Shown here one piece after another: positions 1-64,000 of a DNA stretch of 64,000 nucleotides. Where the stretch lies: assembly GCA_002812745.2 (NCBI GenBank), contig NCSJ02000242.1:1-64000 (forward strand), in the 5' to 3' direction. This stretch comes from Scytalidium lignicola (Eukaryota; Ascomycota; Leotiomycetes). A model generated the notes under the pieces. It was not told the origin of the DNA. It saw nothing but the letters and a program-made list of their open reading frames with translations, and searched no databases. The position numbers were made by a program, and so were the translations under genes. The stretch's first letter is position 1; every line of letters starts with the position of its first letter.

Positions 1-567
1 GCCTTACGAACACGCTCTTTAGTAGGCGTAGGCATATTGCTGTAGGAATGGAATATATTTTGAACAGTAAGAATATGCAGAGGGGTATTCAATTTGTGTG
101 GGTTTCCCATGGAAAAAAAATAGGCGACCACATTCGCTTCCACCGACTAGGAGCGAATGCGACTAAAGTCGGGCAATGCGCGTGCCTGAGGCCCGACGAT
201 TAGTACGGTACGTATCTGTACGTAATATACTAGTTGTACTAAATCATGGTTTTATATTGTTCAAAAGGGAGGTAGGATAGTTTCAAGAGGAACATGCAAT
301 GATTTCGGGGTTATGAGTTATTAAGATAACATCACCTCAACTTACTTTTAGGTCATGCATTGTATGTAATACAATACAGTTTACTTAGTAACTCTTTACG
401 GATAATAGATAGCTCTAAAAGTGGGTGTCGGGGAAATTCCGCGGGATACTAACACATGCCGAACTCCGTATGGACTTGAATCCCATCTTTGATGAAATCT
501 TGCTTCAAATTTAATATGAAAATTTTATATCATTTTTACAGGCATCTGATAATATTAATTCGTCACC
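1..567. other. AT-rich spacer at window start, no clear gene
   Basis: No convincing gene is visible. A short open frame on the minus strand begins with an ATG at about 110 and runs off the left edge, but it is too short to judge. A perfect 8-bp inverted repeat, CATTCGCT at 131-138 and AGCGAATG at 152-159, could form a small hairpin with a 13-base loop. The stretch just before 568 would hold the promoter of the downstream glutathione S-transferase gene; no clear TATA element stands out. Confidence 0.4.
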
Positions 568-1376
568 ATGTCGTTTGGAAAGCTGTATGGATTCGAGGTT
601 TGTCACTTCGGCCTGACTTCTTATCACGTCCAATAGAAGTTAGTTCCTCACGCAAATATACGTATAGGGTAATTCCCGCTCTACTGTCTTACGCGTTATT
701 GCTAAACAGAACAACCTCAACCTCGAGTTCATCGAAGTGCGACCTCCTGATGTTGATGCTGAATATCTCAAGTTGAACCTTCTTGGTCGAGTTCCTACAT
801 TTGTTGGTGATAATGGCTTTATTTTGACTGAGGTGATGGCTATTGCCATCTATTGTAAGTGCTATATTTGTAACGCATTAAATAATATGGATAGAAACTC
901 CAATCTCAGACGAATGATGTGGAATAGCTATACTGACCATGTCAGTTACCCGACAGTCTAAAGAGACAAGATTACTGGGAAATAACGAAGAGGAGTTTGC
1001 ATCTATAATCAGGTGGATGTCATTTTCCAATACTGAGGTCCTACCTAAGCTTGGTGGCTGGTTTAGGCCTTTCATTGGCAAAGATCCCTATAATAGGGAA
1101 CGTATTGATGAATCCAAAAAGAGCGCTTCAATAGCCCTCCTAGTCCTTGAGCAGCATCTCGACACCCGTCAATATCTCGTAGGCAGTGGATTGACTTTGG
1201 CCGACTTCTTCACAGCTTCTATGATATCGCGTGGTTTCATGTATGTGCTTGATAAAGCATGGAGAGCTAAGCATCCTAATATTACTCGCTGGTATGAGAC
1301 TGTTACGAGTCATCCGAGTTGGAAAGCAATTATGCCAACTACAGTTATGATTGGAGACTCTTTGGAATATGTGTAA
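568..1376 (+). CDS. Glutathione S-transferase, eEF1B-gamma type (3 exons)
   Basis: Spliced from exons 568-597, 668-854 and 946-1376, giving 215 residues. Both introns have GT...AG ends; the second opens with the consensus GTAAGT. The start is MSFGKLYGFEGN, the usual opening of fungal eEF1B-gamma and related GSTs. The thioredoxin-fold half ends near GRVPTFVGDNGFILTE, containing the cis-proline VP and the ESxAI-like glutathione-binding turn. The helical half contains RWMSFSNTEVLPKLGGWFRP and the folding motif region LTLADFFTAS. The protein ends after the GST C-terminal domain, so the conserved eEF1B-gamma C-terminal domain is absent. It is therefore a stand-alone GST-like protein, a common form in filamentous fungi, probably cytosolic. 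Family assignment is firm; substrate is unknown. It ends before a 1.7-kb spacer with no gene. Confidence 0.85.
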
Positions 1377-3145
1377 CAAGAATGAGACGTTCAATACTTT
1401 TACTTCATCTCTATATAGCGTGCTTAAAGACACCTTTACATTTATCTGCTGCTCCTTTTGTATATTAGGCTATTAGGCCGATTCGCTTAAAGTTAGGAAT
1501 AATGCCTATTCAACATTCTATAAGTAGCATTAATGAATGGCTTTTACACTTATAAAATATCGGTATGCTGCGAGTTTATAAGTAAGAGATTCCTTGCGTT
1601 AATGCTAAAATTTTTATTTGATATTAACTGAGGAAATGTCTAGATTAATTAACAATGCAAATGAAATGGCTACCAACACTGCACTTCTATCTAATCTGGC
1701 GGAGCCATATATTGTAGGTGATTATGGAGAGCTATATCTAGGGAATAATCTATCTAATGTGGTGTGATTGGCTGGCTGGAGCCTACAGATCACATGAAAC
1801 CATGTGACAGCTCCAACATTATCATTACCAACTAGGTAGTCTGGTGGCTCCCCTGTGAATTTTCCTGACAGATGAGGTTCAAGCACACCGTATAATATAT
1901 TTCTTTTAAATGAAACTTTTACAAATGGTCTCTTTACTGTGTCTAGCGATTACATCTAGACGGCTTATATATTAGTCTAAACACCCAAAACACGCTCTGA
2001 TTCGGTCAGATCTTACAAAGCACTTTTTACTCATGTACCTTTAATGCATTCCGGCTTCATGTGGCTCTCATGGCCTATTTCTGCCTAAAAGATTCTGTCA
2101 GTTTGACTACAGAATTCAATTCATTGATCCATTCCCGCAGATCAAGCACTCAAATTAGATGTCGTGGCATTGATAGCTAGATGATAAATTTATTGTAAAA
2201 AGCATCCACCAGCGCACTTGAAACCGCATTAACATTTCACTTGTTTCCATTTCAAGACATGAGAGAGGAGAGAAAAGCAAGAATTATCTGTTGAAGAAAT
2301 TAGTCTTTATTTACAATAATAATCTATATGAAGGACAACATGACAAACTGACCTATTCTCGATAGCCCCTTTTATATTCATCAACCATGATTTTAAGCTC
2401 ATTATTGTTTATTGCTGGGCCAAATTTGACGCTGAAAGGCCTATCATATGGTTCCGTACTCGCTGAATAGAAGCTCTCAAAAGTATAAGACCTTTCCTAT
2501 CCCAGATTCAATCTCTGAGTAATAAACATGGCCATCGTGCCTTCCAGCTTCCTGAATTCAACCTAGAACCCCACGTAGCAGTCTTCGCAATACTTGATAT
2601 CTCCAAATTGCTGTATTTCTGATCTTTTCCTGATAGCATAGCCATCAGTCCGGAAAGAAACAATCATGCTGGCGCAAAGTACACAGGACCACCTGGTAGT
2701 CCTTGCCACGGGAGTTGGTATTATGACACTTTGTCTTTGCATACAAGTGCACGTGACCAGGTTCACATCACGTGTTATGTTACCTGATATCATGCTTCGA
2801 TGATTCTTTCGAATTCTTTCCTTTCCTTAAAGCCTTCATTATTAAGGAGTATTTTATGATACCGATAATTTGAGTTTAGCTCAACCTTCCAAGTTTTTCA
2901 GCTCGACCTATGGATTCGGAAGATGCAACGTGTGTGCGAGTCATGGGACTTGCAAGGTTGCAGTGCGGAAGTAAAGGTAATTTTACTGGTGCCGCGGGAG
3001 AGTTCCACGCGGTCCCATGGGTGCTGTGGAAGGACTGGACGGCCCGTACTTTAGCGCCCTTAGAGCTAGGAAATTTGTCGAATCTACTAGGAATGCTTCG
3101 TAGTTATTTGACTTGAGAAATATTGAAAATTGCGATCAGTATCTA
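1377..3145. other. Intergenic stretch, nothing convincing
   Basis: No gene with conserved features is visible. A minus-strand open frame at 2563-2793 encodes 76 residues with several cysteines but matches no family I recognise, and its ends are not supported by splice or start context. A plus-strand frame at 2910-3116 is likewise unsupported. The stretch is moderately AT-rich and lacks the dense stop pattern of the RIP-mutated repeats further right. Confidence 0.4.
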
Positions 3146-3572
3146 TCAATCAAATCCAGAGATCCAAATTCCCGCACAGGATTGTCCACCATATTTGATA
3201 ACATCCACAAGTCCTATCACCCTGCTGATCGCTAACGCCCCACATGATTCTGCAACACTGAGGAACCCGAAAGCTGTTGTTCGATCGCTGCCACCAACGT
3301 CAGGAAGCTATGCAATTTGAACCCTACAGAAGACTATTAGATTCTGAATCCGAAAGGAACATTGTTATACCTACATCGCTCTTTTTCTTTGCCTTTGATC
3401 GAGAAGAAGAATGACGATTTCGGGCTGATTCACCAGTCCTCTTAGCTGTCGTGTCCAACTGGCTCGGAGCCTTGAAAGATTTATCGTCCTCGAGGTCTGG
3501 CATGAAGTCCGGCTGGTTTTGCGACTCAATCTTATTATCTTTACTCTTCTTAGTAGCTGCCGAGCCCGACAT
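3146..3572 (-). CDS. Small candidate gene, basic N-terminus, unknown function (2 exons)
   Basis: Exon 1 (3572-3371) opens with MSGSAATKKSKDNK and is rich in Lys, Arg, Ser and Asp, ending in SRSKAKKKSDV, which looks like a nuclear-localisation type basic patch. A GTATAA donor follows at 3370. A CAG acceptor before 3273 restores an open frame through a hydrophobic stretch (AFGFLSVAESCGALAIS) to a stop at 3146-3148, for 109 residues in total. The exon join is my inference: it keeps phase and both sites are GT/AG, but the intron (3274-3370) has not been tested. No family is recognised. It could equally be a chance open frame or the 5' end of a decayed gene. Confidence 0.33.
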
Positions 3573-5739
3573 CCTTACTACTCAATAGAAGTATGATTGC
3601 ATGTTTTGTCTTTGCTTCACCCGCCGAGACTGTCTTCTTCTCCAACATATATAACACCATCCAACACGCATGTAATCTCTTCTGCTTCTGCAGCGGTGTG
3701 AAGAGGCCTGCATTGATGCAATTTCATCAATGGAACCCGCTCTGCACTGCCAATCACATTGAAACTTCAAATCCACAATCTGCAGAGTGATCCCGACAAA
3801 GTCGAGCGCCTGACGCGGGGTAGGGGGTGGCCTCTTTAGTGGGAATGAGGTATAGCAGCCTCACGGAATACCTCTCACGGTCCACGGCCATGCCGCTTTG
3901 CTTCCGTCCGGAATATGATTCAAGCATGAGGAGCTAGTGCGGGAAGCAGTGCCACGGCGTGAATTGGCTCTGCCTATTAGAACAGGTGAATATCTTCAAC
4001 TTCAACAGCACATCTCAATGACAAATGTTCTTAATGCAGGTGTTTATGCCCCTTGTTAACAGCCCTTGTTTGCCCAGCTCAGCGAGCTCTCAATTGTATC
4101 GACGATTTGAACCTGGCATTTGACCAGAGAGGGATAATACCGTCGGAGGAGTTGAAATGGAACGAGGGATGAGAGTGGTAGATTGTTAAAAGCCTAGGGC
4201 ACGTAATTGCTTTCGTTTTTGATTCAGAAAAGGGGCTTCGTCGTTCGAGCGGCCTCGCCAGACACACGCCGAACCCTTGACAGTGATCGGTATTGCTCTT
4301 GAATTTGTCACCTTTAAGATAAAGGATTACTCAAATTTCTCTTCTGTGAAAGAGAGATCATCCTTCCTGATATCTTGTGGATTTTAGTTGGTTTGTTGTG
4401 AAGGGGTTGCGGGGCAGAACATGAGTTGTCGGCGCAGCGGATGATCGTTCTATGAAGCCAAGAGCCCATCTGTCAGCGTTTGTTGCAGAGTCGCGTTGCT
4501 CTACGATAATTAACTGAAGATACCAATGTCTTGATGTAGGTAACCTTTCATCGTTGTCTTGGACGCGCTTCGCCGCTCTTTGCGATGGCCGCGACTCTCC
4601 GGCCATTGTATGGAAGAAGCAAGAAAAACACCCCTTCTGGGAAAGAGGATCTGATAAGCTGACGAGATAACTGATAATTAAAAACAAGATAGTGTTAGGT
4701 GATATGAACTCTGGTGGCAACATCAAGGACACGGTGTGCGGAGGATGGTGGCAGGAGCGTTAAAAACATGGATAAAGTAAGAGTCCACGGCACTTATAGG
4801 AGATCAATACCACTAACAACCAGACTACAGTACATAAGGGGAGAGCTAGAGCCTGCAAGAGCCGTGCGCCTGGGGCAAACCACTGAGGGCATCATCTTTT
4901 TTTCTGGAAGCAACGTTGATGCTATGATTGACATTGCAGCTCTAGTAAGTTCCTTGTGTGCATTCTAAAATGGCTGATGAGTATCCGTATCTGCGCGGGT
5001 TAGTTCGACCGGGGCNTGCCAGTCTCAGATCTGTGTAACTGCAGGCTGCAAAGGCAGAACGTATGTGCCTTCTAAGCGCAGCAACGGCATGACTAAGAAG
5101 CCATTGAATCAAGTGTATGAAATACTAAGTACATCCAAGACAGATAGTGATTAGCTACTATGGCATATGACGACACTCTGATATTCAAATACTTGCGCTG
5201 GCTCCCCATTGTTAGACTTGGTAAGAATGTTTCTACATAACTACGCTTCTGTCTAGCCGTGAAGCTTTTCGTATCATCCTCCTTCTCTATCCTTAGCTAG
5301 TCTGTGCACCATTCCCACTGATTGGCTCTCATCATCAACCGGTGATCAAACTAAAGCGATAGTGCGAGATTCCATCGACNTTTTTTGTAAAAGGTCAGTT
5401 CACAGTCGGCTCCTGACGCGTCTTAACAGGGAGAAAGAGGAATAGTTGATCTTCTAAAGCTTGGGCTGCTTTCTTACGATTGGATCTGCAACAAAGTCTA
5501 TATCAAGCGTTTGCCTATACGGGCCATCCTGGTGAAAGATGCATACATTACGGGGTCTTCGCTGGGCGGCTTTGGATCCAGTCTAAAAAAATAGCGTGAA
5601 ACTATTATCACTGCCTCCGCGATGATGTTGGTTACCCCCCTTTTTCGAGATGATCCTCCTCATCCGCCATCCGAATATCCTCAGTCAAAGTCTCTGCAAC
5701 TTACGCATGGGATGCAACATCTGCCGGCCTGCATTATAG
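3573..5739. other. Intergenic stretch with possible decayed coding traces
   Basis: Several short open frames lie on both strands (4358-4606 minus, 4714-4968 plus, 5441-5592 plus) and none is recognisable. The plus-strand stretch 4780-4970 and the piece around 5450-5590, which ends in a hydrophobic VKDAYITGSSLGGFG-like tail, have the amino-acid texture of real protein but cannot be joined. They may be remains of one dead gene just upstream of the beta-lactamase-like gene. Single ambiguous bases occur at about 5017 and 5380, the second directly before a T run. Confidence 0.35.
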
Positions 5740-7422
5740 ATGTCTGGAGAATGGAATCCGCTTCTAGAGAGCCTTGTAGAAGGCGCACTGGAAGTCCAGG
5801 GAATCTCCAAAACAGACCTTTGCGCCTACCTTGTCAGCGTGCAGGGCCAGAGACTGTTCTGCACTTCCAAGTTGAGAGATAACGGAAGAGCAGAGCGCAT
5901 CGCAAACGAAGATGATGGACGTATCTTTCCTGCATGGTCTCTTTTCAAGGTCTTTATTGCAGTAGCGGTTTCCTTGATGATTGAAAAGCTATCTCTCCTC
6001 CCCCCCGATGCTTGGGATCGAACATTCACAGAAGTATTCAACCACTTCAGCGAAAGCGTCATCATTATTCGCCCTCTAGACGGTGATCCGACTGTGAAAG
6101 ATCTCGTATTTCATTTTAAAGGACCCTGCAACATAAATCACCTCTTCCTTTCCCCTGAAGGAAGCCCGATTTTATCTGCGACTGCCTTCCTCGAGACGAT
6201 ACCTCAATTCACCGAAGACGCTCACCAGAAACACGATACAGGTCAGCTAGAATATTCCAACGGAAACTACATCTTGTTGGCTCTCTTTATTGAATTCGTT
6301 TCGAAGCAACCGCTTGCTGCATTCTTAAAGAAGCATATATTCGACCCCCTTGGCATGGACCGGACATACATGAGCACGGAGGAATTGAACTCGGTCCCGG
6401 CAGACCAACGAGTACAGCCAAACATAGTATCTAGCAATAGTCGTGGCGGGCCTATTCCCCTCCCCGACCAGATGCCTCACCTCGCCGATACGGTGGAGCT
6501 CGCTGTCATGGGTGCATACACCTGTCTTGCTGACCTGGGTAAATTCTTCGACAAGGTGATACAAGGACTACACGATGAACCTGACAATACTCTATTTGAT
6601 AGAAATTTTACTAAATCTCTTTTCCAAGGCAAAACCAAAATTGACAAGACAAAGGATTCTGGCTACTCTAGGTTTGGGATATTCACACCACTTGACGAGG
6701 ACTTTGCGGGAAGCCATTCTCTTAATCGCCTGTTATCAAGCGATGGTGAATTCTCGAAGTATACTCTAGGCAAAACGGTAGACAACAAACGTATTTTTGC
6801 ATATTACATGGCCGGTTGCGGCACGGGTTGGCTTCACACTGTCTATTTTATCCCGACAAAGCGCACTTTTATCATCGTCCTCACAAATACTTCGGGCCCC
6901 TGTGATGCATCTGATATTGTCTCCCGTCTTTACCTCCAGAAGATCTTTAACCTTCGACCCGCTAGGACCGATAACAGAAGTATCAAGTTTCAGCCAGACA
7001 CCGTTGAAGAGCGTACCAAACACCATATTAAGCTCGCCCATGTGGCATATCAGGAGAACTTTCATGTGTATTGGAACCTTGAGCAGAAGAATGCAATACA
7101 AGATACACGAAGTTCCGACTGTACCGATGCCATTGGTATTTTCGAAAACAAAAGGTCTAGACAATCATTGGAGGTGAAGGATCTTGATGGCGTGCTTGGG
7201 GTTATATTGAGAGGCGAGGGCAAGATATCGAAGCCAATGAGATTTGTTCGCAAAAGCAAGACTTTTCGAATATGTTCATATCCGCTTGGTACTTCTTTTT
7301 TGGCTATCGACTGCTTTGGTGACTGGGAGACCTTGGAGTTCAGCTTCGAAGAAAGGAACGGCAAAATTTTCAAGTTTACCAGGGATGGAGTTAATATGGA
7401 AGATGAATTTATTCGGAAGTAA
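5740..7422 (+). CDS. Serine beta-lactamase-like (class C/penicillin-binding fold) protein
   Basis: A single open frame of 560 residues. The class C beta-lactamase/DD-peptidase hallmarks are readable: the catalytic SxxK as SLFK at residues 67-70, the YxN motif as YSN at 172-174 in the context YSNGNYILLALFIE, and a GWLHTVYF strand around His366 in the place of the KTG/HxG motif. The core domain is about residues 20-420, followed by a C-terminal beta-rich tail of about 140 residues typical of eukaryotic members. There is no signal peptide, so it is probably cytosolic. Fungal relatives act as esterases, transacylases (LovD-like) or hydrolases, and true drug resistance is not implied. The next gene downstream is the DUF6594 gene on the opposite strand. 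It lies about 4.6 kb before the murB gene; a functional link is only a speculation. Confidence 0.8.
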   Translation: MSGEWNPLLESLVEGALEVQGISKTDLCAYLVSVQGQRLFCTSKLRDNGRAERIANEDDGRIFPAWSLFKVFIAVAVSLMIEKLSLLPPDAWDRTFTEVFNHFSESVIIIRPLDGDPTVKDLVFHFKGPCNINHLFLSPEGSPILSATAFLETIPQFTEDAHQKHDTGQLEYSNGNYILLALFIEFVSKQPLAAFLKKHIFDPLGMDRTYMSTEELNSVPADQRVQPNIVSSNSRGGPIPLPDQMPHLADTVELAVMGAYTCLADLGKFFDKVIQGLHDEPDNTLFDRNFTKSLFQGKTKIDKTKDSGYSRFGIFTPLDEDFAGSHSLNRLLSSDGEFSKYTLGKTVDNKRIFAYYMAGCGTGWLHTVYFIPTKRTFIIVLTNTSGPCDASDIVSRLYLQKIFNLRPARTDNRSIKFQPDTVEERTKHHIKLAHVAYQENFHVYWNLEQKNAIQDTRSSDCTDAIGIFENKRSRQSLEVKDLDGVLGVILRGEGKISKPMRFVRKSKTFRICSYPLGTSFLAIDCFGDWETLEFSFEERNGKIFKFTRDGVNMEDEFIRK

Positions 7423-7821
7423 TGATATGGTGGGTCTTTAGTTTTATATTTATATTTTGCGAATTAGAGGTGGGTGGTAGCTCTGAGTTGACTGTGATAC
7501 CCTCTCCTTCTCACACGCCCTTGGTTCATTCAAGTTTCTTATATATTTATAATGTCTACCTGCCTAAGAATGTCGTAGAACGGCACACTCTGTTTACCCG
7601 TCGTTGATGTATATTCAGCATTCTCTGTCACCATTTTCTTATTTATTTCGCACTGGTTGATGCAAGTGCAAAAATTATCTATCACGAGCCTGAGATGAGC
7701 TTTTGAATAAGTTATGTTGATTAAGACACATTACAAGACAACGTTGCATCTTCGCGGATACTTTATTATTATACAATGAACAATGTATCATATATCTTGT
7801 TACGGGTATCTGCCTCGGTTG
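7423..7821. terminator. Shared 3' spacer between convergent genes
   Basis: A 400-base AT-rich spacer lies between the stop of the beta-lactamase-like gene (+) and the stop of the DUF6594 gene (-). It presumably holds both polyadenylation regions. No hairpin terminator or further gene is seen. Confidence 0.35.
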
Positions 7822-8965
7822 TCAAGAACCAACGTTGCCAGAGAGGAAGACCACCAGGATTGCCGCATATCTATCGTAAACCTTAGCACGAAGAATTCTA
7901 TTTAAAGGTGACTTATGGGCGATTGGGGGTTTGCAGTGACTTACCCTGCGACTAAAGCCAGACTGCTTTTATTTGGAGTATTTAAAGAACCCACGCATAG
8001 TACAGACGCTGTAAATAGAGTGATTGCTAGAACTACGAGTTTCCATGTCTTACTTTCCAAATATGAAAGCAAAACCACAGGAAGCATCAAGAAAGTACAG
8101 AAGCTCAAGTGGAGGAAGACAGCCTCAGCACGGCGAACCTTATCCTCAGAGTAAATCGTCGTCATTGCAGCTGCTGACGGCAGTAGTTTTGGGGGCAGTC
8201 TACTTTCAGGTATTTCCTCGGCCTTAAACGTCAGTTATGGACCAAAGCCTTTCAAATTCGTATCTGATTAGGTATGAATGTGATTCAAGTGGAAGCACTT
8301 ACAAACATGTTCTGTAGGTGACTGTGACTGTCTACGAATCTGTGTCCCCACGTTTTATCGTTGGTAGCTATTGAGGCTAAATCTCTGAGATTGGGACTTC
8401 CTTGGCCAGATATGTTGAGCCATCTTAGAAGAGGTCGGATGTTCTGCTTCATTTTTTGTGTAGATGCCCATTCTCTCATCTGTCTAATTGTTCTCGACTC
8501 AGGCTTTCTATATAAGTTGAATTGAGCCTGAGCAGCTAACGCGGCATCTAGAGATGACTTATGTTAATGATTTACGCAGTAACCAAGGAAGTTTAAGTGA
8601 GGAAAAGAAAAAGAAGGCTGGGATAGTGACTGACCGTATTTAGACAATGCGCGTTGGATTTCTGGCAGCAGATTATCTGGATCTTCTGTCTCATCTTTCA
8701 ATATGTGATTATAGAGTTTCTGTTCTAAGATTACCAAGTCTTGCTGTAGGTAGAGAAGATTAAGTAGATGAAGCCTCCCAAATCGACGAAACACCCAGTA
8801 GTCCGCGTCAAGTTCTAAGTTCCTTGCGATACCCTCGAGAGTGCGGACGGAATGGGTCTCCAGAGAATTGCTCGGTGACTGATTATTGAGGTTCTCCAGA
8901 GTTCCCTCCTCCATCGCGGCCTCAACAGAGATGTTAGGAGAGGACTTTGGTGTGAACTGAGCCAT
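7822..8965 (-). CDS. DUF6594 fungal membrane protein gene, possibly frameshifted
   Basis: Exon 1 (8965-8635) has the family core: DADYWVFRRFGRLHLLNLLYLQ followed by an acidic helix and LSKYG, with a GTCAGT donor at 8634. Joining to a CAG acceptor near 8483 gives KYDE, the conserved KYDEAL-like position, but the frame must then slip near an A6 run to reach RPLLRWLNISGQ. A later exon (about 8180-7941) carries the C-terminal pair of hydrophobic helices (LHLSFCTFLMLPVVLLSYL and WKLVVLAITLFTASVLCVG). A last short exon to the stop at 7822-7824 encodes YDRYAAILVVFLSGN, the usual family ending. Two joins do not keep phase cleanly. This is either homopolymer sequencing error or a young pseudogene. Function of DUF6594 proteins is unknown. 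Confidence 0.6.
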
Positions 8966-9619
8966 TCTTTCAGCATATAATATTTAGGTACAAAGATATA
9001 TTGATTTGTTGCAATGAGATTAAGCTTGATGAATTAATTATTAAGGATGGACCGTTGGCAGTATGCACTTCTATGAAAACAATTCTCTCAGAAGTTTCAG
9101 AATGTGATTATAGTCTTCATATTCAAAATATACATCTCATGTACAATAAATACCTCTTGGTAAATTGTTCGAAGCCAACATAAGCGCCAGCTTTTATTCT
9201 TGTTTCATGAGGAGAGGTGGCTGCTGCCAAACAGTTCCGGTAGCCGCCCAGAGGTTTCTGGCGCCAATCAGAACTAGGGGAGTAGATAATTTTGGGAATT
9301 GGCCTTAGTAATCAAGTTAACATTCCATTTCTTATGCTAATTCACAATTTTCATATACATTGCATAATTAATTTTTGCTTTTCTGCCGGCCATATCCGGA
9401 CATTTTGCAAGGCAGTTTTAATTTTTGCTCTTTCAATTTGTGTGAAGCGAAGATCTGAACTGGTGTAAACAGCTTGAAGTTTTATTAAAGCAGCGTAATT
9501 TATTAGCTCATCGGCTTACAAGGGATGGCCCAGTCATTTCTTGCATTCTTACCTACGTGAGTAACAGTAAATTAATACTTACCTTTTACGCTCAAATGTC
9601 TTTTAACAAGAATATTGTA
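8966..9619. other. AT-rich spacer, nothing seen
   Basis: Upstream region of the DUF6594 gene. A 60-residue plus-strand frame at 9001-9183 has no recognisable features. The right end contains the ATATTGTA target duplication (9612-9619) of the adjoining MITE. Confidence 0.4.
9612..9619. repeat. MITE target-site duplication, left copy
   Basis: ATATTGTA, identical to 10281-10288 on the other side of the inverted-repeat element. Confidence 0.85.
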
Positions 9620-10280
9620 GGCCTTCCTTAAATCGCCGCCAGAGTTACCTAAATCGCCGCCAACTTACCGGTGTCGGACATAACCTCAGGCATAACACAA
9701 CCTTAGCCTCACATACAAATTAGTATAGCAATAAGAGATCGTGCAATGTAATCAATTATACTCTTATTATCTGACAACTTTTCAAAGTTATAATAATATT
9801 TTAATATAATCTTAGGTCTTTTGTATTATTTCTTTAGTTTCTGAAGTAAATAACACAAGTAGATTAGTGTATAACTCTTCTAGAAGAGTAAGGCTTTTAG
9901 TGAAAGTAATGCTTAAAAGGCCTTATAATTATAGGGTATTACAAGGCATTCATAGCCTGAAGGTCATTGTAATTATAAGGCATTACAGAGTATTAATAAC
10001 TTAAAAGTCATTGTAATTTCAGGGCATTTCTAATGTTTAACCTAAATCGTTAGTGTTTGTTTAATGCCTTAGTATTATTCTTATCATATTTTACTGTGTT
10101 CTTTATACTATAAGATTGATATAACAGAATATGTTATTGCGTTTTAGCATTTAATTACAGGACATGGCAGGATAGTCAGATTACTAACAAATTACTATAG
10201 GGAGTGGTGGTCTGAGCGTGTTCCGACACCGGTAGGTTGGCGGTGATTTAGGTAACTCTGGCGGCGATTTAAGGAAGGCC
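9620..10280. mobile_element. 661-bp MITE with about 59-bp terminal inverted repeats
   Basis: The left end starts GGCCTTCCTTAAATCGCCGC and the right end is its reverse complement. The inverted repeats span 9620-9678 and 10222-10280 with two mismatches, both of the C/T transition kind. Each terminal repeat itself holds a doubled TAAATCGCCGCC-like motif. An identical 8-bp direct repeat ATATTGTA flanks the element (9612-9619 and 10281-10288), so this is a real insertion. The interior is AT-rich, non-coding, and holds several copies of a TTATAATTATAGGGTATTACA-like phrase. An 8-bp target duplication is typical of hAT-superfamily transposons, but the terminal sequence alone does not prove the family. 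It needs transposase supplied from elsewhere. Confidence 0.85.
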
Positions 10281-10288
10281 ATATTGTA
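10281..10288. repeat. MITE target-site duplication, right copy
   Basis: ATATTGTA, identical to 9612-9619, directly abutting the right terminal inverted repeat. Confidence 0.85.
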
Positions 10289-10497
10289 ACGATCCTACTG
10301 GGTTCTATCGTTATATAGACTGGTATACCACAGGTATACAAGGTAGAGGGCAGGCACAGTACTAATCAATCGTAGAAGTGTTACTATGATAATCTTATGG
10401 ATAAGAATATTAATTGAGTTGAGCACGATGCTCCTATCTACTTGCTAACTATCAATGCTTATATAGTTAATGAAATATCGTTGGACCCTGCTTGATC

Positions 10498-11013
10498 TAA
10501 AGGAATTAAGACTATCTTTGTTATAGACAACATTAAAGATCGACTCAAAGAAGCAGAGCAAATAGGCGCAACTCTGTTGATGTTTAACCGGAATAACATT
10601 GGTGAGCGAGTTATGGCAGTAACGTCTGAAAGAGGAGCTAATATAGTGATTGAAGTAGTAAGAAATAAAGCAGCATTCTCTTCTGCCTTCTAATTATTAA
10701 GACCTTGTAAAGTCTTATCTTCTATCGGGTTTCATCAAAGCGAGTTGCCATTCACAGCTCTAGAGTGTTACCAGAAGAATTTGACGTTAGTTATTTCCTT
10801 GATCATAAAGAATTTAACTTATTCTGACCTTATAATGTTAACTTCGTCCGTGTTCCCGTGCAGACTGTCTTTGAGGATACATTAGAGTGCCTGAGAGCAA
10901 ATGAGCAAAACTTGAAGAGTTATGTCACTTATGAGCTGAATCTGGAGGATGTAGCATGAGGTTATAGCATCTTTGAACAGCATCAGGCAAGAAAAATCAT
11001 CCTACGAATTTAG
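10498..11013 (+). pseudogene. Decayed zinc-type alcohol dehydrogenase, C-terminal half
   Basis: The plus strand reads KGIKTIFVIDNIKDRLKEAE then EQIGATLLMFNRN, the NAD-binding Rossmann half of a medium-chain zinc-dependent alcohol/formaldehyde dehydrogenase. It continues through a RGANIVIEVV stretch, LLRP-KVLSSIGFH, a TALECYQKNLTL stretch and a C-terminal VFEDTLECLRANE piece. It carries in-frame stops (for example before LLRP and in the VA-stop-GYSIFEQ stretch) and a disordered middle. The catalytic zinc-binding N-terminal half is missing or unrecognisable to the left, next to the MITE. It is a dead fragment lying about 1 kb upstream of murB; nothing shows that the two were ever linked. Confidence 0.7.
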
Positions 11014-12070
11014 CTTAGAAAAGTTTCACCGCTGTGAAATGGTCTTGCTGACGAATGTTTATGCGGCTTTCTGACCACCCCAACTGCCAGAAATGATAAT
11101 TATGCATCTACATAATTACGGCATAAGAGTTAGCATAGATGGATTATACACTTAAGAATAAAAGAGACTATTTCTTATGCTAAATATCGTATGGTCTCAT
11201 TAAAAGGGTTTTGCTATAGTCTAGACTTCTTGCAGGAATTTGCGATTGAGTGCAGCTAAATAGCGTCTAATCAATCCATGAGATAATTAAATAGACCAGA
11301 GAGAGTGTTGGGGAGCTGGCCTTGTTTGTTCATTGACTCCGCGGAGTTTTGAGCTGAATGTAATATTAGCAATCAACAAGGTTTTTCCTTTTATTTTATT
11401 GAGCCTTGCCTTTTGATTAATTGGTTACCGTTTAGCTTTACTTCACGACCTTACGGAAAGCTCTGATACTTATTGCGTATCATTACCGTACGTCGATAAC
11501 TCTCCCACAGTAACAGATAATGTATTTTAACATTTAATTTGTGTTTAGTCCTTATAGAACACCAATGAATGACTACATCTACTTATCCCGACTACGAGGA
11601 AACGAATCGAAAAAGATCACATACGTGTAATCGATTGGCCGACGATTCACCCGTTTCAGACATCGAATTTCGAAACCTCTGTACCCCTTTTCTCATTCTG
11701 TCTGGTTACACACATGCAGTTATATGACCGCATTAGCTGAGACTGAATCCGTACTTTCTTTTTCCTAGGAGCATATTTGTTGTCGAAGTGTTATTGATTG
11801 AATATCCCCTGCAGTAGCAGTGTCTTGCCTGCCAGTTCATAACAATGGCAACTCGAAACGATCTACGCGAGCTGGGCCGAACAAGCAGATCTGAAACATC
11901 AAGCTCGCCATCACAAATGTAGACAAAGGCGTATCCTTGCAACCAAGTAATCGGTCTTCACCGTAGATAATAGGGCGGCACTTACCGATATAATAGTCAT
12001 CTAGTTTGTGAAGAGAAAGTAGATCTTTTAATTCGAGTGATGTGACACGTGTTTATGCACATCGATCGTT
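11014..12070. other. Spacer upstream of murB
   Basis: About 1 kb with no recognisable gene. A 69-residue minus-strand frame at 11733-11942 is featureless. The last 100 bases before the murB ATG contain no Shine-Dalgarno-like AGGAGG, which fits expression from a fungal promoter. Confidence 0.4.
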
Positions 12071-13123
12071 ATGTTGTCGTCACAAATGCCTATCTTGCCA
12101 TGTTCTCGACGATTGGACGAGCTCAACACTCTGGGATTACGAAGTTTTGCTCCAGCTTATATTAATATCAACTCTTTAGACTTGCTAGGCGACCTATCGA
12201 TAATCGCCTCAAACTATAGCTGTGTGTGGGTTATTGGTAGTGGTAGTAACATCATACTGCCAGAATACCTACAGGGTCTCGTCATCCATCCCACAATGCG
12301 AGGAATTGTGGTCGAAAGTGATATCAATGGCGAGGTTATTGTCAAGGCTGCTGCTGGTGAAGAGTGGCATCAATTTGTTGTTTGGACGGTTCAGCACGGA
12401 CTTGGGGGCCTTGAGAACCTCGCGCTCATTCCGGGTACCGTTGGCGCCTCACCAGTCCAGAACATAGGTGCCTACGGTGCAGAAGCCAGTGATTGCCTCT
12501 ACGAAGTTACGGCCTGGGATCTGACACGCAAGTGCTTGACTCGATTCTCTGCCGCTGATTGTATGCTTGGATATCGCACTAGCCGCTTCAAGAATAATAG
12601 CCAACGGCAGTTCATCATTGTCGCAGTTGCGTATAAGTTGAAAAGAGAAGGTTGGAGGCCGAACCTGAGTTATCCGGATCTCAAGAACAATGTCCAACTG
12701 AAGCAGGGTCGCGTGGAATCGTTAACACCCAAAGATGTATTCCAAACTGTCTGTCGTATTAGATGCCAGAAGTTCTCAGGTGTCTCTAATAGCGCTGGAA
12801 GCTTCTTTAAAAACCCGGTCATTTCAGACGGCCAATTCCGTCAACTCCAAGCCCGTCATATTGGAATTGTCTCGTATAGTCCGCCGAACAAGCAAAGAAA
12901 GCTAGCCGCGGGCTGGTTGATTGAGCAGTGTGGCTTGAAAGGCTATAGTCTTGGGCGAGTTGGTGTCCATAAAACACATGCACTTATTCTGACAAATAAT
13001 GGAGGGGCGAGTTGTGAAGACATCTTACAGCTTGCATCTATGGTTCGCTCCCATGTTTACCGCCGTTACGAAATATTGCTAGAGATTGAGCCTGTATATT
13101 TTAATGAACATATACCTCCCTAA
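12071..13123 (+). CDS. murB: UDP-N-acetylenolpyruvoylglucosamine reductase, type I MurB
   Basis: An intronless 350-residue frame with the complete architecture of bacterial type I MurB (E. coli protein about 342). MurB reduces enolpyruvyl-UDP-GlcNAc to UDP-MurNAc with NADPH and FAD. Visible motifs are the FAD-binding GSGSNIILPE (about 56-65) and IPGTVGASPVQNIGAYGAE (about 120-138), the substrate-site GYRTSRF with Tyr168 and Arg169, the proton-donor serine at Ser244 in NSAGSFFKNP, KLAAGWLIEQCGLKG, VHKTHALIL, and the catalytic glutamate Glu340 in LEIEPVYF. All residues known to be needed in the family are present. Met6 (12086) is an alternative start. There is no Shine-Dalgarno site, and the coding region is less AT-rich than its flanks. 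Its presence among fungal genes indicates horizontal transfer from bacteria; expression is untested. Confidence 0.95.
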   Translation: MLSSQMPILPCSRRLDELNTLGLRSFAPAYININSLDLLGDLSIIASNYSCVWVIGSGSNIILPEYLQGLVIHPTMRGIVVESDINGEVIVKAAAGEEWHQFVVWTVQHGLGGLENLALIPGTVGASPVQNIGAYGAEASDCLYEVTAWDLTRKCLTRFSAADCMLGYRTSRFKNNSQRQFIIVAVAYKLKREGWRPNLSYPDLKNNVQLKQGRVESLTPKDVFQTVCRIRCQKFSGVSNSAGSFFKNPVISDGQFRQLQARHIGIVSYSPPNKQRKLAAGWLIEQCGLKGYSLGRVGVHKTHALILTNNGGASCEDILQLASMVRSHVYRRYEILLEIEPVYFNEHIPP

Positions 13124-14320
13124 CATTAAGCACAAAGGTATAATAAGATTATTAATAAATTATCTTAAAAAATCTACAGCGTCCAATAAGAAAATGGTGT
13201 ATTATATGTCCAGAATTGTAATTTTTGAGGTTGGTGGTTAAGTGAGTTAAAAATTCGGCTTTATAACTGTAGGATTAGTGGGCTAAAATTGAATATATTC
13301 TCACTCATGTACCAAGCTCGATATTAGTAACTTAAAATAATGTTTAGAGTTACTGAGGCTAGAAGGCTTGCGCTGAGTCGGACCACGATTGGATAAATTA
13401 AGCAATACAACAATAATGGTATTCAGTATTCAAGAGTATGAAGTTCGAATTTATAGTGTGAATGCCAATAGTTAATAATGACAACATAGCTTTCTAGAAT
13501 AACTGGCTGGCTGACATAACCTTTGTAAGTAACTCTTTCTGGCAACATTAATTGTAGTATCATATTATATGTTCTGGCCTATTGGCAATGGGCCGGCCCG
13601 TCCCTAAATATACTGATTAACATAATAATTATTATATCAAATCAAGTTCAAAAATTTATAATGTGTAGGTAATATTTTTAAAAGTTTACAATTACAAGGC
13701 AAGTATGGTTATATATGTATGGAGCTCTGGGAGATCGGTTCCAATTGCCGGTATTAACCCTGTACAGCTGAATACTCACTCCTTGTACAGCTGGAAACCC
13801 CTGTAGAGCTGAATCTCCAACAAAAGCCTTATCTACGCCTTGGCTGCTCTGCGACTCATTTTTTAGATCAAAGAATTATTCAGTCTTCAAGGTAAACATA
13901 AAAATGTTTTGGGATTGAAGATACAATTTAGGATGAACATCAAAAATCACTTTGCTTAAGCTTACAGTGCATATGACTATGATATAACTATTATAAAAGA
14001 TTACGAGTACAGTATTACAATCGTTTGACAATTATTACAGTTTTATTATTAATCTGACATGTTGGTCTATGTGAAAAGTGAGCGTCAGATTGGTCAACCG
14101 TGTTATCAGTTGGAAGGTCAAAGCGAAATTAACGGATGTAATTCCAACAAGATAATTTNAAAAAAAAATTAAAGAAACCTCGAATTTTGTTGTTATCCAG
14201 ATTTAAATATGAGTAGCTAACTAACCAAATTCTATGTCAATAATAAATTACAACTTTTACTCTACTCGCCGTACAAGAGACTGCCAGATCTATTCAAATT
14301 TCTCTATTCACTGGTCCCTC
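13124..14320. other. AT-rich spacer between murB and murA
   Basis: A 1.2-kb AT-rich spacer. It is far too long for an operon and lacks any gene. It contains a short cluster of three TGTASAGCTG-type motifs (13761-13812) and a palindrome GGGCCGGCCC near 13590. A single ambiguous base at about 14158 sits directly before an A run, so the exact length here is uncertain. The open frame continues 87 bases upstream of the murA start chosen here (an ATG at 14234), giving a possible 29-residue N-terminal extension that is Arg-containing but not a clear mitochondrial presequence. Confidence 0.5.
13761..13812. repeat. Three spaced copies of a TGTACAGCTG-like motif
   Basis: TGTACAGCTG starts at 13761 and at 13784, and TGTAGAGCTG starts at 13802. 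The first and third copies are followed by AAT, the second by GAA. The core AGCTG with flanking TGTA makes each unit nearly palindromic (CAGCTG centre in two copies). They lie about 0.5 kb before the murA coding start and could be protein-binding sites or the remnant of a small repeat. No known fungal regulator is claimed. Confidence 0.35.
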
Positions 14321-15583
14321 ATGAGTTTAAAAGTAGAAGGCAATAATGTACTTAGAGGGCCTGTGTACGTATCGGGCTGCAAAAACTCGTGCCTTCCAAT
14401 CCTAGCTGCAACAACATTGAGTGCAGGAAAATACGCCATCTCTAACGTGCCAGCGATCTTAGATGTTTCTGCGATGTGCTCCATTTTGCAGTATATTGGA
14501 GCGGATATTGATTTCCTCTCGGATCGACTCGTTATTGAGACGACGAGTGTTAAAGTTAAGGACATCCCAAGAGATCTAGGTAGCACTTTGAGAGGTTCCG
14601 TTCTTCTCCTTGGTCCACTACTGGCTCGGTTTGGATATGCAAAGATTCCGTTGCCAGGAGGATGTCAGCTAGGAGCTCGTCCTATCGATCAGCATATTAA
14701 GGCCCTAAGTGCTCTTGGTGCCGATTTTTCGTTGGACGGTGAATTCCTTGTTGCTAAAGCATCAAAGGGATTACATTCTGGGAGGGTTATCTTTGATGTC
14801 CCTACTGTAACAGGAACTGCAAATGTTCTTATGGCGGCTGCAGGAATTCCAGGAACAACTATGTTATATGGTGCAGCCCGGGAGCCAGAGATTGCAGATC
14901 TTGCGATTGCTCTAGTAAGCATGGGGGTTATTGTAGAAGGCGCTGGGACTAGTCATATAAAGGTCTGTGGGACATTGCACATGCATTCTTTCTCACATCG
15001 GCTGATGCCAGATCGAATCGAATGTGGGACATTTTTGGTGGCAGGCAGCTTAGTCGGAGATCCTTTAATAATCGTTGGAGGTATACCTTCTCATCAAGAA
15101 GCGCTTATCCAAAAGCTCCTGGAGCTTGGGACAAACATACTGATCGATGATGATCGCATGATAGTATATCGTACAGCACGTCCGTCACCAATATCAATTG
15201 AAACTGGACCGTATCCTGGTATTCCCACGGATATGCAAGCACCAATCATGACACTGCTCTCCACGATACCTGGCACAAGCTCTGTCATCGAGAATGTTTA
15301 TGAAGAACGATTTCGGCATGTTCATGAATTGACACGCATGGGGGCTCAGATACATCTCAATGGTAATACAGCCACGATCACCGGGGTCACAAAGCTGTTT
15401 GGGGCTACAGTGAATGCAACCGATTTGAGAGCGGGTGCAGCTTTAGTGTTGGCAGGACTTGTATCTGAAGGCGAAACTACTGTGCGAGAAGCGTATAATA
15501 TAGATCGTGGTTATGAAAACATTGAGGGGAAGCTTAGAGGCGTTGGTGCTCATATCCATCGGAAGGCGAACGAAAATTTATAG
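14321..15583 (+). CDS. murA: UDP-N-acetylglucosamine 1-carboxyvinyltransferase (MurA)
   Basis: Intronless, 420 residues from the ATG at 14321 (E. coli MurA is 419). An in-frame ATG at 14234 would add 29 residues; 14321 is preferred because MSLKVEGNNVLRGPVYVSG aligns with the normal bacterial N-terminus. MurA transfers enolpyruvate from PEP to UDP-GlcNAc, the first committed step of peptidoglycan synthesis. Motifs: SGCKNSCLP with the PEP-site lysine Lys21, STLRGS (Arg loop), LPGGCQLGARP with the catalytic cysteine exactly at residue 115, AAREPEI, PDRIECGTFLVA, the GIPTDMQA aspartate at 304, NVYEERFRHV, ATDLRAGAALVLAG, and IDRGYENIEGKL. The Cys115 form is the fosfomycin-sensitive type. Both EPSP-synthase-fold domains are complete. 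It is clearly bacterial in origin inside a fungal chromosome, and no inactivating change is seen. Confidence 0.95.
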   Translation: MSLKVEGNNVLRGPVYVSGCKNSCLPILAATTLSAGKYAISNVPAILDVSAMCSILQYIGADIDFLSDRLVIETTSVKVKDIPRDLGSTLRGSVLLLGPLLARFGYAKIPLPGGCQLGARPIDQHIKALSALGADFSLDGEFLVAKASKGLHSGRVIFDVPTVTGTANVLMAAAGIPGTTMLYGAAREPEIADLAIALVSMGVIVEGAGTSHIKVCGTLHMHSFSHRLMPDRIECGTFLVAGSLVGDPLIIVGGIPSHQEALIQKLLELGTNILIDDDRMIVYRTARPSPISIETGPYPGIPTDMQAPIMTLLSTIPGTSSVIENVYEERFRHVHELTRMGAQIHLNGNTATITGVTKLFGATVNATDLRAGAALVLAGLVSEGETTVREAYNIDRGYENIEGKLRGVGAHIHRKANENL

Positions 15584-16180
15584 ATTATTTGCATATTTGT
15601 AAAAAGTATCTCTTTCTTATACGGACACTTGTTCCTTTTATGTCCAACAATTCCACATTATAAACACCTCGGTAGCTGTCGTTGTGGTGCTTATAAGTTC
15701 TTGTTGAAGCTTGAAGATTTGAGTACAATATTTAATCAAACTTTATGAATAGAACTTGATTTTTGTTAGTTGATTTTTATTTTTCTTTAGTGTTTGACAA
15801 ATAACGGAGGCAAAAGAGGACCCATATCTTCAGTTAAATTATCATGATTGAACTAGCCAAATCCTCTACGATGACGCCAGATAGCCTTCGCTCCGCGAGA
15901 ACGAGTCATCTCACCCGAAGATAGCGTTGGTTTTTTTTTAGTATGCTCATATTTGAATGAATTAGTCCAATCAGGTCTGTGGGGTACCTATCTCGAGCTG
16001 GTTTCAGTTTCGCTTGAATTTCCACTCTGTGGTTTTTGAATTTCCAATATTGATTACGTAGCTGGCCACCAACACCCCTTAGAACTAAATGATGCTTGGC
16101 TACTCAACCTGGATCGGCCAGTACTTGCTGCTTTTTTGATGACAACTTTTTATTTTACTGTGAGAGGAAGACAGCTAGCA
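15584..16180. other. Convergent spacer between murA and the MurC-type gene
   Basis: About 600 bases shared by the 3' ends of the two facing genes. No gene is seen. It is AT-rich at the left and right with a more GC-balanced middle (15890-16080) that reads as no known protein. Confidence 0.4.
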
Positions 16181-17434
16181 TTATACCGCAAGCTGTTGAC
16201 GAATCCAAGCATCAATAGATCCTGCACCCATAATAAGGACGAGCTTATCATGTGCTCGTGCCGATTCAATGGCCTGCCACAGGTCATTGTTCAAATCAGC
16301 AATATGAATTGCTGAGTGGTTCGTTATATTTACGGTTAGTTCGCCTGGCAACAGGATTGGAAGCGCCGGGTCTTCACGAGAAAGATGAGTAGGAAGCCAA
16401 TACACCTCTTCTGCGCGCTCAAAGCAATCAGTGTAGTCACCCTTGACTTGGTACTGGCGAATGTTCTGGTGCGGCTGGTATACGACCACTATAGAGTTGA
16501 ATAGTTCGTGAGTGAGCTGAAGTGTCGCAGCAATCTCCTTCGGATGATGGGCGTAATCGCTGTAAAGATTGGCGGCAAGACGTTCAAATCGGCGACTAGT
16601 TCCTGGGAAAGCGTCTATTGCCAGGCGTATCTGCTCAGTACTACCTAGTGTCAAACACTCAATTCCCTTTGCAACAAGAGTAGCATTTCGCCGATTGTGT
16701 GCGCCTGGAATAGAGAATGACATTCCTTCATTTGGTTGAAGCACCCACGAATGAGAAGTTGGGGGAGCTATCGATTTGTCGTCCTCGCTCCACATGATGA
16801 CTTGGCCTGACTGTTCGGCGAACGTGCGGAAAGCAGCCAGATAATCTGCTTTGGTAGGGTATGTATCGGCATGATCGTAGTCAATCGATATAAGAAGGGA
16901 GAGATGTGGAGAAAAATGAAGGAAGTTGCGGTCGAACTCGTCACATTCGTAGATGAAGAACGTGCTTTCCGGATGATACTTTCCGCTTGGTCCAAAACTA
17001 AGGGTTGTCCCAACGGAGTAACTTATGGGAACACAGAGGGTTTGCAGTGCCCATATAGCCATGCCAGTGGATGTGGTTTTGCCATGTGTCCCCGCAATTG
17101 CGATAAGTTTTAAGTTCTTCTCAGCGAGAATAAAAGCAAGTAATTCGTCACGCTTTGCTGTCTTTATTCCAAGTTCCCTTGCTTTAGCAAGTTCGGGATG
17201 ATCGTTTGGCAGAGCGGACGTATGGACAAACCACCCGAGAGGCGCTTCTAAGTTGCAGGTCTCCAGAAATGACCCGTCTTGGTTGTGTGAGATCTTCACG
17301 CCGCGCTCTTCTAGAAATTCAGTAAGCAGGCTTGCTTGCTGATCCGATCCTTGGACCCCGTAACCAAGGTCAAGAGAGATTTCAGCCAAAGGGCCAATGC
17401 CCACACCACCAATTCCAGAGAAGAAAATATTCAT
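16181..17434 (-). CDS. murC: MurC-type Mur ligase (UDP-N-acetylmuramate--L-alanine ligase)
   Basis: Intronless, 417 residues, shorter than usual MurC (about 450-490). Three Mur-ligase domains are readable. The N-terminal Rossmann UDP-binding domain begins FSGIGGVGIGPLAE (4-18). The ATPase domain has P-loop AGTHGKTTST (114-123, Lys119), the acidic IYECDEFDRNFLHF (161-174) and GAHNRRNATLV (244-254). The C-terminal domain has FPGTSRRFERL (276-286), SDYAHHPKEIAATL (292-305), YQPH (319-322) and MGAGSID (402-408). The GIGGxG and HHPxE patterns fit MurC rather than MurD/E/F; Mpl, which has a GICGT start, is less likely. The expected reaction joins L-Ala to UDP-MurNAc, the product of MurA and MurB. 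The upstream spacer lacks a Shine-Dalgarno site. The donor looks different from a typical proteobacterium, but that is an impression only. Confidence 0.9.
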   Translation of the reverse strand: MNIFFSGIGGVGIGPLAEISLDLGYGVQGSDQQASLLTEFLEERGVKISHNQDGSFLETCNLEAPLGWFVHTSALPNDHPELAKARELGIKTAKRDELLAFILAEKNLKLIAIAGTHGKTTSTGMAIWALQTLCVPISYSVGTTLSFGPSGKYHPESTFFIYECDEFDRNFLHFSPHLSLLISIDYDHADTYPTKADYLAAFRTFAEQSGQVIMWSEDDKSIAPPTSHSWVLQPNEGMSFSIPGAHNRRNATLVAKGIECLTLGSTEQIRLAIDAFPGTSRRFERLAANLYSDYAHHPKEIAATLQLTHELFNSIVVVYQPHQNIRQYQVKGDYTDCFERAEEVYWLPTHLSREDPALPILLPGELTVNITNHSAIHIADLNNDLWQAIESARAHDKLVLIMGAGSIDAWIRQQLAV

Positions 17435-18573
17435 ATTACGAGTATATCACTTGTGTAGTGGCCATTCGTAGCTGTAATAAGGACAGTGGAAACGAACAAC
17501 AGGCATGATTAAATAGACTATCTATTAATTACTACTTCACCGCTATTCCTGGCATGATGTTGCTTTTTCTGGAGCTGCGCAATCTTGCTCGCAATTTAGA
17601 GAATGAGGCTCTGTAAAGCCCTATCTAGGCCAACCTACACGAGGATATGATCACCGCAACTTTCCTCCACTAAGCCAGTTATATTGACCCCTACCTTCTG
17701 ATTAGTCGGTTGCTCAGCTACACTCCATAATCATACAGCTTGATCACCTACCATATCGCTACTGTACGTAGCCAATCGTACATACCATATTATTCTCCCA
17801 CAATATATTATTATAAATAACCTTTAAATTCATTATTATACTTAAGNTTTATTATATTCTTTTATTAAGGTTTTTATAAGTTATATGATCAATATTGAAA
17901 AAATACTTGTTTAAGTTGTTTATAAGTAATAAAACACTTTTAACTTAACTATTTCAGATTTAAATAACTTTGTTCTAAAAATAATATGTTTATAAAGTAT
18001 TTGTAAAACTTGTATTCAATTTATATATTAATATTTATAATGGTTATAGAATTGTGAATATGTAAAAGTTATAGCACTTATCTTATGACATTGGTGAAAT
18101 CATTGTGCATTACAGGAAATTTCTCGTGTAAAGTCTCCTATGATAAGTTGTGCTTATCCTTCAATGTTTCTGGTTAGTTTGACAGAACGATTGTCTGTGT
18201 CCGCGAGGAAGATATTCAAAGGGCTGATGACGGCGGCGGAAACACAAACGGAGTGCCTTGCGTTGCTGGTTAACGGACGACAATACGCCGTTAGAAATTA
18301 CTAAAATATACATTGGTTAATAAATCTGATTAATGATATCATTAAGTCTGATTGGTAAAATTAGAATTCTTGAAGATGATAGAAGATAGTCTTGCCTAAG
18401 ACGAAATGAGCTTGCAATTATCGTACTTCCAAGTAACTGATCCTCTATATCTTCATCAGGAATGATATCTGAACACCAAATTTTAAAATAAATTAAACAG
18501 TAGATATCCTAGGGTCAGTAATACCAAACTTAACATTGCCAATTCAATCTACGATACTCTATCTTCGAGCAAA
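17435..18573. other. Divergent spacer between the murC-type gene and the LEU1 copy
   Basis: About 1.1 kb serving as the upstream region for both neighbours. The middle (17780-18060) is very AT-rich and has a single ambiguous base at about 17847. A more GC-balanced patch lies at 18170-18300. No gene or recognisable transcription-factor site is claimed. Confidence 0.4.
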
Positions 18574-21043
18574 ATGCCGTCTCTTGTCAAGAAATCTCAA
18601 ACTCTATACGATAAGGTCTTCGAATCTCATATTGTGGACGAGTGAGATGATGGAACAGTTTTATTATACATTGGTACTATATCTCATCACTCATTTTTCA
18701 ACATTAAAACTGAGTGACATCTAGACAGGCATCTGGTATATGAGGTGTCCTCACCGGTATATTTCCACCTTCATTCATTACAAGGATTTCTCTAATCTGA
18801 TGATTAGCAAGCTTTCGAAGGTCTTTGTAATGCAGGACGCAAGGTTCGAAGACCAGATTGTACCCTTGTTACCATCGATTATGTCTGTCTCCGTACCTTA
18901 CATATACATACATATGATTTATGAAAAGCTCATGTTAACCTATTTATTACAGAACGTTCCTACGACTTCACGTAAAAACTTCCAAAACGTAGGCTAATTC
19001 ATCGAAGAAGCCAACTCGCGCATGCAGTGCTTGACACTTGAAGACAATGTCAAAGATTTTGGGATCATGTACTTTGGGCTTGGCGACAAACGTCAAGGAA
19101 TTGTCCATATCATCGGACCCGAACAAGGATTTACCCTTCCAGGGACAACTTTAGTATGCGGTGATAGTCATACATCTACTCATGGTGCTTTTGGTGCTTT
19201 AGCTTTTGGTATCGGGGCAAGTGAGGTGGAACACGTGTTGGTCACACAGACTTTGATTACAAGGCGCAGCCAGAATATGAAGATACAGGTGGACGGTATC
19301 TTCTTGCCGGGTGTGACTAGTAAAGACATCATCCTCCATATTATTGGCATCATTGGTATCGCAGGAGGTAAAGGTGCTGTTATTGAATTTTGTGGTTCTA
19401 TTATTAGAAATCTAAGTATGGAGGCAAGAATGTCAATCTGCAATATGTCAATTGAAGCTGGGGCTAGAGCTGGCATGATAGCTCCAGATCAGAAAACTTT
19501 CGATTACTTGAAAGGAAGGCCATTAGCACCAAAGATTGACAGTCCAGAGTGGAACAAATCCATTAGTTACTGGAAAAGCCTGAAGTTGGACGAAGATGCG
19601 AAGTATGACAGGGAAATTTACATTGATACTAAGGATATCGTTCCTATTGTGTCGTGGGGAACAACTGCTCAGGATGTCGTCCTAATCACTGGTATTGTCC
19701 TTAACCCAGATGATTTTTCTACGTCAGCAAAGAGGGAGAGTGGATGGCGAGCGCTACATTACATGGATTTAGAACTAGGAACGTGGATAGAAGACATTGA
19801 GCTTGATAAAATCTTTATAGGATTATGCACAAACTCCAGGATTGAAGATCTTCGAGTAGCTGCGAATATTGTCCAAGGGAAAAAAGTTGCGGTGAACGTG
19901 AAAAGAGCAATAGTCGTCCCTGGCTCAGGTCTGATAAAGAGACAAGCTGAGAAGGAGGGACTAGATCAAATTTTTAAGGATGCAGGCTTTGAGTGGAGAG
20001 AACCAGGATGCTCAATGTGTTTATGCATGAGCCTGGATATTTTGTCACCACGAGAACGATGTGCAAGTACATCAAATCGGAACTTTGAGGGTTGTCAAGG
20101 TGTTGGTGGGAGAACGCATTTGATGTCTCCAATCATGGCTGCTGCTGCTGCGATTGTTGGCAAACTTACAGATGTACGAAAGCTCTTAGATGGAAACATA
20201 ACACCCTTTGAGGCTATAATGGAATCGGATCTTGATAAGGGCAATACTATCGACGATTCTCTCAATACACCTAAAGACAGCAACCTGAATGTCAATAATA
20301 CTCCTTCCGAGATATCTGCAGGACTTCCAAAGTTTACAAAAGTGAGAGGTGTGGCAGCTCCAATGGATCAATCCAACATAGACACGGACGCTATCATCCC
20401 CAAGCAATTCCTGAAAACTATCAAACGCACAGGACTTGGATCGGCACTTTTTCATACGCTGAGATTCAACGTCGATGGATCTGAAATTCCCGAATTCGTT
20501 CTGAACAAAGAGCCATACCGCTATGCGAAAATTCTAGTAATTACAGGACTTAACTTCGGGTGTGGGAGTTCGCGTGAACACGCATCCTGGGCTATTCTCG
20601 ACTTTGGCATCACCTGCATTATTGCGCCTTCATACGCAGACATCTTCTTCAACAACACGTTTAAGAATGGCATGCTACTTGTCATAATTACAGATCCAGA
20701 AAAATTAGCTGCGATCGCTGATGAAGCTAGAGCAGGGAAGGAAATCGAGGTCGATCTTGTCAATCAATGCGTGAATGACGCTTCTGGTAATCAGCTTGCC
20801 ACATTCGAGGTGGAAGATTTCAGGAAGCATTGCTTACTCAACGGTCTGGATGATATTGGATTGACGATGCAGATTGAGGATAAAATCACGAGATTTGAGG
20901 AGAGGAGGACAATCGAGTCTCCGTGGCTAGATAGGAACGGGTATTTAAGGAAAGGTGTAGAGGGAAGAGCTGTGAAATTGTCGGCGGTGCCTATTCCCGA
21001 TACTATAGGGGGAATCGACGGTAGCAAACCATTGGAGTGGTAG
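18574..21043 (+). pseudogene. LEU1: LEU1 (3-isopropylmalate dehydratase) copy with two in-frame stops
   Basis: The gene structure is typical of fungal LEU1: start MPSLVKKSQTLYDKVFESH, introns 18674-18724, 18757-18807 and 18883-18952, then a long last exon. The fused aconitase-like large (LeuC) and small (LeuD) subunits are both present, with the small-domain swivel loop [11 protein letters not shown] intact. Inactivating changes are TGA at 18643-18645 (within VDE-DDGT), TAA at 18995-18997 (within NVG-FIEE), and His-to-Tyr in the TIDHNVPT active-site motif. Further changes are Ser-to-Leu in IGSCTNSR (19823), Gly-to-Cys after GCSMCL (20024) and Arg-to-Cys in FEGRQG (20093). Iron-sulfur cysteines remain. 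Most changes fit C-to-T or G-to-A, as expected for a RIP-mutated duplicate. The functional gene is probably elsewhere. The 673-residue frame from 19022 is still open. Confidence 0.85.
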
Positions 21044-21454
21044 AAATAGATAAAGATAGGCTTAAACTTGCAATGTGAACAAGCAATATATCTTTACCAG
21101 CAAAGCTGACGAGGACGTTGCAAATTACTTTACATCGTTTATTGTTGATCTATATCTAATAGTAGTTCTTCTCTTACACACCTCTTTATCATATAGTTTT
21201 ATTATAAGCTAAATCGTTAGATCTTTTTGATAAATGATACAACACAATGCAGATGTTTTGGACAGTTATGACTATTATTCTTACTTTTACAATAATCAGA
21301 ATTAAATCTATACAGCTTTATATAGCGATTACTCTATTAATAATAACAGAAGGCACTTGTATTTGAGAAACAAATGGTTGGTCTCTTTAATGCATAATCA
21401 TTAACTCTATTCATATCCAGTGTCTAAATTCGATACGAAATCATTCAGCTTTAG
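21044..21454. other. Convergent spacer
   Basis: A 400-base AT-rich stretch between the end of the LEU1 copy and the stop of the membrane-protein gene on the other strand. Nothing else is seen. Confidence 0.4.
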
Positions 21455-23442
21455 CTACGTATATAACCTACCCTTCTTCACCACATTGACCGACGTGCTC
21501 TCTATTGGAGCAACAGCGATTTGTCCAAATTCGCCTTCAGCGTTGATATCTCCAAGTCGCAGCTTGGCTCTTCTTAGCCTAACCGCTCTCTCATTCCACG
21601 ACCAGGTCGAATTACCAGTAAGCGTCTGGGTCTTGTTGTCCAACATGGCAAGCGACATCGTCCCCAGCATGTCCGGCACCAGTGTTATCAGCCGCAAGAT
21701 GCCAGCGGCAAAAGCAATAAGGAATAGCGTGAAAGATGATACAATCAACACCCCAAGCCAAGCTCGATTACAGTGAATGATGTCTTGCTCTACAGACGTG
21801 GTGGCCAGGATCTGCATGGTCGTTTCTTCGAGAGATGCTGCCAGCGACGCGTTGAAGCTGCCCACGACCTGGGTCGGACGAATGCCTAGCACGAGCATCG
21901 CGTTCAGCATCTGAGCCAGTCGTTGCTCGAATGTGGTCTTGCCGACGGTATAAGCGGCAAGGGAGTCCGGACCTCCGATAGTGTTGACTGGATCGAGGAG
22001 ATACACAACTTGGGGGTTGTTGGTGCCTGCAGCTTCAGCCGAAGGGAACGTTTTCGAGAAGAGCTGTAGAAAGCCAATACCATCGAGGTGCCCGCCCCCA
22101 AAGTCGAACACGGTCCAATTGCGGTCTTGTGGCGGCTGAAGTGATCTTCGCACCGAAGACGGGGAGCAGGTGTTGCTGGTGCACAACATGTTCACGTCGA
22201 CGTAGGTGGTATAGAGTTCGCATTCGGCGTGCGTGTAGTCATTACCATCCGTCTCGTCGTTAGACTCCCAGATTAACTTTCGCGCATCACGGCTACTACT
22301 GTTGCTGATCTGCACGATGCCACAGGGCAGAGACATCGCGATTTGAAACGTGTTGCCGCTCGCGGTGACAGAGAACCATGTGCAGTCTGTCTTGCCGCCA
22401 GGACTTGGTATAGCTGGGCTGGAAAAGTTAGTGAAGCTGGATCGCTGCTCCAGCACGCCACAAGTCAAGTTAAGATACGAGCCTGAGAATTCAAACGTGG
22501 TGTTTCCTGCACTCGGTCGCGTCGTAACGGGGACGCCCACGAGAGAGGAGTATTCTACATTGATAGGGTCCGTGATGTTTACCCAATCCGTATTCTCACC
22601 ATCAGCCAAACGCTCAATGGACGGAAGACGGAGATTTCCCCACAGGTCTTGGTTTCGGCTCTGAAGCAGGCTCCCCGACATCAACGACGCTATGAAGGGG
22701 GGTATGATGATGGTCATACCCTCCGCCAAGCCATCGGCATTGCCATATTCGTATTCTGAGAATGTATTCAACGCCGTCAGCGTTGTATTACTCTTCAGAT
22801 AGCTAGGTACCACCGAGACCACCCGCAGTGATGCTTGGCTGCCTAACGGTGAGAGACACCAGAGAATGATAAGCAAGATGGCAGTGATGTTAAAAGCTAA
22901 CATCCGAGCTTGTGTGAACAGGACTCCTGAGATACTATTGCTTCCAAGCAATTGCTCAACCAAACCTAAAGTCGCGCCTTGCTGCATTTTCCAGGTCGCG
23001 ATTGTCTTCATGGCGCCACCCACAATTGCCGCAAAGATGATCGGGAACACGGTAGGGCCCTGATATGCAGCGTCACTCAGTATACACCAAGAGGAATGAG
23101 GGCCGGTGGAAACAGGCCCAAATGACATACGTATTTAGCAGCCGAAACCACCGCAGCTGCCTGTGACCCTGCGTGGGGAGGCGTACCATCGTTCTTGTTG
23201 ACCAGAAAGCCGAAGACGGCGAAGAGCAGCGCGATGGCTGCAATAACAACATCCAAACATGCTCTACCCAACTTTGATCCCCAAGAGGAATCTAGACGTT
23301 GCGGAGTTACGGTTGACGATTTATCCTGGCTGCTAACTTCGTGAATACTAATCGACTGGCCAAGGTCGTCTTGGGATGGATGCTTGTTGATGTTGGTCGG
23401 GATGGCCTCGTAGCGACGCGATGGGCGTGGTTGCACCATCAT
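21455..23442 (-). CDS. Large fungal multi-pass membrane protein of unknown function (2 exons)
   Basis: Exon 1 (23442-23131) and exon 2 (23059-21455) are joined across a 71-base intron with GTATGT...CAG ends in phase 0, giving 638 residues. The N-terminus is polar. Transmembrane segments are visible near the end of exon 1 (CLDVVIAAIALLFAVFGFLV), at the start of exon 2 (FPIIFAAIVGGAMKTIATW), at FNITAILLIILWCLSPLGSQASLR, and near the C-terminus (WLGVLIVSSFTLFLIAFAAGIL). Between the third and last lies a large loop rich in NxS/T sites (NTTF, NLT, NFS, NWT) and cysteines, so it is probably extracellular or lumenal. The GPTVFPIIFAA and LSPLGSQASLR motifs recur in a broad family of filamentous-fungal hypothetical proteins. 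No enzymatic function is known to me. The frame is intact. Confidence 0.8.
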
Positions 23443-24020
23443 TGAGGGATGTTGGGGCTCTCACGTTGCGTCGATGGGTTCACCGGACCGCGCGATGCGA
23501 TGATACAGGATATAGTACAATCATAGTATGGATTGATGGCCAAGCTTCTGATAGTTATAAGCCGCATGGCTCTGGGCTGAAATTGCTTGGTGCTTTGCTG
23601 TGCCACGGGCTGAAGTGGCTCTGCTCCTAATTATAGTAAGAATGCAAGCTAGGGTATGTATGTACTTACGTACAACAATCGAGCAGCTCGGATTTATTTA
23701 AATCTCAGAATATTCCCACAGAAACTCTTCATCACAGAGATGCAAGGTGATTGACATCTCATGACGGCTGACTACTACAGTACGTACCTTCCAAGCCCCT
23801 GCCAGTTCTGTCAAAAACCTTAAGGTGTGGTGGCAGAGCCCAGCTCCGGAGTTAATGGTAGGCTGACAAAGCCGGGCTGCCCATCTATGAAGACGGTAAT
23901 ACTTCCCACCTAAAGAATGGCGTCTTGGCTACAGAATTTAAACAATTTTTAGGGATCTTACGCACTAGATTACCACAGTAGACGTGTTGCTATTTTGAAT
24001 GGGTATGTACGGAGGTTGAT

Positions 24021-24235
24021 GTCAAAAGTCAATGCTTGCGCAACGCCACAATTTTCTAGTGTTTCAGCGGTTGTTGTGGCATTGCAATATAGGGAATGTA
24101 GCGATTGAACCTTGCTTNAAAAAAATGATAATAAAATAGCGCTTTACAGGGCACTAACAGCCTAAAATCGCTCAAATTATAGGGCCCCTACAGTGATAGC
24201 TAATGTGGCGATTTTAGCGTAGCATTGACTTTTGA
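24021..24235. repeat. Imperfect inverted-repeat element, possible small MITE
   Basis: The left end reads TCAAAAGTCAATGCTTGCGC and the right end, reversed, TCAAAAGTCAATGCTACGC, each followed by a CGCCACA-like word. This gives arms of about 30 bases with small gaps around a roughly 215-base body. The interior is AT-rich and non-coding and includes a single ambiguous base at about 24118 before an A run. No clear target-site duplication could be seen, so the exact ends are uncertain. Confidence 0.45.
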
Positions 24236-26455
24236 ACCCGACCCCTTATAAAAGATCCATTTCATCCAATCATATTGGGCGATGCACCTAGCGGGGAACG
24301 GTGTGGCGTACAGAATAAGGCGTGGTCCGGGGTTCTTGAATTACAGTAGCATTTCTCCAGATTTACAGTACAATAGTTCAACCGAATTCACGGACCCCAT
24401 CCATCTCGGTTTCTTGCTTTCTTGGCGCAAATTATCAGTGATATCTGCATGAAGCCTGTAAGCCAGATCAATCCAGGAAAGCATTGGGGATGATAGACGA
24501 TGATTTGTGCATAAGTTAGGGCGATACTGGATACGTTGGAGGATCAAAAACCAAGGGGCCTGCTTCGGGATGCACTCGCAAACACTACGCACGAGTTCAG
24601 CACTACGGTGGGGAAGTAGTCTACATTGCTGACGAGCCACATCCATTTGAGCTAACAGATGTGGTTGCAGAGAACCCATACAATACCATATGAAGAAGCA
24701 CCTATCCAGGTCACCGACTCCCTCATGTCTAGTTCAATAAGCTTATTCCGATAAAACAAGTCTCCACAATCGACCTGTCTGGCAAAGGACGTTTCACTAT
24801 GTTCACGGGAAAAGGAGGCGAAGCATAGCAGAAGTCTACAGCAATAGTCAGTCAAATTGAAAATAGACACCAAGGTGCATTCCATCTGTTTTCGTCAAGA
24901 ATGGGTTGTTGCAAGAAAGTCCAAGACTCGGAAGCTATTCTAGTACGCCTGGATCGTTTCATTGCAGGGAGACTCAAAGCGTATTGAGGGATGAAGCTGT
25001 TTGTACAGAGAAATAGTTGCTTGTGTTGAGAACCATGCTTAGTCTCCTGTCGAGTTCGATTTCTGTGATGTCTTTTTAGCCTAGAAATAATCTTAGTCAC
25101 ATAATGCTGATATGGATCTCATCAAAACACATGAGGAAAGTATGACTTAAAGAGTTATTTTCACAACGTCTATGTATCTATTCCTGCCATTGTATTTATT
25201 AGAATTTGATACGTCAAAAGGATGCCAAAGTTGGCCCACCCTTTTTCCTTCTCTGTTTTAGCGAATCCAGCACCAGAAGGCATCTTGAGTTACAATTTTG
25301 CCCCGAATCTGCCAGCAGCCAAGAAATCAAATATTTGAAGCATGATACAAAGAAAATATGCATCCAAAAGAGATAATGAAAGCAAACCATACATGTGTTA
25401 CCATGGGAGAGAGATAGACTTGTACTTCCTACGGAATCTATCTAACTACTACTGCTTGTGGAGGTTGCCTGTGTTTGCCTAGGCGCGTGATATTCACGTG
25501 TTCTCTGCAACAGTTACCCTTTCAATTTCGAGGCATAATCCAACTGTACACTCATCTAGCAATTGAGTCGCGTCGCGACAGTGACCGTTATCCTCGTGTA
25601 GTTTGCCGTCTTTCATTTAAAGAAAACTGCAGTGATGTGAGTAAGTAAAACCAAGTGCAGCAGATCTAGCTCCGGGGATCAGAAACTGATATATGTCATT
25701 TCGCAGGGGATGATAGAGAGAGGAGATCCGCAACACACCGGCATCTGATTCCATTTCCAACCTCTTTGCTCCAATTGCTAATCCCAAAGTTTCAGATATT
25801 ATTCTCATGCTATCAAAATCGTCAAGGCCCCGTCGACCCCTCCCTTCCCCTATTCGTGCTGTTGACTATTGCTCACCAAGAACGATCTTGTATCGACAAT
25901 GCTAGTATTTTCACGATGAATTACCGAATTTGATTGAGATATTCAGAGAATTTGTTCATAATATGGCTGAAGTGGAATAATAACTGGAAAGAAAATGTCA
26001 TTAGCTGTTGCAATCAATATGATTCAATGATAGTCATCTTTTGTCTTATATCGAGGTAGGCTTACTCTTACCTTTCAGAACGTCGGCTGGATATTCTTAG
26101 TCTGTCATGAGGCTGATTAAAAGTATCCAGGTCTATGTGCCTTCACATCTCGAAACCCCCATTACTTATAACACATTATGAAGGAATTGACTAGTGGTTG
26201 CAACATTGGTAGTAGGGAGGAAGTTAGTTGCTAGATAATGTTTTCACTATAGAACTTGTCTACGAACCTCTTCGCTCTGTTCCTCCTGGCTCTGGTACTT
26301 TGGTGATGATGGCCGGTGGGTCGGTTGCATGTGCCTCTTTTCTATCTGGGAAGGAGCGCCTTCCTTCCATGATGTCTTCTACAACAACCACAGAAATGGC
26401 AGGAACACTTCGTTCTGAACTCGAGAGGATGGTTGTTTTGATCCCCTTGTTGCAT

Positions 26456-26490
26456 TCCCTTTTCCCCTTTTCCCTTTTCCCTTTTTACAT
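26456..26490 (+). promoter_or_regulatory. CT-rich promoter tract (TTTTCCC repeats)
   Basis: A run of CCCTTTTCCCC/TTTTCCC units ends about 60 bases before the ATG at 26547. Pyrimidine tracts at this distance are common just upstream of transcription starts in filamentous fungi. This supports the downstream small gene being real; no binding factor is claimed. Confidence 0.4.
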
Positions 26491-26546
26491 CAGCTCACGA
26501 ATTACCCATATCACAACGAAACAAACAACTGACAAATAACATAACC

Positions 26547-27013
26547 ATGGGAAGTACATTCTCTACCATTATCAACCCCTGGCTCATCTGCCTTGCACCT
26601 CTACTGCTTGGGTTTGTCTACTTTTATCTTCAGAGAGTCCACTGGGAGAGATCTTTTGTTAAAGCCCTAGGAATAGGGAAACCAATGGATATCACCCTAC
26701 AGGCTGTGGAGAAAAAGGTGACAAGGGGTGTCAACATACTGGACGATCAGAAGGAGGCACTGTTTGATATTCGAACTTGTGTGCCACGCCTCCTGACCAG
26801 TCGGAATTGATCTCTGCTGTGTTGTCTCTATCTGTGAAGCAAGACGAGACCAATCGGCTTGAGGCTGAGAGGAATCGTCTTGTGGCCGATGGGGTAGAGG
26901 CAATAGAGCGGCTCAATTCCACGTTCGACACCCTTGCTCAAGCAGCAAGTGCCCCTCAACGGCGACCAGTTATTTATGTAGCTGGCCGTCGACCTTACAG
27001 AAGACATCGCTAA
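26547..27013 (+). CDS. Small single-pass membrane protein with coiled coil (2 exons)
   Basis: Exon 1 (26547-26717) encodes MGSTFSTIINPWLICLAPLL, continuing the helix LLLGFVYFYLQ, then a basic segment ending AVEKK. A GTGACA donor at 26718 and a CAG acceptor at 26798-26800 give an 83-base intron in phase 0. Exon 2 (26801-27013) reads SELISAVLSLSVKQDETNRL, a likely coiled coil (residues about 58-105), and ends GRRPYRRHR. The total is 127 residues. Without splicing the two frames are offset, so the intron is what makes a single protein. Predicted: one N-terminal transmembrane helix, a cytosolic coiled coil and an arginine-rich tail. Family unknown. A single ambiguous base and a T run follow directly after the stop. 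Confidence 0.5.
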
Positions 27014-28750
27014 CNTTTTTATAGCGCCGGGTCATGGGGGCGGAGGGCGGTAGGGAGGGTTGTCCCCAGACCCGGCCCCCCTTCCAAGAGCTTGTGCGTC
27101 TACGTCGCGAAGGGGATCAACTCCACACTTTAAGTGGGAGGCTAAAGCAAGCTCATTGCTGTTTGAATAAGATCAAGACTTTGTGAGTTACTCGCATCAA
27201 TCAACATTACGCTTCGGAGTTCTAATATCGAGGGACAGGTCAACGATTAATCAATGCCAGTATATATACATGTTGGACTGGGTATATGACTCGTGGATAT
27301 ATGAAGTGTGCGGTATTATTTATCTCTGTAGTTGAGGGGAAAGGTCTGATTGCGGAACTTTGAGATCGAGAATAGGGGCTAATTATCTCCGCTGACCAGA
27401 ACTTTTGGTATGTCTCCATCAACTCTTCAAAGGGATAATTGCTTACATGGCATATCAATATGTTCTCAATATTCTTATTCAGTCAGCTGACAGTCACTTT
27501 TAGGTTTCAATGTTTGCGGTGCGGAGGATATATGCCAGAATAAAGGGGAAGACGAAATAGCCCATATCATATGCTAACAGGGAAACAAGGAAAGATTCAT
27601 CAAAAACATCAAGGGCGGTTTTATGGTTCACTTGGGAATATTTTCGTCGGGAGAATGTAGGATTCTTTGAAGAGGATAGAACATCAAACAACACCATCAC
27701 AAGCAACAAAGTCCCATCTACTTCCTTCCACATTGCATCATATTAAATTACGCCAGTTACAAGATAATGACCGAAGAAACAAGAATAGTAATCTGCAAAA
27801 CGAGCTTTCCACCATAAGAAATGCAATTACTTCCTCATGGACATAAAACTCTAAGAATACCATCGCCGGTTTTGCTAGCGATGAACTGGAAGAGTCGTAG
27901 TGACTTTCCAATGTTTTGCCGTCCAAAGAAACTTAGAAGGCGGCGTAGCCAAAATTTAGTCCTATCCACGTAAGACTCCCAACACTCCGCAGTAATCGTC
28001 TCATTCACTTCTTTAGCACTTTTCCTCATCAACCCCCATCGAATCGAGAGAGAGCATTCAGATTCAGCTTACACTCCCAGGATTTGAGCTAGACTCGTGC
28101 GTGGGCCTTCGCGTAATAAGAGCAATGCCCATTACTTCTTGGGTGTATATACGTACAATATCTTCATAAAAGGTATAAAAGTATTTCCATACACTAATAC
28201 GGAGAACTCAGATAAAATACAGGCCAATCACTATACCTTAAGTGTTAGCTTTATAGCCATTTCCCCTCGACCTATTCCCTTCGAACCCTTCCACATTATT
28301 ATATCCCCTACATCATAAATTGGATAAGCAACACACAATATGTCAGATTCTTCTTGCGACAAGCTTCTTTTTAATTGTAGCTTTCACTATAGTCTTTGTC
28401 GTAAGCGACTACCAAGTATTCCGAAGTTGGACGACAAATTAGACTTGGAAGAATAAGAATACCAAGAGCTTAAACGTAAACATTACACTCAGCAGTTCGC
28501 AGTTTTATAACTAATCCTAATTATCAGTCTGCGATATTGGCAACTCAATTATACTATTACACATCCTAACTATTCCCGTCGATTTAACAAAAGAAGAATC
28601 CTTATCTAAACCATGCAAATCCGAGAATGGCAATTCCATAATAATAGAGTTTTACTACAACCATAACTGTCTAGAATACAGAGAATAGAAAGTAGCTTTT
28701 TTCGTTCATCTGCACTATTAGAAATTAACGAGAAGCTTCTCCCTACAACA
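27014..28750. other. Stretch with G-rich tract and unresolved minus-strand coding traces
   Basis: A GC-rich patch at about 27020-27110 contains four closely spaced G runs. On the minus strand, 28032-27240 holds several open frames with protein-like texture, including MMRKSAKEVNETITAECWES near 28032 and a hydrophobic SLLAYDMGYFVFPFILAYIL near 27560. They may be exons of one small membrane-protein gene, or its ruins. I could not join them with consistent splice sites and recognise no family. To the right the sequence becomes AT-rich. Confidence 0.35.
27034..27062 (+). other. G-quadruplex-type tract
   Basis: Four runs of three or more G separated by 1-5 bases (GGGGGCGGAGGG, CGGTAGGGAGGG) lie just after the stop of the small membrane-protein gene. 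The pattern satisfies the usual G3+N1-7 rule. It is GC-rich in an otherwise AT-rich neighbourhood. Confidence 0.5.
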
Positions 28751-28751
28751 T

Positions 28752-29280
28752 ATGTACACATTCGCAAAGAATACATATCCGATGTTTAAGAACGAGGATA
28801 TCTTCAAAGTAAAGGCTGCCATACCAATTGATTTTGCTAATCTAGGTATAATTAAAGATGATTTAGATCAACTGACTAAAGTTACAAATCATAACAACCT
28901 ACTTATAATCCTAAAATTCTTTTCGGATTTACCAGTAGAGTTAAGATAGACTATAACAACGAACTACTATCCAAGTTTGTTTTTTTCACTCCTTATGACA
29001 AGTGAAATATTAAATATACTCCTTCGCCGAATTAGCCTTGCCCCGAGATCCAGAATTCTTAGTTTGACATATAAAAATGATAATGAGAATCTTTGCGCAA
29101 CGTTTATTACAATATTTGGCAAAAGATACATTTCATTGCTAAGATTTAATGACAAAGATGACATCAAAATCGAAGTATCTAAGCTTAAAGGCATCAAGTT
29201 TGTTATGGGCCCTTATGGCCTACAAGCTCTATGTATTCTCTATAAAGATAGATCAAAGTCTACATAGCTAGGCCAACAAC
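28752..29280 (+). pseudogene. Decayed gene of unknown function
   Basis: One frame reads through with protein-like texture: KEVK-type N-terminal part from MYTFAKNTYPMFKNEDIF, then FANLGIIKDDLDQLTKVTNH and FFSDLPVELR. After a stop it continues in a neighbouring frame (from 28977) with a helical stretch and KLKGIKFVMGPYGLQALCIL. The last part resembles a phrase met in unnamed fungal proteins (GI-F--G-YG-QAL---Y-D), but I cannot name the family. At least one in-frame stop and one frame change, plus the rising AT content, indicate a dead gene. Confidence 0.4.
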
Positions 29281-32200
29281 AAGACAAATAAGTAGGCGTT
29301 ATGTATGTTAATGATATCCGAAATCTTAGATGCTTGAAAGATGTGAGACCTCTTTTCGGTTCTTATTTCTAGTGCTAATGAAATAAGTTTATCAAATGCT
29401 GACAAATTTATTTTCAGAAAGAAATCACTTCGATATAACTGCGAGTGATGTGAGATAAGGATGTGTCCTTTGTTGGTGATGAGTCTCATTGTCTCTTTAA
29501 ATTGAGCAAATCTTATTATAATCCTCTTTTCCCTAGGTGGTTATTATGCAGATACTTGTCCTTCTGTGATTATGATTATATCTTAAGTTTAACTATGTAC
29601 TACCAAGGGCATGGTATAACTGGAATAATCACTCATGGCCAAACAAGGCAGTATATAAGATCTTGTTCTTAGTGCCCAATTCATCTTAGTCTTCGCTTAA
29701 AAGAGTGTATAACTTCGGTGTGGATTTAAATTCTCCTTGGCCTTCAGGTTGAATTTCAGCCAAATATCCTTGTAAGTCTCTGAAATAGTAATGTATCTTA
29801 GAATATTTACTAACTGAAAAAAAAGTTATGACAAACTATTCATGTTCTATTATATTTGGGCTTTACCTCGAGTTTGCTTATGAACAACAAAATGATTATG
29901 AATGGATTTCTCTTACAAGAAATTCTACGTTGGAAGTTACAAGCATATTCTATGATATTCTTTTACTCTTCACATCGAATAAAATCATAAATGTTAATGT
30001 AATATAACAAATGAAATTAATCCACAACTTAGAGGCAATTAAGTCCTTTGAAGTTCTCTTTACTTATAGTCGACTTACTTTCTATCATTAGAGTACTAAT
30101 GTATATTTTACTATTAGGAGTCTTCACAATATCAAGAAGTTAGAAACCTGCAAAGTCAATCTTAGACTTACAAGAATTTCAATAACTCATTATGACAAAA
30201 GTATTGATATTCTAAAGTAATAGGATTACTCTTTAGACTCATCAATTTCAATGATTTATAATGAAAGAGATAACACTTTTATAAGTATTACCTTCATCTA
30301 TTACGGCTTAGTGTGAGAATTATATGTTAAAGGAATATTTATTAGCACAAATTTAACAAAGTCTTGCAGAGCTCCTACAAACTCCAAACAAGCAAGGACC
30401 ATCTCATTTGATACAAAACTTAATATAAGCTCTCTTTCTCTCTTTATCTACATCCTACTAATCCTATATCAAGCCTAATATGGCATAGTGGTTTTCATAA
30501 ATTTAAGATGAAATTAAGCTTTAACAAAGGTTATATTAAACTATTAACATTTCATTACATAAACATGAAATTATAAAATTGATTTAATAGTACTTTATAA
30601 TGTAACAATATTCGACTAATTATTAGAAAGTAAAAGCTTATCTTCTAATTTATTTTTGTGCAATATTCATTCTTTCGTAGATTTACGTTTACCAATGCCT
30701 TAATCAATAGCTTATCACTAAGGAATCACTACCTTAAAATAACTAATGTAAAAAATATTATAATTTTTTTTTTACTATAAATTACTATTAATATGATTAG
30801 TTTTAGTCTTGTAATATTTGAACTTATTGTGATATGCCAAGAAACTGACTACATACTAACCTACATACTATAGTAAAATAAATATGTAGCAGAGTAAATC
30901 AAAAACATTGATAACTTTACAACGCTAAGAAATATATTGGAAAATGAGACATATTAGTGTATTAGGGTTTCTGAATTTGTAATTGTGACAACATCGACTA
31001 ACTGGGCACTTTTCATCAACTAACAAATTACTTATTACATAAATACCTAACCTTTATTCTAGCCTACCTAACAATCAGCTTAATAATGGACTATCTTATA
31101 TATACAATTTTCTTTATAAATTCAAAGTAAGATTTGCATGATCAATATAGCATTTTACTAAGATATTTTGAAGAATTACTAAGACAAGAATAATAACTAA
31201 TAGTTAAAATATATTATAACCATAGTTTTAATAAATTATCTTTATTATAATAATTTTAGTAGACTATGAATCAACAACCATTACTACTTTGCTATACTAG
31301 TTATCATTTTTGCGCTCTTTGCTATTGTTAATCTCGACATCCCCTTTAATAATAAGATTTGTGTTAGTCTAACTTCTTAAAAGAACATTATAACTAGGGT
31401 GTATGCTGAACTGCATATTGTAGACCAATTTAGTCGACATCAATATATGAAATTCGTGGATAATAACAAATATGTTAATTGTAGTAAACTGGCCTGTTAC
31501 TTCTACTTCAACTAGCTAAGTAATCACAAGCATCAGTATACTCTACTAGTAATACACCACAAGATTATCCCTACTTATCGTAGGCCAGATAATAACATCA
31601 ATGAAGCTAGGGTTATTGTTTTAAAGAAGATGTACATGAAAATATGTAAAGGACTTGACCAAGACATCCTCAGCTTTCTAAATTCTGAACATAGAGATTT
31701 ATACTCTAGACGTCAGTATATGTCGACTAAGGGTTCAAGTCATGTAACAAGTCAAATCTCTTAATCCTGATATGGATTGAAAGTTGTGTGTAAAAACCAT
31801 ATTTCTATTTTCAAAACTCTTTGGGAACTTTCTAACTTAATCTAGTTTAGAGTTTAACAATAAAGTATCTTACCAAGGTACTTATCTGTATAATCCCGTT
31901 CGAAATCAGCTTTACTCCCTAGTATTCTATCATTTCATTATACTCTCACAATTGTATGTTAACATTATTTATGATTAACTTTAATTTGATCTTTATGATA
32001 CTTAAATTCTTTTTAAACATATAATGAATATTTTGCTTTAACTTATTGTTATAAGCAGATAACTTATTAACATTAACATAGATTTTGTCAGTAAGAAATA
32101 TAATTAACGCCTTTTTATAGTTAGCCAGACTAAGTAAAGTAACAAAACATTATCATTTTTATCAGTATTCAATGCCTTTGATTTTTGCTTTTCCTTATAT

Positions 32201-32400
32201 GCAGTAATAATGTTGTTTAAGACATTATATAGATGATTATTTAATAAAGCAAGACTTTTAAAGCGTTAAGATATAATAACTTCAGAAATATAGTAAAACG
32301 AGGTATATGTTATTACTCTTAAGAATTTTCAGAGTTACTAGTCTTAAAACTACATATTAATACCTTTCTAGATTTAACACTAAGGCTAATTATGTTGTTT
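29281..32400. other. AT-rich, RIP-like tract without identifiable gene
   Basis: More than 3 kb of dense stop codons in all frames and strong AT bias. Residual coding texture is seen on the plus strand at about 31400-31760 (for example FVDNNKYVNCSKLACYFYF and INEARVIVLKKMYMKICKGL), but no family is recognisable. This is most likely old repeat or gene material mutated by RIP. It abuts the WD40 pseudogene on its right. Confidence 0.45.
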
Positions 32401-35400
32401 GACATAACTGAACATAATAGCTCAGATTGTGACGGCTGATACTCTGAGGGTAATTACATTGAATTTTTTGAATTATATGTTATCTACGTCTTATCTAAAC
32501 TTAAACCATAACCTTGATATTGAGGATTTTGAGGATCTGTTATACTTTGTGTTACATTTGAGGACAATGATGTATTAATAATAATAGTACTAATTTCAGT
32601 ATGAAAACATGAATTAGTAGTATTAAAGGATATGTTGTAAAATGTCTTGTTAATATAAAGTGTTTGTAAACAAGTGTTATTACTAGCATTCTAGATTTTA
32701 ACTGTTTTATCATGTGATGCTAATACAAGTTATGTTAAGTTATATAAGAAAATAACTGACTTAACCTAATTATTATAACCTTTAAACATTAACAAACATT
32801 TATTATTACTTATATCTTAAATCTTAACAGTTTTATTATATGATGTTGATGTAAGTTATGTCAAGTTGTATGAAAAGAAAATTAAATAGACTAGACCATT
32901 ATAACTTTCAAGTGTTTTTAAACATTCACTATTGTTTATATCTTAAATCTTGACTATACTATCATCTGATGTTAATACAAGTTATGTTGAATTATATAAG
33001 AAGATAACTGAATTAACTTAGTCAATATAATTATTAAATGTTTATAAACATTTATTATTACTTATATCCTAGATCTTGATTATACTATCATTTGATGTTA
33101 ATGTAAGTTATATTAAGTTGTATAAAAAGGCAACTGAATAGACTAAACTGTTATAACCTTTAAATGTTTTCAAACATTCATCATTACTTATATCCTAGAT
33201 CTTGACTATACTATCATTTGATGTTGATACAAGTTATATTAAGTTATATAAGAAGGTAATTAAATAAATTGAACTAATATAGCCTTCACATGTTTATAAA
33301 CACTTGTTATTGCTTGTATTCTAAATCTTGATTATACTATCAGATAATGTTAATGTAAGTTATGTTAAATCATATAAGAAGATAATTGAATTGACAAGAC
33401 TATTATAACTTTTAAATGTTTATAAACATTTATTGTATTTTATACTCCAGATCTTAACTGTCTTATCATCTGATGCTGATATAAGTTATGTTAAGTCATG
33501 TAAGAAGGCAACTGAATTAATTAAATGGCTATGTCCTTCAAATGTTTGTAAACACTTATTACTACTTATATCCCAAATCTTAACTATGTTATTTAATGTT
33601 AATACAAGTCATGTTAAGTCTTATGAGAAGACAATTAAATTAACTGAATTAATCTGACCAAATATTTACAAACACTTATTATTACTTGTATTCTAAATCT
33701 TGACTATGCTATTATATGACATTGATATAAGTTATGTTGAATCATATAAGAAGATAACTGAATTGATTAAGTTATTATAATCTTCAAGTGTTTACAAACA
33801 TTTACTATTACTTGTATCCTAGATATTAACTATACTATCATTTAACATTGATGTAAGTTGTACTGAATAATATAAGAAAATAATTAACCTGATCTAATTA
33901 CTATGTCTTTTAAGTGTTTGTAAACACTTGCCATTGTTTACATCCTAGATTTTGACTATGTTATCTTCTGACATTGATACAAGTTATATTAAGTCATGTG
34001 AAAAGGCAACTGAATTAACTAAATTGTTATGTCCTTTAAGAGTTTGCAAACATTTGCTATTGTTTGTATTTTAAATCTTGACTATTTTATTATTTGATGT
34101 TGATACAAGATATGTTGAGTTATATGAAAAAATAACTGAATAAACTAGACTGTTATAGCCTTCAAACATCTACAAACACTTATTATTGATTGTATCCTAG
34201 ATCTTGATTGTTTAGTTATATGACATTGATGTAAGTCATGTTGAGTTATGTGAGAAGGCAGCCAACAAAACCTGATCACTATAACCTTCAAGCGTCTGTA
34301 AGCAGGCATTTTATTCATCTCTCATAGTTAGCGTTATTATAATCCACCTTAGCTCTTCTTCATTAAAACAACTCCTTGTTAAACTGCAAGTTGAACTAAA
34401 CAGAAGTGTAAATGCATATATTTACAAAGGATTATTTTCTATTGTATGCTTGTGATATATCATAAATCAGCGCACATCTTGAACTAACTTTATCAATTGA
34501 AATGAGTTTGCTTTTCTCTTAAATTATGTTAGCCTAAATTATAAATAGTCTTACTAAGTTGAGAATTACCTGAATTAAAGATTCGAGTCTTGTTATTGAA
34601 AGTACTCCTTGTGATATGCTTTTGCAAAGGTTAAAAGCCTCAAGCTAGTAAAGGTATTTCATTTTTATAAATACATTGATTATGCCTTCATCTTGAAGGT
34701 TAACCTCATGATTTGCATAAGGGTTAGAATTCTAGTCATAAAGGTGATCAATCTAATAAATGCATGAGTAGTATAATACTGTCAATGTGTTTAAATCTAG
34801 TTGTCTAACCTACTCAATAAGGTATCCTAATGCTTGTAAGTTGTAGATGTCTTGTTGTAATGTTTAAGATATGATTTGGAATAATCTTGAAAAAGATTAT
34901 ATAGTGAATTTCCTCTTTTCCAAACAGNAAAAATTTTATCCAAGGCATTTTTGAATAAATAATCTCTTGCAGACTAATGCATAAAATATATAATATCTTC
35001 TTGAATAATGAAGAACAAATTACAAAGGCTAATAATCTCTTTTAATGACTTTAGATTATTAAACTCATTGTTGAGCATCTCAACAAGAGACATTAGTTCT
35101 TTTAATGTAATAAGTCTATATATAATAGTAATAGCAATAAGTATTTGCTTGTAAAGATCAGTATTATCTGAATTGTATATTTACTCTATCATTCGCTTAT
35201 AAAGAGAATCAAGTCCAGGTGGAAACGTGATTAGTTTTGTGATGGTCTTCTATTATGGAATCTTCGTAAGATTTTGGCAAACTAAAGTTACCCAGAGGAA
35301 TGTGTTATTCGCATTTGAAAAGAGATAGTTTAACACAATGTCTTATATCTTGTTATCATACTTATTTAGTTACATTAACTAAAGTACTTTATACTGGATG

Positions 35401-37211
35401 TATTTGTTGACAGCCTTAGAAATAAACTTTACATTCAACTTAAGACATAACTATACTTTATAGCTGGCCTTTTTTAACTGTCTTTCGACGTTAGGCTAGT
35501 TATAGTTAGAAACAATCTACTTAATATAAGNAAAAAATAGACGACTTCTGGACAATAAAGTCTAATAGTTTTAGCAAGTTGTTTAGTATACATTCATTGA
35601 GTGTATTGATGATCAAGTAAGTATTGTTCAAGCTTAGATCTTGTAGAATATTTGTGAAGATCTCAGACAAGGCAACTTAAGCATTCATATTCTCGAAGAG
35701 AGTTTCACTTGTATGATCATACTTCTTTTGTATATACGAGATAAGTGATTGTTGCTGATTGACAAGCAAGTATACTAGACCTTGTAACATGGCTGTAATG
35801 TTATTGATTCGTAAGTTAGTAGTTTGACAAAAGAAGTAGGATAGAATATCCGTCTTAATTATTAACTTCTTCAGCTTGTTGACAATACCACAGAGTAGCA
35901 TGGTCTTGCCCTTGCTAAGGTCATCCTTGATTTATAATAATTGGTTTTCCTGGCTATACTATTGTTGGAAGTCAGAATTTTCAAGAATCTAGTAGTACAA
36001 GTCTTTTAACAGGCTATCTTTGGTATCCCCAATACACTTCTTGTTATCATGGGGGTTGGTTAGACATAAGTGTTATATGTATTCGTTGTCTTTTTCGTCT
36101 AGTTTAACTGAAACTTGTTATTGTAAAAGGTAGTAAATATCTTAAAGCAACTTTAATTCTTGGTTCTTTGTAATATCAAGAAGTTGTTCTAGGTGGAGGT
36201 TGATTTTCTGAGAAGTGTATGCATACGAATCCTATTATATAGCATTTTCCGCAACCTCAACACTTTACAAGGACTTATTCTAGTTGTCAAGCTTGATTGT
36301 GTCGTGAAGGAAGACGAGATACTGGTTCCGGTAGCAAGAGCCTGCACTTTTTATCAGGTACAAAAGTAATGCTTAATAGAGGTTATTGACTTACTGTTCA
36401 AGTTGGCCTCAAACCTCAGGGGATGTCTTAACATCAACAGTATTCTTTTTGAGTAAAAGGCTTGAAAGTTCACTGTACTACTTCATTCTGGAGATAACAT
36501 GGATAATGCTATTATGATTTGCCTTCGTCTTGGTAGTTGGGTTCACAAATATCTTGTATGTCAGCATAATCTTTACAACCGAATGGAGTGACCTACTTGT
36601 ATGGCAAAGCAAACACCTGTCCAGGTTAGAGCAGCTTGTGGTACTGTCTGAAGAGTAGAGGCAATTAGGTTGTTCAGCAATAGAAGGCCTTGTAAGGAGG
36701 CCCTTACAGTCTGCTTGATCTTACTCTCCTATTCAGTCTTTTTCAGACCAGCTAATGTAAGCTGTTCTATCTGTGACCATATCTTTCCTTTGTTTATTTG
36801 TTCGATTAAATTTGTGTCTATTTGTGATCCTTCTACACTTGAATTGTCCTTTCTGAGTTCTCAGGATAAGATCCTCTTGTATGCATTGACCAACTTGGAC
36901 TCTTTCTGTTTAAGTCTGTCGTATGCTTTATTCCAAAGGCATTCCAAGATATTCAATGAGGGAGATGTTATGAGCATAAGCTGAGCAGTAAACGTGGGGA
37001 GTTGTGAAGTGGCAGGAGGGAGAATTGGTAAGTGTAGAGGGGCAGGGTGATAGACAGAAGACGCTAGTATGGTAGCATCTCGGGAAGAATTGATACTGGC
37101 ACTCGTTGGAGGTGTAGTAATGAAGGAAATGTTAGTCAAACTAGTCTCCGTGATGATTGTTGGTTGTGATGTCGACAAGGTAGACCTTACATTCACATTT
37201 GATTTGCTCAT
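32400..37211 (-). pseudogene. RIP-degraded NACHT-WD40 (NWD-type STAND/NLR) receptor
   Basis: Reading the minus strand from 37211: a low-complexity Ser/Thr/Pro start (MSKSNVNVRSTLSTSQPT), then the NWD NACHT N-terminal domain (LWNKAYDRLKQKESKLVNAY; later TVPQAALTWTGVCFAIQ). Next comes the linker LCLTNPHDNKKCIGDTKDSL, then the NACHT P-loop KGKTMLLCGIVNKLKK with LSYFFCQTTNLRINN (35930-35680) and the Walker B region YLIINTLNEC. The C-terminus (34300-32400) is an array of WD40 repeats. Many codons are lost by TGG-to-TAG and CAG-to-TAG changes, and single ambiguous bases lie at about 34928 and 35531. Intact relatives are fungal allorecognition and cell-death receptors such as HET-E/HET-D. The N-terminal third is much less mutated than the repeat array. 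Confidence 0.85.
32640..34310 (-). repeat. Tandem WD40-coding repeats, about 13 units of about 126 bp
   Basis: A phrase like GATGTTAATACAAGTTATGTT recurs at about 32725, 32850, 32975, 33100, 33225, 33350, 33475, 33597, 33720, 33846, 33972, 34100 and 34225, a spacing of about 126 bases (42 codons). On the minus strand each unit reads as a WD40 blade: a decayed CLKTLEGH-like stretch, then a V-S-VAF-like stretch, then SDDSIVKI-stop-D where the family has SDDSTVKIWD. The Trp codon has turned to TAG in most units. High unit similarity with uniform transition damage suggests that RIP hit an array that was already nearly identical between repeats. Confidence 0.9.
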
Positions 37212-37789
37212 AGACTTCTCGGAGTGTTGTGATTTATGATTCCTAAGGTGAAATTTGGAGAAGAATGATTTTCCAGCTATAGCTTTTGCAAGTCCAAAGA
37301 AATAGGTTCACAAGAGCAGTGTTAAAACTTGCTGGAGGTTGGTCGGCGATGCAGTCGATGATGGAGGGGCTGGAAAGACTGCAGGCCTGCGAGAGGCCGG
37401 CGCTTTGATCACCAATCGAAATCCATAAGTGCACAACGTCGTTATATAGTGCATATTCAAAGGTAAAGCAAGCACTTTTAACGTAAGTAAATAATGCTCC
37501 AAATAAAACTGAGCATGTTGTAGGGAGTAGTCATGGTACCTCGATTACGTGAACAGGTAAGCTGTTGATTTACGCTAACGACACTCTTGTGCCAGGAATC
37601 GGAAACCATGCACAATTATAGAACGATAAATATAAGATTATCGATCGAAGAGTGATTTCAATGTACTGTTTATAAGCCTGTAGTATATTTGTATGGTTTA
37701 CATCGATGGATTGAAAGGTAGCTTTGATCACTACTTCAGCAGTAGCTTTTCAGCTTATCGAGACTTCCGCTGTTGCCTACTACTGTTCT
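37212..37789. other. Spacer between receptor pseudogene and LINE 3' end
   Basis: On the minus strand 37502-37243 there is a short open texture (LVIKAPASRRPAVFPAPPSS) that could be 5' leader or N-terminal sequence of the receptor pseudogene. Otherwise nothing is seen. Confidence 0.35.
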
Positions 37790-37936
37790 AAGTTAAGTTA
37801 AGTTAATTGTGTAAGCTTCTCGCTCTGGGCTATAAGCTATCCTAATTGTTCCGGTGCTGGCCATTGCTTCCGGGCTTAAAAACTTGCTGGTCGTAACCAG
37901 TCAAGCCTAGAGGTTCAGGTATTGCTACCTCCCCTC

Positions 37937-40900
37937 TTACTCCACCACTTCCGCCTCCGCTCCCTCTCTACTAGCTTCGTTCTCTCCTTCCCCCCTCACT
38001 GCCATTTGAGATTGAAATCTGCCTGTTGCCTTCACAAATTGAATCACCGCCTTGATAGCATTTATGTTTGGTTTCCATTTCTCCTTGCTTCCATCAATCT
38101 GTTTCCTTGTTCGTCTATTTATCCGTCCGCTCCATCCCCCTAGTGCATATGAGAGATCTCCCATCCTCTCGCCCAATATTTCTCGTAGCGCTTGTCTTTG
38201 CTCTGTCCATTGTGGGCATTGAAAGACAAAGTGGCGCACCGTCTCTTCTTCAACCCCGCATTGACATCTCGCTGACTCTGCTCTGTGTATTCGTGCCATC
38301 GGACCGTTTAAAGCTAAATGTCCTGTCCGTAGCTGGATAACGATAGCTGCATCTTGACTATTCAAGGTACTGTATACTTTAGCTATGTGTTGCTGCGGTA
38401 GAGCTTTATCAATAGTTCTCGTGAACATGCCAGAGCAGGTTCGCTTAAATAGCCGCTCGCACAACTTAAGTATTCTTCCTTGTCCTGCTCTAAGTGCTTG
38501 TGATTTGAGACGTAGAGTAAGTTCGTCCCCTACTTCATTTCCTCTTGTTGTAGATTTTTGTGCATATTTGTGTGCAAGCTCATTACCATGGACGCCCTCA
38601 TGCGCTGGCACCCACCGTAGGGTGATTTTCGTTCCCTCTGCTCGAAGTCCTGCAGTTATCTGTATTATTTCTTGAATGATATACTGTCCACTCTGTTGGT
38701 GTGGTCTCCGTAACGATTTCATTACGCTTTGGCAGTCTGTCAAGATAGTTATGCCTTTTTGTCGCAGTTGAGGTGCGTGACTGCGCAGAATCCTTACTGC
38801 TTTCCGAATTGCTCTTAATTCTGCAGCGTATTCGTTGTCGTCATCTCTAGGAGCAGCAGTTTCGTATACTGCTACCTATTCGCCTTCGCGTGTCTTCGTC
38901 CCAAGCACTGGTTTTAGGTTGATGAAGGGGAGCTCACTCTTGCGCCATACGACAGCATGTCCCGTGAGACCTTTCCTGGCTGACCCGTCCATGTATATAG
39001 CGGGTGCTATCGACGGATCCCAGGCTTCCATGACTGCGAGGTTCCTATCCTCCGTAATGATAATGGCTTCAAACGGACTGCCTATTGCTAGGTGGACTGG
39101 GAATGGGTGGATTACTTCAAGGTCCTTTGCTGTTTCTCCTTCAATATCCGTGGTGAATTCCTTTAGCATACGGCGAAGCGGTGACATGATCTTGGTGGTA
39201 GTTGGTCGTATGCCGTTCTTGAGTTGCCACCAAGGGTGTTCTTTTGGGAGGGTATGAAGCTCTACCGCATATCGTAGGACCTTCATCCGGAGGCGAATGG
39301 CGGTGGGTAGTAAACCACACTCGGCTTCTAGAATGACGTTTGCTGCTGTTCGGTATGCCCCTGTTATTATTCGACTTCCTAGGCGTTGTACCGCTTCTAA
39401 TGTCTTTTCCGCAAATTGTCCTCGCTCCTGGACTTTGTACCACACCGAGGCTGCGTAGTCCAATTTGGATGCTACAGTAGAAATGTATAGTTGCTTCATT
39501 GCCGAAGGCCTTAGGCCTCGAAGCATCCCTAGGGCAATGCACTGCGTCATCCCCTTCCTTGCTGCCTTCTGGACCTGCTCTCTCATTCGGAGTTTGCTGT
39601 CGAGCAGCACTCCTAGGATTTTCACGGTTTCACTTGGCGCTACCCAGACCCCGTTCATTCGAATTGGCAGGTAAGGTCGTTGCACTTTCTCTTCATTTCT
39701 CGTGAAGTGAATGAACTGCGTTTTGTCGGCTTCAAATGTAGCGCCACTTTGCCTCTGCCATTGAACCACTCTTGGTATAATATCATCCTGTATCCTTTGT
39801 GTGTTCTCTTCTAGTGACTTTCCCGTGACCCAGGCCGTGTAGTCGTCAACAAAACCCATATCCCCTTCCGTGCTGTTCACCATGCCATTCAATAAGCTTG
39901 CATTGTATACGATGTATGCTATTGGGGATAGTGATGACCCCTGTGGCAAGCCTGGGTGGAGGATATCTTCCATATTAGAACAATAGTCCTCGAAGGCCAC
40001 ACATGCCCTCCGATTGCTGCAGAAGCTGTATACCCATTTCACAAGAATCCTTGGGACGTTGTGTTCCTCCAGTCTTCTTTTCAAGACTTCCTTATTAACA
40101 CCATTGTATGCTCCCTGGACATCAAACGTAACTAAGGATAAGACCTTCCTTGTGCGCCATGCATCGTGAATTTTTTCGATTAGGAGCATGAGTGCATGCT
40201 CTGTGGATCGTCGCGGCCTTGCTCCAAATTGCGTGCGAGGAAGTAGGTTGTTCCTCTCTAGGTATTCCGAAATTCGTCTTGCGATGACCTTCTCCAGTCC
40301 CTTGCCGATAGTTTGTAGCAACGAGATCGGTCTGTAGGCCTTGGGAATGGTGTAATCTGGTTTCCCAGGCTTTCGTATGACAACTATCTTAGCCTCTCTC
40401 CATGTTGTAGGTACATGGCCCAATTCGAATGATTTTTGGTACAGGGCTACAATCCATTCCTTGGCCACAGGCCACAGTTCTTGCCACGCACGAAAAGGAA
40501 TTCCGTCTGGTCCAGGAGCCTTCCTAGGGTTAGAGCTGAAAATGGCTTCTTGAACTTCCTCTTCACTTATTGGGCTGCAGCTCATATCGCTGGTATTATT
40601 GTTGTCTTCGCTGCCGGGATCTTGTAGGTTAACTTCTGGTTCCGGTTGTGGTGGGAAGAAGGTTCGCATAAGCATCTCTGCTTTATCGCCATCCTCTTCT
40701 GCCACTTCTCCTTCTCGTCGTAATATCAGGATGTTCCACGCTTTCTCTTCCTTGTTGACGTATAAGAGCGCCTTCCATACATTGTTCGTGTCGTTCAGGA
40801 ACTCCTGCCAATATTGTTTTTTCTGCACTTCAATAGCTTGTATATATTGTTGTTTCGCTACCCGCGCTGCATCTCGTATCCTCGAATCGTATTCGCCTCT

Positions 40901-41932
40901 CCTGGTGGCGGATGTCCACTGGTTGTGTCGGTAGTTGTATTCTTTCCGTAATCTGGATAGCTCTATTGTCCACCACCTCTTGACGTATGGAAAAGGCTTA
41001 GGAGGGGAAATCATTTCTTGCAGAGTTTCTTGAACTAAATTCCCAAGCTCTTGTGCATGCTAGTCTAGATGGATTGTGGTTTTGATTGATGGAGCTTGGT
41101 TAAGCTTAGCCGCTAGTGCTCCCCGAATTCGTTCCCAGTCTGCCATCTGATATGATCTATGCTGGGTCCTAGGTGTTCTGATGGGTTGTTGGATATTGAG
41201 ACAAGTTGCTATTGCTTTGTGGTCCGATCCATGATCCGTGTCGTGTAGTTGGCATGAGAGAACCTGATTAACGAGAGAGCTTGATATGAAGATCAAATCA
41301 ATTGTCGATCTCTGGCCTGTTCCTTCGTTCTTGTATGTAATTGTACCGACAGGAAGGATGCTTTGGAGATAATTCTGTGCCATGAAGCTCAAGATAGGCT
41401 CTGCTTCTCCCTGTCTAAACTGGCTGAAGTTCAGTCCTCCCCATAATCTGTTGTGTTTGTTGAAATCGCCGGCCAAGATTAGGCGGAAGTTTTCTCCTTG
41501 TTGAGTAAGAGTGTCTACAAGACATTGAACTAGATTCAGGCGGTCCTCTAACATCCGCTTACATTCAGCATCTGAATTGCTGTATAGAACGTATATTGAT
41601 ATTATCACCAGAATGTGTTCCTCATGTTTAACTGTTAGTGCTGTTATATCTGAACTGTTGATTTTAAGCTGTCGGACTCCTTTTATCCTCTTGTTGACAT
41701 AGATCATGCTTCTAAAGTTATATGGTTGCTGGTATGCCAGCACGAACTCTGTGGGTAAGATCACACTCTAATAGTGGTGTTGTGGCACAACAGGTTGGTT
41801 ATGCCCCTTCGGAGTAAAGCGATATGGTTCCATGAGTAAGATAATGTTGATATCATTTGTACCGTCGTCGTTTAGTAGGCTCAACTGGGCAGCTTGCCGT
41901 TTGCCTGCATTCCACTGTAGTATTCAAAATGG
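37937..41932 (-). pseudogene. LINE ORF2 (endonuclease, reverse transcriptase, RNase H), four stops
   Basis: One frame runs across the whole span. The AP-like endonuclease (about 41930-41100) starts ILQWNAGKRQAAQL and includes ILAGDFNKHNRLWGG and the DHGSDHKAI motif. The reverse transcriptase (41014 to about 39700) includes KAPGPDGIPFRAW, YRPISLLQTIGKGLEKV, GLPQGSSLSPI and the catalytic box as FVDDYTAW (the family usually has YADD/FVDD). RNase H (about 39000-38400) has the YMDGSARKG, DCQSVM and RWVPAHEGVHGNE motifs. A C-terminal zinc-like CQCGVEEETVRHFVFQC follows. In-frame stops are at 41926-41924 (TGA), 41770-41768, 41062-41060 and 38878-38876 (all TAG). All are consistent with transition mutations, so the copy is dead but easily read. 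Confidence 0.87.
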
Positions 41933-41934
41933 TT

Positions 41935-43332
41935 TTATAAGCATGGAGTGAAAGTATATCCTCGGCCCTCTCTCTGTCTGCGCAAGATTCGTTCCTTCTC
42001 CTGTCGGTAATGTGGGCACATCAGGTTAGTAGCTTTGTACGCTCCAAGACATGAAGCACATTTATCTGGGTTCCTGCCTGTGCAATTCATTGTCTGGTGT
42101 TGACCTGCACACTTTGCACACCGAGTTGGGTTGTTGCATTTGGCTTGCATGTGTCCATACCGGTTGCACTTGTAACACCGTGTAGGCGTTTCTTGTCGAA
42201 CATATTCGCATACCCCAGCCAGAGACGGCCCCACTTTGAGTTCCCTTTTTCCTAACACTTGTCACGCCGCCGCCCAGGAGTCCAAGTATGCTACTATTGA
42301 GCCTTGCATCTTTTCAGTTGGCTTACTTATCCAGTGCATCATCTTAACCTTGACATTTATTCCTTCTTTTGAATTTCCACTCTCGATTATCTGGGCTGCA
42401 TCACTTCTAAACTGCCACCCATCTCCTTCATTCATGCAGAGAACTTCTCTCAATACTCCATCTAGTTTAATTGGATACCATGTTGCCAATTTCATCTTTG
42501 CCTCTTCACCAAAGCCTCTTACCCAATTTGTGTCATCTCGTGCTGCCTCTGCCTGCTCCTTGGTTTCCATCGTAAGGTCGATTCTTTCGCGGGCTACCCG
42601 GTTAATCCCAGAAATCTTCGCCTTTGCTGCTGGCAACTTTTCTTCCAATTCCTTCTCCGCAAGTTTCTTGAGGTCTTCCAGGGTCATGTCTCTGCACTGT
42701 GCGGCCGTCCTACCAAGGGTGATTGAGACTACTCTTTCTCGATTTGTCAATGTTTACTGTTTACTGCAGTCATTCGTCATATGCGTGTGTTCCTGTCCGT
42801 TCTGTGATCGAGCTGCTATGGCTGCCCAGGTTTGATCAGTTGCTATCGTTGGCTTTGCGGTAACTCTCGTCTGAATCTCTCTCAGGGTCATCCTCAGCTG
42901 GCCATTGCTTGCCATTAGCATTGTTTTTGTGTCTTCCAGCTCTTTCCTGGTTGCCGCTAATTCCGCCGTGATGTTTGTAAGCTTTTGCTGCATTTCATCC
43001 TTTCCGTTCCTCAGTTCTTGGATCGTGTGCAAGATCGTTTTCAGCAATTCGGTGTCATGTCCTTTTCCCGCGACTGTCCTCTTGATGGTTTTGGTTGGCG
43101 TTCCCAGCACTCTCCGGATCCGTCTCGGCTTTGGCGTTGCTGGAATTGCAACCACAATTCCTTGTTCATTGTTGGCTCCATTCTCAATGTCCCCATCTTG
43201 ACTATATGCTCTCACGGTCTCTTCCGTCAGTGGTTCAGAGGCATTGCTGTCCTGCGTATTTTCACGTGTCGTTGTATCCCATTCGCTTAAGCTTTGACGC
43301 GCGCTCCGCGTCAACGTAGTTCCCTCCGCCAT
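41935..43332 (-). pseudogene. LINE ORF1 (gag-like, CCHC zinc knuckles), two stops
   Basis: A single frame of about 465 codons starts MAEGTTLTRSARQSL. It has a coiled-coil segment (LKTILHTIQELRNGKDEMQQ and following), a central domain beginning MTNRERVVSITLGRTAAQCR, and a C-terminal cluster of zinc knuckles: CYKCNRYGHMQAKC, CAKCAGQHQTMNC and CASCLGAYKATNLMC. In-frame stops are TAA at 42756-42754 (fits CAA to TAA) and TGA at 42264-42262 (fits CGA to TGA). The family role is RNA binding and packaging of the element RNA. With the two stops this copy cannot make the full protein. Confidence 0.85.
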
Positions 43333-43467
43333 ACTCCTCCACCTTCCTGAATCCCACGCCAGTGTAAGTTAGTAAAATTGGTTGATATCTCCTCCTTTCC
43401 TACTGCAAAGATTTCCCGCTACTGGAAGAAGGGTTGCCCTTCTACTGTTCTTTTTATTGTTCTAATT

Positions 43468-43600
43468 ACCGTCGAATCCACGACGTGGTTCGCCATTTCT
43501 GGCCCGTGCACGCTTCAAGGGGTGTCAGAAATCCGGAGATTCACGTCATGGTTCCTGAATCTGGTCTGTGCACGCGTGAGGGTCGCGCCAGAAGTTTAAT
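43468..43600 (-). repeat. Two imperfect about 62-bp direct repeats in the LINE 5' leader
   Basis: On the plus strand the two units share TTCACGWC-TGGTTC, a T-CTGG-C-GTGCACGC core and a trailing GTC-G-CAGAAG word, covering about 43468-43530 and 43531-43600. Tandem units upstream of ORF1 are known as internal promoter repeats in some LINEs; here that role is inference. Confidence 0.45.
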
Positions 43601-43640
43601 TACGCGTCACCATTCTGCCATTCTGTAGAAATTTATTAAT

Positions 43641-44457
43641 CCTGTAATCTTCCACGGTGATGTTGAAGGAAGGGGGAAAGGNAAAAAAAATCCAATTATA
43701 GGTAGTTTACAGGACCTTGGCCCTCGGGTTAGTGACCAGAATCGTGTCCCCAGGGGCACGAACGCAGGTATGTTTGTTGTCGTGAGTGAGCTACGGCCTC
43801 GTTTTGCAACTATCGTGGATGTAGCCGAGTTATTTCTGTCGATATCGCAAAGGCGAGTCATTCATGGAAGAGAAAGATACATTTGAAGTTGATGATGAAG
43901 ATGATCCGTGAAATTCGCAGTGCGGCCACACCAGCCATGTTGGAGTAACAGTGAAGCTAAATGCACGGTATCCTCAATTGAGCAAGTATTTTAGTGGCTA
44001 CATACAGAGCTACGACAGGTCAGAGGTCCTTTTATTAGTGCTAATGAGAGGCGCAGAGATAGGCAGTTACCCCTTTCAATTAACAAACACATTTCCAAAT
44101 AGCTTGAGCAATATCGAATTCAGCGGCGAACAATTTAGGAAGCAAACTAAATTTTATGGAAGATATACAACTGTGCTAGAATGGTTACTAGTTCGTAGTT
44201 GTGAAGCCTGGTGGTATCGATAACTCCGAGTTTGACTCTAACTCCTTGCTGAAATCGAATATGTATGATCTAATACCAGGCATTAAGAACTGTGGTTTAC
44301 TTTCACTAAAATTATTTAATGCGTAACCGAAGGCTTCATTGCTTTTATTAACGTTACTACTCTTAAAATGTTTTAGAGAAATAAAAATATAAAGTATTTT
44401 ACGAAGAAAACTGTCTTCAGAATGATGGCAGAGCTGATCCCAATTTAATGCAGCATG
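43641..44457. other. Spacer, no identified gene
   Basis: Contains a single ambiguous base at about 43682 before an A run and a 90-residue plus-strand open frame (43951-44223, MKLNARYPQLSKYFSGYIQS) with protein-like texture but no family I can name. It could be an exon remnant. Confidence 0.35.
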
Positions 44458-45720
44458 CTATTGTGAAGATGTTGGATCACTTAGAGGTGAGCTGCGTGCT
44501 AAAGCTATCAGTCTGCGCATATAGTATTGGTCGTTACTATCAGGTGTAGTAAAGATGTCGTAACAACCAAAAAACTCTTTTATCAAACTTTCCCTTGCCT
44601 GATATTCGCCATGTCTGAGTTTTATTTCACTAAAAGACAAAAGCACTTGCTGTAGGTGTTTCGAAAATGGCTGATGGTCTTGTAGTTGTTTAATTTCTGG
44701 TTTAAGAAGAGCTTCTGCTTTATCTAAAAACCTTGGGCCTGGTCTCAGTTTTTCGCATTGATAGTGTAGTTCGCATGAGACGTTAGCAAGGTTAGCTAAC
44801 GTCAGAAATTGATTACTGTTAACCTATTCTTCGAGGTGGTCACCGGACTCAGCTATCCTTTTATACAGCTTATAAAGGAACTGGAGTTGTTTCTCGTGCA
44901 CACATAACTCTATAAACGATGGATAATAGGCTGGAGACCAATTTTGCGCTTCCGTGACTGACCTTTGGAAATCACATCTAACCTCCAAATTCTGGGCTTC
45001 GGACAGGTGGAGAAGCTCGAGGAGAGAGTGGAGTTTAGGCGTTTCCTGGATGTAGGGTTGAATGAGATAGTTCCTTATAACCTCCTGCGAGGCCGGTATT
45101 TGGTCGCTATCTCGTAATATAGCACTTTTCCGGTAGGTAATCATAGCCTTTAAATCATCCTGAGGAGGCCCTTCGGCCAAATTTTCTGCCAAAGTGAGGG
45201 AAAGGGGGTATATCTCCTCAAATTCGGATGCTGCTATTAGCATTTCAGCAACATTTCTTGTTGGAAGGATCCGAGGCGAAGGCCCATGGAAGGCCAAGAG
45301 ATGATTAACAGTAGATAATAGTTTTTTTCCAGCGTCTTCAAATCTAGCAAATGTAAGCAAGGCTGTGCAATGAACGAAAATTTAGTCAGCTTACGAAGAC
45401 TCTAGGATTGGATCTCGAGGGAATACGTAAGAGCAAAGTTCGAAAGCTTGATCAATCCAGAACTCTTTCTTTTCGTCAAATAAAAGTTGGGCTGATTGTT
45501 GTTGACATAGGGTGTAACCATCGATTGGGTTGATTGTAATTTTTGAAATCAAGGCGAGGCCACGTAAATGTTGATCAAGCTGCTTTGAATCTGAGAAGAG
45601 ATCCACTAACTCTCGCGAAAGATCAGTATCTTTTATCGTTATTTGCTCTGAATTTCCATCCTCATTCTACTGCGCCTGTGGAGACGTTACCTGGTCAAAC
45701 ATGAGTTAAGGTATTTTGCC
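44458..45720 (-). pseudogene. Degenerate helical-repeat (STAND/NLR-tail-like) protein
   Basis: One minus-strand frame can be followed across the span with in-frame stops, which marks it as dead rather than spliced. It reads SRELVDLFSDSKQLDQHLRG, then ALISKITINPIDGY, FWIDQAFELCSYVFPRD and, after two TAA stops near 45390, ARFEDAGKKLLSTVNHLLAF. It continues with LKAMITYRKSAILRDSDQI and, after a TAG near 44824, EALLKPEIKQLQDHQPFSKH and a RESLIKEFFGCYDIF piece. The pattern of paired amphipathic helices and the FDxF-type opening resemble the TPR-like C-terminal region following the winged helix of fungal NB-ARC/STAND proteins. No nucleotide-binding domain is visible upstream, so this is a truncated remnant. 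Family assignment is tentative. Confidence 0.55.
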
Positions 45721-47586
45721 ACCTAGGGTATAGAATAGGGGCAATATTAATGATTCTTTATTATAATCAACCATGTAAGAACGTGCTATGATTTTATTAT
45801 ATAGCGTAGCCCAACAGCTCATTAAACTTAGGTACATTTTTGCTAGAGGAATAAAATATTTAAACTTCTAGTTAACTAATACACCTTCAAAGAAGATTAC
45901 CTTACTCACGATGTTAAATATACACCGCTCAAGGATGAAATCGAAGTATATTTATATATTTTGTACGTGCGTTCGCCTTACTTGTGCGCTCTGATGTCTG
46001 GCATCCTGGCACCTGTACACTAGGGTGCGTATCAACCCCTGTTGCATGAACGTGTGTTGGCCTCTTGAACGGTCAGATGGCTCTGTCAATTCATCATGCA
46101 AATAATACGGACAAACAACGTGAGGTATTGAGTGGAGATTCGGTGTAGGAGTCGGACGTCTCATCGTTATGCACAGTAAATACCTGGAACATTATCGTGC
46201 TGGAGCTGTAGTCCGTATTTAGAAAGTAACGCGGGAGAACTGAGAAAGAAAACTAGTTCGGACGTAGGATAGAGGAGTTAAGAAGATGGCATATGTGGTG
46301 TGTTGGCGCCCTGAAAGTCGAGATGCTTCGTCGGTTCGCTCTAGCGCAATCTTGGCCTTGAACGATCAAGGTAACAATGCATGCGCATCGATTGGGGGGT
46401 CCATGATGTTGGAAGACTTCACACCAAGCCAAATTACTCCATGATAATCGGGTCGTGTCCAAACATACGTAGCATACAAGTAGTGGTCACGATTTACAAA
46501 TGAATCGGAAACGCATTCGCCATACCATTAAAAGTCGTATGTGCTGTGCTTCAGCTCTCGCATGTGCTGAGCGATGCAGGCGGATCCAGAGATCTGAGTC
46601 TCCACTGCATGAGCACTGCATGAGCACGTAGGTTTTCTTGGGGAAAGCGCCCGTGAGCGTGGCGGTATGCCGTATCTCAGCAGCCGTCGTCACACGTGTT
46701 TAATAGTTCCCTCCTTCATAAGTTCGATCTGTCATGTAGTGTTAAAGCCTGCCACCAATTAGTGTTATTGTATATCGCCGAAAATTCTAGAGAATTGGAC
46801 GTAGAAGGTAAAAATTAAGCTTTATTCTGTGCTTCAATCGCTACTTAGGAAAAGTCCCTGTGGCAAAGGGCCAGGTAACTGTTTGGCCCTATGATTCGCC
46901 ACTTACTCTGGCATAGTTATCTCGCTCAGCCTCATGCCAGACTGGTAGTCAGGGCGATGCATGTATAGATGCCCAAGGCATAAGGCTAACAGGCTAACAC
47001 GCTACCACGCTACGTCATCGTGGCTAGTTATCAGCCGACCACGTGACAAGAACCTAATTTGCCCCGCCAAAAAAGGCTGTATACATTCAAAATCCGTAAA
47101 AGCTGGACATAGGAGTACATAGAGGTGGCTGGTCGCCCCGCGAATCGTTCTTTATTGCCGAATGAGGTGTATCTCGAGTCCGATCGCACCCTACGCTAAC
47201 CGCATCTGAGCGCGATCTCATTTCATTTCCCACCCGCGTTCCGCATTGAGTAATGGGGTTCGATTCTACTCGAAACGCGGCTTACGATCTTACTGAGTTT
47301 TCCCATTTTCGGTAAGACGATTATGGAAGAGCTTCTTGAACGCGTTGTAGTGCCGTGTTACCGCGCCACCGCGTCGCATAGTTTGTGTAATAATTCTCCT
47401 TCCAAAATCTTTCGCTAACTTAGACTTAAGCCATGTGTGAATATATGTTTAAATAATAATCATGAAGTGGATTCATTATTACGCAGCTTGTGACCATAAT
47501 CAATGAATCTGATATCTAATCTAATTGTGCTTCGTTCTCAAGTCGACTTAATGTTAAATCTTCAAGCAATGTGTTCCAAATATAAC
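45721..47586. other. Intergenic stretch, nothing convincing
   Basis: Minus-strand frames at 45952-46164, 46253-46462 and 46487-46693 are short and featureless. Small local duplications occur, for example GCATGAGCAC repeated at about 46607-46626 and GGCTAACA/CGCTAC words at 46982-47013. No gene is supported. Confidence 0.4.
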
Positions 47587-48150
47587 TCATTTGACACAAT
47601 TCGTTCTCCCGAAAGTTTGCACCGAATATTTCTTTCCGTAGGGATCTTTCATGGTCCAAATCCGAAAGACGAGGCATATAAAGCATTTCCAAATCGAGAT
47701 GTCGCCTGTTCGGCCACCCGACGAACGAAGTCGATTACATACTACAGACCGAAACCCACGCTTGTGATAAGTTTGAAGCCAGCATCGAAGACGATAATTG
47801 GTGTGATCCAAGGTCTGTTCAGTACGAATAAATATTCGATCAACTGCGTGCATCAAAACCTGAAGCTTTCTCTCGTCTACTTCGGGACTTGTAATAGTAC
47901 GGCCCAGCCATGACCCAAGGCAGTAATCGCCGCAGTTTCCGCTTGCTGGTTGCAGTATTGCAGCTGTCAGAATGTCTAAGGGACGATTTCGAAATCGAAG
48001 AGGCCATCTGGTATGCTTAAGCCATGGTGTTGTTTCATTGTCTTCGTCGCACGAAAACTTCTCTTTTTCTCGCCGAAGACGACAGATTTGCTCAAATAAG
48101 CGTTGATCTTCCAGTTCCTCCTGGGCCAAAAGTAGAGGGTCTAGCTTCAT
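47587..48150 (-). CDS. DUF3505/OrsD-like protein fragment
   Basis: An intact 187-residue frame beginning MKLDPLLLAQEELEDQRLFE. Its middle carries TTPWLKHTRWPLRFRNRPLD, then ITAAILQP, GSWLGRTITSPEVDERKLQV, LMHAVDRIFIRTEQTLDHT and NYRLRCWLQTYHKRGF, and it ends ICLVFRIWTMKDPYGKKY. This matches the conserved helical block found after the zinc-finger part of fungal DUF3505/OrsD-type proteins and of subtelomeric RecQ-helicase-associated proteins, which are usually over 500 residues. The rest of the protein is missing on both sides, so this is a truncated copy or isolated domain. Function is unknown; such genes are abundant in plastic genome regions. Confidence 0.55.
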   Translation of the reverse strand: MKLDPLLLAQEELEDQRLFEQICRLRREKEKFSCDEDNETTPWLKHTRWPLRFRNRPLDILTAAILQPASGNCGDYCLGSWLGRTITSPEVDERKLQVLMHAVDRIFIRTEQTLDHTNYRLRCWLQTYHKRGFRSVVCNRLRSSGGRTGDISIWKCFICLVFRIWTMKDPYGKKYSVQTFGRTNCVK

Positions 48151-49131
48151 ATTTAATCCCGATTAAACGTTGAAGAAAGTTAGCAACCCTATCAAATTGG
48201 TTCTCAACAAATATCATTGTATAATTTATAACAATACTACAGAATGTTAATATTTACATCGGATTAATATTCTCTGGATGATTTTAATCAAACACGAATG
48301 CGACACGTCCGGCGGGCATCGTCTCACGGCAGGCTTACTTGCAATTTCGCTTTCTATAAATTATAGCGAATGAACTGGCTCGTTACCCGGGGTTTGTTCA
48401 AGTTTTAGATATTCTCCGACCGCAAAATCGTTAATTTACGACCACTCATAGGCACTGTAACTAGGTTGGTGCAAGAGAACTTAAATTCTTCAGGAGATAA
48501 AGCCCCTTCTTTCAGTACTTTTACTCTTTTCGTCGTAAAATTGCAAAATTAAATACCCTACATGCTATATAATACTTTTTGACATGCAGTCTTTTGGCGG
48601 AAAGGCGGCTGTACACGCCATTTAGCGCTCATTGCAGCCAATTAAAGGTGGCATATGTGCTCTCTCAGCTAAAGCAACACGCAACATACGGCACTGTAGT
48701 GCAACATTATACGTGGAAGCCGCTCATCGTCCCATAATATCCAGATTGAGTTTAGCGTGACTAAACTTGGGTCATAGGACTTTATTATTGTTGTAATTTC
48801 TTGCTGAAGCAAGACCTTATTTGTAATAGGAATAATATTCGAATTTAGCTATCTGCGAAGAAGAGAATTTTATATCTATACCACCAGAGAAATTAGTAAC
48901 TGTTCTTGTATACCTCGAGTACTTTCAATTAACTTTAATAAGGAGACAGGCAGAAGTGTATTAGATATTTCAAAGTTGACTAGAAAATCCAGACGTGCAA
49001 CAAAATTATTGCGTTGGTCTCGGGCTATATTCTCAACCCAGACATGCAATAACGCTAGTCTTGGCATTTTTAACTAAGATATGCAACAAAAAACTTTGGG
49101 CATCAGCCCAGCCCTTCTCACTCAGCCTAGA
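48151..49131. other. Spacer, nothing seen
   Basis: About 1 kb of AT-rich sequence with no recognisable coding or repeat structure. Confidence 0.4.
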
Positions 49132-51181
49132 TCACAAACCCCTCAGAGAGGCAGGCCAAGGAAATACAGCCCTCCTTCGAGGTTCTCCATCAAAGAAACA
49201 CAGACCATGAATCCACCGCTTCGTAAACAACCGTGGCATTTTCGGAGAATAAGGCCGTACTCTAAGATCAGGGGAGTCGACTATCATGGAAATCTGCCTG
49301 TCTATGTCATTGGGATCAGATCTTTTGGTACGTTCTCTTCTAGGCTGTGATGATGTGAATACGAAGACTGGATCCTCGAACGCCCGTCCGCGACTTTCAC
49401 TTCCATCGCTGTTTTTATTTGTTCTACCGTCCCTGTTTTCTTCCTCTATGTTGCCATCCTCAACGTCTTCAAGAATGAAAATAGCACTGCTGTTTCTATG
49501 CCTTTGTCTTTGGTCGATCAGACTTGCAGCGCAGAGTATTTTTCCACTGTCAATAGCATCCACGATGGTTCTAGCCATTAAATCCTTCCAGTTCTTCGCA
49601 AATGTCCTAGTAAGTTTTGCGTTGTAGTCGACTTCCAGAAACTGATCCAGTTTTTTGGACAGAAATTTGCAGCCGCAGCCAGCAAGCTCATCTACAAGCT
49701 GTCTCAGCCTTCGACGTACTCTACGTTCCAAGCCGTGTTCTGAATCTGGCTCATATGGGAGTTTGCTTGAGAAAGATCTGCTGAAAACCAGCTTATCGAG
49801 TCGGAATAAATGGCCCTTCGTCTGGATGCCTTTTTGTGTAAGTTTAACATCGATAAACCGGCAGCTTTTATTAAAAGTAAGGCCTTTGTTTAGAAAAGGG
49901 GAAGTTAGCTTTTTGAAAGATTGCATCTTCAAGTATCTAGCAATATTTGAAGCCTGCGCAGATAAAACGTCAACTCTATCATTCGGATCATTTGAAAGAA
50001 TTTCTCCATTTAGAAGGTGGAGCGCTAGAATGGACAGACTTAGACTGTGTCTTTTTTCTCTAAGGTCTATGCCCATCCAAACGGACGGAATACTGACAAC
50101 AATTGGCAATAATTGATAGAGAATCCCAGAACTTTGTAAGTTGCCTATTTGTGATATCCGCAACTATAGTTGGTGACATCGATTCTGGCGATAGTACATC
50201 ACCATCGGCATCTTGGGTTTGAAGCAAAACGGTATATTTGCCTGCTCTTTCCAGCACACTCTCGCAGAGGTTATTTAGCGGTTGCTGGCTTTGATATGCC
50301 AAACAGAGTTTTGTGGCCTCCTCATGGAAGTCTACAGATTTGATACATAGCTCACCCCTCAGTGTGCCGAGCAATAAGTCTGGAACTTGAAGGACCTCAC
50401 AGTCTAATGACCTAGGGTGAGGTATAAGGAGCGTCATTCTTGTCGAGGCTCGGTAGTTTTCCTGATAGGTCCAGCCTCTGCTCCACCATAGATCCGAAAT
50501 AATATCTTTCAAGAGTTGCATAGCTCTTAGAGCCCGCTCTAGCGATGCTCCCGTGGAAAGCTCAAACCTCCCACAACGCTCCTTCGCGAGTTGTCCTTTG
50601 AGAATCTGGACTAGGAGCCGAAGCTCATCTAATGACCTGATAGGCCGGGTAAGCAGCGCAACTGGGTACTTGCTTAAACTGTACACCAAATCCATTGCTT
50701 GCATTCCTGTTTCCTTTGCCCTTCCCTCGCGTTGCTCGATGCAATGCTGGTCGATCCAAAGATACTTTACATTGACGTAATCCATATATCTCCTCGCCCG
50801 TTTGAAGACACTATTTCTTACCCCGGATGGCCGTCGGCTTGCATTCCTAGACTGCACCACGTAACCTCCAGTTTGAGTATCCTGCTCATGTGGTGATGGA
50901 TCCCAGGTGTATGAGAGAGCGACATATCGAGTCTCGATGAAAGCATTGATTTGCTGCCGTCGCAACACAGTCTGTTTTTTAGATTCAGACCATCGATGGT
51001 ACTGTTCATGAGATTTCCAAAAATACAGGCATTCAAGATTCTTGATAAACCCTAAGGATTTTTTCTGTTCCATTTGGCTTGATTGAATATCGATTAAACG
51101 AGATACAACCCTTGGATGTCGGGAGCTAATTTTGAGAAGCGAGTGGTGCATATCGCCTAGATTCTCTTGGTTACTCGACAT
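49132..51181 (-). CDS. HET-domain (heterokaryon incompatibility) protein, one frameshift
   Basis: The first frame (51181 to about 50070) starts MSSNQENLGDMHHSLLKISS. It holds the HET domain: YVALSYTW at residues 86-93, YLWIDQHCIEQ at 140-150 and MDLVYSLSKYPVALLTRP at 163-180, then the family segment SDLWWSRGWTYQENY and a long helical tail. The frame then breaks: FWDSLSIIANCCQYSVRLDG is followed by a stop near 50063, while the next frame carries on seamlessly with LREKRHSLSLSILALHLLNG, LTFNKSCRFIDVKLTQKGIQ and a charged C-terminus to 49132. One inserted or two deleted bases around 50065-50080, beside a GGG and an A6 run, explain it. It is either a recent loss-of-function mutation or a sequencing error. 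HET proteins trigger cell death between incompatible fungal individuals. Confidence 0.8.
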
Positions 51182-52115
51182 TTTCAGTAGTTAACGGCGG
51201 AGTCACAGTCCAGTGAATTGGAACCGTTGCCTGTTTGGCCCGAGGCGGAAATGCCAGCGCCTAGGTCGTGAGCAATGCTACGTCCCTAGTCCTAAGAGTG
51301 GAGTTTAATTAATAATTATCAGATGCAAACACAAGACCATGGATCAAGGGTGATCTAGCCTCATTAGAAGTTGGGTGGTGTATGTGAATGAAGCAGCTTA
51401 TTTTGCAGCACCAGAGGCGCCCTCATCAGCTTAGCCGTGTGTTCGCTGTTGCCTACCATGCGGATCGACTCGGGTCGGTCCTTCCCGACGGGAATGCTCC
51501 ACACCAATGGTTTGTCTTTTTCCATATCGTTGCTTCACAGCCGGAGAACATATTGAAAGTTTGAGGACGGGAGATCTATATTAAAGACCTCATTCGAAGC
51601 TATACTATAACAAGCTTCTTAAATATCTTACTATAGTTGCGTGCCAGGGTTAGAGGAGTTAGATCATCCCCTTTCAAGATTCACGAGATCATGAGACCTT
51701 GGATCACGTAATCTATAGTGACATGTCACGTGTGGGAACTTTCTTCCTGCGCTACGTCGTACGAAGTAGATTGTATTTTTATTTTTTTATTTTACAATCA
51801 TACTCTATATTCGGCTATTCCTAATTGGGCGCCTGTAGAGACTCCTCGAGTTACGGTACACGGTTTTCTACACTAATATTCCATGATCCTGCCAGTGGCA
51901 AAAGAATCAACAGTTTAAAGATGACAGAAGGAAAAGAAGAAACAATTCAAAAGCTCGAAACCCGAAATAACTCAAACCCAACACCCATAACTCCGTAGTG
52001 TAGTTGACCGTCTCCTTGTATCGTATATTACGTGCATTAGTGCAATTTTGCTCTCCTCAAGGTCTATCCCTTATTTTGATGTCTGTTTTTACAAAAGGTA
52101 AGTGTACTCCTTGCA
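51182..52115. other. Spacer between the HET gene and the second LINE
   Basis: Upstream region of the HET gene at the left and the 3' flank of the decayed LINE at the right. A T-rich run at 51775-51795. No gene is seen. Confidence 0.4.
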
Positions 52116-55100
52116 TTACATCGTTGCGAACTCTTTGTACAGCTCTGGTTTGTAGTGTTTAAACTGGTCTAAGAGGCTAGTTGCTAACATGAAATTCACA
52201 GCCTTTGAGGTATATATAGGATGTCCTAGCAATATCTTGATGTCAGGATCGAGGCTACTTAAGTAGTAGTCTCGCTGTTCTTCGAATAGGTGGCATGTTT
52301 CCAGTACATGCCGAACTATTTGATCGTCTTCCCCACAATCACAGAGCGACGATTCAGCTCTGTTGATCCTGTGTAAGTATGCTTTCAGGCCTATTTTGCC
52401 TGTCCTCATTTGGATCAGGACAGAGCTCATGGCCTTCTGCATCCTTGTGTACAGGTCTCCAATTCTCTTTTGTAACTTATTTCCCTAGTATTGTCTGTAT
52501 TGTGCGGCTGATTTGGCCGTAGACTATTCTTTCCTCCAATCTAAGAGACATTCCTTTTTGATGATTCTCTTGATTACGGACTGTAATCTGTATATTGGAC
52601 ATGCTGGGGCAGGTCCTAGTGCGGCCCTTAGTGCAGCTTGTACAGGAGTAGCCTGTGTCTCCTGTACTATGGTTTGTGCTGGTACTGCCTGTGCGGCCTG
52701 TACTGTAGTTGTGGTCTAGGGAGTTGTCCAGATCAGTCTTACTCCAGCTTGTAGTGCATCCTGTGTTCTGGCTACTGTAGGTGTGGTAGGTTCGGCTCTT
52801 GTCGGCTTAGCTACTGGCCTAGCTACTGCTGGTGTAGCTGGCTCAGCTACATGGATTCCTGCTGACTCCCTTGTAGCCTCCTTGGCCAGTGTATCTGCTT
52901 TTTCTGCCCCTGAGCCTCCAGCCCATGCTGGTATCCAGTGTAAGAACACTCTGATATTACTCTGGTGCAGCTAATCGATTTTCCCGGCAATTTCTCTTAA
53001 AATGTATTGCCTTGACTGTAGTTGTGGCCTCTGGATTGATAAAATTGCAGCTTGATTAGCTGTGAATATGTTGACTTGTTTGGTAGTGGATCTTGCCCTC
53101 AAAGTTAGCCTTAGAGCTTCAGAGATGCCCATGAGAGATGTTGTGTAGACATTGCTGTAGCTATCTGGTCCAAGGTAGGCTTTCACCATCTATTCCCTTT
53201 CCTCACACCAGGCTGCTGCCCTTATCTGTCCTCCTTTGTTACTCCCATCAGTGTATATTTATATCTGGTCTAGATTCTCATTCTTGCATAGCTTGTCATG
53301 TACTTTTACAACTATTTCATTGTTCTTTGCAATTCATATAATTGGTGGTTGCTATTAAGGGGGGACTACATGATGTGTAAATGGCTCCAGTAAGCTGATC
53401 TTTGACTTGAGCTTGCCTTCCAGTTTTACTTCTAATCTTTGGAGAGTAGATTGTCTCTTGGACAGTAGGTGTATGTTAACTTGACGGATAATCTTCTTGG
53501 TTATTAGTGTTTTGTATATTGGACTGGCTATGATTCTGGCTGTGGACATGATTGATCACTTCATTAAGACTTGATCTATGCTCATAGTGTAAGTCTTTTT
53601 CTCTAGTACTGCTAGTGTTGTAGTGTAGAAGGCCCTTGTGGTTACACATAGAGTATTCTTCTGGAGTGTGTTCAATGTCTTCAGTATATCTTTCCTTTAA
53701 GTCTTTTCACCTATGTAATCTTCAAGGATATACTAAGCTGAGTATGTATATGTTATGATCAGTAGAACTACTACATTATATAACTTTAAAATCTTTATTC
53801 TTGTTACTTTTCAAGTAGAGCTTATGATTGCTTGTAAAGTAGCTATTGCCTTGATTGTTTGCTCTTTGATATGTTTTATATATACTTCCTATTCCAAGTC
53901 TGGATTAAAGATTACTCTTAAGTATTTGACAATTATTTTAAGCTTTATTACTTTAAGAGGCTAATTACTTAAAGCTAGGATAGTTAATGGTTTGTTAAGA
54001 TCNTTTTTTATTGAAGTCTTTATGTCTTTAGTTATATTTGTGAACAAAGTGTATTAACTCAAATTTATCTATTGTAAATACAGATGTATATCTCTTAACT
54101 TATTCTTCATACTCTTAAGCTACTTTTATAAGTATAGTAATCGTCTTTGCAATATCCTTGCCCTTAACTAATATCTTTACATCATTAATATACTCTCCTT
54201 TTATAATTATTATAAATTTTAACCTTTTAGTTTTTACTAAGTCTACATTATAAAACAAGTATAAAATGAATAACAAAAATAATTTTTAAAGGATACTTAT
54301 GTTTACTATGAATTCTAGTCTTATACCTTTTATAAACTTAATTTTTGACTTTTAATTTTGTAAGTAACTAGCCATTTAATTCATAAGCTGAAGTAATAAG
54401 CCTTTCTTTCTTATGTTATAAAGTAATCTCTTATAAGATATATTATCAAAGGCCTTTAATACATCCAGAAGTAATAAGCTAACTACTTTCTTCTTTCTCC
54501 ATATTAAGTAAAGTCTTTTTATAAACATATGGATAATATACTTACAAGATGTTAACTTTTTACCTTTAACATATTAAATTAACAGCATATAATACTTCTT
54601 AGTTAAGTATTATATACATTTTGTTAAAATTGTATTTATTACTTTCTTAATAGTATTTATAAGTATGATAAGCTTGTATGCCTTAGGCTTTGAATAGTCT
54701 AACTTACTTAGTTTGTACAAGATCATTATTATTGATTTCTTAAAGTATTCTAGGCAATACCCAAGCCTTAAAGATGTATTAAATACTTGAACTAACATTA
54801 GAGCAAGCTCTTTAACTATTACTTTGAGTATTTTGTTTAAGATTCCATCTTCCCTTAGAGCTTTATTCAATAGCATATATCTTAAAGCTTTAATAACCTC
54901 TTATTCTATGATTTCAGGCTAGTCTCTTCTAGATTGAGAATACCTATAACCCTTAATGTTCTCCAGGTTTGCCTTTGGTAGTTTTAAGAAGTGTACTTCT
55001 CAAAGTATATTACATTTGCCTTGTAAGTCTTCTATCATAGTCTTGTCCTTTCTCCTTATGTTAAGGGTATAAACTACTCTAGGCACCTCTTAGTTTTTAG

Positions 55101-56400
55101 CCTATTTGGCTAGTCTCCAGAGGCTTACCTTGTCCTTGACATTTGAGACTTGGTCTTTGTAAAGCTACTTATTACACTTGGATATAACCTTGTTTCTTTT
55201 AACTCTAACTTCTTGAAATACCTTAAAGTTCTCCTCCGTTGAATACCTTTGTTTCCTCCTATTAACATTCTTCAGGTTTCAGATAACCTCCTTCATATCA
55301 CTAGTGAAGCCAAGCCTTAAGAACCTTGTTATCTTAACTTTTAAGACTACTTCTTCTATGCTTTTGTTTAAGGCCTTTATGATTCTAACTACTACAAAGT
55401 TGATTTCTGCAGGTAAGATAAGGTCTTAAATGACTAAGAGCTATTCTCTAACTATTATAATTAATAGTTTAATGTCTAGTTGCTTAAAAGCTTTCTTGTA
55501 TACTATTAGAAGGGGATTAAGCTTAATGTTGATCTTTGTAGCTACTAAGAGGTGATTAGATGTATGATCAAGTCTCTTGTCCATCTTACAAGTGTAAATC
55601 CTATCCTAGATCTCTTATATAGCTTATATTAAGTTTATATATGTACTTTTTATTCTTTAATTAGTATTGTTTACTAGCTTGATGATTATACTTAATTCTA
55701 ATACTAATTCTAGTCTATTCTCTTTTATTAGTAATATTAAGAAGTTTGTTTGATTATTATCTCTCTTTATAAAAGGTTTATTCTTAAATTATATTTCATA
55801 ATATAAGTTGAAGTCTCTTACTACTATTTGTAGGTTATTTTTATACTTGGCTAGTACTTGGTTTAGTTATGAAAAGGTATTGTTAATTAATAACTCTTTA
55901 TATTCTTTATCTATAAACCTTGCTTGTTCTTCTCTTAAGTTTAGTCTTTTGTTATAAAAGTTATAAATATTATAAATGAAGATCTCCTTGTTTACTCCTT
56001 TTATTTTGACTTTGATGTAAGTTATAAGGATATTATATCCTCTACTTATAATCTTGATAGTCTCCTTGTTAATTTTTGTAATATTTATAAGAAAGTAAAT
56101 ATAAGGGTATTCTCTTGTAATTTGTATATATACTTGATATCTATCTAAGTATAGATTGTATGTTTTCTAAGGCTCTTTCTTTGAATTTAAGTATAATTTT
56201 TAAATTGTAATAACATTATATTCTTTAACAGTTTTGTTTATTAACAAGGTTGTTATAACTTTGTATGATTTTTGAATGTTATATTATAATATTAATATTT
56301 ATTGTAATTGTTAATCTATTATTTAATAGACAGGTATTTGTTTGTTTTTCNTTAGATTAGACTTCTGTAAATAGTATCTTAATAAATGATTCTTAGTTAT
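52116..56400 (-). mobile_element. Heavily RIP-mutated second LINE (Tad-like)
   Basis: Read right to left on the minus strand. The endonuclease part is hardly legible (about 56400-55000). Reverse transcriptase pieces are LLNKALREDGILNKILKVIV and YKLSKLDYSKPKAYKLIILI (54876-54610), LLLDVLKAFDNISYKRLLYN and a YINDV catalytic-box remnant where YVDDV is expected (about 54480-54160). RNase H follows: YTTSLMGISEALRLTLRA and LSIQRPQLQSRQYILREI (53189-52971), then LHWIPAWAGGSGAEKADTLA (52949). A C-terminal zinc-like CDCGEDDQIVRHVLETC ends the frame (52442-52116). Most tryptophan, glutamine and arginine codons in the left-over frames are damaged by transitions. Single ambiguous bases lie at about 54003 and 56351. 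It is a different lineage from the 37.8-43.6 kb LINE. Confidence 0.8.
52600..52930 (-). repeat. Ala/Pro/Thr/Val-rich minisatellite-like tract within RNase H region of the LINE
   Basis: Degenerate short units such as GCCTGTACTGTAG and GTAGCTGGCTCAGCTA repeat across the tract. The minus-strand reading is VAEPATPAVARPVAKPTRAE and similar. It sits between the RNase H active-site region and the C-terminal zinc-like motif, where related LINEs are shorter, so it looks like a local expansion. It is less AT-rich than its surroundings. Confidence 0.5.
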
Positions 56401-56989
56401 ACCTTGTTAAGCTCTTGGTTTTTATTCTATCCTAACTAAAAGTTGTTAAACTTGATATAATTATTATTGTATTATTATTTTAACTATTACTTTTGGATAT
56501 TACTTTAAAGCTTTCATCCTCTTCTTAGATTTGCTAAATGCCTTTTGAAGGCTTAATAACTTCTTTTAAAATTTCTATTATTTCTCTCTTTATATTAAGG
56601 CTTTAGTATACTAATCATGTAAAAAGGGGAAAAGGATAATAATCTGAGTCTTAGCTATTCCTTAACTATTAACTCTTGTTTATAAAAAGGGGGGTTTCCT
56701 CTTCTCTTTGACAGGAATCAAAGATTAATCTTATAATTTTAAAAGAGTACCAAGTTTTAAAGTGAATTTATACTTAACTAACTACTATCTTACTGTTAGT
56801 CTTCTATTATATTTTAGCTTCCTAGTCTTTCTTCACTCTATGTACAGATACCCTTGACATATTAATCTTTCTCTCTTAATAAAGGGCATATAGACTGTTA
56901 AGAATCAAGATAGTTAAGACTTGTCAAACTCAAGCTTCATAACAAGAAGAAGCAAAAGGGTTGTAATTCCCCTCTACTGGCTTAACAAT

Positions 56990-59900
56990 ACTATAACAAA
57001 AGGAGTCACCGTTGCCTAATCCACCTTTGCCTTCTCCTCTAACACCCATTTCAAGGAGTTTTGTTTTGTTGTCAGAGGAAGAGCTAAACAGGAAAATCAC
57101 AATTAAGCAATAATAAGACCACCTTGAAAAGAAGAGAACTTACTTACAAACTCTTAAGAAAGGAGAAGCTCTTATTTATGATTTTGCATAAGATGCATTA
57201 ATTACTAAGACAAATCACCATGCTGAACCCTACTAGTAACTGAGTAACAAGATTTAAGGGAAATTACAACTTCTTGCCTTAAAATACAAGAGAACTAATT
57301 AGAATAAACTTTATACTTTCCTCTTTGAATTACACTCTTGATTTGTTATAATCCAGGAATTAAGCACTAAGCTTCAAAGAGTTATATACACTAGTAATAC
57401 ACTAGAAAGTACCATCAAAAGACACTAAATCACTTATATTATAGACACTTGGCAAAATTGTTATAACTATATCCATTAAGACGAAATAGAGGAATTCTTG
57501 AAGAGTAACATCTCAGATGGCCTTACTTACACCTTCGAAGTTATTGTGAAGTTGCATCACCTTAAACAGAAACCAGACTAGAAATTCAATTCTTTTCTGG
57601 ACAATTACAAGAATATTAAGTTGGAATTACCAAAGCACTTACTTAAAGGGTATTAAGTATATAACCTCTTAGACAAACTTCAACTAGAGTTGAGAAAGCA
57701 AATTGTATCTTAAAGCATATTAACTACTAGGACAAAGCTGATCAGTATAGTACAAAGGGTTGAAATGTTGATTACAACTCAAAGAAGAGGCATTACAACA
57801 AAAGGTATAACTATGACTAATCAACTAGGAAATCAAAGTAGACAAATAAATTAGACAAGTAAGACTTCAAGCATGTCTTAAGCAAATCAGACTCCTTCAG
57901 CACAAAAAGCAACAACTGTCAATGCTATCCTTCCCAATAACTAACCAACAGCAAAGAGAAGAGGAGCTGCTAAACCGCCACTTTCTAAGGTCCAATACTA
58001 TCAGTATAAGAAATTAGACTACTATACTAGTAATTACCCTTAGACATCCAATATGAATATTACACTATTAAGTAAGAGAGTAACAATTGCCTAATAGGAA
58101 AACAAACACCTTTTAAGATGACTAAAAGCAAGAGTTTCTCTCCAACTTAAAAGGAAATGAATAACAAGGACAGCCTTATTAAATACAAGGTCAGATTTGA
58201 ATATTGTACATCATTACCTCTTATCAGACAAAGTAATAAAGGAGGTTAACTAATACTTAGCAATAGAATAACTCTACAGACAAAATATTCTTACCTATAA
58301 AACTCTGGATATTATAACTTGCATTACTAATAACTAAGGACTTAAGAGGACAGAACACTACAACTTTGTAATAATTAAGTTTAATAGATATAAAATTATA
58401 TTAGNAAAAGCCATAACATAACAATATAAAGCTACAAGTTATCTACTATAAAAAAGGACACTTAGGTATTTCCTCTCCAAGAGTAACACTTATTACTAAT
58501 CACTATAAAAAGATAACTTCGAAAAGCTAACTACACAGTTAAGTATACTATAGTTTTAGTTAGAACAATCCTTACTTCCTCAAATACACAAGAGAATACT
58601 AATAAAGAAGCTAGTAGAATATAACCTATTATACTATCAGAATATGATAATTACTTAAATTTCTTTAATATAAACTTAACTAGAATTCTACCCCTTCATA
58701 CCTCTTTAGAGTATTACATCAACTTAGAAGAAGAACAAACTTCACCTTGAGAACTTATTTATACCTTAGCTAAAGATAAGCTTACAATACTTCATGACTA
58801 TTTAAAAGCTACTATACAAAAGGGATAAATCTAACCCTCAATCAGTCTAGCNAAAAACTCTTATATTGTTCATACCCAAGCTAAGAAGCAAACTATGACT
58901 TTATATCAATTACTAAAGACTAAACAAAATTACTAAGNAAAAACTGTACTACATTACCCTTAATTTCAAAAATCATTAGTCGATTATCTAAGGTTAAATA
59001 CTTTACTAAGTTGAATTTGAAAGATGCTTACTACTGAATACATATTCACAAAGAAGATAAGTAAAAGATAACGTTCAAAACTAAGTATAAACACTTTGAA
59101 TATCTTATCATGCTATTTGGACTTTCAAATGCATTAACTACCTTCTAAACATATATCAACTAAACATTAATAAGTTTAGTCAACATCATTTACATTGTAT
59201 ACTTTGATAATATCTTAATTTATACAAAGGATAAGAAGTTATATGTACAAGTTGTTCATAATATACTAGCTAAGTTATAATAATAAAGCCTTTATACAAA
59301 CTCAAAGAAATATATATTCTATTCTCAGACAATCACCTTTTTAAGCTTTATGATTACCTTTAAAGGCATGAACATAAAGAAAGAACATGTTATAACTATT
59401 GTTAAATAACTAAAACCTAAAAGCATAAAAGACATATAGATCTTTCTTGACTTCACTGGGTTTTATCACTAATTTATCAAAGGTTATTCAAAGGTTATTA
59501 TACTATTAATAAATACATTAAAGAAGGGATACTCATTAACCTTCTAGCTAACTCTCCTGTAATAAGAAGTATTCATGAAGATATATATCTTGTTTATAAC
59601 TGCTCTACTACTATGTCATTATAACCTGAAGTTACTTACCAAGTTAAAGACAAATGCTTTAGATTTTACAATTAACATAATTATGACCTAATTGTAAGAA
59701 GGGCACTAATACCCTATTATATACATATTGAAGAAGTTGAAAAGGGCTGAGCTATACTACAATACCTTAAATGCTAAGTTATTAACTATTATAAAGGCTT
59801 TTAAGATATAAAGACATTACTTATTGTATATACAATACTTTGTTAAAGTTTTAACTGACTACTTAAACTATCATTACCTTACTTCTAAGCTACAACTGAA

Positions 59901-61910
59901 CAACAAGCAAGCTTATTAATTACAAGAATTGTCTAAATATAATTTTAAGATTAAGTATAAACCAAGCTCCTAAAACCTTGTTGATAAGTTATTAAGAAGA
60001 CCTGATCTATAAGATATAATTAACATTGTAATAACATATCAAGAGTTATTACTGAGTTTTCTTAATAAGTTCTCATAAATGCCAAATGTAAGTAATAAGG
60101 AACTTGTAAGCTTGTTAAGTCAAGGTCTTGTTAACTAGTCAAAGGAAATAAATTCCTTGACAACTAAACTCGTTTTACCAGACAATCAAGACCTTACTAG
60201 TCGGTCATAAGAGCCTAACAACTCTGTAACAACTGAACTTGAAGGTACTCAGAGCATTATGTTTTTCCAAGATAATGCTATTGTTAAAGCTACAAGTCAT
60301 AAATTGTACATTCTTTCAACATAAGCTAAAAAAGCCAAAGCCATAATAACGCTAAAGAACTTATTACCTAACTTTGCAGATGTTATTCATAAAGTACAAC
60401 AAGAGAATGCTTTTGTTGTCAACAAAGAATAAAAGTAGTAATATAGTAGACGATCTATTGTTAAAGTCTCAAGGTATAACCTCTAAACATTAAAAAACAA
60501 TAAGCTTTTAAGGTATTGAGAATATGTCTACATCCTTAATAACCACCTATTAAAGATTAAACTACTAGATACTTTCTATAATACTCTTACTAATAAACAT
60601 TTAAGTATTATTAAAATTTTAAAACAACTAGCTAATTGTTATTATTAGAATAGTTTGTAGAAAAACATCAAAAAGTACATCTTTACTTATGTTATTTACT
60701 AAAGAACTAAGTTAAGACACTATCTACCTTATAATAAGTTAATACCCTTGTTAATACTAATTAAACCTTTTGAAGAAATCTCAATGGATTTCATCATTAA
60801 ATTATTATCTTCTACTTCCTTCAAGGGTAAAGAATATAATACTATTCTAGTAATAATCTACAAGTTCATCAAATACTCAATTTATATCTTTACTACCAAG
60901 TATATCAATGCTAATGGAGTTGTTAAGTTGTTGTTACATTATATTGTCTGACTATTTAGTTTATTTAAGGGTATAGTATTTGATTAAGATACTTAATTCA
61001 AAAGCAAGTTCTGAATATCCTTTTGCTATTACTTAATAATGAAGAGGCAAATGAGTATTACATAGCATCCTCAAACTGACGGCTAAACTGAATGTCAAAA
61101 CTAGAACCTAGAACATTACTTACAAGTCTACTACTCTTTCACTCAAGACGATTAAGCAACCAAGTTATACCTAACAAAGTATGTTTACAACACTTCATAA
61201 CATTCCATTATACAAACATCCCTTGTGAAGGCCCTTATAAAATACAAACTACAAGGATTAACAAAGCTAAGGCTAACCAGCAAAGAACCTCCTTTTAAGG
61301 TACTAACAGTAACTAAGAGAACTGAAGAGTTATAAAAGAATCATAGTAAAATCATAAGTTTACTTCAACATACTTAGAAACTTTATAAGAAATAGTATAA
61401 CCAACGTCAAGTACTAAAGTCTTTTAACCTTAAAGACTAAATATTAATTTCTACTGCCTATATTAAACAACAATAACCTTGTTACAAGTTCACCAACAAA
61501 TACTTAAGGCTTTAGAAAATAACAAAGATAGTAAAAGACTATAACCTTGCTTATAAGCTAAATATACTAAAGCAAATTTGTATCCACCTTGTTTTCCCTA
61601 TCTCTGCCCTTAAGTTGTACAAGAAGTAAAAGAACAACAACCTAAAACTAAAGGAGGTAAGTACTATCAACCTAGACAATGAATATAAAGTAGAAGCAAT
61701 CTTAGACTATGAATAACAAAGAGGAATTTTCAAATACCTTATTAACTAGAAGGAATATACTAACAAGGAAGATTCTTAAGAATTATAAGAAAATATTAAT
61801 GATAGTAAAATGCTAAAAGAGTATAATAAGAAATATAACCTAGATCTGAACAACCTTAAAGCTAAGAGAAAGTAAAGAAGACTTAGAAGATTAACAGTTA
61901 CTTCATAATA
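56990..61910 (+). mobile_element. RIP-mutated Ty3/gypsy chromovirus
   Basis: Frames are riddled with stops, but the domain order is clear. Gag (57000-58060) includes LLSEEELNRK, ILTTRTKLISIVQRVE and a zinc knuckle decayed to YYQYKKLDYYTSNYP, with Cys turned to Tyr. Protease: ALLNTRSDLNIVHHYLLSDK (58165-58240). Reverse transcriptase: FTKLNLKDAYY, FEYLIMLFGLSNALTTF and YIVYFDNILIYTKDK (58990-59240). RNase H (about 59560-60000). Integrase: SMDFIIKLLSSTSFKGKEYN and following (60780-60950). The end is a chromodomain reading GIFKYLIN-KEYTNKEDS-EL (61715-61800), which defines the chromovirus branch. Single ambiguous bases lie at about 58405, 58852 and 58938. Long terminal repeats could not be found by eye. 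The copy is inactive. Confidence 0.85.
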
Positions 61911-64000
61911 AGGATGATTAATATACTTCAAGTAATTTTTTTATAAAGCATAATATAAAATATAATTACAAAAAAAGAAAATACTACAAGACAACAGTCT
62001 GAATTCATCTAAAATATACTTAGTTAAAAACCTAACACTAACCTAATACCAACTAAGCAAAAGACTAACTTCAGCCTTATAAAGCAAGTAAAGAGAGAAA
62101 CTGGATACTTAAACTTTAACCTTATAAGGGGTAAATAAGAGAAGAGTAAAAGCTATACCTTACTATTATTACCATCATCTTCATCATTACCTTTATTATC
62201 AGAAGGCTCTTTTACCTCAAGATGCTATCCTCTGATTAATATTTACCTAACAACAGCCATACAAGTAACTTACCACTTTATTATAATCTATATAAAGACC
62301 TTCTACTTCTTTAAAGAAACTTATTATATCCTTAGACATCTTCTCTAATGAACAACCTAATAACTTTAATACTAAGATACTTCTCTCTTTCTGCTTGGCT
62401 AACTCTTCTTGCTTAAGTTCTTGAAGACATGAAGAAGGTATACTTTTGGAGTTCTTAATAAATTAAAGGCTTTTTGAAACAGTTACTTATATTACCTTGA
62501 CATTATCTTAACACCAGGTTAACAAGAGTTTAACATTAATAATAACCATTACATTGAAACTTATGTTAAGAATGCTATTACACATGATAATAGCAGTATA
62601 GAATACTTTACTTTACACTTTTAACAAACTAGTTAACTAATAAGAAGTTAACAAGTGACTAACTATCAGTTCATAAGAGTGAACAAAGAAGGAGGAATAT
62701 GCTTACTAGAAGACAAGCCTTATTGTTCTGCTTGTAATATGAACATTTTGAAAATTAACTTACAGAACATTAACTAAGTAGTTGCATAATAATAACAAAG
62801 CAGTTATATAACAATAATCATAACTTACTAATATCATCTGCACATTGTTGTAAAACATTAACTTTTTACCTAGACAAGTTATAAAGATATCATTAACATA
62901 GTATTTCCTTATCAGTAAGAACAAGAGGTTCAGCGTTTGCTAGCATTATCTCTGCAACTTAACAAGAAGTTAACAAGTACTATAACTAAAGTTAAACAAG
63001 GGTATAAGAAGAAAGAAGAAATATCCTAAAGTTAAGTAAAAGGTACAAGGCAAGTTAAATTGGAGAATTAAAAAAAAAGTATAGTAAAGAGCAAGCTGTA
63101 ACTTAACAAAAGACAATTCTACTGTATAATTCTTTGAGCAAGGAAGTAATAGCTGAACGAAGGTGAAGGTGTTATACAAAAGTACAAAACAAAAGTGAGG
63201 TAAGAAGGTGAAAAGCAAGCTGAATTGAAAAATCAAGGAAGAATATAACAAAGAGTAAGTTATAACTTAACAAAAGACAATTCTGTTGTATGATTCCTGG
63301 AGAAAAGAAGTAATAGCTGAATAAAGGTGAAGGTAAGAAAACAAGCTAAATTAGAAGATTAAGGAGGAGTATAACAAAGAGTAAGTTGTAACTCAACAAG
63401 AGATAATTCTGCTTAGGGAATCTTGACAAACAAAGGTAAAAGAAAAGGAAGTATAATAAAAGGAAGGACAACGAGAAAACTACAACTTAACAAGAGTTAT
63501 ACTAGTAGAAAGCTATAAGAACATAGTAGAGTTCTTCAAAAAGAAAAGTAATACTAATGATTATCAATTGATGCTTAGAAAAAAAAAGTAAAATCAAAGG
63601 AAAAAACACTTACTTAAATGGATATATATAGTAGCCTAAGGCTTAGAGAATATTACTATTAAGGCTTTTCTTAATAAGTATATTTAGCATAATAAAGTTA
63701 CATTGAAAGAGTAAGAGTAATAATATCCTCATTATAAGGCTTGGTGATTGTTCATGGCTACTTAGCTATAAGCAAACTACAGTCTAAAAAGGAAGTTTGC
63801 AGTAAGAGCAAGATGTTCAACTCTTGGCCTTATTGTAACTTGCAACATTGAATTGAAAGAACAAAGAAAGATTTTTAGAGCCTAGCAGGAGGTTTGCTAA
63901 AGCTTCACTATGAGGTCAATACTGAGAAATGTCTTGTATTTGCTGAAATGACAAATACACCAAGGCACTAAAGCCAGGAATGCTAAGTTTAACACTCTTT
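61911..64000. other. AT-rich RIP-like tract at window end
   Basis: No intact gene. The minus strand at about 62460-62280 reads as a helical Lys/Glu-rich stretch (LQELKQEELAKQKERSILVL), possibly part of another decayed element. A degenerate tandem repeat lies at about 63045-63420. The dense stops and composition match the flanking dead retroelements; 3' leader or terminal repeat of the chromovirus may lie in here. Confidence 0.4.
63045..63420. repeat. Three degenerate tandem units
   Basis: The block AAGCAAGCTRAATT-GA-RATTAA, AGTAT-A-AAAGAG-AAG, GTAACTTAACAAAAGACAAT and then AAGTAATAGCTGAA--AAGGTGAAGGT recurs three times. Its ACAATTCT-type anchor lies near 63113, 63278 and 63402 (spacings about 165 and 125 bases). 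Units differ mainly by transitions and small insertions. No function is evident. Confidence 0.5.

Follow-up and report, generated by a model that had tools for sequence, protein, structure and literature searches.

What use could a fungus have for bacterial genes of peptidoglycan precursor synthesis? The question is raised by three adjoining genes in a contig of Scytalidium lignicola (NCSJ02000242.1), of which a stretch of 64,000 nucleotides, referred to here as the window, was analyzed. To our knowledge, MurA to MurC are absent from eukaryotes except for plastid-related cases and insects that bear symbionts, and muramic acid in soil is read as bacterial only. In soil analysis, this compound is measured to trace microbial residues (PMC10774409). 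An earlier note on this DNA knew of no described fungal mur trio, and the literature searches, which covered a minority of the subscription journals, agreed with it: no title or abstract opening among the matches listed dealt with mur genes in fungi, and none was found on horizontal transfer of UDP-N-acetylenolpyruvoylglucosamine reductase in Ascomycota.

Open reading frame and profile searches showed that the region between positions 12071 and 17434 carries full-length murB, murA and MurC-type genes, all intact, as the earlier note had proposed. The murB gene (UDP-N-acetylenolpyruvoylglucosamine reductase; 12071..13123, plus strand) is a single exon encoding 350 amino acids. It is followed on the same strand by murA (UDP-GlcNAc 1-carboxyvinyltransferase; 14234..15583), a single exon encoding 449 amino acids, or 420 from a second ATG at 14321, near which the homology to bacterial MurA begins. 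The third gene, a murC-type ligase of the Saccharimonadota kind (16181..17434, minus strand), encodes 417 amino acids, also in a single exon. Each gene occurs once in the 46.85 Mb assembly. MurB scored above the NCBIfam equivalog cut-offs (NF000755, 358.9 bits vs. 277; TIGR00179, 215.9 vs. 144.5) and so did MurA (TIGR01072, 471.6 vs. 392.7). The best model for the ligase was murC TIGR01082, although its 249.9 bits lie under the cut-off of 335.1; the murC matches of Saccharibacteria likewise fall under it, with none of the five genomes examined passing. Pfam assignments agreed for all three genes, including the FAD domain PF01565 and MurB_C PF02873 in MurB, and the ligase has the three Mur-ligase domains and the P-loop. 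The closest solved structures were MurB, MurA and MurC chains, respectively. MurA includes the motifs CKN, TLRG, GGCQLGARPID, PTDMQA and DLRA, and MurB includes YRTS, GSFFKNP and LEIEP; we take the Cys, Lys, Asp and Arg of the former and the Ser and Glu of the latter to be catalytic. A search of the window with six proteins for additional or decayed mur fragments returned the three genes and otherwise two pieces at chance level (E values of 0.82 and 0.15).

The remaining genes of the pathway were searched for in the whole assembly by six-frame translation, an approach that is blind to introns and could miss genes split by them. The only matches to PF08245, the domain used to look for MurD, MurE and MurF, were the MurC of the window and one FolC-type protein (the control was positive in 12 of 14). 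Eight matches to the D-Ala-D-Ala ligase domain PF07478 were found and none was convincing: seven are in carboxylase, carbamoyl-phosphate synthase or PurK-type proteins, and the eighth, in contig C83, is an ATP-grasp protein far under the Ddl cut-offs. The best MurG match reached 23.6 bits inside a UDPGT protein, the transpeptidase domain PF00905 had no match in the assembly, and a second MraY-type enzyme was not found, the lone PF00953 match being taken as the fungus's own enzyme. Judging from these searches, a complete peptidoglycan pathway is not present, and the route would stop after the MurC step. In such a route MurA would join PEP to UDP-GlcNAc, a chitin precursor already present in the fungus, MurB would use NADPH to reduce the resulting compound to UDP-MurNAc, and the ligase would add L-alanine, or a similar amino acid, at the expense of ATP. 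The route would yield UDP-MurNAc or UDP-MurNAc-L-Ala. We consider it probable that an ascomycete-like fungus acquired three bacterial genes, brought them within 5.4 kb and retained them as working enzymes giving one of these two compounds. Most likely, the cluster was assembled inside the fungus and would make UDP-MurNAc-L-alanine for some acceptor. Expression, enzyme activity, the amino acid used by the ligase and the fate of the product are what we infer from the sequence. Since the three early-step genes are intact though the wall-finishing genes were not found, the fungus may produce a sugar compound thought to be specific to bacteria.

The nearest relatives share 58-74% identity with the proteins encoded in the window. 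Among the matches listed, the closest relative of MurB is a MurB-like protein of the fungus Exophiala aquamarina CBS 119918 (61% identity), encoded in a 1.85 Mb contig. Both belong to a common clade (support of 100/98 to 100/100) that adjoins Burkholderiales-type MurB. The MurC protein is nested inside the Saccharimonadota (pair support 98/96), where many matches have 65-71% identity, and the MurA clade was supported at 100/100; the relatives of MurA and MurC include metagenome sequences. According to these trees, MurB and MurC are from different donors, and the three genes come from at least two donors, probably three. A single-operon transfer was considered and rejected because the genes are on both strands and the donors differ. 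Scans of viral contigs with the relatives P0122 and P0003 detected no related locus. No near-identical bacterial donor was present among the matches listed for the three proteins, which argues against a recent arrival.

The explanation that survives best next to a pathway is that each enzyme was co-opted singly, for enolpyruvyl transfer, FAD-dependent reduction or amino-acid ligation, and that their proximity is a by-product of a repeat-rich region that tolerates insertions. The different donors, the repeats and a decayed LEU1 copy nearby are in keeping with this idea. So is the distribution in Exophiala aquamarina, which, among the minority of listed rows that bear a name, appears for MurB only and has no row among the 120 matches listed for each of MurA and MurC; MurB may therefore work alone there, and the pathway reading is weakened. 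However, it is improbable that genes for three successive reactions of a single pathway ended up within 5.4 kb by chance, and the window proteins retain the motifs for their original reactions, as do, with a few conservative changes and using loosened motif patterns, the three MurB and five MurA relatives tested. Independent repurposing seems unlikely to us.

Another possibility is that the fungus performs the initial part of peptidoglycan synthesis on behalf of an associated bacterium no longer able to do so, an arrangement known from mealybugs. The nuclear mur genes of mealybugs are reported to come from several bacterial donors, a mosaic like the one proposed here. Nuclear genes for peptidoglycan synthesis have been described in insects (PMC13320244, PMC7154730). 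Against such a partnership, a 16S search of the assembly reported nothing bacterial, the single match reported being mitochondrial; this test scored 5 of 470 candidates, its control was positive in 9 of 14 genomes, and a partner could be missing from the sequenced material. We regard host complementation as improbable.

The best-supported conclusion is that the mur block sits in fungal nuclear DNA. On one side, a 661-bp element with 59-nt inverted ends that are 97% complementary (9620..10280) ends 1.8 kb upstream of murB; on the other, a second dispersed repeat (17690..18165) starts 0.26 kb past the 5′ end of murC. The repeat searches gave 58 matches in other contigs, 46 of them to the element (9611-10283), as copies or pieces in 25 contigs, and 12 to the second repeat, in 11 contigs and with 74-90% identity. 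Carriage of the genes within the inverted-repeat element was rejected: the element stops short of murB, and each mur gene is present in a single copy. Of the fungal flanking genes named in the earlier note, the DUF6594 pieces (8285..8983, minus strand; one above and one below the Pfam cut-off) are fungal in kind, while the second LEU1 copy (isopropylmalate isomerase; 18571..21043, plus strand) looks broken, being open from 18998 and interrupted upstream of there by in-frame TGA and TAA codons within coding-like sequence, and the supposed membrane protein (21455-23128) had no Pfam match. An intact LEU1 copy with 69% identity is located in contig C21. Other fungal-type neighbors are GST pieces (668-1376) and, by Pfam, an ORF with a HET domain and a reverse transcriptase. 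The layout on two strands with AT-rich spacers was as previously described; the spacers measure 1110 bp (32.6% GC) and 597 bp (37.5% GC), and the genes have 46-48% GC. The absence of Shine-Dalgarno sites also held for the five words tried in the 20 nt upstream of four candidate starts. Between 11500 and 18000, sigma-70-like sites (18 vs. 16.1 ± 3.9 expected by chance) and terminator-like sites (2 vs. 4.5 ± 2.2) were at chance level.

Bacterial sequence fused to a fungal contig by contamination or misassembly is very hard to reconcile with these surroundings. The window includes 14 single Ns, one of them (14159) between murB and murA, but the stretches from murB to the first repeat and from murA through murC to the start of the second are free of Ns, so that host repeats are reached on both sides without crossing one. 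An artifact would also need the joining of three genes from different bacteria, and neither the low-GC spacers, which are devoid of bacterial signals, nor the fungal origin of the closest MurB relative among the matches listed is in its favor. The view that the genes were acquired and maintained gained support from the flanking repeats, the fungal MurB relative, the conserved motifs, the limited 16S test, and a codon use that resembles the host's in a weak test. Scarcely credible is the view that the genes are functionless relics of real transfers, recent or decaying like the adjoining LEU1 copy, considering that open frames and motifs are kept at 58-74% identity to the closest relatives without a near-identical donor among the matches listed, and that a simulation of neutral drift left the frame open in only 2 (murB), 8 (murA) and 21 (murC) of 400 runs; open frames at such divergence are unlikely in the absence of selection.

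If the preferred reading of a short pathway retained in the fungus is true, building these three steps from genes of different bacteria would break the rule that MurA to MurC are absent from eukaryotes, and Saccharibacteria would join the sources of fungal genes. Regarding the fate of the product, our first choice, held tentatively and at less than even chances, is that this nucleotide sugar serves as donor in the synthesis of a fungal glycan or a small molecule; feeding a bacterial partner comes second and is rather doubtful. A more specific version, N-acetylmuramic acid outside peptidoglycan, can be offered only as a possibility: UDP-MurNAc(-Ala) would donate lactyl- or alanyl-lactyl-bearing residues to a fungal glycan, e.g., chitin, or to a secreted molecule, through a cluster built in the fungus from unrelated bacteria including a Saccharibacterium.

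Known systems share parts of this arrangement. In the mealybug Planococcus citri, enzymes encoded by the eukaryotic genome contribute to early peptidoglycan precursor synthesis within a three-partner pathway, according to a review (PMC7154730). The likeness resides in eukaryotic nuclear genes for the early precursor steps; in the mealybug, however, a bacterial partner completes the wall, while in the fungus none was seen and MurD to MurF were not found in the assembly. Among ants, nuclear transfers of murA (Pheidole pallidula), murQ (Camponotini) and ddl2 (Formicoxenini) have been described, each lineage having received a single gene, with Wolbachia, Spiroplasma or Sodalis as the source (PMC13320244). 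In ants, too, the nucleus has gained peptidoglycan genes from bacteria, but these are single genes and not three consecutive, adjoining steps. Exophiala aquamarina CBS 119918 shares the MurB clade without MurA or MurC rows among the matches listed. In the Saccharimonadota, MurC of this kind was the best murC match in all five genomes examined, and no mur gene was identified among the nine neighbors of murC typed in two loci, four of which matched no family; in contrast, the fungal copy adjoins murA and murB. The NikO-type enolpyruvyl transferase of nucleoside antibiotics is an enzyme with the MurA fold that works outside peptidoglycan. Its chain 4fqd, in the list of MurA structure matches, scored 118.6 bits against the fungal MurA, compared with 367.1 bits for the best MurA chain.

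Three open frames of the window, murB (12071-13123, + strand), murA (14234-15583, +) and the gene for the MurC-type ligase (16181-17434, -), were assigned concordantly by Pfam and NCBIfam. MurB and MurA exceeded the curated NCBIfam equivalog cut-offs; murC was the top model for the ligase, but with 249.9 bits it stayed under the cut-off of 335.1. The best-matching solved chains were a MurB, a MurA and a MurC, one for each protein, and all three carry the catalytic motifs, for whose residues we assume the roles they have in MurB, MurA and MurC. Together these results bear out the trio proposed in the earlier note, which is real and surprising.

A recent re-inspection of Pezizomycotina accepted few between-kingdom transfers and cautioned against contamination, which makes the test of the flanks important. 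The contig has 64,661 bases, and each mur gene has one matching place in the assembly (46.85 Mb, 664 contigs). When window 9000-19000 was compared with its own assembly at the DNA level (39 of 141 candidates scored), 58 matches were obtained. Forty-six fell at 9611-10283, where a 661 bp inverted-repeat element (9620-10280, 59-nt inverted ends) recurs, as copies or fragments, on 25 other contigs, and 12 fell at a second repeat, 17690-18165, spread over 11 other contigs; among the scored candidates the stretch between them had no assembly match. The mur block is therefore flanked on either side by repeats of its own genome. The best copy of the element has 96% identity, and three 44-nt direct repeats lie inside it. 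There are 14 single Ns in the window, 12 of them immediately preceding an A or T run. Two are close to the block, at 14159 (murB-murA spacer) and at 17847, within the second repeat, where copies on other contigs run in line through the position. The stretches from the first repeat to murB and from murA through murC to the start of the second repeat are thus both N-free, and the sole N interrupting the links of the block is the one in the spacer. Fungal-type neighbours in the window include DUF6594, GST, HET and reverse transcriptase genes. The mur block sits in fungal DNA.

Other features of the window were recorded. A 560-aa frame of beta-lactamase family PF00144, a family frequent among fungi, lies 4.6 kb ahead of murB (5740-7422, +). 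A reverse transcriptase and an endonuclease, with RNase H matched weakly, mark 37937-41764 as a LINE-type element. RIP-like dinucleotide ratios were found in eight of the nine 1-kb stretches of 54001-63000 and in no 1-kb stretch of the rest of the window, the mur block included.

A bacterial 16S search of the assembly, a limited test (5 of 470 candidates scored; control positive in 9 of 14 genomes), gave a single match. Its surroundings have 21-33% GC, ten tRNA genes and, read by eye, ATP6 and COX3 frames, which identify it as mitochondrial. Mitochondrial genes (25-34 kb) and aconitase-like matches (about 129-130 kb) occur together on contig C648 (142,778 bases), which is perhaps joined. Codon use, a weak test, correlated at 0.42-0.50 between the mur genes and 23 host ORFs; host ORFs compared with one another ranged from -0.12 to 0.90 (median 0.49), and donor-clade murC genes (4 of the 8 near loci) gave -0.08 to 0.28.

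Retention was assessed by neutral-drift runs (400 per gene, indels left out) in which the window lineage takes half of the divergence. The frame was still open in 2 runs for murB, with the named fungus Exophiala as reference, in 8 for murA and in 21 for murC, the last two assuming that their references, metagenome proteins P0122 and P0242, are fungal. The LEU1 neighbour reported earlier is present (18571-21043), but this second copy is decaying, with in-frame TGA and TAA in the upstream coding-like stretch. The LEU1 copy on contig C21 (69% identity) is stop-free in its matched part; in that of a third copy, on C112, there is one stop.

Trees built from best matches gave these bacterial-type proteins a mixed bacterial origin. 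In the MurC tree (60 of the best 120 matches and 9 of 80 loci), the window ligase pairs with P0242 (74% identity; support 98/96). The nearest 8 loci share 49-61% identity with it and are by title Saccharibacteria or Patescibacteria in seven cases and only 'bacterium' in one; the remaining loci reach at most 33%. A source name accompanied 6 of the best 120 matches: Saccharimonadales (three), Chromulinivoraceae, Verrucomicrobiae and a compost metagenome. In all five Saccharibacteria genomes examined this ligase gene was the top murC match, passing the cut-off in none, which suggests that it is probably the MurC of that phylum. Five relatives (P0256, P0258, P0265, P0279 and P0336; about 550 aa) have an extra NUDIX domain (PF00293). 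The P0242 N-terminus and translated window 17435-17446, ahead of the ligase start, both read YTR, then Met, a small hint that one transfer may be common to both.

Among the best 120 MurB matches, ten bear an organism name: Exophiala aquamarina, one Pseudomonadota and eight that we place in Burkholderiales. The MurB of E. aquamarina CBS 119918, which is 61% identical and encoded on a 1.85 Mb contig, groups with that of the window at 100/100, and two metagenome proteins join at 100/98 (60 of the best 120 matches). In the MurA tree (62 of the best 120), which raised a long-branch warning, five metagenome proteins (56-59% identity) group with window MurA at 100/100 on a long branch. More distant named matches include Myxococcota, Legionella and one maple record, the last regarded as contamination. 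The protein phylogenies indicate at least two donors, and probably three. E. aquamarina is not named among the best 120 MurA or MurC matches; most of these are nameless, so this is no proof of absence, but in that fungus MurB may stand alone and work without MurA and MurC.

Intron-blind searches of the assembly (controls positive in 10-14 of 14 genomes) looked for genes of the remaining steps. PF08245 matched window MurC and one FolC-type protein, and nothing else; the second FolC-type enzyme expected in a fungus was not found, so that a split gene could escape such searches. Seven of eight PF07478 places lie in carboxylases, carbamoyl-phosphate synthases or a PurK-type protein. The eighth, a 375-aa ATP-grasp protein on contig C83 (locus L009, 985-2112, -) with a partial D-Ala ligase match of 37 bits, is far under the curated Ddl cut-offs. 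The MurG candidate was a UDPGT protein under the cut-off (23.6 bits), PF00905 had zero matches, and the single PF00953 match was taken for the fungus's own enzyme. Peptidoglycan is unlikely to be made by this fungus.

UDP-GlcNAc, PEP, NADPH, ATP and alanine are ordinary metabolites of fungi, so the enzymes of the mur block could produce UDP-MurNAc-L-Ala from them. Beyond these first three steps we can only infer. The main alternative is that the fungus feeds a bacterial partner; our first choice is that UDP-MurNAc(-Ala) would act as a donor for some glycan or small molecule of the fungus.

That the earlier note knew of no described fungal trio of this kind agrees with our search of open-access literature, where mur genes in fungi were not found as a subject. 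Acquisition of D-amino-acid enzymes by transfer is described for fungi, and peptidoglycan genes residing in the nucleus are described for insects.
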